The notes under the pieces were generated by a model. It saw only the letters and a program-made list of their open reading frames with translations. It had not been told where the DNA came from and ran no database searches. This document shows, one piece after another, positions 1 to 64,000 of a stretch of 64,000 bases of DNA. The stretch is from Hyphomicrobiales bacterium. GTDB lineage: Bacteria; Pseudomonadota; Alphaproteobacteria; Rhizobiales; Xanthobacteraceae. The translations under genes were made by a program, and so were the position numbers. Position 1 is the stretch's first letter. The number at the start of each line of letters is the position of its first letter. The stretch lies in the NCBI GenBank assembly GCA_021730985.1, contig JAKFYI010000004.1:1-64000 (forward strand), written 5' to 3'.

Positions 1-775
1 CGAGCAGGCGGCCGCCGACCTCCTCGGTGTTGACGCCGATCCACGGCTTGCCCGGACCCGACACCCGCCCGCCCGACAGCAGGTCGCCCAGGATCGGCAT
101 CAGCCCATCGATCGGCACGAACATGTTGCCGGGCGTGTTGGTCTTGCCGCCGGAGGCATCGCCGACGATCAGCGAACCGACCCCGACCAGCTTGGCATCG
201 CGGCTGATAAGCGCCGCGCCGCTCCAGGCGCGATGCGGCGGCGATGTGAAGATCGCCTGATCGACCAGGTATTCCCAACTGCCGGCGAACACGCGACGGC
301 TGGCGACGTGAACCGCGGCCAGCATGTTGACGCCGCCGAAGCTCGCCACCAGCGCGGGATCGCCTTCCTTGAGCACAGCGGCGCTGCCGAACGGCAGCGG
401 CTTGATCTTCAGCGGCTCGATGGTGCGCAGCAGCCCAAAGCCGGTGTCGTGATCGTAGCCGACCACACTGGCCGGCACGGTGCGGCCCGCGTTGGTCACC
501 ACCTCGGCGGCATGCGCCTCGACCATCAGATATCCGATGGTGAGAATGAGCCCGCTGTCGTCGATCAGGATGCCGCTGCCTTCGCGCTCACGGCCGAGGT
601 TGCCGACCGAGCGGCCATCGGGATTGATGAAGGTCTTGATGCGGACCACCGCAGAGACGAGGTCTTCGATCGACCCCGCCTGCGGCGCGGTCTGCGCGCG
701 CGGCGCAGGCATGGTGAATGCCATGAGCATCGTTGCCGCAGCGGCGAGGCTTGCGATGTGGCGAAGAGCGCGCAC
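1..775 (-). CDS. Trypsin-fold (S1C/DegP-like) protein, probably inactive; 3' end outside window
   Basis: Secreted protein of the DegP/HtrA trypsin fold; the C-terminus, where a PDZ domain would lie, is cut off by the window edge. I chose a GTG start at 775 because AAGGAG sits 7 bases upstream and the first 28 residues (MRALRHIASLAAAATM, ending PRAQ) form a signal peptide. The fold is recognisable from GSGILIDDSGLILT, the VVGYD strand and a terminal region running toward a domain opening KPWIGVN. The triad is degenerate: the position of the catalytic His (LTNNHV in DegP) reads LTIGYLM with Tyr82, the Asp position reads DTGFGLL with Gly112, and only Ser185 (AWSGAALI) remains. That suggests a non-hydrolytic binding or scaffold role in the periplasm. 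Divergent from the amidotransferase at 895. Family assignment firm, loss of activity inferred. Confidence 0.8.
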   Translation of the reverse strand, partial: MRALRHIASLAAAATMLMAFTMPAPRAQTAPQAGSIEDLVSAVVRIKTFINPDGRSVGNLGREREGSGILIDDSGLILTIGYLMVEAHAAEVVTNAGRTVPASVVGYDHDTGFGLLRTIEPLKIKPLPFGSAAVLKEGDPALVASFGGVNMLAAVHVASRRVFAGSWEYLVDQAIFTSPPHRAWSGAALISRDAKLVGVGSLIVGDASGGKTNTPGNMFVPIDGLMPILGDLLSGGRVSGPGKPWIGVNTEEVGGRLL

Positions 776-894
776 CCACGTCTCCTTAACTCTGCATCCA
801 ATTCTGCGCCCCCGCGCGCGCGTCAGCCAGCCCCCGGTCTTACCTTTGCCCACAATATCGCTATATAAATTCGATTGAAGGACTTCGAAGGCCA

Positions 895-1761
895 ATGCCC
901 GCCCCTCGCCTGCTCGTCCTGGAAGGCAATCCTCCTGAAGCGCGCGACGCCCACGTCGCGGCCGGTGGGGCCGTGTCGAGCCAGGGCTATTCTGCGCTGC
1001 TACAGGAGCTTCTGCCCGGCGCTGTCGTCGATGTCTGTTTCCCGGCGGATGCCGGCGTCAACCTGCCGAACGGTCAGGCGCTCGAAGGTTACGACGGCGT
1101 CGCCATCACCGGCTCCTCGCTGCACGTCTATGAGGGCGGCCCCGCGGTCACGCAGCAGATCGAACTTGCCAAGGCGGTGCTCAAGGCCAGCACGCCGGTG
1201 TTCGGAAGCTGCTGGGGCCTTCAGGTGCTGACGGTCGCGGCCGGCGGCGTCGTGCGCAAAAATCCGAAAGGCCGCGAGGTCGGATTCGGCCGCAGCATCA
1301 CGCTCACCGAGGCGGGCCGCAAGCATCCGATGTACAACGGCAAGCACAACGTGTTCAACGCGCCGACCGTGCATCTCGACGAGGTCGAGACGCTGGCGCC
1401 GGGCATGACCGTACTTTCAACCAACGCCGTGTCGGACGTGCAGAGCGCCGAGATCCGCTGCAACGGCGCGATCGCATGGGGCGTGCAGTACCATCCGGAA
1501 TATCCGCTGCGCGAGGTCGCGACCATCGTGCGGCGCATCGGCAAGCGCCTGATCAGCGAAGGCTTCTTCCTCGACGAGGCCGACATCAACATTTTCGCCG
1601 GCGACCTCGACGTGCTGGACGCCGATCCGGCCAACAAGCGGCTCGCATGGCGTTACGGCATCAGCAAGAACGTGCTGGAAAAGCCCCTGCGCGTGGGCGA
1701 GGTCGCGAACTGGATCGAGTGCCAGGTGCTGCCCACCCGCGCCAAGCGCGGGCGGGGCTGA
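895..1761 (+). CDS. Class I glutamine amidotransferase (GuaA-type GATase domain protein)
   Basis: Stand-alone type I glutamine amidotransferase of 288 residues; the family hydrolyses glutamine to give ammonia for an acceptor. The nucleophile elbow GSCWGLQ places Cys106, and WGVQYHPEY supplies His200 and Glu202, so the Cys-His-Glu triad is complete. Residues 1-80 carry the usual first strand and the ITGSSLHVYE oxyanion region. About 80 residues follow the triad, which is longer than a minimal GATase and rich in charged residues. No synthetase partner lies nearby, so the acceptor (for instance a polyamine or another small amine) cannot be named. The start lies downstream of GAAGGACTTCGAAGG; the short upstream gap also serves the divergent protease-fold gene and contains an AT-rich TATATAAATT stretch that may hold promoter elements. 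Confidence 0.85.
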   Translation: MPAPRLLVLEGNPPEARDAHVAAGGAVSSQGYSALLQELLPGAVVDVCFPADAGVNLPNGQALEGYDGVAITGSSLHVYEGGPAVTQQIELAKAVLKASTPVFGSCWGLQVLTVAAGGVVRKNPKGREVGFGRSITLTEAGRKHPMYNGKHNVFNAPTVHLDEVETLAPGMTVLSTNAVSDVQSAEIRCNGAIAWGVQYHPEYPLREVATIVRRIGKRLISEGFFLDEADINIFAGDLDVLDADPANKRLAWRYGISKNVLEKPLRVGEVANWIECQVLPTRAKRGRG

Positions 1762-1783
1762 CGTCGCCGAGGCGGCATTCGCG

Positions 1784-2374
1784 TTAAAGCACCTGGCACA
1801 CCTCATCGAACGCGAACCGATAAAGCCGCGGCTCCAGATTCGTGGCATCGCCATAACCCAGGCAGCATAGGAAGTTCGACTTGAAGCGGCCGTCCGGGAA
1901 AAACTCGGCATCGGCCTTGGCGTTGTCGAAGCCCGACATCGGCCCGCAGTCGAGCCCGAGCGCGCGCGCCGCCATCATGAAATAAGCGCCCTGCAGCGTG
2001 GAATTGCGCAGCGCCGTGGTTCGGATCGCCTCCGGCGTGGTTTCGTACCAGCTCCGCGCCTGCGGATTGGAATAGAGCTTGGGCAGATGCTCGAAGAAGC
2101 GCAGATCGTAGGCCAGCAGCGCGACCACGGGCGCGCTCAGGGTTTTCTTGACGTTGCTGGACGACAGCGCCGGCCTGAGCCGGTCCTTGGCCTTTTCGCT
2201 GCGAATGAAGACGATGCGCTGCGGCTGCGAGTTGGCGGTGGTCGGACCCCACTTCATCACGTCGTAGAGCGCGCGCAGCGTGTCGTCCGACACCGGCTCC
2301 GGCTTGTAATCGGAATAGCTGCGCGCATCGCGCAGCAGCACGTCGAGCGCCTCGCCGGACACTTTTGCAGTCAT
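1784..2374 (-). CDS. Nitroreductase-family protein, RutE/malonic semialdehyde reductase-like
   Basis: FMN-dependent oxidoreductase of 196 residues, the normal length for the RutE/HadB branch of the nitroreductase fold. Recognisable signatures are the N-terminal VSDDTLRALYDVMKWGPT, where the phosphate-binding residues lie, DRLRPALSSSNVKKTL, GLDCGPMSGFDNAK and the late KSNFLCCLGYGD. In Escherichia coli RutE reduces malonic semialdehyde to 3-hydroxypropionate in pyrimidine breakdown; no other rut genes are here, so the true substrate may be another aldehyde or enone. It is followed on the same strand by malonyl-CoA decarboxylase (60-base gap), so the two may be co-transcribed from about 3.8 kb and share a link with C3 metabolism. 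Family confident, substrate not. Confidence 0.85.
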   Translation of the reverse strand: MTAKVSGEALDVLLRDARSYSDYKPEPVSDDTLRALYDVMKWGPTTANSQPQRIVFIRSEKAKDRLRPALSSSNVKKTLSAPVVALLAYDLRFFEHLPKLYSNPQARSWYETTPEAIRTTALRNSTLQGAYFMMAARALGLDCGPMSGFDNAKADAEFFPDGRFKSNFLCCLGYGDATNLEPRLYRFAFDEVCQVL

Positions 2375-2434
2375 GGCTGTTCCCTTGCTCCGCCTGTCCT
2401 CACATCCTGAGGCCGCGCGAGGACCGGGGAAAGC

Positions 2435-3814
2435 CTAAAAAACGGCGTGGGCCGAACTGGCCGCCGGGACCAGTTCGATCTTGCGCTGCAGCCGCTTCAC
2501 GGCGCTGGAGGCGACCACGGTGCGCTGCTCGGCAAAGGCCTCGTGGTTCTTCTCGATGTGGTCGAGATCGTAGAGGTAATTGACCATCAGCCCGTGGGAC
2601 TGGCCGATGCCCTTGTCGGTCGCGTCCGCCAGCCAGTTGATCCGCTCTAGCCGCGCGCCGTTGCCGAGATGAAAGCGCGCCACCGAGTCCGCAGGCATGC
2701 CGCGGCGGTTCTTGGCGCGCAGGAAGTACCACGCGGCGGCGCGCATCAGCGGCTCCCGCAGCAGTTCGCGCGCCTCGGCCAACTGCCACCAGCCCTGGCT
2801 GTCGAGGCCGGCCAGCGCCTCGCGGTCCTCCGCCGAAATCGCCAACGAGCTTTCGTCCTTGCGCTCGCGGTCGAGCCAGCGCGCGAAGTCCGGCACCGGC
2901 GACAACGTGACGAAGGTCTGCATCTTCGGATTTTCGCGGCAGATCTCCTGCACCACCTGCTTGATGAGGAAGTTGCCGAACGAAACGCCGGCCAGCCCGC
3001 GCTGGCAGTTCGAGATCGAATAGAACACCGCGGTCTTGGTGCGGTCCGGCGTTTCCATCTCGCGCTGCACCGAAAGGATCGGCGCGACCGCATCGGGAAT
3101 CTCACGGGTCAGCGCGATCTCGACGAAGATCAGCGGCTCATCCACCAGGGCCGGATGAAAGAATGCGTAGCAGCGCCGGTCTGCCGGATCGATGCGCCGG
3201 CGCAGGTCGTCCCAGCTTCGGATGCGATGCACCGCCTCGTAGCGGATGATCTTTTCCAGAATCATCGCGGGCGTGGACCAGTCGATCCGCCGCAGCACCA
3301 GGAAGCCGCGATTGAACCACGACGAGAACAGATGGACGAAATCGGCATCGACCTGCACGAGATCGTCGCGATGGTCCTGCGCGTCGATGAGCTGCTCGCG
3401 CATGCGAACCAGCGCCGCGGTGCCGCCCGGCGCCAAGTTCAGGCGGCGGAACAACTCCTGGCGGCGCGGCTCGGCGGCGTGATGAACGGCGGCTGCCGTC
3501 GTGTCGGACGGCTTCGCCTGCCAGTCGATGACCGCGGCATCGAGCTTCGCCTTGTCGTGGCCGAAGCGGTGCGCCAGCGCCTCGAAGAACGCGATGCGCG
3601 GGCCAACGGTCAATTCGGAGTAGCGGTCGAAGATCTCGCCGGCCAGCGCCACGCCGGAGGCCTCGCCCCGGATCGAGAGCAGCTCCTCGCACAGATCGAC
3701 CAGGCTCTCCGAGCGGGCGGCCGGCGCGGCGCGGCGATCGCGCGCGAGGTCAAGCAGCGCGCGACCGCGCTCAGTGATGCTCGAAAGCATCTCGCCAAAG
3801 AATGAAGTGTTCAT
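2435..3814 (-). CDS. Malonyl-CoA decarboxylase
   Basis: Converts malonyl-CoA to acetyl-CoA and CO2. The 459-residue protein has both MCD parts: an all-helical N-terminal domain (to about residue 150) and a GNAT-like catalytic domain. The catalytic pair is visible as Ser305 in FVTLSPVPDF and His382 in RFHLGNGARLERINWLAD; the FYSISNCQRGLAGVSFGNFLIK segment is also typical. I use ATG at 3814 (MNTSFFGEM) rather than an in-frame TTG at 3838 that lacks a ribosome site. It is divergent from a family III CoA-transferase (3996), an arrangement that would let free malonate or a related diacid be activated as a CoA ester and then decarboxylated; that linkage is inference. Confidence 0.93.
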   Translation of the reverse strand: MNTSFFGEMLSSITERGRALLDLARDRRAAPAARSESLVDLCEELLSIRGEASGVALAGEIFDRYSELTVGPRIAFFEALAHRFGHDKAKLDAAVIDWQAKPSDTTAAAVHHAAEPRRQELFRRLNLAPGGTAALVRMREQLIDAQDHRDDLVQVDADFVHLFSSWFNRGFLVLRRIDWSTPAMILEKIIRYEAVHRIRSWDDLRRRIDPADRRCYAFFHPALVDEPLIFVEIALTREIPDAVAPILSVQREMETPDRTKTAVFYSISNCQRGLAGVSFGNFLIKQVVQEICRENPKMQTFVTLSPVPDFARWLDRERKDESSLAISAEDREALAGLDSQGWWQLAEARELLREPLMRAAAWYFLRAKNRRGMPADSVARFHLGNGARLERINWLADATDKGIGQSHGLMVNYLYDLDHIEKNHEAFAEQRTVVASSAVKRLQRKIELVPAASSAHAVF

Positions 3815-3896
3815 GGCCGGAACCCGTTGCCTGCTCAATCAGATGGTGATTCTAGCGGAAACTTTGAAGAGAAAACGACAGGACATGTGGACACAG

Positions 3897-3913
3897 ACCC
3901 CGGCGCCCGGGGT
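3897..3913. repeat. Short perfect palindrome in the MCD / CoA-transferase divergent region
   Basis: ACCCCGG, three bases, CCGGGGT: seven-base perfect arms in the 181-base divergent intergenic region. It could be an operator serving one or both genes, or part of a hairpin in the long CoA-transferase leader. Its high GC content makes chance occurrence plausible. Confidence 0.3.
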
Positions 3914-3995
3914 TCGAGCCGAGCCCTGGACAAAAGCGCGTCAGCACGCCACAGGTTCCGCCAGAACTGGTCCTTTTGTTGCCTAAGGAGTGATC

Positions 3996-5168
3996 ATGCC
4001 GGGTCCATTGGCCGGTCTTCGCGTCCTCGAACTCGCCCGCATCCTGGCCGGCCCCTGGGCGGGTCAGGTTCTGGCCGACCTCGGCGCCGACGTCATCAAG
4101 GTCGAACGCTCCAAGACCGGCGACGACACCCGCGCCTGGGGCCCGCCCTTCATCGAGGGCAACGACGGCAATCACCTCGGCGCCGCCTATTTTCATGCCA
4201 CCAACCGCGGCAAGCGCTCGATCGAGTGCGATTTCGAGAGCGACGAGGGCAAGCGCATCGTCAAGAAGCTCGCGGCGCGCTCCGACGTGCTGATCGAGAA
4301 CTTCAAGGTCGGCGGGCTCGCCAAGTTCGGGCTCGACTACAAGAGTCTCGCGCCCGACTGCCCTCGCCTCATCTACTGCTCGGTGACGGGCTTCGGCCAG
4401 GACGGGCCCTACGCGACGCGCGCCGGCTACGATCTCATGGCACAAGGCATGGGCGGCTTCATGTCGCTGACCGGAATGGCGGGCGGGGAGCCGACACGTT
4501 CGGGCGTTCCCGTGTCGGACATCATGACCGGCATGTACTCCGTGATCGGAATCCTCGCAGCACTGCAGCGCCGCGAGCGCACCGGCCAGGGCGGCTTCGT
4601 GGACACCGCATTGGTCGACACCACTGTCGGCGTGCTGGCCAACCAGGGGCTGAATTTTCTCGCCTCCGGCAAGATTCCGGCGCGGATCGGCAACGCGCAT
4701 CCCAACATCGTGCCCTACCAGGTGTTTCCGGTGGCCGACGGCTACATCATCATCGCCACCGGCAACGACAGCCAGTACCAGAAGCTGTGCGGCGTGCTCG
4801 GCGCGCCGGAACTCGCCAAGCATCCGAACTACATCGACAACAAGGCGCGGCTCACCAACCGCGCGGACATCGTCGACAAGCTTTCGGCGCTCACCGCGAA
4901 GTTCAACATGCAGGAGCTCGCCGACAAGCTCGAGGCGGTCGGCGTGCCGGCAGGCCCCATCAACACGCTCGATCAGGTGTTCGAGGACCCGCATGTGAAG
5001 CATCGCGGCATGAAGCTCGATATTCCGAGCGACCACGCCAAGGGCGGCACCATCCCAGGCATCCGCACCCCGATCGTGGTGGACGGCAAGCCGATGGATT
5101 CAGGCCATCCCTCGCCGAGACTGGGACAGCACACGGCCGAGATACTGAAGGAGATCGGGGAGGGCTGA
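3996..5168 (+). CDS. CaiB/BaiF family III CoA-transferase (paralogue 1)
   Basis: Transfers CoA between carboxylic acids through an aspartyl-CoA intermediate; 390 residues, standard for the family. The N-terminal MPGPLAGLRVLELARILAGP and GQVLADLGADVIKVE form the CoA-binding Rossmann region; the catalytic Asp is Asp175 in GVPVSDIMTGMYS. The ATG at 3996 is preferred over the GTG two codons upstream because AAGGAG lies five bases before it. It closely resembles the gene at 14315 (same length, same first 30 residues with few changes), pointing to duplication. Its divergent partner is malonyl-CoA decarboxylase, so malonate or a substituted malonate is one candidate acceptor, but specificity cannot be read from the sequence. 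Confidence 0.92.
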   Translation: MPGPLAGLRVLELARILAGPWAGQVLADLGADVIKVERSKTGDDTRAWGPPFIEGNDGNHLGAAYFHATNRGKRSIECDFESDEGKRIVKKLAARSDVLIENFKVGGLAKFGLDYKSLAPDCPRLIYCSVTGFGQDGPYATRAGYDLMAQGMGGFMSLTGMAGGEPTRSGVPVSDIMTGMYSVIGILAALQRRERTGQGGFVDTALVDTTVGVLANQGLNFLASGKIPARIGNAHPNIVPYQVFPVADGYIIIATGNDSQYQKLCGVLGAPELAKHPNYIDNKARLTNRADIVDKLSALTAKFNMQELADKLEAVGVPAGPINTLDQVFEDPHVKHRGMKLDIPSDHAKGGTIPGIRTPIVVDGKPMDSGHPSPRLGQHTAEILKEIGEG

Positions 5169-5188
5169 CCCTCCCCCAGGCCGCATCG

Positions 5189-5562
5189 CTACTTCTTTTT
5201 CCAGACCTCAGTTCCGCCCGTTCCCGGGTCGGTGCGCCGCCAGTACTTCCCTTCCAACGATCCGTCGCCCTTGATGTCCATGATGCCGATGACGGTGCGG
5301 CCCTCGGCAGACGAAGCTACGACGAGCTTGTCACCGACCACTTGACCGATACCGACGTAGCGGCCGCCGTCCCACTTCAGTTCGAGGGCGCCGTTCTTGT
5401 CCATCGTGACTGCGAGCGGGCCGGAACGTCGTACTTCCTCCCGCTGGTCTCAGTGCCTGTGACGACGTAGTTACCGATCAGACTGGAATTGGCGGGAGCG
5501 CTCTGCGCGAAAACCGGCGACCCAAGAGCCAGCAACAAGGCTGGTACCAAAGCAAGCTTCAT
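5189..5562 (-). pseudogene. Small secreted protein interrupted by a one-base frameshift
   Basis: Reading starts at ATG 5562 behind GGGAGGT with a clear signal peptide (MKLALVPALLLALGSPVFAQ) and continues GNYVVTGTETSGRKYDVP. In that frame it then degenerates and stops soon after. The adjacent frame continues smoothly as GPLAVTMDKNGALELKWDGG and ends GTEVWKKK at 5189. Adding one G in the GGCCC run around 5415-5424 restores a single protein of about 124 residues. The restored pattern (GNY start, a GxGxxxGDKLVV strand, a DGSLEGKY then GTE ending) resembles small beta-rich exported proteins of rhizobia that are sometimes labelled fibronectin-binding; I do not assign a function. Either a real inactivating deletion or a sequencing error in a GC run. 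Confidence 0.75.
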
Positions 5563-5694
5563 AAACACCTCCCAGATTTTGTTTCGCTTAGGGCCGACTG
5601 CTTCGGTTGGCCCCATCGACACCATGACGATATAGTTCTTTTGGCGCGCGCGCATGAGGATTGAGCCCTTCACGCCGCTTCCGGAGAAGCCATC

Positions 5695-6834
5695 ATGCTG
5701 TTCGGCGGCTGCAACTGTCTCACGGACCCTTCCCTTGCCTCGCTCTGCTCCGGCGGCGCGGGCTTCATCTCCGCCATGGTCGGCGCGATGGTCGCGGCCG
5801 CGCGCACCGGCGAGGCCCGCGCGCCGGGCCGCAGCGTGCCGCAGGTGGACAAGCTCGCCGTCCGCATCGTCACCGACAACGTGGTGATCCAGTTCTTGCC
5901 CAATGAGACACGCGGCAGCCTCACCATCGAGCGGCGCGGCAGCAACACCAGCCCGGATGCCCCGCCGCGCACCGGCCTGCACGGCGAATGGGGGCTGGCG
6001 ATGCACGCGGAGTCGCAGATCGGCACGCAGACGCGCCATGTGCTGATCGATTTCGGCTACACGCCGGACGTGCTGCTCAACAACATGGACGTGCTGAAGT
6101 TCGATCCGTCGGTCATCGACGCCCTCGTGCTCAGCCACGGCCACTACGATCATTTCGGCGGCATGGTCGGCTTCCTGAAGGCGGCGAAGGGCAAGCTCAA
6201 GCCGAAGCTGCCGTTCTTTGTCGGCGGCGAGGACGCCTTTTGCCTCCGCAAAAATCCCGGCGGCAATTTCGGCGCGCTGGACCGCCGCGCCATCTTTGAC
6301 GCCGACCTTTCGCTGATGATGGCGGACGGCTCGGCGATCGTCGCTGATCACGCCTTCACCACCGGACGGATCGCGCAGCGCTCGTTCGAGAAGCCGCTGC
6401 TGCCGACCAAGGAGATCGTCGGCATCTTCGACGGCTTCGGCTGCTTTCCGGAGAAGATGCCGCCGGAGAAGAATGTCGGCGACTATATTCCCGACGATTT
6501 CGACCACGAGATCGCGACCAACTATGTGGTGAAGGGCAAAGGCCTCGTCGTGCTCACCTCATGCAGCCACCGCGGCGTCATCAATGCGGTGCGCCAGGCG
6601 CAGGAGGTGTCGGGCGTCGAGAAGGTGCACGCGGTGATCGGCGGCTTCCACATCGTGCCGCCGCTCGGCGACGACTACATCCGCGATACCATCGCGGAGT
6701 TCAAACGGATCGACCCCGATTATCTGATCCCCGGCCATTGCGCCGGCGACCGGTTCTACGATCTCGCCCGCGACGCGATGGGCGACAAGGTGATCCACTC
6801 CGCGGTCGGGACAAGGTTCGTGTTCAGTTCGTGA
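5695..6834 (+). CDS. MBL-fold metallo-hydrolase
   Basis: Metallo-beta-lactamase-fold protein of 379 residues. The metal site motif SHGHYDHFGG gives His148, His150, Asp152 and His153; further ligands probably come from SCSHRGVINA and the late GGFHIVPP and IPGHCAG segments. This layout matches the branch annotated as 7,8-dihydropterin-6-yl-methyl-4-(ribofuranosyl)aminobenzene 5'-phosphate synthase-like, whose bacterial members have no proven reaction. The first 35 residues are Cys- and Ala-rich (GGCNCLTD, then a hydrophobic stretch SAMVGAMVAAA), which may be a membrane anchor or degenerate export signal. The start has GGAG eight bases upstream. No functional link to its neighbours is evident; fold assignment is certain, substrate unknown. 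Confidence 0.88.
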   Translation: MLFGGCNCLTDPSLASLCSGGAGFISAMVGAMVAAARTGEARAPGRSVPQVDKLAVRIVTDNVVIQFLPNETRGSLTIERRGSNTSPDAPPRTGLHGEWGLAMHAESQIGTQTRHVLIDFGYTPDVLLNNMDVLKFDPSVIDALVLSHGHYDHFGGMVGFLKAAKGKLKPKLPFFVGGEDAFCLRKNPGGNFGALDRRAIFDADLSLMMADGSAIVADHAFTTGRIAQRSFEKPLLPTKEIVGIFDGFGCFPEKMPPEKNVGDYIPDDFDHEIATNYVVKGKGLVVLTSCSHRGVINAVRQAQEVSGVEKVHAVIGGFHIVPPLGDDYIRDTIAEFKRIDPDYLIPGHCAGDRFYDLARDAMGDKVIHSAVGTRFVFSS

Positions 6835-6838
6835 GGCT

Positions 6839-6945
6839 CGTCATTCCGGGGCGCGAGCGCAAGCGAGCGAACCCGGAATCCAGTTCTGCTCCCCGGCATG
6901 TGTATCTGGATTTCGGATCGCCGCTTCGCGCCGTCCGGTATGACG
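6839..6945. repeat. Imperfect palindromic intergenic element (rhizobial type)
   Basis: The ends are inverted: CGTCATTCCGG at 6839-6849 and CCGGTATGACG at 6935-6945 (one mismatch), with an internal GGGGCGCGAGCGCAAGCGAG segment and a partial GGAATCC. The style matches the dispersed extragenic palindromes common in Bradyrhizobium and relatives. Located in the 240-base gap before the ABC receptor gene. Confidence 0.65.
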
Positions 6946-7074
6946 GGATAGGCGATGACCTCACCCCAGCGATTCGCGCGATGCGCTCCGCCCGATAGAA
7001 CTCGCCCTTCGACACCGGCGGCTAAGCTGTTAGATTCAAGCCGCACGATGCGTGTCCTGAACGTGGGAGCGGAC

Positions 7075-8052
7075 ATGAGACGCCGGAAATTTCTCGGCCT
7101 TCTTGGTAGCGCCGCGGCCGCGTGGCCGCTCACCATACGCGCGCAGCAGCCGGCGACGCCGGTGATCGGGTTCCTTGGCGGCCAGTCGCCTGACCTGTGG
7201 GCAGACCAAGTCCGCGCGTTCCGGCAAGGCTTGAGCGAAACCGGCTATATCGAAGGCCGCAACGTGGCGATCGAATATCGCTGGGCGGAGGGTCAATACA
7301 ATCGATTGCCGGCCCTGGCGGCTGAGTTGGTCCGTTTGCAGGTTGCCGTGATCGCCGCCAATGGCCCTACGGTGCCACCCGCAAAGGCGGCCACGACGGC
7401 GATTCCGATCGTCTTCGTGACAGGCGCAGACCCGGTCAAGCTCGGACTGGTTGCCAGCCTCAACCGGCCGGGCGGCAACACGACTGGCGTTACCACGCTG
7501 GGCCTCGAGCTTGCGCCGAAGCGGCTTGAACTGCTGCGCGAAATGGTCCCGAGCGCGACCGTCATCGGGCTCCTCCTCAACCCATCCAACCCGAATGCCG
7601 ACGCCATAGCGAGAGACTCCCAGACAGCGGCTCGCACTCTGGGACTGCAGCTCCATGTCCTTCGCGCCAGCAATGAGCGCGACTTCGATGCTGTGTTTGC
7701 AAGCTTGGCTCAATTGCGCGCCGGTGGGCTTGTGATCGCCGCTGACGGATTCTTCATTAGCCAAAGCCAGCGGCTTGCGGCGCTGACAATCCGCCATGCC
7801 GTGCCTACGATCTTCCAGTTTCGCGCGTTCGCCGCGGCCGGCGGCCTGATAAGCTACGGGGGCAGCAATACGGATTCGTACCGTCAGGCTGGCGCCTACA
7901 CCGGCCGGGTTCTCAGAGGTGAAAAGCCGGCCGACCTGCCGGTCATCCAGGCTACCAAGGTCGAGCTGATCATCAACCTCAAGACCGCCAAGGCATTCGG
8001 GCTCGAGGTCCCGCAGTCGCTGCTGGCCCGCGCCGACGAGATAATCGAATAG
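7075..8052 (+). CDS. ABC transporter substrate-binding protein, TrpX/PF04392-like, Tat-exported, orphan
   Basis: Periplasmic receptor of 325 residues. The start is ATG 7075, which has GGGAG five bases upstream and opens with MRRRKFLGLLGS, a twin-arginine leader running to IRAQQP; longer in-frame starts would bury the leader. The mature part reads TPVIGFLGGQSP, a GYIEGRNVAIEYRWAEGQ region and NRPGGNTTGVTTL, all typical of the ABC_sub_bind family of two-lobed receptors, which bind amino acids or other small organics. No permease or ATPase gene lies beside it, so it is an orphan, as many rhizobial members are. A related copy lies at 63052. Confidence 0.88.
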   Translation: MRRRKFLGLLGSAAAAWPLTIRAQQPATPVIGFLGGQSPDLWADQVRAFRQGLSETGYIEGRNVAIEYRWAEGQYNRLPALAAELVRLQVAVIAANGPTVPPAKAATTAIPIVFVTGADPVKLGLVASLNRPGGNTTGVTTLGLELAPKRLELLREMVPSATVIGLLLNPSNPNADAIARDSQTAARTLGLQLHVLRASNERDFDAVFASLAQLRAGGLVIAADGFFISQSQRLAALTIRHAVPTIFQFRAFAAAGGLISYGGSNTDSYRQAGAYTGRVLRGEKPADLPVIQATKVELIINLKTAKAFGLEVPQSLLARADEIIE

Positions 8053-8062
8053 AGCCCGGCAG

Positions 8063-9208
8063 CTACCTCGCCCCCGCTGCCGCCTCCTGCACCCGCTTCG
8101 TCTGCGCTGCGTTGATCGCGATGTCGTCGATGTTCGCCATCTTCTGCCGGTCGCGAACCAGCGCGCGGTAGAACTCGCCTTTCGAAACCGGCGGCACGTC
8201 GGCGATCACCGTCCAGGTCTCGCCTTCGTTCAGGCTCTCGAACACCTGGCCGTCGGTGTCGGCGGCGTAGAGCGCGGTGCCGGCCTTAGAAACTTCAATG
8301 GTCAGCGCCGAGAACACCGCACGCTGGCCGTCCGGCAAGCCGCCAAGCAGCCGCGTCCAGGTCGCGCCGCCGTCGCGGCTGCGCAAAATTTTTCCTCGCC
8401 CGCGCCCGGCGACATACCAGTTCGACGGCCAGCCGGTGCCTGCCGTCATGAATACCAGGTCGGGATCGGCCGGCGACAGCACGATCGCGTCCGGATAGTT
8501 CGCCTTGTCCGGCATCTTGTTGCGCCGCCACGTCTTGCCGCGATCGTCGCTTGTCACCAGTCCGACGATGCCGTTGGCGACGATCAGGCGGTCGGGCCGC
8601 TGCGGGTGCACCAGGACGCGGTGGATGTCGCGCTCGCGCACATCCGGATCGACCTCAAGCTCGGTGAACGTCTCGCCAAAGTCCATCGACACCGACAGCG
8701 AGCCGATCTCGACGCCCACCAGCAGGCGGTCGCCGTCGATCACGATATCCTTGACGTGGCCGATGCGCGGCGGCGGCGGGAAGAACCATTGACCGACGTT
8801 CGGCGTTTCGCGGAACGCGGTGAGCTCGCGCCAGCTCTTGCCCTTGTTCTCGCTGATGTAGACGTGCGCCGGCAGCGATCCGACCAGCACCACATCGCGG
8901 CCTTGCAGCTTGCCGCCGCGCGCCGACCACAGATCGAAGTGCGCCAAGCCTTGGTTGCACCAGGTCCAGGTCATGCCGCCGTCTTCGCTCCGAGCGACGC
9001 CGACGCCGTGGGTCGCCGCGAACAGCGTGCCGTCATCGAGCGCGGTCACCGCGCTGACGAAACAGCCGGCCAGCGCGCGATGCTTGACCGTCCAGCCCTG
9101 CCCGTCGCGCTGGAGCACCGCGACGCCGTCCACGGTCCCCACCGCGATGGTGTCGGAAGGCTGTTGCGAGCTTTGAATATTGCCGCCGCCGTTGGAAATC
9201 AGGATCAT
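8063..9208 (-). CDS. BNR/sortilin-type beta-propeller repeat protein
   Basis: About 381 residues with repeated Asp-box motifs: SEDGGMTWTW, SENKGKSWREL, SMDFGETFTEL, SDDRGKTWRRN, SRDGGATWTRL and SLNEGETWTVI, i.e. six S-x-D-x-G-x-x-W-like turns spaced by 45-65 residues. That architecture gives a multi-bladed propeller as in sialidase/sortilin folds, but no sialidase catalytic Arg-triad context was recognised. The ATG at 9208 (MILISNGGGN) is preferred to an in-frame GTG at 9259. There is no evident signal peptide, so it may be cytosolic. Function unknown; relatives are labelled glycosyl hydrolase or exo-alpha-sialidase only by fold. It stands divergent to the Bug receptor gene at 9406. Confidence 0.8.
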   Translation of the reverse strand: MILISNGGGNIQSSQQPSDTIAVGTVDGVAVLQRDGQGWTVKHRALAGCFVSAVTALDDGTLFAATHGVGVARSEDGGMTWTWCNQGLAHFDLWSARGGKLQGRDVVLVGSLPAHVYISENKGKSWRELTAFRETPNVGQWFFPPPPRIGHVKDIVIDGDRLLVGVEIGSLSVSMDFGETFTELEVDPDVRERDIHRVLVHPQRPDRLIVANGIVGLVTSDDRGKTWRRNKMPDKANYPDAIVLSPADPDLVFMTAGTGWPSNWYVAGRGRGKILRSRDGGATWTRLLGGLPDGQRAVFSALTIEVSKAGTALYAADTDGQVFESLNEGETWTVIADVPPVSKGEFYRALVRDRQKMANIDDIAINAAQTKRVQEAAAGAR

Positions 9209-9405
9209 TTTGCTGCTCTGCGAGATGGCAAACCGGGGGCAAGAGTACGCCGGTGGCACTGTTCCTGCCAGACAGACGGCGCGACGCTATGCGCAGCCCG
9301 CCGCCCGCGCCGGGACTTGCATTTTTTGGCTCGGCAAGTGCAATACGTTCAATACTTACAAGGAACCGCCGGGGCGAGCGGGTCCGTCCAAGGGAGGAAA
9401 CCGAC

Positions 9406-10377
9406 GTGACGATCAATCCGATTTGCAGGCCGTTGGCCGCGCTGGCCGGTCTGTTGCTGCTGACCGCCGGTGCCCAGGCGCAGTCCTGGCCCCAGAAGCC
9501 CATCATGTTTGTCGTGCCGTTCGCGCCAGGCGGCGGCACCGACGCCTTCGCCCGCCCGCTCGCGGCGCAGCTCGACACGCAGCTCGGCCAGCGCGTCCTG
9601 ATCGACAACAAGGCCGGTGCCGGCGGAACGATCGGCGCATCCTACGCCAACAAGCAGGCCGCCGACGGCTACACGTTCCTGATCGGCGCCGCGCATCACA
9701 CCATCGCGCCGTCGATCTATAACAAGCTCGACTACGACATCGAGAAGGATTTCGTGCCGGTCATCATGCTGGCGCAGCCGCCGCACGTCGTCTCGGTCAA
9801 TCCGGAGAAGATACAGGCCAAGACGCTGAAGGAATTCATCACCTACACCCAGAACAACCAGGTCAACTACGGCTCGGCCGGCGCCGGCACCACGCATCAC
9901 CTTGCCGGTGAGTTCTTCAATTCGATGGCCAAGACCAAGCTCAACCATGTGCCTTACCGTGGCGCCGGCCCGCTGATGCAGGACCTGCTCGCCGGTCACG
10001 TCCCGATGGCGTTCGACGGCCTCGGCACATCGGCTCCGCAGATCGCCGGAGGCAAGCTGCGCGGTCTCGCGGTCACAGCGCAGAAGCGCGTGCCCGCGCT
10101 GCCGGACGTACCTACGTCCGCCGAAGCGGGCCTGCCGGGATTCGAGTTCTCGACCTGGTACGGCATCCTCGCGAAGAGAGGCACCCCGCAGGAGGCGATC
10201 GACCGCATGATCAAGGAGGTCAAGGCGGCGATGGCATTGCCCGCGATCCAGGCCGCCTGGGAACGGAACGGCTCAATCGTGCCGGACGTCAGCGGCGGCG
10301 AGTTCGCCAAGGTGGTGAGCGCCGACGTGGCGCGCTGGCGCAAGGTCGTGACCGAGGCCGGCATCAAGGTGGACTAG
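9406..10377 (+). CDS. Bug-family tripartite tricarboxylate transporter receptor
   Basis: Periplasmic solute receptor of the TctC/Bug family, 323 residues. GTG 9406 is chosen because GGGAGG lies eight bases upstream and the reading then opens with a signal peptide ending TAGAQAQ. Family marks: WPQKPIMFVVPFAPGGGTD, VLIDNKAGAGGTIGA, NYGSAGAGTTHHLAGE, HVPYRGAGPLMQDLLAGHV and ALPDVPTSAEAGLPGF. Bug proteins bind carboxylated or amide-bearing organic molecules by two conserved loops. No TctA or TctB gene is adjacent; it is followed 51 bases later by an enolase-superfamily enzyme, so the ligand may be that enzyme's substrate. Confidence 0.92.
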   Translation: MTINPICRPLAALAGLLLLTAGAQAQSWPQKPIMFVVPFAPGGGTDAFARPLAAQLDTQLGQRVLIDNKAGAGGTIGASYANKQAADGYTFLIGAAHHTIAPSIYNKLDYDIEKDFVPVIMLAQPPHVVSVNPEKIQAKTLKEFITYTQNNQVNYGSAGAGTTHHLAGEFFNSMAKTKLNHVPYRGAGPLMQDLLAGHVPMAFDGLGTSAPQIAGGKLRGLAVTAQKRVPALPDVPTSAEAGLPGFEFSTWYGILAKRGTPQEAIDRMIKEVKAAMALPAIQAAWERNGSIVPDVSGGEFAKVVSADVARWRKVVTEAGIKVD

Positions 10378-10428
10378 CACCGCCGGACGATGCGAGACTT
10401 CCTGGATCCACGCTTCAAGGTGTGAGCC

Positions 10429-11577
10429 GTGAATGTCCTTGCCCGAATAGCCGGCCCGCATCGCACAGATGCCGCGCCGCTCATCATCCGCCGCGTCGAT
10501 GCCATTCCGGTGGCATTGCCGCTCAAGGCGCCGATGAAGATGGCGGCCGAGACCATCACCGCGGCGCAGAATCTCGTCGTCCGCATCGAGGCGGCTGACG
10601 GGACTGTCGGCTGGGGCGAAGCGGCCTCGGCGCCGACCATGACCGGCGACACCCAGGGCGGACTGGTGGCGGCGGTGCGCGATCATCTCGCGCCGCTCAT
10701 CGTCGGCCAGGACGCGCGGGCCTGGGAGACGCTGCGCAAGTCTCTACACCGCGCGCTGGCCGGCAACGGCGGGGCGCACTCCGCCGTGGAGATGGCGCTG
10801 CTCGATCTGGTCGGCCGCGTCACCGGCCAACGCCTGATCGATCTGATCGCCAAGCCGCGCCGAAAGGCCGTCAAGCCAATGTGGCTGCTCGGCAACCCGA
10901 CCATCGAGGCCGACGTCGCCGAGGCGCACGCCAAGCAGAAGCAAGGCTTCGACCTCTTCAAGCTCAAGATCGGCGTGAAGCCGCTCGCCAAGGAAATCAC
11001 CATCGCGCACGCGGTGCGTGAGGCGTTGCCCGACACGCCGCTGTGCGCCGACGCCAATTGCGGGCTCACGCTGGCTGCGGCGAAGACCTACGTCGAGAAG
11101 ACCCGCAAGGCGCGCTTGATGTTCGTCGAGCAACCGCTCGCCCACGACGACATCGAAGGCCTGAAGAAGCTCGCCAAATCGACCAAGGTGCCGATCGGCA
11201 TCGACGAGGGCATCCATTCGCTCGCCGACATCGGCGTAAGCGCGCGCGCCGGCGCGGGTGGCGTTTCGCTCAAGCTGATCAAGCTCGGCGGCATCAGCGC
11301 GGCGGTCGAAGCGGGGAAAATCTGCCAGCGTCTCGGACTGTCGGTGAACATCGCCGCCAAGATCGCCGAGTCGAGCATCTCGAGCGCCGCGGCCCTGCAT
11401 CTCGCCTGCGCGGTGCCGAAGGCCGACTGGGGCGTCAGCCTCACCCACTTCTATCTGGCCGAGGACATCGTGAAGCGGCCGCTGCCGCTGGCGAACGGCA
11501 TGGTCGCGCTGCCGGACGGTCCCGGCCTTGGCATCGATGTGGATGAGCGCGCGGTGGAGCGTTTCCGCGTCCGCTGA
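10429..11577 (+). CDS. Enolase-superfamily enzyme, muconate-lactonizing/dipeptide-epimerase subgroup
   Basis: Metal-dependent enzyme that abstracts a proton alpha to a carboxylate; 382 residues from a GTG start. The N-terminal capping domain (IIRRVDAIPVALPLKAP) precedes a TIM barrel whose MLE-subgroup residues are in place: the KxK dyad Lys178/Lys180 in FDLFKLKIGVK, metal ligands Asp208 (CADANCG), Glu234 (FVEQPL) and Asp259 (GIDEGI), and a late barrel Lys in SLKLIKLGGIS. This supports cycloisomerase, o-succinylbenzoate synthase-like or racemase/epimerase chemistry; the subgroup is notoriously promiscuous, so no substrate is assigned. Proximity to a Bug receptor is consistent with organic acid catabolism. 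Confidence 0.88.
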   Translation: MNVLARIAGPHRTDAAPLIIRRVDAIPVALPLKAPMKMAAETITAAQNLVVRIEAADGTVGWGEAASAPTMTGDTQGGLVAAVRDHLAPLIVGQDARAWETLRKSLHRALAGNGGAHSAVEMALLDLVGRVTGQRLIDLIAKPRRKAVKPMWLLGNPTIEADVAEAHAKQKQGFDLFKLKIGVKPLAKEITIAHAVREALPDTPLCADANCGLTLAAAKTYVEKTRKARLMFVEQPLAHDDIEGLKKLAKSTKVPIGIDEGIHSLADIGVSARAGAGGVSLKLIKLGGISAAVEAGKICQRLGLSVNIAAKIAESSISSAAALHLACAVPKADWGVSLTHFYLAEDIVKRPLPLANGMVALPDGPGLGIDVDERAVERFRVR

Positions 11578-11599
11578 CGAGATCCGACTACACTCGAAA

Positions 11600-11971
11600 T
11601 CAGACGGCCGGATCGGCCTCTGCCGCGGCAGCCGCGGCGGCTTCCGCCTCCGCAACGGCGGGATCCACTTCGCGGCGCTTCAACGGATAAGCCGCACGCT
11701 CGTAGAGATACTGGATTTCCGGCAGGCCGTAGCGCGCCTCATCGACCTCGAGGTAGGCGCCGAGCAACGCCGGCGGCGGCACATCCTCCACGACGAATCG
11801 GATCGCCTCGGCTGCGGTGTCGAACCGCTTGTAGGTGATGCGGTTGCGGCCCTTCTTGCTGCGGCTCGGAAACAGTTCCGCGCGAGCGTTGTAGTCAAAC
11901 CCCTCCACGCCCTCGGCCCGGTTGCGGGCCTGATCGCGAACGCGATTGACGACCTGGACTTCGGCGGACAT
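11600..11971 (-). CDS. Conserved hypothetical protein with alanine/glutamate-rich tail
   Basis: 123 residues from ATG 11971, chosen because AAGGAG stands six bases upstream (the longer reading frame has no ribosome site). No domain recognised. The body reads FDYNARAELFPSRSKK, GRNRITYKRFDTAAEAIRF, a VPPPALLGAYLEVDEARYG segment and a YLYERAAYPLKRREVD stretch; the last 20 residues are almost pure Ala/Glu. The aromatic and acidic make-up suggests a small soluble cytosolic protein. Similar proteins are known to me as hypotheticals in Bradyrhizobium. Convergent with the enolase-superfamily gene (22-base gap). Confidence 0.7.
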   Translation of the reverse strand: MSAEVQVVNRVRDQARNRAEGVEGFDYNARAELFPSRSKKGRNRITYKRFDTAAEAIRFVVEDVPPPALLGAYLEVDEARYGLPEIQYLYERAAYPLKRREVDPAVAEAEAAAAAAAEADPAV

Positions 11972-12333
11972 GGGGCTCTCCTTGCAAAGCAACGGAAACA
12001 ATCGAGGCCGCCGGAAGCGGCCTCGCGATCCGATCTTCAGTTTTGGCGTATGGGGATCGTTAAATCCGAATTGAATATAGAATTGAGGCGCCCAAAAATC
12101 AAGATTCTTCCTGCAAAGCACTCAATTTCACTTGAGAATAATTGTTGTAATTCTGTGCCTTAGCGCCCATATGTTATGATGACTTCGAAAATACATTGCG
12201 GAAACAAGAACAATTGCTTGGCCGGCAATTGAGCCACTCTCGGGGCTTTCACGACTTCTGATGTCTGCGTTGCCGGTTGTACTCACGCGCCAGGCGTTCC
12301 GAGCCGCCGCTTAAACAGGACAAGGGAAATCCC
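11972..12333. other. AT-rich divergent intergenic region
   Basis: A 362-base gap between two short, divergently read genes. From about 12050 to 12230 it is markedly AT-richer than the rest of the window (runs such as GAATAATTGTTGTAATTC). I see no convincing coding frame. It most likely carries the promoters of the flanking hypothetical genes and perhaps a binding site for a nucleoid protein; see the inverted repeat at 12211. Confidence 0.5.
12211..12231. repeat. Inverted repeat CAATTGC-N7-GCAATTG (possible operator)
   Basis: Perfect seven-base arms separated by seven bases, about 100 bases upstream of the start at 12334, inside the AT-rich gap. Spacing suits a helix-turn-helix dimer. No regulator gene is adjacent. 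Confidence 0.4.
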
Positions 12334-12555
12334 GTGACACACAAGTACACCGTCGGACAGGCCGTCGATCTCACGCGCACGATCCTGCGCCCGACCGCGC
12401 CCGGCGAATACAAGATCCAGCGCCTGATGCCCGCCTCCGACAGCGATCCGAAGAATCCGTCCTATCGCGTCAAGAACATGGTCGAGAACTACGAGCGCGT
12501 CGTCCGCGAAAGCGAAATGACCCCGCGCAACGAAACCGAATCCGCCTTCACCTGA
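12334..12555 (+). CDS. Small conserved hypothetical protein
   Basis: 73 residues from GTG 12334, preceded by AAGGGA six bases upstream. It begins MTHKYTVGQAVDLTRTILR and contains APGEYKIQRLMPASD and YRVKNMVENYERVV, a pattern like a small SH3-like or beta-barrel domain that I have seen in short bradyrhizobial proteins of unknown function. Soluble, no Cys, mildly basic. It is followed 33 bases later by a DUF1488 gene, another short bradyrhizobial type, and may be co-expressed with it. Function unknown. Confidence 0.65.
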   Translation: MTHKYTVGQAVDLTRTILRPTAPGEYKIQRLMPASDSDPKNPSYRVKNMVENYERVVRESEMTPRNETESAFT

Positions 12556-12588
12556 TCGCCGCACCTCCGACAGAACGGCCAGCCGACA

Positions 12589-12852
12589 GTGTCGCTGAGC
12601 TTCCCCAACCAGAGCCGCTGCTACGATTCGAAGCGGCATGCCGTCCGGTTCTGGGGGCATGACGGCCCGATGGAGATGTCGTTCTACGTCCTCGCCGATG
12701 CGTTGCGCGGCTTCGGAGCGGACCAGCCGTCCGACGAGCCCGGCCTTCTGAACGCCTTCGATGCCAACCGCGACGCGATCTGCGCTGTCGCGGCAAAAGC
12801 CTATCGACGCGGCAACAAAGGCTCCTACGATCTGGCTGCTTCCGACTTTTGA
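12589..12852 (+). CDS. DUF1488-family protein
   Basis: 87-residue soluble protein from a GTG start. The opening SLSFPNQSRCYDSKRHAVRF followed by FWGHDGPMEMSFYV and the late FDANRDAICAVAAKAYRRG match the DUF1488 family (members begin with a FPN-x-SR-x-YD motif and a conserved WGHD). Family function is unknown. Short intergenic spacing suggests that 12334, 12589 and the membrane protein at 12883 may form one transcription unit. Confidence 0.78.
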   Translation: MSLSFPNQSRCYDSKRHAVRFWGHDGPMEMSFYVLADALRGFGADQPSDEPGLLNAFDANRDAICAVAAKAYRRGNKGSYDLAASDF

Positions 12853-12882
12853 TTCGGGCGCAACTGAGATCGGTCCGGCCCC

Positions 12883-13233
12883 ATGATCGCGAAAGCAGCC
12901 CGTGTGGCCGCATGGCTTCTGGTGTTCGGCGCCGCATTCCTGACGCTCGGTCCGCAAAGGATGCGACCCGCCACCGGCATCGATCACGATCTCGAACACG
13001 GCCTGGCGTTTGCGCTGGTCGGTCTGGCGTTCGGGCTGGGCTATGCGCGCCACCGGATAGCGCTGGTCCTGGCGGCGGTCGCAGGCATCGGGCTGATGGA
13101 AATCCTGCAGCAGTGGGTGCCGGGCCGGCACGCCAACGTCCGTGACTTCGTGGTCAACGCGCTGGGCGCCTGCGCCGGGATCGCCGCCGCAGCCCTGCTG
13201 GACAAATTCAGGCGCCGCAAAGCCGGCGGCTGA
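12883..13233 (+). CDS. VanZ-like small integral membrane protein
   Basis: 116 residues with three to four hydrophobic helices (AAWLLVFGAAFLTL, LAFALVGLAFGLGYA, IALVLAAVAGIGLMEILQQW, LGACAGIAAAALL). The pattern HDLEHGLAFALVG, LMEILQQWVPGRHANVRDFVVNALG is the VanZ-fold signature (conserved H..AF, E..Q, R....D...N..G). VanZ homologues are named for teicoplanin resistance but most have no known role. It ends three bases before the convergent rpsU stop. No sign of a resistance operon. Confidence 0.75.
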   Translation: MIAKAARVAAWLLVFGAAFLTLGPQRMRPATGIDHDLEHGLAFALVGLAFGLGYARHRIALVLAAVAGIGLMEILQQWVPGRHANVRDFVVNALGACAGIAAAALLDKFRRRKAGG

Positions 13234-13236
13234 CCA

Positions 13237-13545
13237 TCAGAACCGCGGCGGCCGCGCACCCTGATTGAAGCCTCCGGAACCTCCGGCGCGCCCGGCAGCC
13301 TTCTTCTTCTCGTCCTCGAGCTTCTTCTTGCGCGGATCGGGCAGCAGGCCCTCGCGTTGCAGCTTCTTGCGCGCGAGCTTGCGCATGCGGCGGATGGCTT
13401 CGTCTCTCTCCCGGTTGGCTCGCTCGGACGGCTTCTCGTAGAACCGCCGCTGCTTCATTTCCCGGAAAACCCCTTCCCGCTGCATCTTCTTCTTCAGGTA
13501 CCGAAGCGCCTGATCGATGTTGTTGTCGCGGACGAGGACCTGCAA
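13237..13545 (-). CDS. rpsU: 30S ribosomal protein S21
   Basis: Small basic protein of the 30S head/platform, needed for initiation. The conserved core [20 protein letters not shown], then [20 protein letters not shown] and [16 protein letters not shown], is unmistakable. It has a long tail (about 30 residues: [17 protein letters not shown], ending in a Gly-rich, Arg-containing end), as in many alphaproteobacteria, making 102 residues. It has its own upstream gap of about 110 bases and looks monocistronic. Confidence 0.96.
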
Positions 13546-13654
13546 TGGATGTTCCTTCTCTTTGATGAGCGAGCGCGCGGCGCCGGATCGATGGAATCGA
13601 TTCGCGCCGCCCGCCCGCAGGCAGGAGCGCGTGCTCGACCGAATTCGGCGATGG

Positions 13655-14023
13655 CTACTTCGCCAGCGTGCTCAGGAGTTCGGCGCAGGCCTGCGCCACG
13701 CCTTGGCTCGGCTCGGCACTGCCCGGCAGCGTCGCCCATCCGCCCTGGCTCACGTAGGTGCCCTTTTCCCACGAGTAGCTGATGGCGTTCAGCTTGCCGA
13801 GATTCTCTTTGGCGTTGCTGGCGAGGCGGAATTTATCGGCGCAGATCGGCGCAAGCGCGGTGATGACAGCCTTTTCCGACTGCTGACGCGCCATCTCCGC
13901 CGCCTTCCCGCCCGTGACCCAGCCGCCGAACACGAACCCGATCAACGCCAGAGCGGCCGCGCCGCCGGCCGCGCCCCAAAGCGTGGACTCGATCTTCGGG
14001 GTCAATTTCATCGAAAAATTCAT
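13655..14023 (-). CDS. Membrane-anchored periplasmic hypothetical protein
   Basis: 122 residues from ATG 14023 (AAAGGATTGG upstream). A single membrane helix ([21 protein letters not shown], about residues 16-36) follows a short cytosolic N-terminus ([14 protein letters not shown]), leaving a periplasmic domain with two Cys (APICADKF and AQACAEL) that could pair. The domain is Ala-rich and ends [11 protein letters not shown] recognise no family. Similar one-helix proteins of about 120 residues are common hypotheticals in rhizobia. Divergent from the CoA-transferase at 14315. Confidence 0.7.
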
Positions 14024-14113
14024 GACCAATCCTTTCGGCCCGAGCGTGTCGGGCGACGGCAACGGATCCCCGGCTGAGGACCCGATCGGCTCGCAATTTC
14101 AAGGCTTGGCTTG

Positions 14114-14134
14114 CGAACGCGATATCCGCGTTCG
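14114..14134. repeat. Perfect 8-bp palindrome CGAACGCG-ATATC-CGCGTTCG
   Basis: Lies in the 291-base divergent gap between the membrane protein gene and the CoA-transferase gene. Dimeric operator geometry (13-base centre-to-centre) is plausible. Otherwise this gap shows nothing I can assign. Confidence 0.45.
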
Positions 14135-14314
14135 ACCGAAGGCGACGCTACGCTTCCACCTGGGCAAAGTCGAGGCTGTTGCGGCTCAGCGAGGGTGCGT
14201 CCACGCGATGGCATCGCGAATCGATGACGCAAAGCGCACGCCGGCAGCTTTCCCCGGCATTGCTCGCGCGTGAATGCGGTTGTTATAGAGTGCCTCGAAA
14301 ATGGGAGTGAACCT

Positions 14315-15487
14315 ATGCCGGGGCCGTTGAGTGGCGTTCGAGTGCTGGAGCTGGCACGGATTCTCGCAGGCCCCTGGGCCGGACAGACGCTGGCCGATCT
14401 CGGCGCCGAGGTGATTAAGGTCGAACAGCCGGGCTCGGGCGACGACACCCGCGGCTGGGGCCCGCCGTTCATGGAGGACAAGGACGGTGGCACCCTGAGC
14501 TCCGCGTACAATCTCGCCTGCAACCGCGGCAAACGATCGGTCGCGCTCGACTTCGCGACCGAAAAGGGCCAGCGCGTCATCAAGAAGCTGGCGGCGCGCT
14601 CCGACGTGCTGATCGAGAACTTCAAGTTCGGCGGCCTCGCCAAGTACGGCCTCGACTACAAAAGCCTCGCGCCGGACAATCCGCGGCTGATCTATTGCTC
14701 GATCACCGGCTTCGGCCAGGACGGTCCCTATGCGCACCGCGCCGGCTACGACCTGCTGGTGCAGGGCATGAGCGGCATCATGGACATCACGGGCCCCGCC
14801 GACGGCGAGCCGATGCGGCTCGGCGTTGCTTTCGCCGACGTGTTCACTGGCGTCTATTCCGCGCTCGCCATCACCGCGGCGCTGAAGGAGCGCGAGCACT
14901 CCGGCAAGGGCAGCCACATCGACATGGCGCTGATGGACTCGCTGGTCGGCGTGCTCGCCAACCAGGCGCTGTTCTATCTCGTGTCCGGCACGCCGCCGAA
15001 GCGCATGGGCAACGCGCATCCCGCCGTGGTGCCGTATCAGACCTTCCCCTGCTCGGACGGCCACGTACTGATCGCCTGCGGCAACGACAGCCAGTTCGTG
15101 AAGATGATGTCGATTCTGGGCGACCCCTCGATGCCGAAGGACGACCGCTACACCACCAACGCCGCGCGCGTGGTGAACCGTGCCACGCTGATCCCGCGCC
15201 TCTGCGAGCTGACAGAAAAGTTTACCAAGGCGCAACTCGCGGCCGAGTTCGAGAAGGCCGGCGTGCCGGCCGGTCCCATCAACACCATCGCGGATGCGTT
15301 CGCAGACCCGCAGGTGATCGCGCGCGGCATGCGGATCGACCTGCCGCATCCGAACGCCAAGGGCGGCTCGATCCCCGGCGTGCGATCGCCGATGACCATC
15401 AACGGCCGGAGAGCCGCCGCCGACCGCGCGCAGCCCATGCTGGGCGAGCATACGGACGAGGTGCTGCGCGAGATCGGAGAGGCGTAG
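14315..15487 (+). CDS. CaiB/BaiF family III CoA-transferase (paralogue 2)
   Basis: 390 residues, the same length as the paralogue at 3996 and very similar along the whole chain (MPGPLSGVRVLELARILAGP; AARSDVLIENFKFGGLAKYG). The catalytic aspartate is Asp175 in GVAFADVFTGVYS. The start has GGGAG seven bases upstream; an upstream in-frame ATG at 14270 would add an unrelated 15-residue leader. Differences concentrate around residues 55-90 and 155-175, the latter next to the catalytic Asp, so the two copies probably differ in acid specificity. No adjacent enzyme dictates the substrate. Confidence 0.92.
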   Translation: MPGPLSGVRVLELARILAGPWAGQTLADLGAEVIKVEQPGSGDDTRGWGPPFMEDKDGGTLSSAYNLACNRGKRSVALDFATEKGQRVIKKLAARSDVLIENFKFGGLAKYGLDYKSLAPDNPRLIYCSITGFGQDGPYAHRAGYDLLVQGMSGIMDITGPADGEPMRLGVAFADVFTGVYSALAITAALKEREHSGKGSHIDMALMDSLVGVLANQALFYLVSGTPPKRMGNAHPAVVPYQTFPCSDGHVLIACGNDSQFVKMMSILGDPSMPKDDRYTTNAARVVNRATLIPRLCELTEKFTKAQLAAEFEKAGVPAGPINTIADAFADPQVIARGMRIDLPHPNAKGGSIPGVRSPMTINGRRAAADRAQPMLGEHTDEVLREIGEA

Positions 15488-15497
15488 AGCCTCGCAC

Positions 15498-15527
15498 TTG
15501 ACTGATACGCGTTCCGTAACGCATACT
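15498..15527 (+). promoter_or_regulatory. Putative higBA promoter with overlapping operator
   Basis: TTGACT (15498-15503), 18 bases, CATACT (15522-15527) resembles a sigma-70 promoter. An imperfect palindrome with arms ATACGCGTT and AACGCATAC (15505-15526, four-base centre) lies between and over these boxes, as expected for autorepression by HigA. The -10 box ends only five bases before the toxin ATG, so the mRNA would be nearly leaderless. Confidence 0.55.
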
Positions 15528-15532
15528 ATTGC

Positions 15533-15814
15533 ATGATCCGGAGCTTCTCGGACAAGGCAACAGAGCGGCTATTTCGTCACGGCGAATGCCCTGCTCGCTG
15601 GCGGTCCTTCGAAGCCGTTGCGCTACGGAAGCTCGATATGCTCGACGCCGCCGTGCGGTTGGACGATCTGAGGACTCCACCGGGCAACCGGCTTGAGGCG
15701 CTAATGGGCGATCTGGCCGGACAACACAGCATTCGAATCAATCGCCAATGGAGATTGTGCTTCCGTTGGACAGTTGAAGGGCCGGAAGCCGTAACTATCA
15801 TTGACTATCATTAG
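15533..15814 (+). CDS. higB: HigB-type toxin (RelE/ParE fold ribosome-dependent mRNase)
   Basis: 93 residues. HigB toxins cleave mRNA on the translating ribosome. The sequence [18 protein letters not shown], then [28 protein letters not shown] and [14 protein letters not shown], is the classic HigB pattern; the RINxQWRxxFRW strand holds the RNA-contacting Arg residues. Toxin-first order with the antitoxin 11 bases downstream is diagnostic of higBA. No Shine-Dalgarno precedes the ATG, in contrast with the strong one of higA, which would favour antitoxin excess. Confidence 0.92.
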
Positions 15815-15825
15815 AGGAGGTCGTC

Positions 15826-16110
15826 ATGGCTCGTGTGCGGACTCACCCGGGTGAGGTTTTGCGAGAGGAATACCTTACTCCTCTCGGTATGAGTGCACGC
15901 GCGCTCGCGAAAGTGCTCAACGTCCCCGCCAACAGAATCACGGAAATCATGAGGGGAGAGCGTGACGTTTCAGCCGACACGGCCATTCGCCTTGGCCGGT
16001 ATTTCGGAACCGACGCTCGTTTCTGGCTCAACCTCCAGGCCGCGCATGATCTGTCGAAGGCCGAAAACGAAAACAACTACACGCGAATCCGCAAACGTTC
16101 GGCTGCATGA
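15826..16110 (+). CDS. higA: HigA-family antitoxin (HTH, XRE type)
   Basis: 94-residue helix-turn-helix antitoxin that neutralises HigB and represses its own operon. MARVRTHPGEVLREEYLTPL followed by LAKVLNVPANRITEIMRGE and SADTAIRLGRYFGTDARFWLNLQ is the standard HigA/VapI domain. A very strong ribosome site (AGAGGAGGT, four bases before ATG) is present. Its stop overlaps a possible ATG of the next gene (16107), so a metabolic gene appears translationally attached to the addiction module. Confidence 0.93.
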   Translation: MARVRTHPGEVLREEYLTPLGMSARALAKVLNVPANRITEIMRGERDVSADTAIRLGRYFGTDARFWLNLQAAHDLSKAENENNYTRIRKRSAA

Positions 16111-16112
16111 TC

Positions 16113-16646
16113 ATGGCCCGTATTTCATACATCGAGGAACAGGATCACCCCGAGCTCGCCGCCGAGATCGGCAAGATCAAGGGCGGGCGCGGCGCGCTGC
16201 TCAACATCTACAAGCTGCTGCTGCACTCGCCCGCCGTCTGCATGAGCTGGTTCGAGTACATCGGCGCGGTTCGCTGGAACACCAAGCTGTCGCCGCGTTT
16301 GCGCGAACTTGTCACCGTCCGCACCGCGCAGGCGTTGCGCTACGGCTACGCGCTGCAGCAGCACGTACCGGCGCTCGCACTGGCCGACGGCGTCTCGCTG
16401 GAAGAATGCGAGGCGCTGAAGGACTGGCGCGCCTCCGGCCACTTCAGCGAGGCCGAGCGTGCGGCGCTGGCCTATTCCGACGCCGTCCGGGATGGCTCCG
16501 GCGTGCCCGATGACGTGTTCGATGCGGTGCGCAAGCACTACAGCGAGCGCGAGGTGGTGGAACTCACCGTGCTGACCGGCGTCTACATCATGCACAACCG
16601 GGTCTTCACCGCGCTCAAGGTCGATCTGCAGCCGAAGAAAGTCTGA
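16113..16646 (+). CDS. Carboxymuconolactone decarboxylase-like (AhpD fold) protein without the peroxidatic cysteines
   Basis: 177 residues from ATG 16113 (MARISYIEEQDHPEL; ATG 16107 overlapping the higA stop is the alternative). The CMD/AhpD fold is clear from RGALLNIYKLLLHSPAV, KLSPRLRELVTVRTAQALRYGY and SEREVVELTVLTGVYIMHNRV. In AhpD the helix carries E-x5-C-x2-C-x3-H; here the equivalent TAQALRYGYALQQH keeps the His but has no Cys, so thiol peroxidase activity is excluded and a decarboxylase or lactonase-like role in acid catabolism is more likely. It is followed by a dehydrogenase two bases later and a Bug receptor overlapping that, forming a probable operon. Confidence 0.85.
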   Translation: MARISYIEEQDHPELAAEIGKIKGGRGALLNIYKLLLHSPAVCMSWFEYIGAVRWNTKLSPRLRELVTVRTAQALRYGYALQQHVPALALADGVSLEECEALKDWRASGHFSEAERAALAYSDAVRDGSGVPDDVFDAVRKHYSEREVVELTVLTGVYIMHNRVFTALKVDLQPKKV

Positions 16647-16648
16647 GC

Positions 16649-17734
16649 GTGGCGCGCCCGCCTGTCATCGTCGTCGAGGACGATCCGTTCACTCGCCTCA
16701 TACCGATCGTGCTCGACCCGGCGTCGCCAGACGAGCGGCGGGCGGCGTTCGCCGACTTCATGTCGCACGACGAGCCGGATTTCGGCGGCTGGGTGAAGCG
16801 GGTCCGGGATGGCTCGCCGGGACTTTATCCCGCCGAGGTGCGGATGGTGGAGACGCAGGACGAGATGCGCGCCGCTCTCAAGGACGCCTGCGCGGTGGTG
16901 GTCGAGTCGCTTCAGGTCGGCCCGGACGATCTGGCCGCCGCCCCCACGCTCAAGGTGGTGCAGAAATTCGGCACCGGACTTCGCAACATCGACACCGCGG
17001 CCTGCGCGAAGCACGGACTGAAGCTCCTCACCATTCGCCGGCGCGCCAACATCTCCTGCGCCGAGCATGCCTTCGCGCTGATGCTCATGCTGGCGCGCAA
17101 GCTCGAAACCGTCAGCGGACTCGTCACGACCGGACGGATCGAGCAAACGGGCCAAAAGCTGCGGCCGTATGACCGGCGCTATACGCCAGGCGGCAACTAT
17201 CCGCGCGTCGGCGGCACGCGCGCGCTCTATGGTGCGACCATCGGCATCATTGGCCTGGGCGAGATCGGGCGCGAGATTGCGCTGCGCGCCACGGCGTTCG
17301 GAATGCGCGTGCTCTACCACCAGCGCACCCGCGCGCCGGATGCCGAAGAACGCGAATTGAAGGCGACTCAGGTGCCGCTCGCGACGCTGCTTGCCGAAAG
17401 CGATTGGATCGTTCCCCAGGTGCCGACCTCGCCCAACTCTCGCGATCTGATCGGCCGCGCGGAGTTGGCGCAGATCAAGCGCGGCTCCTGCATCGTCAAC
17501 GTGGCGAACGCGCCGATCGTCAACCGCGATGCCGTAATCGATGCGTTGAAGAGCGGCCGGCTCGGCGCATTTGCGCTCGACGTGCAGTATCAGGAGCCGC
17601 TTGCGGACGACGACGAGCTGCTCCGCCTGCCCAACGTCATTTTGACTCCCCGCATGGCCGGATCGCCGCGCCACAACGGGCTGGACGATTTCGAAGAGCT
17701 CATCACCGGGCTCGCGCGTGAGGTAAGAGGATGA
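16649..17734 (+). CDS. D-2-hydroxyacid dehydrogenase family protein with altered catalytic residues
   Basis: 361 residues from GTG 16649. The NAD-binding domain is intact (GATIGIIGLGEIGREIALRA, residues 195-213). Family members use an Arg-Glu-His relay: here the Arg position (usually N-T-A-R-G) reads VNVANAPIVN with Asn287; the Glu is kept (DVQYQEPL, Glu316); the His of the usual TPHIAG reads LTPRMAG with Arg335. So two of three catalytic residues are swapped while the fold and cofactor site are preserved. It may still bind NAD(P)H and a related acid, or use a different mechanism. Two bases separate it from the CMD-like gene and it overlaps the next gene by four bases. Confidence 0.85.
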   Translation: MARPPVIVVEDDPFTRLIPIVLDPASPDERRAAFADFMSHDEPDFGGWVKRVRDGSPGLYPAEVRMVETQDEMRAALKDACAVVVESLQVGPDDLAAAPTLKVVQKFGTGLRNIDTAACAKHGLKLLTIRRRANISCAEHAFALMLMLARKLETVSGLVTTGRIEQTGQKLRPYDRRYTPGGNYPRVGGTRALYGATIGIIGLGEIGREIALRATAFGMRVLYHQRTRAPDAEERELKATQVPLATLLAESDWIVPQVPTSPNSRDLIGRAELAQIKRGSCIVNVANAPIVNRDAVIDALKSGRLGAFALDVQYQEPLADDDELLRLPNVILTPRMAGSPRHNGLDDFEELITGLAREVRG

Positions 17735-18696
17735 TCCGCACAGCATTTGCTGTTCTGCTGACCGCGCTTGCGGCGGCTTCGGCCGCGGCGCAGACCGCAT
17801 GGCCCGACCGGCCGGTCCGGCTGATCGTGCCGTTCCCCGCAGGCTCCGCGACCGACGTGGTCAGCCGCCTGATGGCGCAGAAGCTCAGCGCGCGGCTCGG
17901 CCAGCAGTTCGTGGTGGAGAACCGTGCCGGCGCCAGCGGCGCGATCGGCGTCGATATCGTTGCCAAGGCCGCGCCCGACGGCACCACCATGGGCCTGATC
18001 ACCGCGAGCACGCACGCGCTGGCGCCCGCGCTCGGCACCAAGCTGCCTTACGACACCGCCAAGGACTTCAAGCCGGTTTCGATGATCGTCGCAGCGCCCT
18101 ACGCGCTGGTGCTTTACCCCGGCATCCCGGTGAAGTCGGTCGCCGACCTGGTGGCGCTCGCCAAGTCGAAGCCCGGCACGCTCAACTATGGCTCCGCCGG
18201 CCTCGCCAGTCTGGCGCATCTCGCAGGCGCGCTGTTCGCCACGCAATCGGGCATCGAACTCACGCATGTGCCGTACCGCAGTTCGGCGCAGTCCTCGATC
18301 GACATGATCACCGGACGGCTCGACATGCAGTTCGCGACGGTGGCGCCGACGCTCGCCAACATCCGCGAGGGCAAGCTTCGCGCGCTCGCGACCACCGGCA
18401 CCCGGCGCATGACGGTGCTGGCCGACGTGCCGACGATGATCGAAGCCGGCATCCCGGACTACGACGTGTCGCTGTGGATGGCCTACGCCATGCCGGCCGG
18501 AACGCCGGACGAGATCGTCTACAAGCTCAACGCAGAGATGCGCGCCATCCTGGGCGACGCCGAGACAATCGAGGCGCTGCTCAAGCAGGGATTCGAGCCC
18601 GATCCAGGCCCGCCCGAGGCGGTCGCCAAGCGCATCCAGAGCGAAACCGAGAAATGGCGCTCGCTGGTGGCCAAGACCGGCATCAAGCCGGAGTAG
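17731..18696 (+). CDS. Bug-family tripartite tricarboxylate transporter receptor
   Basis: 321-residue periplasmic receptor with signal peptide (MIRTAFAVLLTALAAASAAA-Q) and Bug motifs WPDRPVRLIVPFPAGSATD, VVENRAGASGAIG, LNYGSAGLASLAHL, HVPYRSSAQSSIDMITG and VLADVPTMIEAGIPDY. The ATG overlaps the dehydrogenase stop (ATGA), so the two are translationally coupled, indicating that the receptor brings in the substrate of the CMD-like/dehydrogenase pair. No permease genes alongside; a shared TctAB must serve it. Followed by a REP-like element. Confidence 0.93.
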   Translation: MIRTAFAVLLTALAAASAAAQTAWPDRPVRLIVPFPAGSATDVVSRLMAQKLSARLGQQFVVENRAGASGAIGVDIVAKAAPDGTTMGLITASTHALAPALGTKLPYDTAKDFKPVSMIVAAPYALVLYPGIPVKSVADLVALAKSKPGTLNYGSAGLASLAHLAGALFATQSGIELTHVPYRSSAQSSIDMITGRLDMQFATVAPTLANIREGKLRALATTGTRRMTVLADVPTMIEAGIPDYDVSLWMAYAMPAGTPDEIVYKLNAEMRAILGDAETIEALLKQGFEPDPGPPEAVAKRIQSETEKWRSLVAKTGIKPE

Positions 18697-18701
18697 CTTG
18701 C

Positions 18702-18832
18702 TTCCCTCTCCCCGCTCTTGCGGGGAGAGGGTGGCGAGGTCCGAAGGACCGAGCCGGGTGAGGGGCCCGAGCCATGCCCCTCACCCGGATCGCTTCGCGA
18801 TCCGACCTCTCCCCGCAAGGGCAGGGAGAGGT
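18702..18832. repeat. Complex REP-like palindromic element
   Basis: Contains CCCTCTCCCCGC, a CTTGCGGGGAGAGGG arm, GAGCCGGGTGAGGGGC facing GCCCCTCACCCGG, GATCGCTTCGCGATC and a closing CCTCTCCCCGCAAGGG. These nested inverted repeats make a long cruciform or cloverleaf. The type is widespread in alphaproteobacterial intergenic regions. Occupies most of the 207-base gap after the Bug gene and could stabilise the 3' end of the preceding mRNA. Confidence 0.75.
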
Positions 18833-18903
18833 AAAGAGAGGCTGACGCCGCCCTTTGCCTCTTGCTATGAACCCGCACCTGTCTCCTGAGTGAAAGGCCC
18901 GCC

Positions 18904-20256
18904 ATGCCCACCGGCACCATCGACTCCGCCATCTTTCGCGACATTTTCGGCACCGAAGCCATGCGGCAGGTGTGGTCCGACGGCAACCGCATCCAGAAGT
19001 ACTTGGACTTCGAGGCCGGCCTCGCCCGCGCGCAAGCCAAGCTCGGCATCATTCCGAAAGAAGCGTGCGACGAAATTCTCAAGCACTGCAAGTTCGACCA
19101 GTACGACATCGAGAAACTGAAGAAGCAGACCGAGCGGATTGGCTATCCGGTGCTGCCGGTCGTCGCGCAGCTCGTCGATCTCTGCGAGGGCGATCTCGGC
19201 GAATGGTGCCACTGGGGCGCCACCACGCAGGACATCACCGACACCGCGACGATCATGCAGATTCGCGACAGTCTCACGATCATCGAGAAAGACATCAACG
19301 ACATTTCCGATGCGCTGGCCGCGCTCGCCAAGAAATACCGCGACACGCCGATGGCCGGCCGCAGCAACCTGCAGCAGGCGGTGCCGATCACCTTCGGCTA
19401 CAAGTGCGCGACCTACCTCGCCGCGTTCGAGCGTCATAAGGAGCGGCTGAAGCAGCTTCGCGAGCGCGTGCTGGTGTTCGAGTTCGGTGGCGCGGCTGGC
19501 ACCCTCTCCTCTCTCGGCAAGGACGGCCTGCGCACCCAGGTCGAGCTGGCGAAGGAGCTCGACCTCAAGCAGCCGGAGATCGCCTGGCACACGGTGCACG
19601 ACCGCATCGCCGAGGTCGGCTGCTTCCTGGGCCTCGTCACCGGCATCTGCGGCAAGATCGCATTCGACGTGAAGCTGATGATGCAGACCGAAGTGGAAGA
19701 GGTGTTCGAGCCGTTCCACGAGGGCCGCGGCTCGTCGTCCACCATGCCGCAGAAGCGCAACCCGATTTCCTGCGTGTACATCACCGCGCAGACGGCGGTG
19801 GTGCGCCAGCAGGTCGCCGCGTTGCTCAACGCCATGGAGCAGGACCACGAGCGCGCCACCGGCCAGTGGGAGATCGAGTGGATCGTACTGCCGGAAATCT
19901 TCGTGCTGTCGGCGGGCTGCCTGGCGCAGACCAAGTTCCTGATGACCGGACTGCAGGTCGACGAGAAGCGCATGCGCGCCAACCTCGACATCACCAAGGG
20001 CCTGATCGTTTCGGAGGCGGTGATGATGGGGCTCGGGCCCCACCTCGGCCGGCAATACGCGCACGACCTTGTCTATGACATCTGCCGCAAGGTGGTGGCG
20101 ACCGGGCGCCCGCTGGCCGATCTGCTGGCCGAGAACGAGGAGATCGCCAAGCACATGAGCAAGGCCGAACTCGCCAAGCTGTGCGATCCGGCGAACTACC
20201 TCGGCCAGGCCGGCGAAATGGTGGACCGGGTGCTGGCGCTGCGGCAAAAGGCCTGA
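18904..20256 (+). CDS. Fumarase/aspartase-superfamily lyase (adenylosuccinate lyase / carboxymuconate cycloisomerase branch)
   Basis: 450-residue lyase that eliminates or cyclises across a C-C bond next to a carboxylate. The mobile-loop signature GSSSTMPQKRNPISC (with the catalytic Ser) and the WCHWGATTQDITDTA region (HWG-T-QD, proton donor side) are both present, along with RSNLQQAVPITFGYK. The N-terminus (SAIFRDIFGTEAMRQVWSD) is like PcaB and PurB-like catabolic lyases rather than housekeeping PurB. It precedes the molybdenum hydroxylase cluster and could act on an aromatic ring-cleavage product or a succinyl adduct; the choice is open. Start ATG 18904, with moderate upstream purines. Confidence 0.85.
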   Translation: MPTGTIDSAIFRDIFGTEAMRQVWSDGNRIQKYLDFEAGLARAQAKLGIIPKEACDEILKHCKFDQYDIEKLKKQTERIGYPVLPVVAQLVDLCEGDLGEWCHWGATTQDITDTATIMQIRDSLTIIEKDINDISDALAALAKKYRDTPMAGRSNLQQAVPITFGYKCATYLAAFERHKERLKQLRERVLVFEFGGAAGTLSSLGKDGLRTQVELAKELDLKQPEIAWHTVHDRIAEVGCFLGLVTGICGKIAFDVKLMMQTEVEEVFEPFHEGRGSSSTMPQKRNPISCVYITAQTAVVRQQVAALLNAMEQDHERATGQWEIEWIVLPEIFVLSAGCLAQTKFLMTGLQVDEKRMRANLDITKGLIVSEAVMMGLGPHLGRQYAHDLVYDICRKVVATGRPLADLLAENEEIAKHMSKAELAKLCDPANYLGQAGEMVDRVLALRQKA

Positions 20257-20353
20257 AAGCCGCATCGCATCCATGCGCGGAGCGGCGTTCAAAAGCCTTT
20301 GACGCCGCCCTTTCCATGCGCTTTTGTTCGGTTCCAATGTGCTGGCGTAACCC

Positions 20354-20806
20354 ATGAACGTATCAGGCGAATTCACGATCAAGGCGCCGCGCGCGGCCGT
20401 GTTCGACACGATCCGCGACCCGAAGTCGTTCATTTCGCTGGTCGACGGCATCAAGGATCTCAAAGAGATCGACCCGACCCACTACGAGGCGGTGTTCGAG
20501 ACCAAGATCGCCTACCTGAATTTCAAGTTCAAAGTCACGGTCGAGGTTATCAGGCTCGACATCGGCGAGATCGCCGCCAGGATCGAGGGCACGCCGCTGG
20601 GCGTCGTCGGCCGCCTCACCGCGACGACAAGCACCATCCTCACCGAAACAGGCGACGAAACAAAGATTGCCTACTCGGTCGATGCCGCGCTCGCCGGCAA
20701 GCTCGGCAGCATGGGTCAGCCCGTGATGCGATCCAAAGCCAAGGATTTGGAAAAGGTATTCGTCAGCCGGTTGCGCGAGCGTTTCGCGCAAGCCGCCGCG
20801 GAGTAA
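20354..20806 (+). CDS. CoxG-like SRPBCC protein
   Basis: 150 residues of the START/SRPBCC fold annotated as carbon monoxide dehydrogenase subunit G: MNVSGEFTIKAPRAAVFDTI, DGIKDLKEIDPTHYEAVFE and the amphipathic end RSKAKDLEKVFVSRLRERF. In Oligotropha carboxidovorans CoxG helps attach CO dehydrogenase to the membrane; relatives accompany many non-CO molybdenum hydroxylases, and in Mycobacterium a homologue has been tied to quinone shuttling. It stands three bases before the FAD subunit gene, so it belongs to the hydroxylase operon and probably links it to the respiratory chain. Confidence 0.88.
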   Translation: MNVSGEFTIKAPRAAVFDTIRDPKSFISLVDGIKDLKEIDPTHYEAVFETKIAYLNFKFKVTVEVIRLDIGEIAARIEGTPLGVVGRLTATTSTILTETGDETKIAYSVDAALAGKLGSMGQPVMRSKAKDLEKVFVSRLRERFAQAAAE

Positions 20807-20809
20807 CGC

Positions 20810-21673
20810 ATGACACCGTTTGAACTCGCCGAACCGAAATCGCTCTCCGCCGCGGTCAAGCTGCTCGATCCGGACGACACGTCGATCCGTCCGATCGCCG
20901 GCGGCACCGCGTTGATGCTGATGATGAAGGCCGGCGTGTTCCGCCCGGCGAAACTCATCAGCCTGCGCAACATCGAGGCGAAGTATTCCGGCATCGCGGC
21001 CGACGCGAACGGCCTGCGGCTCGGCGCCATGACCACGCTGTCGGCGCTGGAGCACTCCGCCGACGTACGCAAGCTTGCGCCGCTCATCACCCGCACCATG
21101 CTGACGCTCTCGAACGTGCGGGTCCGCAACGTCGCGACGGTAGGCGGCGCGCTGGCGCACGGCGATCCGCACATGGACCTGCCGCCGGTGCTGATGGCGC
21201 TCGGAGCAACGCTCACGGTGGTTTCGCCGAGCGGCGAGCGCAGCATCCCGCTGGATGACTTCTTCACCGGTTACTACGAGACCGTGCTGGAGAAAAACGA
21301 GTTGATCGCGGAAGCGCACATTCCGGCCCAGGGAACGAAGCGCGCAGCCTACATGAAGGTCACCACCGGCTCGGCCGACGACTGGCCGGCGCTCGGCGTC
21401 GCAGTTGTGATCGAAGCCGACGGCAAGGCGATCGAGTCGGCCCGCGTCGTGGTCAGCGCCGCGACGACCAAGGCGACACGGCTGAAATCGGCGGAGACAG
21501 TGCTCAACGGCAAGACCGCCGATGACAAACTCTTGGCACAGGCCGGCGATGCCGCGGTCGAGGAGGCGGAGTTCATCGCCGACGTGCGCGGCTCGGTGCC
21601 GTACAAGCGCGAACTGCTGCGCGTCTACATCAAGCGCGCCGTTCAACAAGCCCTCGCTGGAGGCGTCCAATGA
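20810..21673 (+). CDS. Molybdenum hydroxylase medium (FAD) subunit
   Basis: CoxM/XdhB-type FAD subunit, 287 residues. FAD loops visible: PIAGGTALMLMMKAG (a variant of the AGGT motif) and VRNVATVGGALAHGDPHMD (TxGG loop); C-terminal CO-dehydrogenase flavoprotein domain from about residue 175. It passes electrons from the 2Fe-2S clusters to an acceptor. The stop overlaps the Mo subunit start by four bases. Order FAD-Mo-FeS differs from coxMSL, where the small subunit precedes the large. Confidence 0.92.
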   Translation: MTPFELAEPKSLSAAVKLLDPDDTSIRPIAGGTALMLMMKAGVFRPAKLISLRNIEAKYSGIAADANGLRLGAMTTLSALEHSADVRKLAPLITRTMLTLSNVRVRNVATVGGALAHGDPHMDLPPVLMALGATLTVVSPSGERSIPLDDFFTGYYETVLEKNELIAEAHIPAQGTKRAAYMKVTTGSADDWPALGVAVVIEADGKAIESARVVVSAATTKATRLKSAETVLNGKTADDKLLAQAGDAAVEEAEFIADVRGSVPYKRELLRVYIKRAVQQALAGGVQ

Positions 21674-23970
21674 CGATGGCCCACGACGCCCCCAAGGCCG
21701 GCAGCCAGGTCGGCCGTTCGGTGCCGCGGCTCGAAGGCCGCGACAAGGTCACCGGCCGCGCCGAATACACCCACACCATGCGGCTGCCGGGGATGCTGTA
21801 TTGCAAGCTGTTCCGCAGCACGGTGGCGCACGGCCTCATCAAGTCGGTCGATGTCAGCGAAGCGAGGAAAGTGCCGGGCGTGTTCGCCGTCATCACCATC
21901 GACGATGTCATGAAGGTGATCCCCGATCCGTATTACGGGCCGGCATTCCACGATCAGCCGATCCTGGCCCACGAGAAGGTGCGCTTTGTCGGCGAGCCGG
22001 TGGCCGCGGTGCTCGCATTCGACCCGCACGTCGCGGAAGCGGCCGCCCAGCTCATCAGCGCGGAATACGAAGAACTGCCAGCGGTCTATGACGAGGTGGA
22101 CGCGCTCACCACCAAGACATACGTGCATGATGTCCTGAAGCCGGCCGGCACCTTCGCCGACCTCAAGCATCTGAAGGACGCCAAAGATACCAACATGGCG
22201 CTCGACTACCGGCTGCGCCGCGGCGACGTGGACAAGGCGTTCGCGCAGGCCGCCCATGTGTTCGAGCACGAGTTCAAGACGCAGAAGGTTCTGCATCTTC
22301 CCTTTGAGCCCCATGCGTCCATCGCCGACTACAAGGACACCGGCGTCACCATCTACACCGGCTCGCAGGGTCCGTCGTTCGTCCGCACCGAGATCGCGCG
22401 GCTGCTCGGCTGGCCGGAGAACAAGGTCCGCATCAAGGTGCCGTTCCTGGGCTCCGGATACGGCGCCAAGCTCTACATCAAGCTCGAAGCCCTGGTGGTC
22501 GCGCTGTCGATGATCGCGCGGCGGCCGGTCAAGCTGGCGCTGACGTTCGAGGAGTTGTTCTACCAGATCACCAAGCACCCCTCGACATTCCGCATCAAGA
22601 GCGGCGTGGACAAGGACGGCCGCATCATCGCGCGCAAGTGCGAGGTGTACTGGAACGGCGGCGCCTATGCCGACATCGGCCCGCGCGTGACGCAGAAGTC
22701 CGGCCTCACCGCGTCGGGCCCCTACGAGATCGACAACGTCTCGATCGATTCCTATGCGCTGTACACCAACGTGACGCCGGCCGGCGCGCTGCGCGGCTTC
22801 GGCGTGCCGCAACTCGTATGGGCCTACGAGAGCCACACCGACATGATGGCGCGCGCGCTGAAGCTCGACCCGGTCGAGTTCCGCCGCAAGAACCTGCTGC
22901 GCGAAGGCCGGCCGCATCCCACCGGCACGATCATCAAGGACGCCGCGGTCGAGAAGGTGCTGGACCATGTACTCGACCGGATGAACTGGTCGAAGCCGTT
23001 CGACAAGGGCACCGGCGTGGTGAAGCGCGGCCGCGGCTTCGGCATCGCCATCAAGGCCGTCATCACGCCCACCACTTCGGTCGCGATCGTCAACGTCAGC
23101 GCCGACGGCTCAGCCACGCTCTATTGCGGCACCATCGACATGGGCCAGGGCTCGGACACCGCGATGGCGCAGATGGTCGGCGAGATTCTCAACGTCTCGG
23201 CCGAATCCGTGCGGGTGGTGCCGCGCGACACCGACGTGACGCCCTACGACATGGGCACACTCGGCTCGCGCTCGCTGTTCCACATGGGGCACGCGGTGCG
23301 CCGCGCCGCCGAGCACGCGCGCGACCAGCTCAAGGCCCTGGCACGCGAAGTCGGCGAGCCGGAGGGCTCGAACATCCCGGTCCGCGAACTGTTCGTGAAG
23401 AAATACGGCATGCAGGCCGGCAACGTGATCGGCACCGGCGTCTTCAAGCCGGACTACATCCCGCCGGCTCCGGGAACAGGGCTGTCCGAGAACGTCACGG
23501 CGTTCTGGATGGTGTCGGGCGCCGGCGCCGAGGTCGAGGTCGATACCGAGACCGGTCACGTCAAGATCACCAAGCTGGTCAACGTGGTGGATGTCGGCAA
23601 GGCGATCAATCCGCGGATCGTCGAGACGCAGATTTCGGGTGCCGCGCTGATGCAGCTCGGGTTCACGATGTTCGAGAAGATGCACATCGACGGCGGCCAG
23701 GTCACCAACGCCTCGCTCGCCGACTACAAGATCCCGGGCTTCCATGACGTGCCGGTGGTGATGGACAACTCCCACGTCGACACCAACCAGTCGAACGGCC
23801 CGTTCGGCGCCAAGGGCGTCGGCGAGGTCTCGACGTTCTGCGTGTCGCCCGCGATCGCCAATGCGATCGACGACGCGGTCGGCGTGCGGCTGATGGAATT
23901 GCCGCTCAACCCGGAGTCGGTGTACCGCGCCATCCGCGCCAAAGCCGGCAAGCCGCTGGAGGACGAATAA
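21670..23970 (+). CDS. Molybdenum hydroxylase large subunit (Mo-pterin cytosine dinucleotide)
   Basis: 766-residue catalytic subunit of the xanthine dehydrogenase family that hydroxylates a carbon next to a ring N or carbonyl using water. N-terminal a/b hammerhead (SVPRLEGRDKVTGRAEYTHT; GLIKSVDVSEARKVPG), then Mo-binding stretches GSGYGAKLYIKLEALV, AGALRGFGVPQLVWAYES and GTIDMGQGSDTAMAQMVGEI, and the active-site Glu in FGAKGVGEVST near the C-terminus. The AYXCSFR loop of true CO dehydrogenase is absent (GALRGFG instead), so this acts on an organic substrate. It overlaps both neighbours by 1-4 bases. Substrate unknown; aromatic or N-heteroaromatic acids are typical. Confidence 0.93.
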   Translation: MTMAHDAPKAGSQVGRSVPRLEGRDKVTGRAEYTHTMRLPGMLYCKLFRSTVAHGLIKSVDVSEARKVPGVFAVITIDDVMKVIPDPYYGPAFHDQPILAHEKVRFVGEPVAAVLAFDPHVAEAAAQLISAEYEELPAVYDEVDALTTKTYVHDVLKPAGTFADLKHLKDAKDTNMALDYRLRRGDVDKAFAQAAHVFEHEFKTQKVLHLPFEPHASIADYKDTGVTIYTGSQGPSFVRTEIARLLGWPENKVRIKVPFLGSGYGAKLYIKLEALVVALSMIARRPVKLALTFEELFYQITKHPSTFRIKSGVDKDGRIIARKCEVYWNGGAYADIGPRVTQKSGLTASGPYEIDNVSIDSYALYTNVTPAGALRGFGVPQLVWAYESHTDMMARALKLDPVEFRRKNLLREGRPHPTGTIIKDAAVEKVLDHVLDRMNWSKPFDKGTGVVKRGRGFGIAIKAVITPTTSVAIVNVSADGSATLYCGTIDMGQGSDTAMAQMVGEILNVSAESVRVVPRDTDVTPYDMGTLGSRSLFHMGHAVRRAAEHARDQLKALAREVGEPEGSNIPVRELFVKKYGMQAGNVIGTGVFKPDYIPPAPGTGLSENVTAFWMVSGAGAEVEVDTETGHVKITKLVNVVDVGKAINPRIVETQISGAALMQLGFTMFEKMHIDGGQVTNASLADYKIPGFHDVPVVMDNSHVDTNQSNGPFGAKGVGEVSTFCVSPAIANAIDDAVGVRLMELPLNPESVYRAIRAKAGKPLEDE

Positions 23971-24449
23971 TGACAGCGGCACGCACCATCAGTTTCACGC
24001 TCAACGGCCTGCCCGTGACGGCGGACGTCAAGCCGCATCACAACCTGGTCGAGTTGCTGCAAAACCAGTTCAGCCTCACCGGCGCGCGCGAGACCTGCGG
24101 CCAGGGGCTGTGCGGCTGCTGCACCGTGATCGTGAACGGCAAGGCGGTGTCGGGCTGCCTCTATCTCGCGTCGTTCGTCGAAGGCGCCGAAGTGGTGACG
24201 GTGGAGAGCCTCGACACGCCGCAGAAGCTTCATCCGGTGCAGGAGGCGTTCGTCGAAACCAGCGCGTTCCAGTGCGGCTACTGTACGCCCGGCTTCGTGC
24301 TGATGACGACGCAGCTGCTCGAGCAGCACCCCGATCCGGACGACGACCAGATCAAGCACTACCTGACCGGCAACCTCTGCCGTTGCGCGACCTATCCGCA
24401 GGTGATTGAGGCGGTGAAGCTCGCGGCAAGGAAGCGGAAGGCCGGCTAG
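23970..24449 (+). CDS. Molybdenum hydroxylase small subunit, two 2Fe-2S clusters
   Basis: 159 residues, normal for CoxS/XdhC-type subunits. Plant-ferredoxin cluster ligands Cys43, Cys48, Cys51 and Cys63 (ETCGQGLCGCCTV, SGCL); second cluster Cys102, Cys105, Cys137 and Cys139 (QCGYCTPGF, LCRCATYPQ). It shuttles electrons from the Mo site to FAD. The first base of its ATG is the last base of the preceding stop, so expression is coupled. A palindromic repeat separates it from the flavoprotein gene downstream. Confidence 0.95.
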   Translation: MTAARTISFTLNGLPVTADVKPHHNLVELLQNQFSLTGARETCGQGLCGCCTVIVNGKAVSGCLYLASFVEGAEVVTVESLDTPQKLHPVQEAFVETSAFQCGYCTPGFVLMTTQLLEQHPDPDDDQIKHYLTGNLCRCATYPQVIEAVKLAARKRKAG

Positions 24450-24462
24450 GCCAAATCGGTGG

Positions 24463-24538
24463 TGTCATCGCCCGCGAAAGCGGGCGATCCAGTACCCACC
24501 GATGTTTACTGGATGCCCCGCTTTCGCGGGGCATGACA
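24463..24538. repeat. Rhizobial palindromic element
   Basis: TGTCAT (24463) and ATGACA (ending 24538) bound an element with two internal hairpins: CGCCCGCGAAAGCGGGCG and GCCCCGCTTTCGCGGGGC, plus GATCCAGTA facing TACTGGAT. It may act as an mRNA-stabilising or attenuating hairpin between the hydroxylase genes and the downstream trio. Confidence 0.75.
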
Positions 24539-24554
24539 ACCCAGGGACTGCGGC

Positions 24555-26252
24555 ATGACCGAACCCATGCGAGTCGAGACCGACGTGCTGGTGATCGGCT
24601 CGGGCGCTGCCGGCATGTACGCCGCGATCGAGGCGGCGCGCGCCGGCTGCAACGTGTTTCTGATCGACCGCAGCCTGATCGGGCGCGGCGGCGCCACGGT
24701 GATGGCACAGATGACGGTGGCGGTGGCGCTCGGCGATGAGGGGCCCGACCATTGGTCGCATCACTATCAGGACACGCTGACCGCAGGCCGCGGGCTCTGC
24801 AACGAAGCGCTGGCGCGGCTGCTCACCGAAGAAGGTCCGGCCTGCATCAAGGAGATGGACGCCTGGGGCGTCGGCTGGGCGCGCAAGGACGGCAAAATCA
24901 CGTCAGCCTTTGCGCCGGGCCACGACCGGCCGCGCTGCGTCTATGTGGATTTTCTCAGCACCGGGCCCGCCGTGTCGAGCACGTTGCGCGGCGTGGTGAA
25001 CAAGACCAAATCGATCACGCGCAAAGGCGATCTTTGCGTCGTCGATCTGCTCAAGGCGGACGGCATCGTGACCGGCGCGGTGGCGTGGCATCTCGGCTCC
25101 GGCGCGCCGGTGACGATCTCGGCCAAGGCGACCATCGTCGCGACCGGCGGACTGACCAGGCTGTACCGGCGCAACAGTGCCTCGTCGAACATGGGCGGCG
25201 ACGGCTACGCGCTGGCGCTGCGCGCGGGCGCTCCGCTGCTCGACATGGAATTCGTGCAGTTCTTCCCGATCGGGCACCTGGCTCCCCGCCTGATCGGCAT
25301 GGACCCGATCATGTGGGATCCGTTCCGCTACAAGCTCGGCGGCAAGCTGCTCAACAACCGTGGCGAGGATTTCACACAAAGCTACGGCGTCACGGAGGAC
25401 GGCAAGTACATCATCACCCGCGATGTCGCCACCTACGCGATCATCAAGGAGGTCGGGGCCGGCCGCGGCTCGCCGCACGGCGGCGTCTATCTCAGCTTCC
25501 AGCACGTCCCGGAAGCGAAGCTACGCGAGGCGTTCGGCCCGGTGATCGACCGCCTTGCCGAGAACGGCATCGACCTGACCAAGCAGGCGGTCGAAGTGGC
25601 GCCGATCGCGCACTATCATATGGGCGGCGTTCAGGCTGACGTCGGCATGAACACCGAGGTGCCGGGATTGCTCGTGGCCGGCGAAGCGGTCGGCGGCGCG
25701 AACGGCGCCAACCGGCTGTCCGGCAACGCCATCACCGAGGCCTTCGTGTTCGGCCGCGAGGCCGGCCGCACTGCCGCCAAGCGCGTCAAAGAGATGGGCG
25801 CCCTGCCCTCATCGTCCGGTACGGCACGCGAGGCGGTCGCTCTCATTTCTTCGGACGGCCCCGGGAATTCGCCGAACACAGCCGAGATGCTTGAGGCCTT
25901 GCAACAGACCATGGCCGACGACGTCGGCCCGTTTCGCAACGGGGACGGGCTGGTCCGCGCGCTCCATCGCATCAAGGACATGACCGGCGCGATAGGCTCC
26001 ACGCCATTTGGCACGGGTGCCGCCTTCGACATGCAACGGCTGGACTGGTTCGACCTACGGAATATGCTCACCGTCGCCCATGTGGTGACGCAGGCGGCGC
26101 TCAACCGCACCGAAAGCCGCGGCGCGCACCAGCGCGAGGATTTCCCCGGCATGCTGCCGGAATGGAACGTCAACCAGATCGTTCGTCTCGAGAGGGGGAA
26201 TATCGCCATCGCCCGTGAGCCGGCCTCGGTCAGCAAAGCGGCTGCGCAATGA
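24555..26252 (+). CDS. Fumarate reductase/succinate dehydrogenase-type flavoprotein
   Basis: 565-residue FAD enzyme of the SdhA/FrdA/KstD superfamily. Dinucleotide fold DVLVIGSGAAGMYAAIEAA at residues 9-27. Active-site elements of the SDH family are kept: AHYHMGGVQ (His353), VGAGRGSPHGGVYLS (Arg) and NGANRLSGNAITEA (Arg). The His that binds FAD covalently in SdhA (SHTVAAQGG) is missing (GATVMAQMT), so FAD is probably non-covalent. No signal peptide and no membrane anchor genes, so it is a soluble enzyme, coupled by a four-base overlap to a small 2Fe-2S protein and then UbiD. Likely reduces or oxidises an enoate or unsaturated acid of the same pathway; that role is inference. Confidence 0.9.
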   Translation: MTEPMRVETDVLVIGSGAAGMYAAIEAARAGCNVFLIDRSLIGRGGATVMAQMTVAVALGDEGPDHWSHHYQDTLTAGRGLCNEALARLLTEEGPACIKEMDAWGVGWARKDGKITSAFAPGHDRPRCVYVDFLSTGPAVSSTLRGVVNKTKSITRKGDLCVVDLLKADGIVTGAVAWHLGSGAPVTISAKATIVATGGLTRLYRRNSASSNMGGDGYALALRAGAPLLDMEFVQFFPIGHLAPRLIGMDPIMWDPFRYKLGGKLLNNRGEDFTQSYGVTEDGKYIITRDVATYAIIKEVGAGRGSPHGGVYLSFQHVPEAKLREAFGPVIDRLAENGIDLTKQAVEVAPIAHYHMGGVQADVGMNTEVPGLLVAGEAVGGANGANRLSGNAITEAFVFGREAGRTAAKRVKEMGALPSSSGTAREAVALISSDGPGNSPNTAEMLEALQQTMADDVGPFRNGDGLVRALHRIKDMTGAIGSTPFGTGAAFDMQRLDWFDLRNMLTVAHVVTQAALNRTESRGAHQREDFPGMLPEWNVNQIVRLERGNIAIAREPASVSKAAAQ

Positions 26253-26593
26253 GTGAAATCGCCACCCTCAAAATCTGGCGCGGCTCCGACAAGGCCAACG
26301 GCCACTGGGACAGCCACCAGGTGCCGTTCGAGCGCGGCCAATCGGTGCTCGATGGGCTGCGCTGGGTCCGGGCCCGGATCGATCCGACGCTGGCGATCCG
26401 GTTCTCCTGCATCAACGCCAACGCCTGCAAGGAATGCATGGTGGAGGTTGACGGCGAGACGGTCTATGCCTGCACCGCGCGGCTCGAGCCGCGCGAGATG
26501 CTGCTCACCCCGCTGTCCAACAAGAAGCTGGTGCGCGACCTGGTCACCGAGATCGCCCCTCCGGCGGAACGGTTTGCTGTAAGGGAAAAATGA
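26249..26593 (+). CDS. Miniature SdhB-like 2Fe-2S protein
   Basis: 114 residues corresponding only to the N-terminal Fer2 domain of SdhB/FrdB; the C-terminal domain with 3Fe-4S and 4Fe-4S clusters is absent. Ligands Cys54, Cys60, Cys63 and Cys75 (FSCINANACKECMV, TVYACTARL) have C-x5-C-x2-C-x11-C spacing, one residue longer in the first loop than the C-x4-C of SdhB. It overlaps both the flavoprotein and the ubiD-like gene by four bases, so it is almost certainly the electron partner of the flavoprotein. Confidence 0.88.
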   Translation: MSEIATLKIWRGSDKANGHWDSHQVPFERGQSVLDGLRWVRARIDPTLAIRFSCINANACKECMVEVDGETVYACTARLEPREMLLTPLSNKKLVRDLVTEIAPPAERFAVREK

Positions 26594-28122
26594 TGACGGT
26601 CGAACGAAAGCCGGTTGCCTACGACGGCCTGCGCGGATGGCTGAAGGTGCTCGAAGCCGCGGGCGAGGTGAAGCAGATCAACGGCGAGGTCGATTGGAAT
26701 ATCGAACTCGGCACCATCGCACGTCTGCTGCAGGGCCCGGCCACCGGCCCGTCGGTGCTGTTCAACAACATCAAGGACTACAACAAGCCGGATAGCCGCT
26801 GCAAAAAGGTGTTCACCGGCGCTCTCGCGAACTACCGCCGCATCGCGATGATGATGGGCCTGCCGCCGGAGACGCATCCGCGCGAACTGGTGAAGCTCGG
26901 CCGCAACATCCTGGCCGGTGCGATTCCGCCGAAGGTGGTGCCGACCGGTCCCTGCAAAGACGTGATCGTCAAGGGCGACGCGGTCGATCTCTACGAATTC
27001 CCCGCGCCATTCTGGAATCGGCTCGACGGCGGCCGCTATCTCATGACCTACGGCGGCTGCGTCACCAAGGATCCCGAGAACGGGATCATGAACGTCGGCG
27101 TCTATCGCGGCATGATCCACAATAAGAACCACATACCGATCCTGATGTGGCGCGCCCAGCACATCGGCCACCACGTCACCGCCTGGCAGAACGGCGGCGC
27201 CAGCGAGGTGCCGATCGCGGTGGCCATCGGCGTCGAACCGTCGGTCGAGTTCGTCGCCGGCGCGCCGGTGCCGAAAGGCATCTGCGAGTACGACGTGGCC
27301 GGCTCGATCCGCGGCGCTCCGGTCGAACTGGTGAAATGCGAGACCGTAGACCTCATGGTTCCCGCGAACGCCGAGATCGTGATCGAAGGCTTCCTGCAGA
27401 TCGATCCGGCGAAGTATCTGCCGGAAGGCCCGTTCGCCGAGTTCACCGGCTATCTCGCCGGCGACCCGGCGCCAAAGCCGCCGATCCGCGTCACCGCCAT
27501 CACCCACCGCAAAGACCCGATCCTGCGCGGCACCATCGAAGGCGCGCTGCCGGGGAGCTATTCCGAGAACACCGTGACATCGTCGATCATGCGCGCGGCA
27601 ACGGCGTGGAACGTGCTCGATCGCGCCGGCGTTCCAGGCATCACCGACGTGTGGTGCCAGCCGGTGCAGGCCGGCATCAATCTGCTGATCCAGATGAAGC
27701 AGAGCTACCGCAACCAGGCCAAGCAGGCGGCGAACGCGATCTGGGGAAGTTCCGCGGCGCATGTGCGCTACAAGCACATCACCGTGGTGGACGACGACAT
27801 CGACATCCACGACTACGGCGCGGTCGATTGGGCGATCGCCTACCGGGTCAACGCCGGTGAGGACGACATCATCATCATGCCGTCCACGTTCGGGCTCGGG
27901 CTCGATCCTTCAACGCGCAAGCGCGACCGCAACCCGACGCTGTTCGGCACCGGCAAGTGGAACCGGGTGCTGATCGACGCCACCATGAACCTCGACTACG
28001 ACCCCGATCCTGACTTCGGCGGCGCGCGTTTCCCGCCAAAGGCCTGGCCCGACCAGGCCGACATCGACGCCGTGACGGCGCGGTGGAAGGAACTCGGGTT
28101 GGACGAACCCAAGAAAAAGTAG
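26590..28122 (+). CDS. UbiD-family (de)carboxylase
   Basis: 510-residue prenylated-FMN-dependent decarboxylase. UbiD marks: YDGLRGWLKVLEAAGEVKQI at the start, KDVIVKGDAVDLYEFPAPFW, DGGRYLMTYGGCVTKDPE, NVGVYRGMI and the active-site stretch LPEGPFAEFTGYLAGD with the conserved acidic residues, followed by the long C-terminal dimerisation part. Family members (de)carboxylate aromatic, heteroaromatic and alpha,beta-unsaturated acids. No UbiX-like prenyltransferase is in the window, so the cofactor must come from a gene elsewhere. Translationally coupled to the 2Fe-2S gene; a strong terminator follows six bases after the stop. Confidence 0.93.
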   Translation: MMTVERKPVAYDGLRGWLKVLEAAGEVKQINGEVDWNIELGTIARLLQGPATGPSVLFNNIKDYNKPDSRCKKVFTGALANYRRIAMMMGLPPETHPRELVKLGRNILAGAIPPKVVPTGPCKDVIVKGDAVDLYEFPAPFWNRLDGGRYLMTYGGCVTKDPENGIMNVGVYRGMIHNKNHIPILMWRAQHIGHHVTAWQNGGASEVPIAVAIGVEPSVEFVAGAPVPKGICEYDVAGSIRGAPVELVKCETVDLMVPANAEIVIEGFLQIDPAKYLPEGPFAEFTGYLAGDPAPKPPIRVTAITHRKDPILRGTIEGALPGSYSENTVTSSIMRAATAWNVLDRAGVPGITDVWCQPVQAGINLLIQMKQSYRNQAKQAANAIWGSSAAHVRYKHITVVDDDIDIHDYGAVDWAIAYRVNAGEDDIIIMPSTFGLGLDPSTRKRDRNPTLFGTGKWNRVLIDATMNLDYDPDPDFGGARFPPKAWPDQADIDAVTARWKELGLDEPKKK

Positions 28123-28128
28123 TCCTTC

Positions 28129-28156
28129 GGGGCGCCCAGCCGGCGCCCCTTTTTTT
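28129..28156 (+). terminator. Rho-independent terminator after the hydroxylase/UbiD cluster
   Basis: Stem GGGGCGCC, loop CAGCC, stem GGCGCCCC, then seven T. The clearest intrinsic terminator in the window; it marks the end of the 20.3-28.1 kb transcription unit(s). Confidence 0.92.
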
Positions 28157-28277
28157 GAAACCAACCACGGAAAGCCAAGAAAAGTGAAGGAATCACGTCG
28201 ATTCTTGTTGCAAGTCATTCGCAATTGCATTTGAATATGAACTGTGGCTGCCGTCCCTTGGCCGCGCGAATGTGAAA

Positions 28278-29135
28278 ATGCGTCAGACCACCATTGCGGC
28301 CGTTGCCGCGCTCCTATGCTGCCTCCCTGCGTTGGCGAAGGCTTCAGATGTCGATAGCGAACACCTATTCGGGATCACCGAGGGGAGCGACATCGGCACT
28401 GCGGGCGAGCGGGAAGTCGAACTCGAATTCGGTGCGCGGGCCGGCAAGCGCGGCGGCGCCTATCGCGTCCTGTCGCAGGCGAGCGCACTGAAACTCACGC
28501 TCACCGACAGTTTTCGCATCGCGCCGGTCGTCGCCTTCGACCATCACCGGATTCGCGGCGTGCCAGGTATCGACGACCATAATCAATTGGCTCTGGCGGA
28601 AATCGCCTTCGAGATGAAATACCGCGCGCTCGACCGTCAGCGCGCGCCGTTCGGCCTCACCCTCGCGGCGACGCCCTATTGGGCGCGCTCGGACGAAATG
28701 AGCGGCGAGCGCGTCAATGGCGGCGGCGTCAACCTGTCCGCGATGGCCGATAAGGAACTGATCGCCGACAAGCTGTTCGCCGCGGTCAACTTCGCCTACT
28801 CACCGGGTACCAGCCGCTCGCACACCACAAGATCATGGAGCCAGGATTCCAGCTTCGCCGGATCTGGAGCGCTCAGCGTCCGGTTGAGCGAGCGCACGTT
28901 TCTCAGCGGCGAGGTCCGTTACGAACGCGCCTATGACGGTCTCGCGCTGGACCGCTTTGCCGGACACGCCGTGTTCGCAGGGCCCGGACTGTACGTCCGC
29001 CTCAATGATAAAGCCTGGATCAGCGCACTGTGGAACGCACAGATCGCAGGACGCGCCGAGGGCGCCCTTGGCGCGCTCGACCTGACCAACTTCGAGCGCC
29101 ACTTGGTAAAAGCCCGGCTCGGCATCCAGTTCTGA
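28278..29135 (+). CDS. Outer-membrane-type beta-barrel protein of unknown function
   Basis: 285 residues with a signal peptide (MRQTTIAAVAALLCCLPALA, cleaved near KAS). The rest alternates polar and hydrophobic residues in strands typical of a small barrel (GEREVELEFGARAG, LALAEIAFEMKYRAL, LFAAVNFAYSPGTS, TFLSGEVRYERAYDG, GPGLYVRLNDKAWISALWNA) and ends with a terminal Phe (KARLGIQF), the usual outer-membrane assembly signal. Resembles transporter-like or phenol-degradation meta-pathway barrels, but I cannot assign a family. GTG 28272 is an alternative start. It lies between a terminator and a convergent monooxygenase gene, whose stop directly abuts its own. Confidence 0.75.
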   Translation: MRQTTIAAVAALLCCLPALAKASDVDSEHLFGITEGSDIGTAGEREVELEFGARAGKRGGAYRVLSQASALKLTLTDSFRIAPVVAFDHHRIRGVPGIDDHNQLALAEIAFEMKYRALDRQRAPFGLTLAATPYWARSDEMSGERVNGGGVNLSAMADKELIADKLFAAVNFAYSPGTSRSHTTRSWSQDSSFAGSGALSVRLSERTFLSGEVRYERAYDGLALDRFAGHAVFAGPGLYVRLNDKAWISALWNAQIAGRAEGALGALDLTNFERHLVKARLGIQF

Positions 29136-30611
29136 TCAGCCGGCCTTGACCGACGGCAGCGCCAACGCCGCATCCACCAGCGCGGTGGCGCGCTTGAAGT
29201 CGTAGTTGCGGTACATGCTCTGCTTCACCACGAACGACGCGCCGCCGTAGAACTTCTCGTACTGCTGATGGCGGCTGCCGAACTCCGAGCCGATGAAGTC
29301 CCACAACATACGCATCAGCGCGATACGGCTCTTCGCGTCGGTCGAACCCGAGCACATGTAGCGTTCGATGTCGGCCGCGGTCTCCGGATTTTCGATATCC
29401 GCCAGCGAGGACGGCAGCGTGATGAATGCGGAGCCGGCCAGTTCCCGAATGATTTCCAGCATCCGGCCGTTGAACTCCGACTGCATCGCCGAAGCGGCGT
29501 AGAGCGAGGTGCGCGACGGCCACAGCACGCCATCCTTGTCGATCGTCGCCATCAGTTCGTGCGAGACCAGCAGCGACTCGTAGATCGACGCGAGCGCCGC
29601 CAGTTCGCCCATCATGATCATTACCGCCGGATTGCCCTCGTTGCCGGTGACTTCGTTCATGCGCTTGGCGAGACCCATCATGAAGCGCAGTTTTACCACG
29701 TAGCGCACCTGCGCCTGATGGTTGCCGAGCGAATGCGCGGTGGTCTTCCACCATTGATCGCGGCTGAGCTCCACGTTGCGGTAGATGAAGACGTGTTCCC
29801 ATGGCACGAACACGTTGTCGAACACCGCATAGGCGTCGGACTCGTCGAACCGGCTCGAGAGCGGATAGTCGAACGAATTATCCGCCCGCAGCGCGAACGG
29901 CCGGCGCGGGTAGAGCTTGACGCCCGGAGCCGCCACCGGAATGGCGACGCAATTCGCGTAGTTCTCGTCGCCCGGCTGTAGCGCATGGATGCAACTCAGG
30001 TGGATCCAGTCGGACAACGGTCCACCGGTGGCAAGCTGCTGCGCGCCCGAGATCACGATGCCGTCGTCGCGCTCCTTGACCACGCCGGCATAGAGCGCCG
30101 GGTCGCTCTGCTTGTGCGCCGGTTTGCTGCGGTCGATCTGCGGCGGGACAATCGCGTAGCTCAGGTACAGATGCTCGTCGCGCATGCGCTCGTAGAAGGC
30201 GATCAGGTTGTCGGCGTATTTCTGGCCGCCGGCCGCGAACACGGACGGCACCGCGGCGTAGCCGGAGAAGAAGCTCGCGACGTGGTCGGGCGAACGCCCC
30301 ATCAGGCCGAAGCTCGCCTCCGCCCATTTCTCGGAAAACAGCCGCCGCTCGCGCAGGTCGGCGTGGGTCTTTGGAATTTGATACGCGCGCCACACCGGAT
30401 TGCCCGTCTTGGGCGACTTGAACGTCATCAGTTCGCGGTTCTCGGGCGCCGCGGCGATGTCGAACAGCCGCGCCACCGACCGCGCCGCCTCGCGGAACGC
30501 CTTGTGCATGCTGACGTCCTTCACCCGCTCGCCTTCGACGAACACCTGCCGGCCGTCGTTGAGCGAGCGCAGATAGTCCGCACCGGTCCGCATCGAACTG
30601 CCTGAAGACAT
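29136..30611 (-). CDS. 4-hydroxyphenylacetate 3-monooxygenase (HpaB) family oxygenase
   Basis: FADH2-dependent two-component hydroxylase of 491 residues, typical of HpaB. Matching segments: RTGADYLRSLNDGRQVFVEGERV, TGNPVWRAYQIPKTHADL, GDENYANCVAIPVAAPG, the AVFDNVFVPWEHVFIYRN strand and a helical C-terminus with GSEFGSRHQQYEKFYGG. Members hydroxylate phenols or other aromatics; a flavin reductase (HpaC) is required but none is in the window. Start ATG 30611 is preferred over a TTG at 30638. Divergent from a MarR gene over a perfect palindrome, so an aromatic compound probably induces it. Confidence 0.9.
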   Translation of the reverse strand: MSSGSSMRTGADYLRSLNDGRQVFVEGERVKDVSMHKAFREAARSVARLFDIAAAPENRELMTFKSPKTGNPVWRAYQIPKTHADLRERRLFSEKWAEASFGLMGRSPDHVASFFSGYAAVPSVFAAGGQKYADNLIAFYERMRDEHLYLSYAIVPPQIDRSKPAHKQSDPALYAGVVKERDDGIVISGAQQLATGGPLSDWIHLSCIHALQPGDENYANCVAIPVAAPGVKLYPRRPFALRADNSFDYPLSSRFDESDAYAVFDNVFVPWEHVFIYRNVELSRDQWWKTTAHSLGNHQAQVRYVVKLRFMMGLAKRMNEVTGNEGNPAVMIMMGELAALASIYESLLVSHELMATIDKDGVLWPSRTSLYAASAMQSEFNGRMLEIIRELAGSAFITLPSSLADIENPETAADIERYMCSGSTDAKSRIALMRMLWDFIGSEFGSRHQQYEKFYGGASFVVKQSMYRNYDFKRATALVDAALALPSVKAG

Positions 30612-30663
30612 GGGATTTCTCGCCTGTTGGGGCCGCAAGCGGCCCGGAATTGGCTACAGAATT

Positions 30664-30682
30664 TAGCTACGATATGTAGCTA
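30664..30682. promoter_or_regulatory. MarR operator candidate TAGCTAC-GATAT-GTAGCTA
   Basis: A perfect 7-5-7 palindrome in the 120-base gap between the HpaB-like gene (start 30611) and the MarR-type gene (30732). The 19-base size fits winged-helix dimers of the MarR family. A further half-site-like GGCTAC lies at about 30652-30657. Best explained as the shared operator controlling both genes. Confidence 0.75.
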
Positions 30683-30731
30683 TTGCGCCGGCGTCAATTC
30701 GGACGCATGATCGGTCCGGGAGGCTGGATCG

Positions 30732-31340
30732 ATGGGCTTGAAGCGGACCAGGCGTGGCGCGGGCGCACCGGCCGGCAACGCGCACTTCGCCATGCCGCGC
30801 ACGGTGTCGCACGCTCCGCTGCTCGCGAACGGCAGCGACGAGCCTTTCCGGCAGACGCTCTATCTCATGGTCCTGGCATTCGGCCGCCTGCAGGCCTGCC
30901 GCGAGGCCTTTGGCCGCGCCATGTCGCTGACCGGATCGCAGTTTGCCGTGCTGATCGGCACGGCGTATTGCCAGCACACCGACGGAGTTTCGATCCGCGC
31001 CCTCGCCGACCATGTCCAGCTTGCCGCCACCCATGTCACAACCGAGGTCGGCCGGCTGATCCGCAAGGGCTTGCTTACCAAGCGCGTCAATGCGAGCGAC
31101 CGTCGCGGCGTGCTGGTCAAATTGTCTCGCCGCGGCGAAGCCAGCCTGCTCCAGATTGCCCCTTTCGTGAGGGACGTGAACGATCTTCTGTTTGCGGATG
31201 TGCCGCGCGCCGAATTCGCCGCGGTTTCGAATTTCTTGCGCGGTTTCGCCAACAACAGCGAACGCGCCATTGCCGAGATCGCGCTTCGAGAGCGAGAGCA
31301 CACAACCACCGCAACCTCAAGGCAACGAAAGCGCGATTGA
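30732..31340 (+). CDS. MarR-family transcriptional regulator
   Basis: Winged-helix repressor/activator, 202 residues (a later ATG at 30792 would give 182). The DNA-binding part is VSIRALADHVQLAATHVTTE, GRLIRKGLLTKRVNASDRRG and VLVKLSRRGEASL, with the characteristic DRRGVLVKLS wing. The N-terminal 25 residues are basic and low-complexity, longer than usual. Divergent from the monooxygenase gene and facing the palindrome at 30664. The TRAP receptor gene starts 50 bases downstream and could be co-transcribed, tying uptake, oxygenation and control together. The effector is presumably the aromatic substrate (inference). Confidence 0.88.
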   Translation: MGLKRTRRGAGAPAGNAHFAMPRTVSHAPLLANGSDEPFRQTLYLMVLAFGRLQACREAFGRAMSLTGSQFAVLIGTAYCQHTDGVSIRALADHVQLAATHVTTEVGRLIRKGLLTKRVNASDRRGVLVKLSRRGEASLLQIAPFVRDVNDLLFADVPRAEFAAVSNFLRGFANNSERAIAEIALREREHTTTATSRQRKRD

Positions 31341-31390
31341 ACTGGCGGCTGCGGCCGGTCTAGCATCTGACATGCGAGGGAGGGACTGAG

Positions 31391-32416
31391 ATGACTTACG
31401 TTCGTACTGTTCTGGGGCGGCTGGTGGCCGGAGTTCTAGCTGCCGTTGCCGCGGCCCTGGTGACCTTTGGCGCTCCGGCGAGTGCCCAAGAATTCACCAT
31501 GAAATTCGCGACGCTCACCATCAACGACATCCAGCACGAATATATGAAGGCCTATAAGGCAGAGCTGGAGAAGGTCACCAACGGCCGGATCAAGGTCGAA
31601 CTTTATCCCGCAGCCCAGCTCGGCGGCGCTCCGCGGCAGAGCGAGGGGCTCCGGCTCGGAACCATCGAGGCCGCGATCGGACCCGCCGAATTGTTCGTCG
31701 GCATCGATCCGCGCTTCCAGGCACTGGCCATGGCCGGCCTCTTCAAGGATCGCGAGCATGCGCGCCGCGCGCTCGACAATCCGGACCTTCGCAAGCTGAT
31801 CGCCACCATCGGCGATGGGCGCGGGCTCGCAACCGTCGGCTACACGATCTACGACACGCAGATGTTCAACACCAAGACGCCGGTCAACAAGCTCGCCGAC
31901 CTCGCCAACAAGCGCATTCGCGTGCTGGCGTCGGATGGCGAACAGGCCATGGTCCGTGCGCTCGGCGCGAACTCAGTGCCGATGTCGTTGCCGGAAGTTC
32001 TCCCGGCGTTGCAGCAGGGCACGATCGACGGCGTGACCTCGGTGCTCGGCGTTTACGCGGCGCTGCGCTACTACGACGCGGCACCGCACCTGCTGGACAG
32101 CAAGCTTTGGTCGCTGGTGTCTCTTGTTCTCGTCAATAAGCCTTGGCTCGACCGCCTGCCGCCCGACCTGCAGAAGGCCGTGATGGATCTCGGCACCAAG
32201 CTGGAGGCCCCGAACCACGCCTGGCAAACCGAGCGGATCGCCGCCGACAAGGCGGCCTGGGCGAAGAACAACGGCAAGATGACGACGCTCTCCGCTGCGG
32301 AACAGGCCGAAGCACAAAAGCGCGTCATCGACGCGCTGGTCCCGGTGCTGGACAAGAACGCCAATCTGAAGACGTTCTACACCGGCGTGAAGGCGATCAC
32401 CGACAAGGTCAACTAG
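31391..32416 (+). CDS. dctP: TRAP transporter substrate-binding protein (DctP/TAXI-like, DctP branch)
   Basis: 341-residue periplasmic receptor; a signal peptide of about 33 residues ends GAPASAQ. DctP motifs: FTMKFATLTINDIQHEYMKAY, GRIKVELYPAAQLGG, PLPA-like segment reading KLADLANKRIRVLAS, MSLPEVLPALQQGTIDGVTS and HLLDSKLWSLVSLVLVNKPW. The conserved Arg that anchors a ligand carboxylate probably lies in NKRIRVLAS. TRAP systems use a sodium or proton gradient to import organic acids. DctQ and DctM genes follow directly, after a strong hairpin. Confidence 0.93.
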   Translation: MTYVRTVLGRLVAGVLAAVAAALVTFGAPASAQEFTMKFATLTINDIQHEYMKAYKAELEKVTNGRIKVELYPAAQLGGAPRQSEGLRLGTIEAAIGPAELFVGIDPRFQALAMAGLFKDREHARRALDNPDLRKLIATIGDGRGLATVGYTIYDTQMFNTKTPVNKLADLANKRIRVLASDGEQAMVRALGANSVPMSLPEVLPALQQGTIDGVTSVLGVYAALRYYDAAPHLLDSKLWSLVSLVLVNKPWLDRLPPDLQKAVMDLGTKLEAPNHAWQTERIAADKAAWAKNNGKMTTLSAAEQAEAQKRVIDALVPVLDKNANLKTFYTGVKAITDKVN

Positions 32417-32432
32417 ACCGGCCACACCACCA

Positions 32433-32462
32433 CTTGCCCGCGCGCCACCACGCGCGGGCAAG
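32433..32462 (+). promoter_or_regulatory. Intercistronic hairpin between dctP and dctQ
   Basis: Twelve-base perfect stem CTTGCCCGCGCG / CGCGCGGGCAAG with six-base loop. No T-run follows, so it is not a standard terminator. Likely protects the receptor mRNA 3' end and lowers permease expression, giving receptor excess. Confidence 0.7.
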
Positions 32463-32492
32463 ATCGTTCGACACGCCTTCAATCGGTCATTC

Positions 32493-33038
32493 ATGAGCCA
32501 AGCTTCCAACCCCAGCCCAACGCCGCCTCGATCGATCGAACGGATTGGCGAAGGTCTCACGCAGCTCTGCTTGGGAATCGCGGCGGTGGCGCTGATTTGC
32601 ATTGTCGCGATCAACGGCACCAACGTCGTCGCGCGCTATCTCTTCAATGCGCCGTTCAGTTGGGCCGAAGAGATGATGCTGTACTTGATGATCCTGTCGG
32701 TGTTCTCCGGCGCGATCGCAGTAACGTGGCGCAATCTCCACATCCGCATCGACACCTTCATCGAGAGGGCGCCGGCGGGGGTGCGGCGTGCCGCGCTGAA
32801 TATCGGCACCATCATGTCGCTGGTGGTGATGATCACCGTGATCTTCGCCAGCGCGCGGATCGTCACGCTGCTGTATTCCTACGACCAGCGCAGCGAGGCG
32901 CTGGACGCGCCGGTGTGGTTTCCGCAGTCTTTCGTGCCTGTCGGGCTCGGAATCATGGCGGCGATCATGGCCGTCAAGTTGGTGGCATCGCGCTTCTACG
33001 CCGAGCCGCCCGCGGATTCCGCGAAAGAACGGCCATGA
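32493..33038 (+). CDS. dctQ: TRAP transporter small permease
   Basis: 181 residues, four membrane helices (CLGIAAVALICIVAINGTNVVARY, MMLYLMILSVFSGAIAV, IMSLVVMITVIFASARIV, VGLGIMAAIMAVKLV). DctQ marks: NVVARYLFNAPFSWAEE and a WRNLHIRIDTFIERAP loop. It partners DctM as the accessory transmembrane subunit. Its stop overlaps the dctM start (ATGA), so translation is coupled. Confidence 0.92.
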   Translation: MSQASNPSPTPPRSIERIGEGLTQLCLGIAAVALICIVAINGTNVVARYLFNAPFSWAEEMMLYLMILSVFSGAIAVTWRNLHIRIDTFIERAPAGVRRAALNIGTIMSLVVMITVIFASARIVTLLYSYDQRSEALDAPVWFPQSFVPVGLGIMAAIMAVKLVASRFYAEPPADSAKERP

Positions 33039-34309
33039 CACTACTGGTCGTCGGCGTTCTTCCGGCCCTCTTCCTGCTGATGGGAGTGCCGATCTTCATT
33101 GTCCTGATGGGCGCCACGCTGGGCGGCATTCTGCTCAGCACCAATCCCATCCAGGCCATGCACTCCTCGATGTTCGGCAGCCTGGACATCTTCCCGCTGC
33201 TGGCGGTGCCGCTGTTCATCTACGCCGGCGACATCATGGCGCGCGGCGGCATCGCCCGGCGGCTGATCGAGCTGATCCTGGCCATCGTCGGCGGCGTGCG
33301 CGGATCGCTCGGGCTGTCCACCATCGCGGCCTGCGAGGTGTTCGGCGTGATGTCGGGGTCGAGCGTCGCCTGCGTGGCGGCGATCGGCAAGCTCACCATC
33401 CCGTCGCTGAAGAAGAACGGCTACGGCGACACCTTCTCGGTCAGCCTGGTGACCGCCACCGGCGTGATCGACGTGATCATTCCGCCGTCGATTCCGATGA
33501 TCATCTACGGCATCGCCGCGCAGCAGTCGGTGCCGCAACTGTTCCTGGCCGGCTTCGTGCCGGGCATCCTGATCGGCGTGGCGCTGGCGATCTACGTCTA
33601 CTTCTACGCGCGCGCCAAGAATATCCCGGTGAGCCCATCGCCAAGCTGGGGCGAGGTCGCAGTCTCGGTGAAAGATTCAGTCTGGGCGATTTTCGCGCCG
33701 GTCGTGATCCTGGGCGGCATCTACGGCGGCTTGTTCACGCCGACCGAAGCGGCCGGCGTCGCGTGCATCTACGCCATTCTCATCTCGATGTTCGTGTATC
33801 GCGAGATCTCGTGGGGCGACCTTTGGACCATCACCGTCGAGTCGGCGATGCTGAGCGCGCAGGTGCTGATCATCGTCTCCGCCGCCGGCGCATTCGCCTG
33901 GCTGATCACCACCAGCGGCTATCCGGCCAAGCTGGTTGGATTTGTCGAAGGGCTGCAACTGACGCCCTGGATGCTGCTGCTCGTCATCAACATCATCCTG
34001 CTGTTTGTCGGCAGCATTCTCGAACCGCCGGCGGCGATCCTGCTGCTCACCCCGCTGCTCACGCCGATCGCCTACGCGATGGGAATCCATCCGATCCACT
34101 TCGGCATCATCGTCACCGTCAACCTCGCGATCGGCATGTTCATGCCGCCCTTTGGGCTCAACCTGTTCGCCGCCAACGCATTGTTCAAAACACCCCTGCC
34201 CGATCTGTACCGCGGCGTCCTGCCCTTCCTGGCCATCTATCTGGTGATGCTGATGCTGATCACCTACGTGCCCGCCATCACGCTCGTGCCGCTTGCCTTG
34301 TTCAAATAG
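33035..34309 (+). CDS. dctM: TRAP transporter large permease
   Basis: 424 residues with about 12 membrane segments, the size of DctM. Start ATG 33035 (MTLLVVGVLPALFLLMGVP); longer in-frame readings belong to an overlapping dctQ frame. Signature stretches: LLAVPLFIYAGDIMARGGIARRL, SGSSVACVAAIGKLTIPSLKK, IPPSIPMIIYGIAAQQSV, GLFTPTEAAGVACIYA and GMFMPPFGLNLFAANAL. It forms the gradient-driven transport channel. Ligand unknown; the neighbouring MarR/HpaB-like genes suggest an aromatic or unsaturated acid. Confidence 0.94.
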   Translation: MTLLVVGVLPALFLLMGVPIFIVLMGATLGGILLSTNPIQAMHSSMFGSLDIFPLLAVPLFIYAGDIMARGGIARRLIELILAIVGGVRGSLGLSTIAACEVFGVMSGSSVACVAAIGKLTIPSLKKNGYGDTFSVSLVTATGVIDVIIPPSIPMIIYGIAAQQSVPQLFLAGFVPGILIGVALAIYVYFYARAKNIPVSPSPSWGEVAVSVKDSVWAIFAPVVILGGIYGGLFTPTEAAGVACIYAILISMFVYREISWGDLWTITVESAMLSAQVLIIVSAAGAFAWLITTSGYPAKLVGFVEGLQLTPWMLLLVINIILLFVGSILEPPAAILLLTPLLTPIAYAMGIHPIHFGIIVTVNLAIGMFMPPFGLNLFAANALFKTPLPDLYRGVLPFLAIYLVMLMLITYVPAITLVPLALFK

Positions 34310-34339
34310 ACGGCGCACCTCCCTCCGGTGAAAGCACCC

Positions 34340-34951
34340 ATGTCAGAGATCGAACGCTGGGAAGCCCGCTTCGCCGCGCCGGGCTATCTGTTCGGCACCG
34401 CGCCCAACGCCTTCATCAAGAGCAAGGCCGACCGGCTCAAGGCCAAGGCACCGGGCAAGGCGCTGTCGATCGCCGATGGCGAGGCGCGCAATGGCGTGTT
34501 CATGGCCAAGCAAGGCCTCGACGTGCTCTCGCTCGACGGTTCGGTGGCCGCACAGGAAAAGGCCCGCACGCTCGCCAAGGATCGCGGCGTCCAAATCCGC
34601 CTGGAGCGCGCCGATCTCACCGCTTGGCCGTGGCCGAAGGCCGCGTTCGATGTCGTGGTGGGAATCTTCTTCCAATTCCTGCCGCCAGCCGATCGAAGCC
34701 GCTGCTTTGCGGGCATGAAGCACGCGCTCAAGCCCGGCGGCCTGCTGCTGATCGAGGGCTACGGGCTCAAGCAGCTCGAATACAAGACCGGCGGACCATC
34801 CATTCCCGAACAGCTCTATACCGTCGCGATGCTGGAGCAGGCGTTCGGGGACATGTCGTCGCTCGACATCAAGGAGTACGACGCGGTCGTCAACGAAGGC
34901 GCCGGTCACGCCGGCATGTCGGCGCTCGTCGATCTGGTCGGGATCAAGTGA
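34340..34951 (+). CDS. Class I SAM-dependent methyltransferase (TehB-like)
   Basis: 203 residues from ATG 34340 (GTG 34328 would add four). Begins EIERWEARFAAPGYLFGTAPN, typical of TehB-like/thiopurine methyltransferases. Motif I reads ALSIADGEARNGVFMAKQG where most relatives have L-D-x-G-x-G-x-G-R-N, i.e. the first glycine is replaced but the acidic and Asn features remain; motif II/III DLTAWPWPKAAFDVVVGIF and LKPGGLLLIEGYGL are normal. Acceptor unknown, possibly a detoxification role. Stop abuts the convergent DUF938 gene. Confidence 0.82.
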   Translation: MSEIERWEARFAAPGYLFGTAPNAFIKSKADRLKAKAPGKALSIADGEARNGVFMAKQGLDVLSLDGSVAAQEKARTLAKDRGVQIRLERADLTAWPWPKAAFDVVVGIFFQFLPPADRSRCFAGMKHALKPGGLLLIEGYGLKQLEYKTGGPSIPEQLYTVAMLEQAFGDMSSLDIKEYDAVVNEGAGHAGMSALVDLVGIK

Positions 34952-35551
34952 TCAGCGCCTGCGGAACACCACGCTGAGATTGTTGGCCGGCATCGCGACG
35001 CGCTTCTCGAATGTGAAGCCGTGCTTGTCCGCAAGCGCACGCACGTCGTCGAGGTCGCGCACGCCCCATTCGGGGTTTCGGGCGCGCAAGTCCGCATCGA
35101 ACGCCTCGTTGCTCGGCGCCGTATGGCGGCCGCCCTCCTTGTAAGGACCGTAGAGAAACAGCACGCCGCTCGGCGCCAGCACTTTCGCCGCCCCCACGAT
35201 CAGCGCTTCGGCCGCGCGCCACGGCGAAATGTGGATCATGTTGATGCAGACCACGCTGCCGGCCCGGCCGATCGGCCAGACCGGCGCCATCACATCGAGA
35301 CGAAGCGGCGGCAGCAGGTTGGGCAGCCTCGCGGTCTCCCGCCAGGCCGCGATGCTGCTCAACGCCGCGTCGTCCTGATCGGTCGGCTGCCAGCTCAAGT
35401 GCGGCAGCGCGGCTGCGAAATGCGCCGCATGCTCGCCGGTGCCGCTCGCGATTTCGAGCACGACGCCCCTCTCAGGCATCAGGGGACGCAGCACCTCAAG
35501 GATCGGATCCCGGTTGCGGGCGACCGCCGGCGCGCTGCGCGCGGAGGTCAC
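34952..35551 (-). CDS. DUF938-family SAM methyltransferase
   Basis: 199 residues. The pattern SAPAVARNRDPILEVLRPLMP, VLEIASGTGEHAAHFA (motif I with E-x-A-x-G-T-G), NMIHISPWRAAEALI and LYGPYKEGGRHTAPSNEAFD followed by LRARNPEWGVRDLDDV is diagnostic of the DUF938 family. Members have a SAM-methyltransferase fold with an unknown substrate. Ten bases downstream of the alpha/beta hydrolase stop on the same strand, so these two are likely co-transcribed. Confidence 0.9.
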   Translation of the reverse strand: MTSARSAPAVARNRDPILEVLRPLMPERGVVLEIASGTGEHAAHFAAALPHLSWQPTDQDDAALSSIAAWRETARLPNLLPPLRLDVMAPVWPIGRAGSVVCINMIHISPWRAAEALIVGAAKVLAPSGVLFLYGPYKEGGRHTAPSNEAFDADLRARNPEWGVRDLDDVRALADKHGFTFEKRVAMPANNLSVVFRRR

Positions 35552-35561
35552 AGCTTCTTCA

Positions 35562-36425
35562 TCACAGTTTTTCCTGCAGGAACCGCATCAGGCGCGGGGC
35601 GAGGAAGCCCGAGAAGCTGTTCGGCTCGTCGATCGGGTCGCTGCCCCAATAGTGCGGCCCGCCCTGCAGGATGGTGGTGCGCACAAAGAAGCCGGCCTGG
35701 TTGAGCGCCAGCGCGAATGCGTCGGTGTTGGCGCGCCGATCGACCAGATCGTCCTCGGTGCCGACCGAAAGATGCACCGCCACCTTGTTGTTGGCGAAGG
35801 TGGCGTAGCTGATCGGCGAAGCGTCGAAATAAAGCTGACGGTTCTCCTGCGGCGAGGCGCCGAGGAATTTCTCGATGTTGTTCTGGCCCGGGTGACGCAG
35901 GTTGTACTTGTGCCACATCTCCAGCACGTCATAGACGCCGTAGATGCCGGCAAACAGCTTCACCTCCGTGCTGACGGACGCGAACGGATCGTTCGGATAG
36001 CCGTTGGCGAACACCGGACTGCGTCCGGCCAGCGCCGCAAGCGCGCCGATGTTGCCGCCTGCGGAATGGCCGAATAGGCCGATCCGGGCGGGATCGATGC
36101 GCCAGTCCTTGGCGTTGCCGCGCGCGAATTGGATCGCGGCCAGCACGTCCTGCACGGCGTGAGGAAATGTCTTCTGCCCGGTCTTCGCCAGCCGGTAGCT
36201 GACCGAGAACACCGCGACTCCACGCGATGCCAGCCACGGCCCCCAATATTGCAGCGCGTTCCGCGCGCCCTGCACCCAGCCGCCGCCGTGGATGCCGACC
36301 AGCGCGGGGAATGGGCCGGCACCCTTGGGCAGGTAAAGGTCGCCCCCAAGTGCAACGCTGTCATGCGTGGCATAGGTGAGCCCCATGCGCGTTTCGATTT
36401 CGTTCTGACTTCCGGCAGAATTCAT
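35562..36425 (-). CDS. Alpha/beta-hydrolase, HSL/esterase-like
   Basis: 287 residues, HSL-like hydrolase with the oxyanion motif GIHGGGWVQG, nucleophile elbow GLFGHSAGGNIGA, acidic residue region GTEDDLVDRR and His in GPHYWGSDP. The cap region carries a long YDVLEMWHKYNLRHPGQNNI segment. Probably a carboxylesterase or lactonase acting in the cytosol (no signal peptide). Divergent from another alpha/beta hydrolase gene at 36529 over an inverted repeat. Confidence 0.88.
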   Translation of the reverse strand: MNSAGSQNEIETRMGLTYATHDSVALGGDLYLPKGAGPFPALVGIHGGGWVQGARNALQYWGPWLASRGVAVFSVSYRLAKTGQKTFPHAVQDVLAAIQFARGNAKDWRIDPARIGLFGHSAGGNIGALAALAGRSPVFANGYPNDPFASVSTEVKLFAGIYGVYDVLEMWHKYNLRHPGQNNIEKFLGASPQENRQLYFDASPISYATFANNKVAVHLSVGTEDDLVDRRANTDAFALALNQAGFFVRTTILQGGPHYWGSDPIDEPNSFSGFLAPRLMRFLQEKL

Positions 36426-36448
36426 GGCACCCTCGTTCCAAGCCCAAA

Positions 36449-36495
36449 CCCATTGCGGCGCGATCTTGAAACACCGTCAAAGGTCGTGCAATGGG
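36449..36495. repeat. Inverted repeat CCCATTGC ... GCAATGGG
   Basis: Eight-base perfect arms 31 bases apart in the 103-base divergent gap between two hydrolase genes. Could be a looped operator for co-regulation. Low confidence. Confidence 0.35.
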
Positions 36496-36528
36496 ATGAG
36501 GGGGAAGTAAACCAAGGGGCTTTGTGCA

Positions 36529-37341
36529 ATGTCCGGGACCGCCGACGCGTCTTCGTCGCTCATGGTCCACGGCGTGAAGCTCGAGATCGTCGAGCGCGGC
36601 AAAGGCCGCCCCGTCCTGTTTCTACATCCCGGCATCGGCATCGAAGCGAACGCGCCTGTTCTCGACGCGCTGGCCAAGGGCGGCCGCGTGATCGCGCCGT
36701 CGCATCCGGGCTTCGGCGCATCCGACCTGCCGAAAGGCATGAACTCGGTCGATGACATGTCTTACGTCTATCTCGACCTGATGGATCAGCTCGACTTGCG
36801 CGACGTGCTGGTGATCGGCGTCGGCCTCGGCGGCTGGCTGGCGTGCGATATCGCCGCCAAGACCACCGCGCGCATGTCGCATCTCGTGCTCGGCAATCCG
36901 GTCGGCATCAAGTACGGCGACCGCGAAACCCGCGACAAGGTGGACATCTGGTCGCTGATGCCAGACCAGGTCGATGCGCTTGCGTACTCCGATCCGAGTG
37001 TTGGCAAGCGCGACTACAAGAACCTGCCGGAATCCGTCGCGCTCACCGCCGCGCGCAACCGCGAGGCCTACGCGCGGGTCGCCTGGTCGCCGTACATGCA
37101 CAATCCCAAGCTCAAGCTGCGGCTGCATCGCATCGATGTGCCCACGCTGTTCCTGTGGGGCACGGCGGACCGCATTCTGTCCGAACCTTATGGACGGGCC
37201 TTCGCCACGATGATCAAGGGCGCGCGCTTCGAGACCCTCGATCGCGCCGGACACTATCCCCACCTCGAACAGCCGGAATCGTTCGCACGCGCGGCGCTCG
37301 GTTTCGCCGAGCAGAAGCAGCCAGCCAAGGCGCGGGCTTAA
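36529..37341 (+). CDS. Alpha/beta-hydrolase-fold protein lacking the nucleophile serine
   Basis: 270 residues. The fold is clear: VLFLHPGIGIEANAP oxyanion region, IAPSHPGFGASDLP, Asp214 in FLWGTADRIL and His242 in LDRAGHYPHLEQPE. The nucleophile elbow, normally G-x-S-x-G-G, reads VIGVGLGGW with Gly99 at the nucleophile position (codon GGC, three bases from a Ser codon would need two changes). So classic serine hydrolysis is not possible; it might be a lyase-like or binding protein, as in some non-hydrolytic members. Followed 16 bases later by a luciferase-like monooxygenase, likely the same operon. Confidence 0.85.
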   Translation: MSGTADASSSLMVHGVKLEIVERGKGRPVLFLHPGIGIEANAPVLDALAKGGRVIAPSHPGFGASDLPKGMNSVDDMSYVYLDLMDQLDLRDVLVIGVGLGGWLACDIAAKTTARMSHLVLGNPVGIKYGDRETRDKVDIWSLMPDQVDALAYSDPSVGKRDYKNLPESVALTAARNREAYARVAWSPYMHNPKLKLRLHRIDVPTLFLWGTADRILSEPYGRAFATMIKGARFETLDRAGHYPHLEQPESFARAALGFAEQKQPAKARA

Positions 37342-37357
37342 GCGCAGGAGCAGGACC

Positions 37358-38542
37358 ATGCGGGTCTATCAGTTCACCGAGCAGGCTTATTACCCGGCTT
37401 GGGACGATCACAACGGTTCGCTGCGCATCAACCTGCCGAACAGCAAGCTCGACCCCAAGCTCGCGGGCCAACTGCTCAACCGCTATTACGACGAATGGCA
37501 GGTCGCCGACGAAGTCGGCCTCGACATCATGCTCAACGAGCATCACCAGACCGCGACCTGCCTGTCATCGACGGTGGTGGTCGGACTGTCGATCATGGCG
37601 CGCATCACCAAAAAGGCGCGGCTGCTGGTGCTCGGTTATCCACTCGGGCACCGGCCCGACCCGCTGCGCTGCGCGGAAGAACTGTCCACCATCGACGTGG
37701 TGTCGGGCGGACGCCTCGACATGGGATTCGTGAAGGGCGTGCCGTACGAATTCCCGGCATCGAACCAGAACCCGGTCGGGGTGATGGATCGCCTCTGGGA
37801 GGCGCACGACTTCATCCTCAAGGCCATGACCCACCGCGGCGAGCCGTTCAACTGGGAGGGCGAGCACTTCCACTATCGGCAGGTCAACATCTGGCCGCGC
37901 CCAATCCAGCAGCCGCATCCGCCGCTGTGGAGCACGACCAACAGCAAGAACAACGCATACACGCTCGGCGAGCGAGGCTATGTGATCGCGACGCTCGGCT
38001 CGGGCTACGGCACGCGCCCGCTGTACGACGCTTACCGCCAGGGCTATTTCAAAACGCATCGCAAGGCGCCGGCCGCCGACCGTTTCGCCTATCTCGGCCT
38101 CGTGGCCGTCGCCAACGACGAGGCGGAGGCGCGTCGCCGTGGCGATCTGATCGCCGGCTACCTGCGGACCTCCGCGATCGTTCATGTGCCGTACCGCAAC
38201 CCGCCCGGCTACCTGTCGATCGAGGACAACGCGCGCATCCTGCGCGGCTTCAGCCAGCCGCGCGGCAAGGCCAAGGACGGACGGCTGGTCGATATCTACC
38301 ATTGCAGCGTGCAGGACCTGATCGACGCCGGCGTGATGTTCTGCGGCACCCCCGACCAGGTTCACGCGCAGATCGTGGATTTCTGCGAATACTGCGGCGG
38401 CATGGGCAACCTGCTGATGATGGGCCATGCCGGCTCGCTCGAGCCCGACGCCACGGTCGACAACCTCACGCTGTTCGCGAAGGAAGTGCTGCCGCGGCTG
38501 AAGGAATGGAAGCAGCCGGTGGCCGAAGTCGAGGCGGCGTAG
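37358..38542 (+). CDS. LLM-class flavin-dependent monooxygenase
   Basis: 394-residue bacterial-luciferase-like oxidoreductase using reduced flavin and O2. Typical stretches: YDEWQVADEVGLDIMLNEHH, STVVVGLSIMARITKKARLL, GHRPDPLRCAEELSTIDVVS, GRLDMGFVKGVP and QPHPPLWSTTNSKNNAY; the C-terminal EYCGGMGNLLMMGHAGSL region fits. Substrate unknown. Preceded by the alpha/beta-fold protein (16-base gap) and followed 18 bases later by a small hypothetical, suggesting a three-gene unit (36529-38869) for oxidative breakdown of an organic compound. Confidence 0.9.
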   Translation: MRVYQFTEQAYYPAWDDHNGSLRINLPNSKLDPKLAGQLLNRYYDEWQVADEVGLDIMLNEHHQTATCLSSTVVVGLSIMARITKKARLLVLGYPLGHRPDPLRCAEELSTIDVVSGGRLDMGFVKGVPYEFPASNQNPVGVMDRLWEAHDFILKAMTHRGEPFNWEGEHFHYRQVNIWPRPIQQPHPPLWSTTNSKNNAYTLGERGYVIATLGSGYGTRPLYDAYRQGYFKTHRKAPAADRFAYLGLVAVANDEAEARRRGDLIAGYLRTSAIVHVPYRNPPGYLSIEDNARILRGFSQPRGKAKDGRLVDIYHCSVQDLIDAGVMFCGTPDQVHAQIVDFCEYCGGMGNLLMMGHAGSLEPDATVDNLTLFAKEVLPRLKEWKQPVAEVEAA

Positions 38543-38560
38543 CGGACGCGGGACTCCATA

Positions 38561-38869
38561 ATGGCTCAATCAGAGGACAGGCCGCCACCCGCGGTCGGAG
38601 CCTTTTGGATCAGGGAGGACGACTACCCCGCGCTGCTGGAGATTTTCGAGGACGGCCACAAGATGCCGCGGTCGTGGACCGAGTGGCTGAAGATGGCCGA
38701 GGAAATGGAGCGCGGCCTCAAGGCCTACGGCCATGTCGTGCTGCGGGTCACTATCGATCCCAAGACATTTCCGGACTGGTGCGCGGCCAATGGCACGCGC
38801 CCGGGCAGCGAAGGCCGCAAGCGCTTCGTGGCTGAAGCCGTGATGGAACGGTTCGGCGACCAGAAATAA
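38561..38869 (+). CDS. Small conserved hypothetical protein
   Basis: 102 residues, soluble, acidic-basic mix: GAFWIREDDYPALLEIFED, KMPRSWTEWLKMAEEMERG, VVLRVTIDPKTFPDWCAANG. Like proteins of unknown function I know from Bradyrhizobium. One Cys, no evident active site. It closes the unit begun at 36529. Role unknown. Confidence 0.7.
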   Translation: MAQSEDRPPPAVGAFWIREDDYPALLEIFEDGHKMPRSWTEWLKMAEEMERGLKAYGHVVLRVTIDPKTFPDWCAANGTRPGSEGRKRFVAEAVMERFGDQK

Positions 38870-38890
38870 CCGCGCTGACCGCTTTGGCGG

Positions 38891-39013
38891 CTAGGGCTTG
38901 AACCCAGTCCCGCCGCAACGCTGGCACTTCATCTTCTTGTCGCCCACCTTGAGAAGGCCTTTGCCTTCGCAATTCTTGCATTTCACTTTGGGCTTGCCTG
39001 CGTTCTTCTGCAT
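38891..39013 (-). CDS. 40-residue DnaJ-like zinc-ribbon microprotein
   Basis: Very short frame with a strong ribosome site (GGAGAGGAACC before ATG 39013). It encodes MQKNAGKPKVKCKNCEGKGL and continues through a Lys-rich linker to a second CQRCGGTGF block and stop. The two CxxCxGxG blocks (Cys12/15, Cys30/33) match one half of the DnaJ Cys-rich domain and would bind one zinc. Very basic. Free-standing versions are occasionally seen as hypothetical proteins; function unknown, an RNA- or chaperone-related role is conceivable. It lies downstream of the GST gene on the same strand, beyond a hairpin. Confidence 0.78.
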   Translation of the reverse strand: MQKNAGKPKVKCKNCEGKGLLKVGDKKMKCQRCGGTGFKP

Positions 39014-39064
39014 GGTTCCTCTCCAAATCGATCCGGATTGCGGCGCAGGCTTGTCAAACGTGCC

Positions 39065-39101
39065 GCGCGAGCGGCGTCCGCACCGGGACCGCCGCTCGCG
39101 C
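39065..39101 (-). terminator. Strong hairpin after the GST gene (possible terminator)
   Basis: Twelve-base perfect stem GCGCGAGCGGCG / CGCCGCTCGCGC with 13-base loop, 20 bases beyond the GST stop. Only a weak T-rich stretch (CGTTTGAC) follows on the minus strand, so termination is plausible but not certain. Confidence 0.5.
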
Positions 39102-39120
39102 CGCCTTTGTCATCGCCCGA

Positions 39121-39822
39121 TCAGGCGCGGGCGTACTTGCCGCGATTGAAGAACCGATCCTTGTTGTCGTCGGTCGCGGTCTCGCGGCTCGACTTGATGT
39201 CGCCCTGCTTGGCGATCATCGCCTTCACCGCGGGACGCGCGTTCATCTCGTCGAACCAGCGCTTGAGGTTCGGCTTCTCGTTCATCTTGGCGCCGTGCTG
39301 CTCGTGCGCACGGGTCCACGGGAACGTCGCGATGTCGGCGATCGAGTAGTCGTCGCCGCCGAGATACTTGGCCTGGCCGAGCCGCGTGTTGAGAAGCTCA
39401 TAAAGCCGCAGCATCTCGCTCTTGTAGCGGCCGAACGAATATTCGTTGCCGGGCTTCGGCGCGAACAGGTTGAAGTGCGTGAAATTGCCGAACGCAGGGC
39501 CAACGCCGGTGACCTGGACCATCAGCCACTGGATCTCGTCGTACTTCTTGCGCATGTCCTTCGACATGAACTTGCCGGTCTTCTCGGCGAGATACATCAG
39601 GATCGCGCCGGACTCGAACACCGTGTAGGGCTTGCCGCCCGGGCCGTCGTGATCGACGATCACCGGGATTTTCTTGTTCGGATTAAGCTTCTCGAACTCC
39701 GCCGAGTGGTTGGCCGCAGCCCAGACGTCCACCGCCTTGAAATTGTACTGCAGCCCGCACTCCTCGAGCATAATGAAAATCTTCTGCACGTTCGGGCTGG
39801 TCAGTCCGTAGAAATCGATCAT
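39121..39822 (-). CDS. Glutathione S-transferase family protein
   Basis: 233 residues from ATG 39822 (GAGGA seven bases upstream; longer frame excluded). Thioredoxin-like N-terminal domain: MIDFYGLTSPNVQKIFIMLE, NPNKKIPVIVDHDG and FESGAILMYLAEKTG (the ES-x-A glutathione-binding signature). C-terminal helical domain with KYLGGDDYSIADIATFPWTR. Similar to the YghU/YfcG group (nu class), where Thr/Ser in the first loop is used; catalytic residue probably Ser or Thr in GLTSPNVQK. Likely detoxification or disulfide reductase. Confidence 0.9.
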   Translation of the reverse strand: MIDFYGLTSPNVQKIFIMLEECGLQYNFKAVDVWAAANHSAEFEKLNPNKKIPVIVDHDGPGGKPYTVFESGAILMYLAEKTGKFMSKDMRKKYDEIQWLMVQVTGVGPAFGNFTHFNLFAPKPGNEYSFGRYKSEMLRLYELLNTRLGQAKYLGGDDYSIADIATFPWTRAHEQHGAKMNEKPNLKRWFDEMNARPAVKAMIAKQGDIKSSRETATDDNKDRFFNRGKYARA

Positions 39823-40059
39823 GGGTTCCTCACCGCTCACTTGTTGATGCCGCCGGTTGCCGGCGGTCTTGCGCATCCACGGCCAGCGTCCGCTTGCCGC
39901 GGCGAGCCGAGCCTAACCCGTCCGGCCTCCTCCGGCCAATGCCCGTGGCCAAGGCCTGTGCGGTTGACTCAGCCCCCATAACGCCTGAAACATTTACCCC
40001 GGCAGGGCGGGTGCGGGGGATTGGCTGTCGTGGCCACCGCCTGTCGCGGGACGGGGACA

Positions 40060-41112
40060 ATGCCGATCGGATCGTGGTTGCGGCGCGCGCAACTCGCCGC
40101 CTGTTGTGTGCTGATCGCAAGCGGCACAGCGGCCGCGCAGGAAACCGTCGAGCAGTTTTACAGGGGCAAGCAGATCCAGCTCGTGGTCGGCTCCTCGGCC
40201 GGCGGCGGCTACGACACCTATGCGCGGCTGCTGGCGCGATATCTCGGCGAGTACATTCCTGGCCAACCCACGGTCGTGGTGCAGAACATGAGCGGCGCCG
40301 GATCGAACCGCGCGGCGGGTTACATCTATTCGGTCGCGCCGAAGGACGGCACCGCGATCGGCGCCATCTTTCCGGGCGCGATCCTGCAGCCGCTGTTGGG
40401 CGGCGCGCCGGTGCAGCACGAGCCCGCGAAGTTTCTCTACCTCGGCAACGCCAACAGCGACGTCTATGTCTGCTTCGTGCGGGCCGACGCGCCGGTGAAG
40501 GAGTTCAAGGATGCGCTCGCCACCGAGCTGATCGTGGGCGCCAGCGGCGACGGCGCCACCACGCGCGATTTTCCGGTCATGCTCAACAATCTGCTGGGCG
40601 CGAAATTCAAGCTGGTGATGGGCTATCCCGGCAGCCGCGAGATCAATCTGGCGATGGAGCGCGGCGAGGTGCAGGGCGTCTGCGGCATCGGCTGGACCGG
40701 CATCGAGATCCTCTACCCGGAATGGTTCGCCAAAGGCACGATCAAGCCGCTGGTGCAACTCAGCGTCAAAGGCCATCGCGACCTGCACGCGCGGAAGGTG
40801 CCAACCACGCTCGCATTCGCCCGCAACGACGATGAACGCGCGGTGATGGAACTGATCTACAGCCAGGGCGTGTTCGGCCGGCCATTCGTGCTGCCGCCGG
40901 GCACCCCCCTGGATCGCGTCAATGCGCTCCGCAAGGCGTTCATGAGCGCTTTCGCCGATCCAAGGCTGCTTGCCGAGGCCAAAAAAATGAATTTCGACGT
41001 CGAGCCGATGTCGGGGGAAGACGTGCAAATGCTGGTCGGCCGGCTCTACGCCACCCCCGCGAACGTGGTCGAGCGCGCCAAGCAGGCGTTGACCGTCAAG
41101 CCATTGCGGTGA
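40060..41112 (+). CDS. Bug-family TTT receptor paired with a TctAB fusion
   Basis: 350 residues from ATG 40060, opening with a signal peptide ending SGTAAAQ. Recognisable Bug features: YRGKQIQLVVGSSAGGGYDTYAR, VVVQNMSGAGSNRAAGY and LVMGYPGSREINLAMERGEV. It diverges from the three other Bug receptors of the window (the PFAPGG motif is replaced by SSAGGG). The permease follows after a 38-base gap, making this the only complete TTT system here. Binds presumably a carboxylate; ligand not known. Confidence 0.88.
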   Translation: MPIGSWLRRAQLAACCVLIASGTAAAQETVEQFYRGKQIQLVVGSSAGGGYDTYARLLARYLGEYIPGQPTVVVQNMSGAGSNRAAGYIYSVAPKDGTAIGAIFPGAILQPLLGGAPVQHEPAKFLYLGNANSDVYVCFVRADAPVKEFKDALATELIVGASGDGATTRDFPVMLNNLLGAKFKLVMGYPGSREINLAMERGEVQGVCGIGWTGIEILYPEWFAKGTIKPLVQLSVKGHRDLHARKVPTTLAFARNDDERAVMELIYSQGVFGRPFVLPPGTPLDRVNALRKAFMSAFADPRLLAEAKKMNFDVEPMSGEDVQMLVGRLYATPANVVERAKQALTVKPLR

Positions 41113-41150
41113 TTGTCTGCATGCAAAGGCCTGGGGAGGGCGGCTGAGCG

Positions 41151-43232
41151 ATGGAAGCGTTTGGGGCAGAAGCTGCGTTCATGGCGACGGCGGCCGGCAA
41201 GGCGTTCTTCACGCTGATGGAGCCGCACCGGCTGATGTTCCTGGCGCTGGGCTGCATGATGGGCCTCATACTCGGCATCGTGCCCGGCATCGGCGGATTG
41301 ACCGGCACGGCTATGCTGCTGCCCTTCACCTTCGCGATGGACCCCTACTCCGCGTTCGCGCTGCTGCTGGGCCTCGGCTCCACCACCTCCACCGGTGATC
41401 CGATCCCGGCCATTCTGTTCGGCGTGCCCGGAGGTGCCGCCTCCGCTGCCACTGTTCTCGACGGCTTCCCGATGGCCAAGCGCGGCGAGGCAGGCCGTGC
41501 GCTGAGCGCGGCCTACATGTCGTCGCTGATGGGCGGCATCTTCGGCGCGGCGCTGCTCGCCGTATCGATCCCGATTCTGCGCCCGGTGATGCTCTATCTC
41601 GGATCGCCGGAGCTGCTCGCCTTTTCCATATTGGGAATATCCATGGTGGCCGTGCTGTCCGGCAGTGCACCGCTGCGCGGCGTCGCCGCGGCCTGCCTCG
41701 GCGTGATGATCGCAATGATCGGCTCCGATCCGCAGACCGGCACGCTGCGCTGGACCATGGACAGCCTCTACCTGTGGGACGGTCTGCGCCTGACGCCGCT
41801 GCTGCTCGGCATCTTCGCGCTTCCGGAGTTGTGCGATCTGCTGATCGGCCGCACCACCATCTCCAAGGTGATCGACAAGAAGAACATCTACAAAGGCCAG
41901 TGGCAGGGCGTGAAGGACTGCTTCGACAACTGGTGGCTGATCATGCGCTGCTCGTGGATCGGCGGCGGCATCGGCTCGATCCCCGGCATCAGCGCGTCGG
42001 TGATCGACTGGCTGGCATACGGCCATGCGCTCAAGACCGAGAAGGGCGCGCGCGAAACGTTCGGCAAGGGCGACGTGCGCGGCGTCATCGCATCGGAGAG
42101 TTCGAACAACGCCAAGGAGGGCGGCGCGCTGGTGCCGACCATCGCGTTCGGCGTGCCCGGCAGCGCCACCATGGCGATCCTGCTCGGCGCGTTCCTGATC
42201 CACGGCCTGGTGCCGGGCCCGGACATGCTGGGCAAGCACCTCGACATCACCTACACGATGGTGTGGTCGGTGGCGCTCGCCAACATCCTGGGCGCCGGCC
42301 TGTGCTACGCGTTCAGCCCGCAGTTCGCGCGGCTCGCCACGCTGCGCTACACGCTGATCCTGCCCGCCGTGCTGGGCGTCGTTTACATCGGCGCATTCGA
42401 GGCCAACCGAAGCTGGGGCGACCTGATCGCTCTGCTTGCGTTCGGCCTGCTCGGCTGGATCATGAAGCAGAACAAGTGGCCGCGGCCGCCACTGGTGCTC
42501 GGCTTGGTGCTGGGCGACTCGATCGAGCGCTACATGTTCATCTCGGTCGAGCGTTACGGCTTCACCTGGTTGTGGCGCCCGGTCGTTGCCGTGCTCCTGA
42601 TCATCGCGATCATCGGACTGGTGCGGCCGCTGATCGCCGACATCCGCCGCCAGGGTGGCGTCTTGAGAATGGCTGCGAGCTTCCAAGCGCCGACGTTCAA
42701 GCTGTCGCAATTGTTCACAGTGTTCTTCATCGCCGTGATCGGGACGATGGTGATTGCCGCGCTGCCGTGGCATTTCAGCGCCAAGCTGGTGCCGCTGGTG
42801 GTCGGGACCGTGGCACTCACCGCCGCAGGCCTCAGTCTCTTCAATGAGATGTTCCGCAAGCCCGAGACCGTCCCCACGGGCCTGGGCGAACAGGCCCAGC
42901 GTGAAGTCGGAGAAGCCATTCACATGGACCTGACGTCGGACACCGATCACCTGCCGATGCGCGTGGTCGCGGAGCGGGCGGCGCGGTTCTTCGGCTATCT
43001 GCTGGCGTTCATGGGATCGATGGCGGTGATCGGCCTGATCCCGACCGCGGCGATATTCGTGGTCGTATTCATGCGGCTCGAAGGCCAGGAGCGATGGAAA
43101 CTGACCCTGATCTATGCCGGCGTCCTGGCGATCATGATTTACTTCGTGTTCGACCGGTTCATGTCGATCCCCTGGCCGCCGACGCTGCTCGGGCAATGGT
43201 TTCCCGCACTGAAGGTGATCCCGTCGGTTTAG
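41151..43232 (+). CDS. TctA-TctB fused tripartite tricarboxylate permease
   Basis: 693 residues with many membrane helices. The first 500 residues are TctA (GCMMGLILGIVPGIGGLTGT, GDPIPAILFGVPGGAASAA, FGVPGSATMAILLGAFLIHG, LGDSIERYMFISVERYG); the remaining 180 carry four further helices with TctB-like features (FSAKLVPLVVGTVALTAAG, FFGYLLAFMGSMAVIGLIP, FDRFMSIPWPPTLLG). TctA and TctB are normally separate proteins, so this is a natural fusion of both membrane subunits; the receptor gene is just upstream. Imports the carboxylate bound by that receptor using an ion gradient. Confidence 0.88.
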   Translation: MEAFGAEAAFMATAAGKAFFTLMEPHRLMFLALGCMMGLILGIVPGIGGLTGTAMLLPFTFAMDPYSAFALLLGLGSTTSTGDPIPAILFGVPGGAASAATVLDGFPMAKRGEAGRALSAAYMSSLMGGIFGAALLAVSIPILRPVMLYLGSPELLAFSILGISMVAVLSGSAPLRGVAAACLGVMIAMIGSDPQTGTLRWTMDSLYLWDGLRLTPLLLGIFALPELCDLLIGRTTISKVIDKKNIYKGQWQGVKDCFDNWWLIMRCSWIGGGIGSIPGISASVIDWLAYGHALKTEKGARETFGKGDVRGVIASESSNNAKEGGALVPTIAFGVPGSATMAILLGAFLIHGLVPGPDMLGKHLDITYTMVWSVALANILGAGLCYAFSPQFARLATLRYTLILPAVLGVVYIGAFEANRSWGDLIALLAFGLLGWIMKQNKWPRPPLVLGLVLGDSIERYMFISVERYGFTWLWRPVVAVLLIIAIIGLVRPLIADIRRQGGVLRMAASFQAPTFKLSQLFTVFFIAVIGTMVIAALPWHFSAKLVPLVVGTVALTAAGLSLFNEMFRKPETVPTGLGEQAQREVGEAIHMDLTSDTDHLPMRVVAERAARFFGYLLAFMGSMAVIGLIPTAAIFVVVFMRLEGQERWKLTLIYAGVLAIMIYFVFDRFMSIPWPPTLLGQWFPALKVIPSV

Positions 43233-43342
43233 CGTTAACAAATCGCTGACGCGTGCCAGAACTTTGTCTCAAGCACGCGCAAAACAGGAACGAATTTGTA
43301 GTAATCCGCGTTGATGATCGCTCTGACGAGGGAGATCATTGA

Positions 43343-45013
43343 ATGCGCGGCACGTTCCATCAGTACCTTTCGGTCACAGCGGTTTTGCTGGCGTTGACCG
43401 GTGGAGCATCCGCGCAATCGGCCACGCCGGAGCCGCAAGCTCCCGAGCCGCAAATTTCCGGGCCGCAAGCCGCGGAGCCGCAGGTTGCGGCACCGCCCAG
43501 CGAAGCGGCACCGGCCGCACCGGCCACGCTTGAAGCAAAGCCTGCGGCGGAAACCAATGCGCTCGCACCCGGCCTGACCGGAGCCGATGCAGCGGTTGCC
43601 GCCAAGTTGCGCGATCTCGTCATCGCGGGCCTGGGCCGGCCGATCGAGCGCAAGTCAGACCGCGCCGGCGTCGAGGCGTTCTATCGCGCCCGCGGTTTCG
43701 CACCGCTCTGGAGCGCCGATGGCGCGATATCGCCCCGCGCCAAGGCCGCCGCTGCGTTCCTGAGCCGCGCCGATGCGGACGGTCTCGATCCCGCGGACTA
43801 TCCGGCGCCGCGCTTGAGCGGGCCCGAAACCGACAAGCTGGTACAGGACGAACTGGCCATGACCAATTCGGTTCTGTCGTTCGCGCGGCATGCCCGCACC
43901 GGCCGGGTCAGCTTCTCGCGGGTCAGCGGCGCGATCTTCTACGAACTGCCCGCGCCGCAGGCGGCCGATGTTCTGGCGAACATGGCGAACGCCGACGACC
44001 TGCGCGACGCCCTCAATTCGTATCATCCGCAGCACGCCGCCTATCAGGCGCTCAAGGCCAAGCTTGCGGAGGTGCGCGCCGACAAGAAGAGCGCAGCGCT
44101 CGCCGACACACTGATCGCCAACATGGAACGCTGGCGCTGGGTGCCGCGCGAGCTCGGCAAAGCGCATGTCGTCGTCAACATTCCCGACTACACGCTGAAG
44201 GTGGTCGATCGGGGCAAGACCGCGTGGACGACACGCATCGTGGTCGGCAAGGTGGGAGAGCAAGCCACCCCGCTGCTCAGCGAGACGATGAAGTTCATCA
44301 CGGTCAACCCGACCTGGAACGTGCCGCCGTCGATCATCCGCAACGAATATCTGCCGGCGCTGGCGCGGGATCCCGGCGCGCTCGACCGGATCGGCCTCAA
44401 GATCACGCACAAGGCCGACGGCACGGTTCGCATCTACCAGCCGCCCGGCGAGAAGAATGCGCTCGGCCGCATCCGCTTCAATTTCCCGAACCGGTTCCTG
44501 GTCTATCAGCACGACACGCCGCAGAAGCACCTGTTCGCCCAGGCGCAGCGCGCCTACAGCCACGGCTGCATGCGGGTGCAGAATCCCGAGCAGTATGCCG
44601 AGGTCCTGCTGTCGATCACGCAGCCCGACGAGCGCTACACCGCCGAGCGCGTGCAAAAGATGTACGGCAGCGCCGAGCGCAACATCAATCTGAAGACCCA
44701 CATCCCCGTGCACCTGACCTATCAGACCGCGTTCTTCGACGATGCGGGCCAGTTCCAGACGCGGCCCGACCTCTACGGTCACGACCGCACCATCACCGAT
44801 CTGCTGCGCGGCGGCCGTGGCGCCGACACACCCATCGCCCGCAACACCCATTCGAGCAGCAAGCCGGTCGCCGCCCGGGCACCGACTCGCCAGGACGACC
44901 AGGACCGGCGGCTCGATGGCCATTTCAACCAGGGCAGCGAGCGCGTCGCCCGCCGCTTCGAACTGGGCGGATCGACCTTCTACCCGCGGCGATCCTACGG
45001 CGCGCCGTACTGA
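43343..45013 (+). CDS. YcbB-type L,D-transpeptidase without peptidoglycan-binding domain
   Basis: 556 residues, exported (signal peptide ends GGASAQ). After a Pro/Ala/Glu-rich spacer with PEPQ-type repeats (residues 25-80) comes the scaffold domain (RAGVEAFYRARGFAPLWSADG, ADGLDPADYPAP, ARTGRVSFSRVS) and the YkuD catalytic domain with HGCMR centre (AYSHGCMRVQNP, His407, Cys409). YcbB enzymes form 3-3 peptidoglycan cross-links. Relative to the paralogue at 45275 about 75 residues holding the peptidoglycan-binding domain are cleanly absent between LAEVRADKK and ALADTLIANMERWRW. The Arg/Tyr-rich tail (RRFELGGSTFYPRRSYGAPY) is unusual. Activity probably kept. Confidence 0.93.
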   Translation: MRGTFHQYLSVTAVLLALTGGASAQSATPEPQAPEPQISGPQAAEPQVAAPPSEAAPAAPATLEAKPAAETNALAPGLTGADAAVAAKLRDLVIAGLGRPIERKSDRAGVEAFYRARGFAPLWSADGAISPRAKAAAAFLSRADADGLDPADYPAPRLSGPETDKLVQDELAMTNSVLSFARHARTGRVSFSRVSGAIFYELPAPQAADVLANMANADDLRDALNSYHPQHAAYQALKAKLAEVRADKKSAALADTLIANMERWRWVPRELGKAHVVVNIPDYTLKVVDRGKTAWTTRIVVGKVGEQATPLLSETMKFITVNPTWNVPPSIIRNEYLPALARDPGALDRIGLKITHKADGTVRIYQPPGEKNALGRIRFNFPNRFLVYQHDTPQKHLFAQAQRAYSHGCMRVQNPEQYAEVLLSITQPDERYTAERVQKMYGSAERNINLKTHIPVHLTYQTAFFDDAGQFQTRPDLYGHDRTITDLLRGGRGADTPIARNTHSSSKPVAARAPTRQDDQDRRLDGHFNQGSERVARRFELGGSTFYPRRSYGAPY

Positions 45014-45274
45014 CCGGCGGCCGCCCTGACGGGCCCGGATGACGGCAGCCCGCCGATCCGTGCTTTCGGGGATAAGTTGACAGCGGGGCTGCGAAAAACG
45101 CAGAAATCGACCCCGAAACCGCCTCAAAGCGTGGCGAAAAAACACACCCAGCGACATAAAGCAGCGGCGGCCCGTAGATCACGCGGGTTTCAGTAAACAG
45201 CGTTGCTGGAATTTGCTAATGCTGGGGCTGCTCCCATATTGGGCGCAGGTTCTGGAATTTCCGGAGACAAATCA

Positions 45275-47194
45275 ATGATTAAGCGGCGCGTCGATCATCT
45301 GCTGGCCGGCGTGGCCGTGGCAGCCGTTCTTGCCCTATCCCCTTCATTGAACAGCGCTTTTGCCTCCAACGAGCCCGCCGCGACCGCGACGCCGGGCTCC
45401 GAGACCGCCGCACCGGCTCAGCCGGCCACTGCCGCGGCGCCCGCAACGGCCGCTCCCGCAGCAGCCCCGGCCAGCACCGGCGCGGTCGGCTACCAGACCG
45501 CGTCCGTCGATTCGAACAGCGCCGTGAGCGAAAAGCTCCGCGAGTTGAGCGCCGGAAAATTCGACCGGCTGCTCGGCGGCCGCAAGGACCGCGCCGCCAT
45601 CGAGACGTTCTACAGCGAGCGCAACTTCGCCCCGCTCTGGATCGCCAATGGCGCCGCCAGCGAGCGCGGCAAGGCCGCCATCAACTATCTGATGCACATC
45701 GACGACCACGGCCTCGATCCGGCCGATTACGCGACGCCGGACATTCGCGCGGGCGCAGATGCCGACGCGCTGGCCGAGGCCGAACTCAAGTTCACCCAGG
45801 CGGTGGTCACGTTCGCGCGCCATGCCCAGACCGGCCGCGTGCACTACAGCCGCATTGCCTCCGACATCCTGTACGAACTGGATCGCCCGGAGCCGGCCGA
45901 TATCTTGAACAAGATCGCCAAGGCCCCGACCGCTGTCGAGGCGCTGGACAGTTTCCATCCGCCGCACGCCGCCTACCGCGCGCTCAAGGCGCAGTTGGCC
46001 AAGGCGCGCAAGGTGGACGACACCGGCCCGGCACGCATCCCCGGCGGTCTGACGCTGAAGTACAGCAAGGACAAGAAGGGCGCCGAAGTCCTGATGTACG
46101 ACCCGCGCGTTCCCGTGCTGCGCGAGCGGCTGGGCGTGATTGAGGGCGATGCGGACAACAAGACCTACGACAAGGCGCTGGCCGACGCGGTTACGAAATT
46201 CCAGAAGTCCAACAAGCTGAATGCCAACGGCCAGTTGAACGCCGCAACGCTCGAAGCGATCAACGGGCCGCGCCGCGACCGCGACGCCGACGTGATCCTG
46301 GCCAACATGGAGCGCTGGCGCTGGATACCGCGCGACCTCGGCAAGACCCACGTCATCGTCAACGTTCCGGACTACACGCTGAAGATCGTCCACAACGGCT
46401 CGACCTACTGGCAGACCAAGATCGTGGTCGGCAAGCCGAGCCAGGCGACACCGATCACCAGCGCGGAGATGAAGTTCATCACCGTCAACCCGACCTGGAA
46501 CGTGCCGCCGTCGATCATCCAGAACGAGTACCTGCCGGCAATGGCCCAGGACCCGACGGTGCTGGAGCGTATGGGCCTGAAGATCCAGCAGGCTCCGGAC
46601 GGCACCGTCCGCATCTGGCAGCCGCCGGGCGACCGCAATGCGCTCGGCCGCATCCGCTTCAACTTCCCGAACAAGTTCCTGGTCTATCAGCACGACACGC
46701 CGGACAAGCAGTTGTTCGCGCACGACAAGCGCGCCTACAGCCACGGCTGCATGCGGGTGAACGATCCGCTGATGTACGGCGAGAAGCTGCTTTCGCTGGT
46801 GCTGCCGAACGAGAACTACACCGCCGAGCGCCTGCGCAAGATGTTCGGCGGCTCCGAGGTCAACATCAACTTCCCGTTCAACATCCCGGTCCACCTCACC
46901 TATCAGAGTGCCTACGTCGATGACGCCGGCAAGCTGGTGATCCGCGAGGACGTCTACGGCCGTGACGCCCGGGTGCTGGCGGCCTTGAAGGGCTCCGAGC
47001 GCCGCGTGGCCGACATCCCGATGGACCGGCCGAAGCCCAACTTCGCGGCTCCGGTGCGGGTCGCGCCCGGCACCTACGGCAGCGGTTCGGATGGCGGCGG
47101 TCCGTCGTTCTTCGACCGCCTGTTCGGGGCGCCTGCGGCGACCACGCCTCCGCCGAAGCCGCCGCGCAACCAGCGCGCCGCATCGCGCAACTAG
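45275..47194 (+). CDS. YcbB-type L,D-transpeptidase with peptidoglycan-binding domain
   Basis: 639 residues from ATG 45275 (GGAGACAAATCA upstream). Signal peptide followed by an Ala/Pro-rich linker, scaffold domain (RAAIETFYSERNFAPLWIANG, DHGLDPADYATP), a PG_binding_1 domain at about residues 256-332 (VPVLRERLGVIEGD, ALADAVTKFQKSNKLNANG), and the YkuD domain with AYSHGCMRVNDP (His490, Cys492). Forms 3-3 cross-links in the periplasm. It is a tandem copy of the preceding gene (260-base gap). C-terminal low-complexity tail rich in Pro/Arg. An intrinsic terminator follows. Confidence 0.95.
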   Translation: MIKRRVDHLLAGVAVAAVLALSPSLNSAFASNEPAATATPGSETAAPAQPATAAAPATAAPAAAPASTGAVGYQTASVDSNSAVSEKLRELSAGKFDRLLGGRKDRAAIETFYSERNFAPLWIANGAASERGKAAINYLMHIDDHGLDPADYATPDIRAGADADALAEAELKFTQAVVTFARHAQTGRVHYSRIASDILYELDRPEPADILNKIAKAPTAVEALDSFHPPHAAYRALKAQLAKARKVDDTGPARIPGGLTLKYSKDKKGAEVLMYDPRVPVLRERLGVIEGDADNKTYDKALADAVTKFQKSNKLNANGQLNAATLEAINGPRRDRDADVILANMERWRWIPRDLGKTHVIVNVPDYTLKIVHNGSTYWQTKIVVGKPSQATPITSAEMKFITVNPTWNVPPSIIQNEYLPAMAQDPTVLERMGLKIQQAPDGTVRIWQPPGDRNALGRIRFNFPNKFLVYQHDTPDKQLFAHDKRAYSHGCMRVNDPLMYGEKLLSLVLPNENYTAERLRKMFGGSEVNINFPFNIPVHLTYQSAYVDDAGKLVIREDVYGRDARVLAALKGSERRVADIPMDRPKPNFAAPVRVAPGTYGSGSDGGGPSFFDRLFGAPAATTPPPKPPRNQRAASRN

Positions 47195-47217
47195 GGGCTT
47201 CCGAGAGCAGCGTTGTT

Positions 47218-47249
47218 CATGGCCGGGCTTTTCCGGCCATGATCTTTTT
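47218..47249 (+). terminator. Rho-independent terminator after the second L,D-transpeptidase
   Basis: Stem CATGGCCGG, loop GCTTTT, stem CCGGCCATG, then ATCTTTTT. Well formed on the plus strand, between convergent genes; on the minus strand no T tract follows. Confidence 0.88.
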
Positions 47250-47260
47250 GGGCACCCGGT

Positions 47261-48352
47261 CTAGCCCTTCAGGCTCTTGACGTTGTAGGTGAACACCGGC
47301 CGGTGAAAGCCCTTCAGCGTCAGTTCGCCGATCTCGTCCGCCTCGGTGAGATCCTCGATGGCGGCGAAGGCCTTGGCATCGACGAGAATCTGGCCGGCCA
47401 GCGCCTCGCCGCACAGCCGCGCCGACAGGTTCACCACCGAGCCGATCGCCGAATAGTCGTAACGCCCCTCGAAGCCGATCTGGCCGATGGTGGCGTAGCC
47501 GTGCGCGATCCCCATGCCGAAGCCGAGCTGGTGGCCGAACTTTCGCCATTTGACGGCGAGTTGGGCCACCGCCTGCTGCATCTCGATGGCCATGCTGACC
47601 GCGCGCAGCACCGGCTGATCGACCTTCACCGGATCGTTGAACAGCACCATCAGGCCGTCGCCGGCAAACTTGTCCAGCGTGCCCTCGTGCTTGTGGATCA
47701 GCGCACCGAGACAGGCGTGATATTCGGCCAGCACGCCCATCACCTCCTCGGGCTCCGCGGTTTCGGCAAACGCCGTGAAGCCGCGCAGATCGCAGAACAC
47801 CACGCTGATGTCGCGGCGGTGGCTCTTGATGACGTCCTCGCCGGCGCCGACCAGCAGCTCGGCCACCTGCGGCGCGAGAAAGCGCTTGAGCCGGCCGACG
47901 CGGTCGAGCTCGCCGACCTGGTCGCTGACGCGCTGCTCCAGGGTCTTGTTCCAGTCGATGACGGTGTCGTGCAGCTCCTTGATGCGCAGCACCGACTTGA
48001 CGCGGGCGACGAGCGACATCTGATCGACCGGCTTGGTGAGGTATTCGTCGGCGCCGGCCTCCAGCCCCGCGACGATGTCCTTGCTGTCGGCCTTCGCCGT
48101 CACCAGGATGATCGGCGTGAACGGCATGCTCTTGTCGCCCTTGATGCGCTTGGTCACCTCGATGCCGTCGAGCTTCGGCATCATGATGTCGAGTAGGATC
48201 AGGTCGGGCTTGTATTGCAGGTTGGCGGCGAGCGCCTCTTCGCCGTCGGCGGCCTGCAGCAGCTCATAGCCGTGCACACCGAGCCGCGTGACCAGGATGT
48301 CGCGGTTGGTCTCGTTGTCGTCGACGATCAGGATACGCGGCGGATTGTGCAT
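47261..48352 (-). CDS. Response regulator fused to class III adenylate/guanylate cyclase
   Basis: 363 residues. Receiver domain 1-125 with acidic pocket DDNE, phospho-acceptor Asp55 (LILLDIMMP) and Lys107 (YLTKPV). A coiled linker (LHDTVIDWNKTLEQRVSDQV) leads to a CHD cyclase domain (about 170-345): metal-binding DISVVFCDLRGFTAFAE, substrate/metal segment KFAGDGLMVLFNDP, and YSAIGSVVNLSARLCGEAL (transition-state Asn...Arg). Phosphorylation by the upstream kinases would control cyclic-nucleotide output. Last gene of a four-gene minus-strand signalling operon (18 bases after the previous one). Confidence 0.93.
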   Translation of the reverse strand: MHNPPRILIVDDNETNRDILVTRLGVHGYELLQAADGEEALAANLQYKPDLILLDIMMPKLDGIEVTKRIKGDKSMPFTPIILVTAKADSKDIVAGLEAGADEYLTKPVDQMSLVARVKSVLRIKELHDTVIDWNKTLEQRVSDQVGELDRVGRLKRFLAPQVAELLVGAGEDVIKSHRRDISVVFCDLRGFTAFAETAEPEEVMGVLAEYHACLGALIHKHEGTLDKFAGDGLMVLFNDPVKVDQPVLRAVSMAIEMQQAVAQLAVKWRKFGHQLGFGMGIAHGYATIGQIGFEGRYDYSAIGSVVNLSARLCGEALAGQILVDAKAFAAIEDLTEADEIGELTLKGFHRPVFTYNVKSLKG

Positions 48353-48370
48353 GAGGAGAAACGAACCCGG

Positions 48371-48732
48371 TTACTTCAGATATTCCCTGATCTTCGCCAG
48401 CAACTGCCGCGGGCTGTACGGCTTGGTCACGTAGTCGTCGCAACCCGCCGCGCGCGCCTTCTCGGCGTCGCCGCTGAGCGCGTAGGAGGTCACCACAATA
48501 ATCGGGATGGCCTTCCAGTCGGGATTGGCCTTGATGCGGCGCGTGGCCTCGTAGCCGTCCATGACCGGAAGCTGGATGTCCATCAGGATCAGGTCCGGCT
48601 TGCTTTTGGCGACCGCGTCGATCGCCTCCTGGCCGTTCTCGGCCTCGACCATGTCGTAGTCGGTGCTGGACAGCAGGTCGCGCAGGATCTGCCGATTGTC
48701 CTCCTGGTCTTCGACCACCAAGATACACTTTT

Positions 48733-48736
<4 letters not shown>
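48371..48736 (-). CDS. Single-domain response regulator (DivK-like)
   Basis: 121-residue stand-alone receiver: [20 protein letters not shown] (acidic pair), phospho-acceptor Asp53 ([15 protein letters not shown]), Thr/Ser VVTSYAL and Lys YVTKPYS. The start overlaps the stop of the six-GAF kinase (ATGA). Could shuttle phosphate between the two kinases and the receiver-cyclase, or act allosterically like DivK. Length and sequence are canonical. Confidence 0.94.
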
Positions 48737-52832
<4,096 letters not shown>

Positions 52833-52836
<4 letters not shown>

Positions 52837-55280
52837 TGCGCGGCCTGGGCCTGGCGCTCGACGTTGACCGGTATCGAGAACAGGAAGGTGGCGCCCTTGC
52901 CCACCTCCGACTCGACCCACATCCGCCCGCCGTGCATTTCGACGATCTGCCTGGCAATCGCGAGGCCGAGACCGGTGCCGCCCTTTTCCTTGGTGGTCGA
53001 AGAATCCGCCTGCTGGAACTCCTCGAAGATCTTGGCCTGATCGGCCGGAGCGATCCCGGGCCCGGTGTCGGTCACCGAGACGGTGACGGTGTCCTGATCG
53101 GCCGCGGTGGTGATCGTGACGCTGCCGTGATCGGTGAACTTCAACGCATTGCCGACCATGTTGAGCAGCACTTGGGTCAGGCGGCGCTCGTCGCCGTGCG
53201 CCGGAGGCAACTGCGCGGGCATCTCCACCTTGAGGTCGAGTTTCTTGTTTTTAGCGATCGATTCGACGGTGCCGAACACGTTGTGGACCATATCCTTGAT
53301 CGAATAATCGGCGAGCGAGAGCGTGAGCTGGCCGGCCTCGATCTTCGACAGATCGAGCACGTCGTTGATCAACCCGAGCAGATGCTTGCCGTTGGCCTGC
53401 ACGCGGGTCAGCACGCCGTTCATCTTTTCCGTCGGCTCGCCGTAGATGCCGTCGAGGATCAACTCGGTGTAGCCGAGGATGGCGTTCATCGGCGTGCGCA
53501 GCTCGTGGCTCATGTTGGCGAGGAACTGCGACTTGTGCTTGCTCGCCTCGGCGAGCTGGCGGCCCTTCTCTTCGATCTCCAGGAACAGCCGCGCGTTTTG
53601 AATCGCCAGCACCGACTGCGAGGCGAAGGTGCGAAGCAGATCGACCGTGCTTCGGGGGAACTCGCCCGGCTCCTTGCGGCGCACCACAAGGGCGCCGAAA
53701 GTCTCGTCCGAGCGCATCAGCGGAACCAGCAGCCGCGCCCGATATCCCTCATGCAGGATGATGTCGTTGACCGGTGACGGAGGCTCGTTGCGCATATCTG
53801 CGACTTGCGTGGGCTCGCCCCGCTCGGTGGCCTCACCGACCGCCTCCGACAGGCTGACGTGCTGATCGCGCAGCGCGGCGATCATCTCATCGCTCATGCC
53901 ATAGGTGGCGCGCAGCCGGAACTCGGCCGACAGCTCGTCGAACACATAAATGGCGCCGGCCTCGGTGTTGGAGAGCTGCGTCGCCTTGGTGACGACGGCG
54001 GACAGCACCTGCTCCAGATCGAGCGTCGAATTGACCGCCTGCGAGACCTCGCCCAGCGCGCGCAGCTCGGCGACCGATTGCGCCAACTCGCTGGTGCGCA
54101 GCTCGACCTTGTTTTCCAGGTCGGCATAGGACTCCTGAAGCCTGGCGCCCATGTCGTTGAACTGATCGGCGAGACCTTCCAGTTCGTCGCCTGTCTTGAT
54201 CGAGATGCGCTGCGCGAAGTCGCCGCTGCCGATCCGCGCCGCTCCCGCCCGCAGCGCCTGGATCGGCACCACCATGCGGCGGGCGAGGAACACGCCGGCC
54301 AGCACCGCGAAAACCAGCGCCGCCAGCAGCACATACGCCAGCCGGTACAGCGCCTCATACAGCGAGGCATAAGCCTCCTGGACCGGCAGCTCGACGAACA
54401 TCCGCCAGCCGAGCGGATCGATCGGCGCCGAAGCCGTGAGCACTTCGCGGCCCTGGATATTCTGCGCGACCTGGAGATCGTCAGCCGGGTCGTCCGGCGT
54501 GTTGCGCGCCGCCCGCACCTGCGGCAGCCGCGACATATCCGTGTTTCGCAAAACCAAACTGATGTCGGGGTGCGCGATCAGCCGGCCCTGACGGTCGATG
54601 ACATAGGCACTGCCCTTCTCGCCGACCTTGATCTGGGACACCACGTCCCAGATCAGCTTGAGGTTGACCTCCGCGATGCTGACGCCGGCGTCGCGTCGTG
54701 TGCCGGCGAGCGACAGCGTCATGTAGGGCTCGGACTCGCGGCGGAAATAAACCGGGCCGTAGTAGATTTTGTTGGCGGCAGCTTCAGCGAACTTCGGCTC
54801 CTTGGAGAAGTCGATGCCGCTGCCAACCACGTCCATCGCCAGGCGGGACACGCGCAGGCGCTCCTTGCCGGCTGAATCGACCTGCGCCAGTTCGGTGATG
54901 GCGGGGACCTGGCGCAACAGACGAAGCGCGTCGAAGCGGCGCTGCTCGATCGAACTGGCCGACCACGGCAGTTGTGTGGTCCAGCCGAGCTGGCTCTCGA
55001 TTTCCTTGATGAACTGGCTGATCTTCGCGGATGCCGCTTCCGCCTGCTCGCGCTGGATGCGGACCAGCGACGCCTTGTGCTCCTGGTAATAGAAATAGAC
55101 CTCGAAAATGCCGTTGGAGAGCAGCGCGACGCTCACCACCAGCACGAACAGGCCGACGTATTTCGTGAACAGCCGGCTGCCGATTTTGATGGCCGGCCCC
55201 GCGTCGCCGGACGCGGCGAGACTTGCAACCTCGGCGCCGCGCGGGCTCTTCCTCCGGCGAAGGCGGTCTAGAATCCCCAT
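52833..55280 (-). CDS. Membrane sensor histidine kinase (dCache-HAMP-GAF-kinase)
   Basis: 815 residues. First membrane helix at about 41-62 ([20 protein letters not shown]), then a periplasmic dCache-like sensor to about 310 ([42 protein letters not shown]), second helix ([20 protein letters not shown]), HAMP, coiled coil ([19 protein letters not shown]), GAF (about 400-560) and kinase core with H-box [17 protein letters not shown] (His592), [17 protein letters not shown] and [13 protein letters not shown]. First gene of the signalling operon, so it senses an external cue (probably a small ligand), with the six-GAF kinase sensing internal ones. Confidence 0.95.
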
Positions 55281-55403
55281 GGCGCGTAAAGTAGCGGGAC
55301 GCGGCGCAATTGTCGCCCGCCGCGGCAGGTCAGAAACACCTAAAACCGGCGCTGGATACAGCCAAAATCAACGGCTTACGCCCGGCGGGCCCGGAACGGC
55401 CGG

Positions 55404-56588
55404 CTACCGCCAGAGCGCCCGGGAGGCAATCGCGGCCCCATCCACCAGCGCCTCAAGCTTCGCCCAGGCGATCTCCGGATGAACCCTGCCGCCCAGCCCG
55501 CAATCGGTGCCGGCCAGCACGTTCTCGCGGCCGACGCAGTCCGCAAAGCGCCGGATGCGGGAGGCAACCAGTTCCGGGTGCTCGACCAGGTTGGTGGAGT
55601 GGCTGACGACGCCCGGCAGGATGATCTTGCCGTCGGGCAGCTTCACGTTCTTCCACAGCGCCCACTCGTGCTCGTGGCGCACGTTGGCGGCCTCGAACGA
55701 GTAGGCCTGCGCGTTGACCTGCAGCATCAGGTCGATGACGTGCTCGAACGGCAGATCGTGGGTGTGCGGTCCGTGCCAGGAGCCCCAGCACAGGTGATAG
55801 CGCACGCGGTCCGCCGGGATGCCCTTGATCGCGTGATTGACCGCCTCGATCCGCATTCGCGCGAACTTGTTGACGTAGTCCTCGACGCTGAGCGCCGGCT
55901 TGAGCATGTCCCACCAGTCCACCACGCCCGGATCGTCGATCTGCAGAACGAAGCCGGCATCGACGATGGCGAGGTATTCCTCGCGCAACGCTTCCGCGAG
56001 CGCAAAGATGTATTCCTCGTCGGTCTTGTAATATTCGTTGTAGATGAAGTGATCGAGCCAGCCCGGCGCGATCACGCAGAAGAACGTCTCATCGACCGGG
56101 CGTCCGGCCTTGGCGACCGCGGCCTTGAACGTCTCGATCTCCAGCGCCAGCGCCGCCGCCGTGCCCTTCGACTTGACCGGCCCGGTCGCGATCATGCGCA
56201 CCCGCTCGGGCGGCATCGGCTTCTCACCGGGGACGTGGAAGATCGTGCCGGTGCCGTCGAGGTCCTTGTAGAACCCTGCGAACGCGTCGCGCTCGCGCGT
56301 AAACGATCGCGTCGAGGCGGTTTCGCCCGGCTTCAGCGGGCGCGTCTCGATGCCGGTGAGATGGCGGCCGTAGTAGGCAAAGTTGCGCGACTTCCAGAAC
56401 TCGCCATCACCGATGCAGTCGATGCCGATGTCGAGTTGGCGTTGCACCACATGCACCAGCCCGGCCTCGATTGCCGCGGGGTCGATGGTCTCGCCGCGAA
56501 ACAGCCGGAACGGCAAATCCTCGCAGCCCGGCGAATTCGGCAGCCGCCCGGCGTGCGTGGTACGGATGCGATCGGTGCTGCGTTTCAC
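55404..56588 (-). CDS. MetE-like cobalamin-independent methyltransferase family protein
   Basis: 394 residues of the UROD/MetE-C fold (annotated as methionine synthase II, cobalamin-independent). Zinc ligands by comparison with MetE: His265 and Cys267 (RYHLCWGSWHGP), Glu299 (YSFEAANVRHE) and Cys363 (AGTDCGLGGRVHPE), all present. It has only one MetE half and opens TDRIRTTHAGRLPNSPGCE, typical of the catabolic/CoM-transfer-like branch rather than true methionine synthase. Thus a thiol transfer on an organic substrate is more likely than methionine synthesis. The start overlaps the stop of a Bug receptor (ATGA), suggesting the receptor imports its substrate. Confidence 0.85.
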   Translation of the reverse strand: MKRSTDRIRTTHAGRLPNSPGCEDLPFRLFRGETIDPAAIEAGLVHVVQRQLDIGIDCIGDGEFWKSRNFAYYGRHLTGIETRPLKPGETASTRSFTRERDAFAGFYKDLDGTGTIFHVPGEKPMPPERVRMIATGPVKSKGTAAALALEIETFKAAVAKAGRPVDETFFCVIAPGWLDHFIYNEYYKTDEEYIFALAEALREEYLAIVDAGFVLQIDDPGVVDWWDMLKPALSVEDYVNKFARMRIEAVNHAIKGIPADRVRYHLCWGSWHGPHTHDLPFEHVIDLMLQVNAQAYSFEAANVRHEHEWALWKNVKLPDGKIILPGVVSHSTNLVEHPELVASRIRRFADCVGRENVLAGTDCGLGGRVHPEIAWAKLEALVDGAAIASRALWR

Positions 56589-57571
56589 TTCGGAGGTTCC
56601 ATCTTGATCTTGGCGGCCTGGATGATCTCACCATACAGCTTGGTCTCGGTTTCGAGACGCTTCGCGAATTCCAGCGGACCGGCGAAATCGATCTGCACGA
56701 AGGTCGCCTTCAACCGTTCGCGCACCGCGTCTTCCTTGGTGATCGTCTGCAGCGCGTCGGTGAGCCGGCCGAGCGTAGCCTGCGGCGTGCCTGTGGGCGC
56801 CATCATGCCCCACCACGGCATCATCGATGCTTCGGGATAGCCGAGATCGGCAAAGGTCGGAACGTCCGGGAAGTCGGCCATGCGGGTGGGCGACGACACC
56901 GCAATGGCGCGCAGGCTGCCCTGCTTCAATGCGCCCGCGATCGACGCGGTGCTGAGCGCCGCAAAGTCGATCTGCTTGCCGAGCAGCGCGGTGATCACCT
57001 CGCCGCCGCCGCGGAACGGCACATGCACCATCTGGATGCCGGCCGAGCGCGCCACCGCCTCGGCTGCCAAATGCAGTTCGGTGCCGACCCCCGACGTGCC
57101 GTAGGTGAGCTTGCCCGGGCTTTCCTTGGCATTCTTGACGATGTCGGCCAGCGACTTGATCGGCGATTCCGCGTTGACCAGCAGCCACACCGGCATCACC
57201 GCGACGACCGCAATCGGCACGAAGTCCTTGCGCGGGTCGTATTGCACCTTGTCGTTCATCAGCGGCGCGACGGTGATCGGCGCCGCGGTGGTGAACATCA
57301 GGGTGCCGCCGTCGGCCGGCGAGCGGGCCACCGCAGCGGCCGCGATCTGACCCGCAGCGCCACCACGATTTTCCACCGTGAACGATTGGCCGAGCGCCGC
57401 CTGCAGGCGCTCGGAAAAGACCCGCGCCAGGATGTCAGTCGCACCGCCGGCGCCGAATGGCACCACGACTTTGACCGGAGCCGAAGGATAGGTTTGCGCC
57501 AGGGCTGGCGAGGCGGCGGCCATCGCAATGGCGCTAGCGATTGCGGCGAAACGCGGCGCGAAGCTTGGCAT
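56585..57571 (-). CDS. Bug-family tripartite tricarboxylate transporter receptor
   Basis: 328 residues from ATG 57571, with AGGAGGAGGG six bases upstream; leader ends ASPALAQ. Bug motifs: YPSAPVKVVVPFGAGGATD, VENRGGAAGQIAAAAVA, LTYGTSGVGTELHLAAE, HVPFRGGGEVITALLG and DFPDVPTFADLGYPE. Its stop overlaps the MetE-like gene's ATG by four bases, a two-gene transport/metabolism unit. No permease nearby; it must use a shared TctAB. Confidence 0.93.
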   Translation of the reverse strand: MPSFAPRFAAIASAIAMAAASPALAQTYPSAPVKVVVPFGAGGATDILARVFSERLQAALGQSFTVENRGGAAGQIAAAAVARSPADGGTLMFTTAAPITVAPLMNDKVQYDPRKDFVPIAVVAVMPVWLLVNAESPIKSLADIVKNAKESPGKLTYGTSGVGTELHLAAEAVARSAGIQMVHVPFRGGGEVITALLGKQIDFAALSTASIAGALKQGSLRAIAVSSPTRMADFPDVPTFADLGYPEASMMPWWGMMAPTGTPQATLGRLTDALQTITKEDAVRERLKATFVQIDFAGPLEFAKRLETETKLYGEIIQAAKIKMEPPK

Positions 57572-57652
57572 GGCAAGCCCTCCTCCTGCGGTGTTTCTCG
57601 AGTGGGAAGTTATCGGTCGCGGGCGCGACACGCCAGCACGGCGGCGGCGATT

Positions 57653-58936
57653 TCAGCGCAACGCAGCGGCGCCCGTTGACGTGCGCGCAACGGGGCCGGT
57701 GCCCATCACACGGCCGGCGTGCCTTTGCAGCACGTCCGCGATCGGATTGGCGGCCCAGGCGTGGGTGACGAAGTCGGTGTGATTGACGTCAGGCCCGGTT
57801 GCCAGGAAGAAAACGTTGTCCCGCCGGTTGCGCGGCGTCATTTCGGTGACGTAGGCCACGTCGCGCTCTTCCAGCATCTTCATCAGCTCGCCGTTCCGGC
57901 GCCGGGTGGAACCGGTGTAGGCGCTGACGAAGAACGCCTGCTTGTTGCCGGCGATCCAGGCCGCGAACTTGTCGAGGTCGCCGTACAGCGCGTCGAGCAG
58001 CACAAGGCCGCGAACGCGATTTTTCACACCGCCGTGGTGCAGGCTCCACGCCGAGGCGAGATAGCCGCCGCTGTACGCCACGATCACCACCGGCATGTTG
58101 TTGAACGCGCGCCCGGACGCCGCGTTGCCATGCAGGCGCGTCAGTTGCTTGCCGGCCTCGTCGATGAAGCGCTTGAACCCGCCCGGCTCACCGAGATTGC
58201 CGGGGCTCGAGTCCGACGCCGCCACCGCGAACTGCGGTGCCACCAGGACCGCGTTGACGCCGGAGGACGAGATCTGCGCCGCGACCTGCTGCCGGTTCAA
58301 CACATCGCGCGTCAGCGTGGCGCGATGGCCGTGGAAGAACACCACCATCACGGCTGGACGGCCGGCGTCGAACGACTTGGGAATGTGCAGCAGCACGCGC
58401 CGGTCGTCGTAGGCGTTCTTCTGGCGGAACAGGCGGCCGCGCGCGGCGCGCTTTCGCATCTCGCCGTCCTCGGCGGCGTAGGACGTGGCTCTGCCGGTCA
58501 CCGGACCGTCGTAGGGAAACGGCGCGGAGTCGAATTCGACCAGCTTGGTCTTGATCACGCCCAACGCGCCATCGGCCCGCCCGGTGCGATAGCCGGGCAG
58601 AATGGCATCCGTCATCTCGTTGGCGATTTTCTTCCACGGGCTCTGCATCACCGCCGCATGGGCCGAGGCGACGCGCGTCTTCGGCTCTACAGCGTCCGCG
58701 TCCGCCGCATTGCCGTTGTTCAACAAAGGATTTTGCCCGGCGAGGTCATGGACCTGCGCAACGCGCGCGCTGGGCACGTCGGAGGCCGACAGCCAGCCGT
58801 GGTCCTGCGACACCACCTTGGCGACGGCTGCGAACATGACGAGGGTCAACAGGCTGGTCGAAGCGGCGATCAGCACGCCGGCACGGACACCGTGCCAGGT
58901 TCTGCGCTTCGGCTGCTCTGCCTGACTGCGCCTCAT
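57653..58936 (-). CDS. Membrane-anchored alpha/beta-hydrolase-like protein
   Basis: 427 residues from ATG 58936 (MRRSQAEQPKRR). A single N-terminal helix (VLIAASTSLLTLVMFAAVAK) anchors a periplasmic domain. The domain has a YDDRRVLLHIPKSFDAGRPAVMVVFFHGHRAT segment (an esterase-like first strand and oxyanion HG) and VVIVAYSGGYLASAW, a G-x-S-x-G-like elbow with Ser. A His late in NHTDFVTHAWAANPI is a catalytic candidate. Resembles polyhydroxybutyrate-depolymerase/feruloyl-esterase-like folds only loosely; substrate unknown. Long N-terminal linker of about 110 residues without recognisable domain. Confidence 0.72.
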   Translation of the reverse strand: MRRSQAEQPKRRTWHGVRAGVLIAASTSLLTLVMFAAVAKVVSQDHGWLSASDVPSARVAQVHDLAGQNPLLNNGNAADADAVEPKTRVASAHAAVMQSPWKKIANEMTDAILPGYRTGRADGALGVIKTKLVEFDSAPFPYDGPVTGRATSYAAEDGEMRKRAARGRLFRQKNAYDDRRVLLHIPKSFDAGRPAVMVVFFHGHRATLTRDVLNRQQVAAQISSSGVNAVLVAPQFAVAASDSSPGNLGEPGGFKRFIDEAGKQLTRLHGNAASGRAFNNMPVVIVAYSGGYLASAWSLHHGGVKNRVRGLVLLDALYGDLDKFAAWIAGNKQAFFVSAYTGSTRRRNGELMKMLEERDVAYVTEMTPRNRRDNVFFLATGPDVNHTDFVTHAWAANPIADVLQRHAGRVMGTGPVARTSTGAAALR

Positions 58937-59271
58937 GTCAGAAACGATCCCCTGAGCGATGAAGCTTCCCGGGCCCGCCGGCCGCCGCCAATTCCCCTGG
59001 CCGCCGTTGCGAACCCATATGGCTGGCGGGTTTGGAGCCCGCCGACCGCCTTCGACATACCATAAGAGGCCTGTCCTGCCCAAGGAACCTGGCCGTGGGC
59101 TGGCGAAGCCTTCGGAAAGCCCGGCCAAGGGGCGTTTCACCCGTGATTCACAAGGTAAATCGATATGGTTTTTAAGGAGTTACCGCACAGCCGCGATAAT
59201 AGTTGCAAAAGCGCAGATCGGACGCAGTATGGGGTCTGGGAAGGCTGTTTTTGGGTAGGGGTGGCGTTTCA
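58937..59271. other. Divergent intergenic region without recognised gene
   Basis: 335 bases between two exported-protein genes. Its last 130 bases are AT-richer (GTAAATCGATATGGTTTTTAAG, GCGATAATAGTTGC) and probably hold the promoter of the gene at 59272. I found no convincing ORF or repeat. Confidence 0.45.
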
Positions 59272-60510
59272 ATGGCATACGCGGGCAATACGGGGCCGGC
59301 AGCCATCGTGTTCAATGCGGCAAAGCGGGCGATTCTGCTGACCGGCCTGCTGGCTTTCACCGCCACCTCGGCCCTGAGCCAGGCCGCGGCGACCGCCGAC
59401 GACACCGCGCGGTTCCTGGCCAGCATGCCGGTTTCCGCCGATTCCCCCCTGGCGCCGCTGACCAAGGAGCCAAGCTGGCAGCAGCACCACGGCCAGTTCG
59501 ATGCGGCGTTCCGCAACGTCGAGGCGCGGCAGTTGTCGAAGATGCGCGCCTGGTCCGCGGCCAATGTGACCGTTCGCCAGCCGGTGCTGTTCTACATGTT
59601 CAGCGGGCCGGACTTCCTGCACGCCAACGCCTTCTTCCCCGACGCCGACACCTATGTGCTGGCCGCCCTGGAGCCGACCGGCACCATCCCTGACTTGCAG
59701 AAAATTCCGCTCAGCTCGATCTCGGGCGTGCTCGGACACCTGCGCAGCACGCTGCGGTCGTCGCTCGCCTTCAGCTTCTTCATCACCAAGGAGATGCGCG
59801 AGGAGCTCAGCGCCTCCGGGCTGAAGGGAACGCTGCCGATCCTCTATGTGTACCTGGCGCGCTCCGGCAAGACGATCCGCGAGGTCGCGCTGGTGAGCCT
59901 GGACGAGAAGGGCAACGTGCAGCCCGGCGATTCCGCCAAGAGCGGTGCGCGCGGCGTCCGCATCGTGTTCGCCGGCGGCGAAGGCCGGGCGCAGACGCTG
60001 TATTACTTCACCACCAACATCGCCAACGACGGTTTCCGGCGCAGCGGCTTCGCGGCGTTCTGCGAAAGCCTTGGCGTAGGCGACAGCTTCCTCAAGAGCG
60101 CGTCCTACCTGCCGCACCAAAGCGGCTTTACCCAGGTCCGCGACTTCATTGTCAATCGCAGCGCCACGATCCTGCAGGACGACTCCGGCATTCCGCTCGC
60201 CCGGTTCGACTCGCAGAAATGGGCGCTTCGCACCTTCGGCCGCAACGTGACCCCGATCGGAATTTTCCCGGAGTATCACCAGCCGAAGCTGAAAGAGCTT
60301 CACCAGAAGGGCCCGGAAAACCGTCTCGACTTCGGCTTCGGCTATCGGCACCGCCCCCACGAGGCGAGCCTGTTCCTGGCGACCAACCGGGATCACCAGC
60401 GGCCGGTCGAAACCACATCGGCGGTCCCCGCCACATCCGGAAGCGCGGCAGCGCGGGTCGAGCCGGCCTCGCCGCAAGCTCCGCGCCCGCCGCGCGACCT
60501 TCCGAACTGA
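59272..60510 (+). CDS. Secreted protein of unknown function
   Basis: 412 residues from ATG 59272 (AGGGGTGGCG upstream; longer frame excluded). The first 40 residues form a signal peptide (RAILLTGLLAFTATSALSQA). No known family recognised. Features: PLTKEPSWQQHHGQFDAAF, SGPDFLHANAFFPDADTYVLA, a repeated serine-rich SLAFSFFITKEMREELSASG part, GEGRAQTLYYFTTNIANDGF and LKSASYLPHQSGFTQVRDF, then a low-complexity Ala/Pro/Arg tail (about 45 residues). Overall hints of an enzyme-like mixed fold. The lone molybdenum-hydroxylase subunit begins six bases after its stop, so the two may be co-transcribed. Confidence 0.72.
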   Translation: MAYAGNTGPAAIVFNAAKRAILLTGLLAFTATSALSQAAATADDTARFLASMPVSADSPLAPLTKEPSWQQHHGQFDAAFRNVEARQLSKMRAWSAANVTVRQPVLFYMFSGPDFLHANAFFPDADTYVLAALEPTGTIPDLQKIPLSSISGVLGHLRSTLRSSLAFSFFITKEMREELSASGLKGTLPILYVYLARSGKTIREVALVSLDEKGNVQPGDSAKSGARGVRIVFAGGEGRAQTLYYFTTNIANDGFRRSGFAAFCESLGVGDSFLKSASYLPHQSGFTQVRDFIVNRSATILQDDSGIPLARFDSQKWALRTFGRNVTPIGIFPEYHQPKLKELHQKGPENRLDFGFGYRHRPHEASLFLATNRDHQRPVETTSAVPATSGSAAARVEPASPQAPRPPRDLPN

Positions 60511-60515
60511 CCGAC

Positions 60516-62873
60516 GTGCCAACGCACAACGCGCCCGGCGTGAACCAATCCTTTTACGTCGGCAAGCCGGTCAAGCGGATCGAGGACGACCCCCTCATTA
60601 GGGGGCACGGGCGCTTCCTCGACGACCTGCAGTTTCCGAACATGCTGCACGCCGCGTTCGTGCGAAGCCCTCACGCCCACGCGCTGATCCGCGGCATCGA
60701 TGCCGGTGCCGCCGCCGGCATGCCCGGCGTGCATGCCGTTCTGACGCTGGCGGACATTTTGCCGCAATTGTCGAACGAGCGGCTGCCCCTGCAATTTCGC
60801 GGCGCGAAGCTGCCGCCCGATATCACGCCGTTCGTGCTCGCCAAGGACGAGGTGGCCTACGTCGGCGAAGCCGTCGCCGTGGTGATCGCCGACTCGCGTT
60901 ATCTCGCGGAAGACGCCACCGCGCTGGTCGATGTCGATTACGAAATTCTGCCGGCCGTGTCCGACTGCCGGATCGCGGCCGAGCCCGGCGCGGCGCTGGC
61001 GCACCGCGGACGCAACAGCAACGTCATGACCGAGATCCGGCAATCCTACGGCGACGTTGCCGCGGCCTTTGCCGGCGCGGCGGGGCGGCTCAGCGTCGAT
61101 CTCAAGCAGCACCGCGGCGGCGCCCATTCGCTCGAAGGCCGCGGCGTGCTGGCGTCATATGACTCGAACGATTCCCGCCTGACGCTCTGGACCTCGACCC
61201 AACTGGCGCACGAGGTCCGTGCCTTCCTGATGGATCTCCTCAGCCTCGACGAGAACCAGATCCGCGTGGTGGCGCCCGACGTCGGCGGCGGATTCGGCGC
61301 CAAGTTCGTGATGTATCCCGAGGAGGTGGCGGTCGCCGCCGCCGGCCTGAAATTGCGCCGTCCGATCAAATGGGTGGAGGACCGCCGGGAGCACTTCCTC
61401 TCCGCCGTTCAGGAGCGCGACGAGTATTGGGCTCTCGAAGCCGCGTTCGAAACCGATGGCAAGCTGCGTGGTGTGCGCGGCCGCATGGTCCACGACCAGG
61501 GCGCCTACACGCCGCAGGGCATCAACCTGCCGTACAACGCTTCGACGGCGCTGCCGGGCCCTTACATCCTTCCGGCCTATGAGCTTCTGGTCCAGGTGGT
61601 CGAGACCAACAAGGTCGCGACCATGCCGGTGCGCGGCGCCGGCTATCCCGAAGGCGCGTTCGCCATGGAGCGCGTGCTCGATGCGATTGCGCTGAAACTC
61701 AATCTCGATCGCGCCGAAGTGCGGCGGCGCAATCTCGTGCCCGCCGAAATGATTCCCTACACCACGCCGCTGAAGGCGCGCTCCGGCTCGTCGATCACCA
61801 TCGACAGCGGCGACTTTCCGCACTGCCAGCAACTGGTGCTCGACGCCATCGGCTACGCGAACTTCCCGGCCCGCCAGGCCAAGGCGCGCGCCGAGGGACG
61901 CTACGTCGGCATCGGCATCGGCAACGGCGTCAAGGGCACCGGCCGCGGCCCGTTCGAGTCGGGCATCGTGCGGGTCGGCCGCTCGGGCCGCATCTCGGTC
62001 TACACCGGCGCGATGCCGATGGGTCAGGGCATCCGCACCGCGCTGGCGCAGATCTGCGCCGAGCAGTTCAACGTCGCACCGGCCGACATCACGGTCGTCG
62101 CAGGCGACACCGCGGTCATTCCGCATGGGCAAGGCGGCTTCGCCAGCCGCCAGACCATCACCGCCGGATCGGCGGTGCACATGGCAGCCGTCGCCGTGCG
62201 CGAGAAGGTGCTGTCGGTCGCGGCCCATCTGCTGGAGGCGAGCCCGCAGGATCTGGAGATCAAGGACGGCCAGGTTTCGATCGCCGGCACGGATCACCGC
62301 ATCACGCTGAAGACCGTGGCGGAGGCGGTGTCGGGTGTGCCCGGCTATCCGCTGCCGGGCGGCTTCGAGCCCGGGCTCGAGAGCCTGCAGAACTTCATCC
62401 CCGGCGCGCTGACCTACGGCATCGGCTGTCACGCGGTCGAGGTCGAGGTCGATGTCGACACCTGCGGCATCCGCCTGCTGCGCTACGCGGTGGTGAACGA
62501 CAGCGGCCGCATCATCAATCCGATGATCGTCGAGGGTCAGATCGTCGGCGGCGTCGTCCACGCCATCGGCAATTCTCTATTCGAGCTGATGGCCTACAAC
62601 GACGAGGCGCAGCCGCTGACGACCAACTTCGCCGACTACCTGCTGGTCAGCGCGACGGAAATCCCGCAGATCGACGTGACGTTTGTCGAATACCCGTCAA
62701 CGCTCAATCCGCTGGGGGTGAAGGGCGTCGGCGAAACCGGGTGCGTGCCGGCGGCCGGCGCGATCATTTCCGCCATCGAGAATGCGCTGACGCCGTTCGG
62801 CGTGCAGATCAGCGAATATCCGGTGACGCCGGCCGGCCTTTACAAGCTGATGCAGGGCCGCACCGCGGCCTGA
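60516..62873 (+). CDS. Lone molybdenum hydroxylase large subunit (CoxL/XdhB-like)
   Basis: About 785 residues from GTG 60516 (GTG 60540 is possible; no ATG nearby). Hammerhead FYVGKPVKRIEDDPLIRGHG, RFLDDLQFPNMLHAAFVRSP; Mo-domain LWTSTQLAHEVRAFL, DVGGGFGAKFVMYPEEVAVA, MPVRGAGYPEGAFAMERVLD, GAMPMGQGIRTALAQICAEQ, and active-site Glu in LGVKGVGETGCVPAAGA. The CO-dehydrogenase AYXCSFR loop is absent. Unlike the cluster at 20.8 kb there are no FAD and 2Fe-2S genes within reach (none to the window end), so partner subunits must come from elsewhere. Likely hydroxylates an aromatic or aldehyde compound. Confidence 0.88.
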   Translation: MPTHNAPGVNQSFYVGKPVKRIEDDPLIRGHGRFLDDLQFPNMLHAAFVRSPHAHALIRGIDAGAAAGMPGVHAVLTLADILPQLSNERLPLQFRGAKLPPDITPFVLAKDEVAYVGEAVAVVIADSRYLAEDATALVDVDYEILPAVSDCRIAAEPGAALAHRGRNSNVMTEIRQSYGDVAAAFAGAAGRLSVDLKQHRGGAHSLEGRGVLASYDSNDSRLTLWTSTQLAHEVRAFLMDLLSLDENQIRVVAPDVGGGFGAKFVMYPEEVAVAAAGLKLRRPIKWVEDRREHFLSAVQERDEYWALEAAFETDGKLRGVRGRMVHDQGAYTPQGINLPYNASTALPGPYILPAYELLVQVVETNKVATMPVRGAGYPEGAFAMERVLDAIALKLNLDRAEVRRRNLVPAEMIPYTTPLKARSGSSITIDSGDFPHCQQLVLDAIGYANFPARQAKARAEGRYVGIGIGNGVKGTGRGPFESGIVRVGRSGRISVYTGAMPMGQGIRTALAQICAEQFNVAPADITVVAGDTAVIPHGQGGFASRQTITAGSAVHMAAVAVREKVLSVAAHLLEASPQDLEIKDGQVSIAGTDHRITLKTVAEAVSGVPGYPLPGGFEPGLESLQNFIPGALTYGIGCHAVEVEVDVDTCGIRLLRYAVVNDSGRIINPMIVEGQIVGGVVHAIGNSLFELMAYNDEAQPLTTNFADYLLVSATEIPQIDVTFVEYPSTLNPLGVKGVGETGCVPAAGAIISAIENALTPFGVQISEYPVTPAGLYKLMQGRTAA

Positions 62874-63051
62874 AGGCGGCGAGCAAGTCGATCGACCCGC
62901 TTTCATGGGCATAGCCGACATGGCCGGGACTGCTACCAGGCTCGTCACAGTCGAAAGTGATCCAAGCAGACTTCGGCCTGACAGCCCGCGACCCCTTCCG
63001 GTCCCCTTGCCTGAGCCGATACGATGCCGTCTCCTGAGCCTGAGGGCGGAC

Positions 63052-64000
63052 ATGAGGCGGCGGGAATTCATCGCGGGGCTCGGCGGCGCGGCGGCTGCAT
63101 GGCCGCTCGCGGCGCGCGCACAGCAGCCGAAATTGCCGACCGTCGGGTTCCTGGGAACTGGCTCTGCTTCGTCGTGGGGCCAATGGGCCGCGGCATTTGC
63201 CGGGCGGTTGCGCGAGCTTCGCTGGATCGAGGGCCAGACCGTTGCGATCGAGTATCGCTGGGCGGATGGACGAAGCGAGCGCTATGCCGAGATTGCAGCC
63301 GAACTCGTCGGGCTCAAGGTCGATGTCATCGTCACGTCGGGGACGGCGGTACCGGCAGCAAAACACGCCACATCCACGATCCCGATCGTGTTCGCCATAG
63401 CCGTTGACCCGCTCGGCGCCGGTCTGGTCGCGAATCTTGCGCGGCCCGGCGGCAACGTGACCGGTCTCTCGCTCCAGTCCCCGGACCTTGCAGCCAAGCG
63501 AATTGAACTCTTGCGAGAGATTGTCCCCAATTTCCGTCGGCTGGCGATTTTGGGCAATGGCAGCAACCCGAACCTCGCGCTGGACATCCAAGAACTGCAA
63601 AGAGCGGCGAAACTGCTTGGGCTCGAGGTCGCCATATTCGAAATCCGGCGAGCGGAAGATATCTCACCTGCGATCGAGAAAATGAAGAATAGCGTTGACG
63701 CGCTGTATGTCGTGTCCGACCCGCTTGTGAACACCAATCGCGCTCACCTCAACGCGTCAGCGCTGGCTGTGCGTCTACCGACCATGCACGGCAATCGGGA
63801 ATACGTCGAGACCGGCGGGCTGATCTGCTACGGGCCAAACTTTTCGGGCAATTTCCGGCGCGCTGCCGACTTCGTCGATAGGATTCTGCGCGGGACGAAG
63901 CCTGCGGAACTGCCGGTCGAGCAGCCGGTCAAATTCGATCTCGTGATAAATCTGGCGACCGCACGGGCGCTTGGGCTGACGATCTCGGACTCGTTTCTGG
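63052..64000 (+). CDS. ABC transporter substrate-binding protein (PF04392-like), 3' end outside window
   Basis: Tat-exported receptor; 316 residues are visible and no stop is reached. ATG 63052 opens MRRREFIAGLGGAAAAWPLA, a twin-arginine leader ending AARAQQ. Follows family features: LPTVGFLGTGSASSWG, LRELRWIEGQTVAIEYRWAD, ARPGGNVTGLSLQSPDLAAKR and ELLREIVPNFRRLAIL. Clearly related to the gene at 7075 (same leader and framework). No permease or ATPase within the window. Confidence 0.88.
   Translation, partial: MRRREFIAGLGGAAAAWPLAARAQQPKLPTVGFLGTGSASSWGQWAAAFAGRLRELRWIEGQTVAIEYRWADGRSERYAEIAAELVGLKVDVIVTSGTAVPAAKHATSTIPIVFAIAVDPLGAGLVANLARPGGNVTGLSLQSPDLAAKRIELLREIVPNFRRLAILGNGSNPNLALDIQELQRAAKLLGLEVAIFEIRRAEDISPAIEKMKNSVDALYVVSDPLVNTNRAHLNASALAVRLPTMHGNREYVETGGLICYGPNFSGNFRRAADFVDRILRGTKPAELPVEQPVKFDLVINLATARALGLTISDSFL

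Follow-up and report, generated by a model that had tools for sequence, protein, structure and literature searches.

The window analysed here is the whole 64,000-nucleotide stretch. It contains three consecutive genes, for a flavoprotein related to SdhA/FrdA (hereafter FAD), a small ferredoxin-domain protein (Fer2) and a decarboxylase of the UbiD family, and these lie among the following features:

16107..16646, plus strand: carboxymuconolactone-decarboxylase-family (CMD) protein, 179 aa (Pfam CMD, 51.4 bits; cluster c30, 4 of 90 loci)
16649..17734, plus strand: D-2-hydroxyacid dehydrogenase family protein (Pfam 2-Hacid_dh_C; cluster c19, 6 of 90 loci)
17731..18696, plus strand: TctC solute-binding protein of a tripartite tricarboxylate transporter (Pfam TctC, 217.6 bits)
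18904..20256, plus strand: Lyase_1 family protein, PcaB-like (by TIGR02426 and NF006554 scores)
20354..20806, plus strand: CoxG-like protein (Pfam COXG)
20810..21673, plus strand: CoxM-like FAD subunit of a molybdenum hydroxylase (Pfam FAD_binding_5, CO_deh_flav_C)
21670..23970, plus strand: CoxL/XdhA-like Mo-cofactor subunit (Pfam MoCoBD_1/2, Ald_Xan_dh_C; no NCBIfam equivalog cut-off reached)
23970..24449, plus strand: CoxS-like subunit with two 2Fe-2S domains (Pfam Fer2, Fer2_2)
24470..24531, no strand assigned: pair of facing palindromic repeat units, a dispersed element, between CoxS and FAD
24555..26252, plus strand: FAD, SdhA/FrdA-like flavoprotein, 565 aa, lacking the covalent-FAD His and with a rebuilt second carboxylate site
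26249..26593, plus strand: Fer2, Fer2_3 protein, 114 aa, the [2Fe-2S] half of SdhB, with C-x5-C-x2-C-x11-C
26590..28122, plus strand: UbiD-family prenyl-FMN decarboxylase, with R173, E279 and E284 in the places of the catalytic triad
28129..28149, plus strand: intrinsic terminator stem followed by a T run (terminator scan)
29136..30638, minus strand: HpaB-like flavin-dependent oxygenase component (Pfam HpaB_N, HpaB; start codon uncertain)
30732..31340, plus strand: regulator-like gene (MarR label from sequence; cluster c17, 7 of 90 loci)
31391..34309, plus strand: TRAP transporter DctP, DctQ and DctM (Pfam DctP, DctQ, DctM)

The initial annotation described the three genes as joined by four-base overlaps and followed, six bases on, by a strong terminator, and the reanalysis agrees: the FAD/Fer2 and Fer2/UbiD junctions are both ATGA overlaps, and a stem of eight pairs, all G+C, begins six bases past the UbiD stop and is followed by a T run. 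This terminator is a well-formed single site and the sole plus-strand match of its kind within 18600-30800; the scan of both strands returned 5 matches, against 8.4 +/- 3.3 in shuffles, a count that is no evidence by itself. The same-strand gene run starts far upstream of the trio, at 16107 or earlier. The palindromic repeat unit has two matches in the window and 73 in the genome at no more than two mismatches, against 0 for the reversed pattern.

The PcaB-like lyase, which is 90-93% identical in 8 relative loci, exceeds the cut-off of TIGR02426 (3-carboxy-cis,cis-muconate cycloisomerase; 377.3 bits vs 355.75) and stays under that of NF006554 (544.8 vs 595). The molybdenum hydroxylase, of the CoxLMS/XdhABC type, has its Mo, FAD and 2x[2Fe-2S] subunits all present and reaches no equivalog cut-off. 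The HpaB-like oxygenase, under the cut-offs of both TIGR02309 and TIGR02310, faces UbiD in convergent orientation at 8 of 89 loci. The identification of the third gene as a prenyl-FMN decarboxylase is borne out by its three Pfam domains (UbiD_N, UbiD, UbiD_C), by TIGR00148 (294.2 bits, cut-off 244.85) and by R173, E279 and E284 at the aligned positions of the Arg-Glu-Glu catalytic triad of UbiD enzymes such as Fdc1. It shares these traits with characterised members (Fdc1, 7pda and others) but differs from them in reaching none of the UbiD equivalog cut-offs of NCBIfam. For the supply of prenyl-FMN, the genome has one UbiX over cut-off (C55:10277-10819).

The recurrence of these genes elsewhere shows which of them form a unit. 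We collected 90 FAD-Fer2 loci, a set in which the window is included and L055 and L104 are the same place. FAD lies 5' of Fer2 on the same strand in 89 of them, the 90th being cut by a contig end; the two are fused into one ORF at two loci (L099, L104), and of 19 unfused loci, 15 show a stop-start spacing of -4 or -1. This pairing and the two fusions support the view that FAD and Fer2 form a redox pair, and it is FAD-Fer2 that makes up the conserved unit. Judged by their record titles, the best 80 of 229 relative stretches come from Alpha- and Betaproteobacteria; the 229 may include some SdhB-like matches. Two of the 30 matching genomes are weak (G039 and G135, E about 1e-16 to 1e-18), and the match in G135 (L065) is an ordinary SdhB-like protein of 260 aa. 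Genes at relative loci were called with a codon-score script trained on the window genes; it misses genes, at L182 above all, and contexts were therefore also checked by tblastn.

The trio as a whole has a narrower distribution. Its conservation in other genomes, proposed earlier as a check, was found within the genus, in 10 of 11 genomes, and in one other genome (G051) among 200, and this recurrence, together with ATGA overlap junctions in the window and in 4 of 6 other loci measured, would favour a single dedicated redox-plus-decarboxylation module in which the flavoprotein reduces or forms the enoate of UbiD. Four more loci (L078, L081, L085, L097) have UbiD 1.4-4.3 kb away. Against such a module, only 14 of 89 FAD-Fer2 loci have a close UbiD orthologue nearby; seen from the other side, Fer2 stands directly upstream in 11 of the 22 UbiD places at ≥70% identity, and neither FAD nor Fer2 occurs in the stretch examined at 9 other UbiD loci. 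In 3 of these 9 further loci the close UbiD relative lies directly behind CoxGMLS, and UbiD and CoxGMLS occur without FAD-Fer2 at L177-L180. UbiD travels more with the molybdenum hydroxylase of the same breakdown gene cluster, and its orthologues that lack FAD-Fer2 mostly neighbour CoxGMLS. We consider a dedicated module unlikely: of the earlier reading, the redox pair stands and the trio as a natural, evolutionary unit does not. The substrate of the flavoprotein may possibly still be an enoate that UbiD produces or consumes. The initial annotation knew of no named pathway with exactly this trio, and the portion of the open-access literature available to us likewise yielded no description of one; nor did that portion name such a system under UbiD with Mo-hydroxylases, ferredoxin-linked fumarate-reductase-like enoate reductases or cyclohexanecarboxylate desaturases.

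The adjacency of FAD-Fer2 and ubiD in the genus could also mean that the pair acts on UbiD, perhaps as a maturation factor that oxidises prenyl-FMN, since UbiD enzymes are described as requiring oxidative maturation of their cofactor (PMC10865409). We rejected this role as highly improbable, because no close UbiD lies within the stretch examined at 75 of 89 FAD-Fer2 loci and close UbiD orthologues occur without the pair.

Fer2 had been described as only the 2Fe-2S half of SdhB, and so it is. It matches only Fer2_3/Fer2_4 in Pfam, has four cysteines (54, 60, 63 and 75) and scores 55.2 against TIGR00384, under the cut-off of 88. The first cluster loop is one residue longer than in the aligned SdhB chains, which have C-x4-C, and the C-x5-C-x2-C-x11-C spacing is kept in 88 of 88 Fer2 proteins. 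Searching plasmids with Fer2 returned 13 records, mostly annotated as succinate dehydrogenase iron-sulfur subunits, with a best identity of 34.3%. Neither the three-cluster form of SdhB nor a membrane anchor is found in Fer2 or in the annotated neighbours of the window, and we predict the pair to be soluble from its sequence and because its gene run contains no SdhC/SdhD-like or 4Fe-4S part.

The FAD protein has SdhA/FrdA as its best sequence and fold matches, the closest solved chain being M. smegmatis Sdh1 (7d6v). Alignment to these proteins confirms that it keeps the His and two Arg of the succinate dehydrogenase active site (H353, R289, R387) and lacks the covalent-FAD His. We aligned 79 full-length sequences, having dropped 9 of 88 loci where FAD was absent or partial. 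R258, R289, H353 and R387 are each present in 79 of 79, and position 255 is D in 76 and E in 3. Position 47, that of the covalent-FAD His, is A in 74 (including the window copy), G in 2, S in 1 and a gap in 2, never His. The initial annotation overlooked a further change: the His and Thr of the second carboxylate site, which we take to be H232 and T244 in FrdA numbering, are replaced in every row, the former by F (76, including F237 of the window copy) or Y (3) and the latter by W254 (79 of 79). A model of the fused FAD-Fer2 protein was of moderate quality (pLDDT 75.9, pTM 0.74), too weak for domain packing.

These data bear on whether the pair is simply a succinate dehydrogenase or fumarate reductase deprived of its membrane part. 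It resembles complex II in fold, in the order of flavin and Fe-S subunits, in the catalytic Arg, in one carboxylate-binding His and Arg, and in the D/E-R proton path. It differs in the covalent-FAD His, in the second carboxylate site, in the halved iron-sulfur subunit with its extra loop residue, and in having no membrane subunit in the run; the flavoprotein also falls far below the SDH/FRD cut-offs of NCBIfam (e.g., 331 vs 567 bits), and a distinct SdhA/SdhB-like pair is encoded on contig C4 of the genome. The residues and cut-offs led us to rule out an ordinary complex II, which we hold to be very improbable. FAD-Fer2 is apparently an undescribed two-part relative of succinate dehydrogenase.

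The rebuilt site has a counterpart in urocanate reductase. UrdA is reported to retain R411, R560 and H520, with Tyr373 at the place of a His in fumarate reductases; it is inactive on fumarate and gains slight fumarate activity upon Y373H. It is a respiratory reductase with a covalently bound FMN domain (PMC7921117). FAD would thus share with UrdA-like enoate reductases the Arg-Arg-His set and the aromatic replacement of the distal His, an equivalence that runs via FrdA and is limited to what that source describes; it differs in that electrons would be carried by the separate Fer2 subunit. UrdA matches the FAD profile with weak coverage (85.2 bits). By alignment to SdhA/FrdA, H353 and R387 would hold the substrate carboxylate, and R289, fed via D255-R258, would be the proton donor or acceptor as hydride moves between the FAD and a C=C/CH-CH bond adjoining that carboxylate. 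The aromatic second pocket (F/Y237, W254) leads us to expect neither succinate nor fumarate as the substrate but a monocarboxylate that carries a ring or another bulky end. Electrons would pass through Fer2 to or from a soluble partner, given that the pair is accompanied by neither a 4Fe-4S/3Fe-4S nor a membrane part.

The direction of the reaction is less clear-cut. A desaturase whose electrons leave via Fer2 for a respiratory or NAD partner is plausible, if the less probable option: judging from record titles, most hosts are Alpha- and Betaproteobacteria of soil and freshwater, where oxidative catabolism is usual, and a ferredoxin-NAD reductase-like gene (c45) lies near the pair in 4 loci and a Rieske-like ferredoxin, assigned by motif (c12), in 9. 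Yet the island has no quinone-reducing partner and the flavin is non-covalent; a fumarate reductase without its covalent FAD bond still reduces fumarate but no longer oxidises succinate. A flavin bound non-covalently tips the balance somewhat towards reduction, of an enoate or a ring, over desaturation.

The pair meets molybdenum hydroxylases in more than one arrangement. Their genes lie ≤12 kb from FAD in 19 of 79 rows, with at least 8 changes on the tree, and some proximity is expected by chance given that the window's own genome has ~17 CoxL genes. The probed context genes are absent within 12 kb in 56 of 79 rows, which suggests that the pair serves several contexts and that the Mo-hydroxylase link may be indirect. 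LeuC/LeuD-like genes near the pair in L070 presumably reflect a housekeeping neighbourhood and were left aside. In L044, L047 and L142 the pair adjoins a Mo-hydroxylase and an amidohydrolase, and the second FAD-Fer2 copy of the genome has the interleaved order CoxL-FAD-Fer2-CoxM-CoxS, as in L044/L047. This recalls nicotinate catabolism in Azorhizobium/Bradyrhizobiaceae, where a Mo hydroxylase is accompanied by a ring reductase and a hydrolase, and the 6-hydroxynicotinate reductase is a homologue of the E. barkeri enzyme (PMC3511419). As that paper describes it, this reductase would be a different protein from FAD-Fer2, and the amidohydrolase found here belongs to the PRK09237 type, its closest chains being named dihydroorotase, not enamidase; a nicotinate-like pathway is weakened accordingly. 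PRK09237-like amidohydrolases occur in 38 of 299 genomes and lie ~3 kb or less from Fer2 in six only (G000, G004, G035, G074, G095, G113).

An internal redox loop is a more speculative idea, to which we give little credence: as the Mo-enzyme hydroxylates an aromatic or heteroaromatic acid, Fer2 would convey the electrons set free to the SDH-like flavoprotein, and this would reduce the hydroxylated ring or a ring-opened enoate, a net hydration without NAD or oxygen, after which UbiD (here) or the amidohydrolase (second copy) would complete the opening. The interleaved order in L044/L047 would be a trace of such a loop.

From the gene structure, conservation, residue changes, pairing and context described above, we infer the chemistry, direction, substrate class and electron partner of the pair. 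The reading we prefer, with a probability of roughly 0.6, is that FAD-Fer2 is a soluble reductase or desaturase acting on the C=C bond of a monocarboxylate through its [2Fe-2S] subunit, a two-subunit oxidoreductase on the succinate dehydrogenase/fumarate reductase fold. The window pair would have been recruited into a (hetero)aromatic acid catabolic island whose older core is the CoxGMLS molybdenum hydroxylase with UbiD, and which includes the PcaB-like lyase, the HpaB-like oxygenase and the TctC/TRAP uptake systems.

If this is correct, a family of two-subunit flavin/[2Fe-2S] C=C oxidoreductases is filed in databases under generic succinate dehydrogenase/fumarate reductase names, and the rebuilt active site, invariant throughout, opens the substrate class to testing. 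It would also point to unassigned acid-degradation islands that combine a Mo-hydroxylase, UbiD and an SDH-like enzyme, and it cautions that SdhA/SdhB-like matches need not mean a respiratory complex II.

The initial annotation had described a coupled trio of an SdhA/FrdA-like flavoprotein (FAD, 565 residues), the [2Fe-2S] half of SdhB (Fer2, 114 residues), and a UbiD decarboxylase. The open reading frames and their Pfam matches are:

24555-26252, forward strand, FAD (FAD_binding_2 and Succ_DH_flav_C)
26249-26593, forward strand, Fer2 (Fer2_3)
26590-28122, forward strand, UbiD (UbiD_N/UbiD/UbiD_C)

The proposed coupling is borne out by the four bases ATGA common to both junctions, and the G+C stem and T run of the terminator do start six bases past the last stop. 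The source genome is a 4.45-Mb assembly in 60 contigs, 86% complete; by title, the closest named relatives are MAGs of Xanthobacteraceae, Pseudolabrys, and the like. Between FAD and CoxS, one of the upstream molybdenum hydroxylase genes (CoxG, CoxM, CoxL, and CoxS), two facing palindromic units (24470-24531) are part of a dispersed element with 73 copies genome-wide at two mismatches or fewer (reversed control, 0). Behind the terminator, a 287-residue ORF (28272-29135) has no Pfam match at 1e-5 and, judged by eye, may encode an outer-membrane-type protein.

The natural unit is the FAD-Fer2 pair. We located loci through Fer2, taking 80 named loci (the best 80 of 229 stretches reported as relatives) and stretches from further genomes, which gave 90 loci including the window (L055 and L104 are one place). 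FAD lies ahead of Fer2 on the same strand, with aligned ends at most 300 bases apart, in 89 of the 90; in the sole exception, L118, 160 bases separate the start of Fer2 from the end of its contig. The two genes are fused in L099 (682 residues) and L104 (701 residues), and among 19 unfused loci they overlap by four bases in 11 and by one base in 4. Fusion and gene coupling argue that FAD and Fer2 form one enzyme. For the fused L104 protein, a predicted structure of moderate confidence (pLDDT 75.9, pTM 0.74) has SdhA/FrdA chains as its best fold matches.

UbiD is a looser companion. The trio recurs, as the annotation's module would have it, but not as a unit: of 89 FAD-Fer2 loci, 14 have a close UbiD orthologue nearby, and in 10 of these it immediately follows Fer2. 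Among 200 related genomes, UbiD at 70% identity or more occurs at 22 places in 21 genomes, with Fer2 immediately upstream at 11 (ten genomes of the genus and G051); the eleventh genome of the genus (G006, 79% complete) has neither gene. Neither FAD nor Fer2 was found in the stretches around nine other UbiD loci, and one genome (G030) carries a fused pair on a different contig from its UbiD. Four of the nine (L177-L180) have an orthologous CoxL (68-71%), three of them (L178, L179, and L180) with a four-base UbiD/CoxS overlap just like the UbiD/Fer2 overlap of the window; in a fifth (L176), CoxG and CoxM lie at the edge of the contig, and L174, whose UbiD falls within the window's clade, has HpaB and no Cox genes. 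These contexts tie UbiD to the molybdenum hydroxylase and less firmly to HpaB. In one lineage, FAD-Fer2 has CoxS on one side and UbiD on the other; the tree is unrooted and does not separate gain from loss.

The flavoprotein retains, as claimed, the SDH active site (catalytic R289 and the first carboxylate site, H353 and R387) and lacks the covalent-FAD His; residue roles and numbering in FrdA/SdhA follow the complex II literature. A further change had been missed: aligned with Escherichia coli FrdA and with the SdhA-like protein of the source genome, the flavoprotein also lacks the second carboxylate site (His to F237, Thr to W254). Across 79 full-length sequences (from 88 loci, 9 having FAD absent or partial in the stretch), R258, R289, H353, and R387 are invariant, W254 is present in all, position 237 is F in 76 and Y in 3, and position 255 is D in 76 and E in 3. 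Urocanate reductase is reported to have a first carboxylate site as in fumarate reductases, Tyr where those have His, no fumarate reduction, and slight fumarate activity after Tyr-to-His substitution (PMC7921117). The family resembles that enzyme in its intact first site and the replacement of the distal His by an aromatic residue, and by analogy we read it as a re-tooling of the same kind, toward a one-carboxylate substrate. The extra residue noted in the first cluster loop of Fer2 holds throughout: all 88 sequences have C-x5-C-x2-C-x11-C, whereas aligned SdhB chains have C-x4-C. The string C-x-N-A-N-x-C-K-x-C occurs in 81 of 88 (first N replaced by S in 7).

In most same-genus loci, the trio lies in an island ordered CMD, 2-hydroxyacid dehydrogenase, TctC, PcaB-like lyase, CoxG, CoxM, CoxL, CoxS, FAD, Fer2, UbiD, HpaB (opposite strand), regulator, and TRAP transporter genes; parts are missing in some. 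In another genus, the CoxGMLS-UbiD core stands beside an HpcH aldolase, an isocitrate/isopropylmalate-dehydrogenase-like protein, and alpha/beta hydrolases. The island looks like a pathway for degrading an aromatic or heteroaromatic acid. The source genome has 12 UbiD matches including the window's, about 17 CoxL genes (18 matches, one a split gene), and one UbiX, and several UbiD and CoxL-like genes share contigs (C2, C5, C6, C13, and C55); this abundance and sharing suggest a wider molybdenum hydroxylase/UbiD partnership. The window holds a second, distant CoxL-like gene (60516-62873), 29-31% identical to the first.

A second FAD-Fer2 pair in this genome (50% and 53% identical to the first) is interleaved with another molybdenum hydroxylase (CoxL-FAD-Fer2-CoxM-CoxS/CoxG, then a PRK09237-type amidohydrolase and TctC). 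Tardiphaga robiniae has FAD-Fer2-amidohydrolase-CoxL-CoxM-CoxS/CoxG, with proteins 43-74% identical to this second set. Molybdenum hydroxylase genes lie within 12 kb of FAD in 19 of 79 loci, a trait that changes state at least 8 times on the tree; a rough, informal background from the CoxL count of the source genome alone would be <0.1 per 20-kb stretch. Of the 79, 56 have no probed context gene at all. A Rieske-like ferredoxin (by motif; L077, 3955-4275; cluster c12, 9 loci) and a ferredoxin reductase-like gene (L077, 5070-6272; cluster c45, 4 loci), each near FAD-Fer2 within one clade, are possible electron partners of the pair or possibly members of another pathway. In L100, L109, L112, and L139, the genes ahead of the pair encode a 118-134-residue protein (no Pfam match when scanned in L109) and a glutathione S-transferase-like protein. 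Locus L111 is on a MAG contig (CAMDRJ010000180.1) that bears the title Klebsiella pneumoniae; its FAD protein groups with that of a Lake Baikal Betaproteobacteria MAG (L110), and the title is probably wrong.

The pair, with its conserved residues, altered pocket, reduced iron-sulphur subunit, and varied contexts, would transfer hydride at a C=C bond adjoining a carboxylate, with a putative proton path D255-R258-R289, a flavin predicted to be bound non-covalently, and electrons presumably passing via Fer2 to a soluble partner. We lean towards reduction rather than oxidation because the flavin would be non-covalent and no quinone-linked part is present; that a non-covalent flavin favours reduction is a rule from fumarate reductase mutants. 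The ferredoxin reductase-like gene near some copies could suit either direction. Neither protein passes any NCBIfam model (Fer2 scores 55.2 bits against TIGR00384, below the cut-off of 88), and a full-text search of open-access papers found no named FAD-Fer2 pair or FAD-Fer2-UbiD trio. We file FAD-Fer2 as an apparently undescribed variant within the SDH/fumarate reductase kind, and not as a separate kind.
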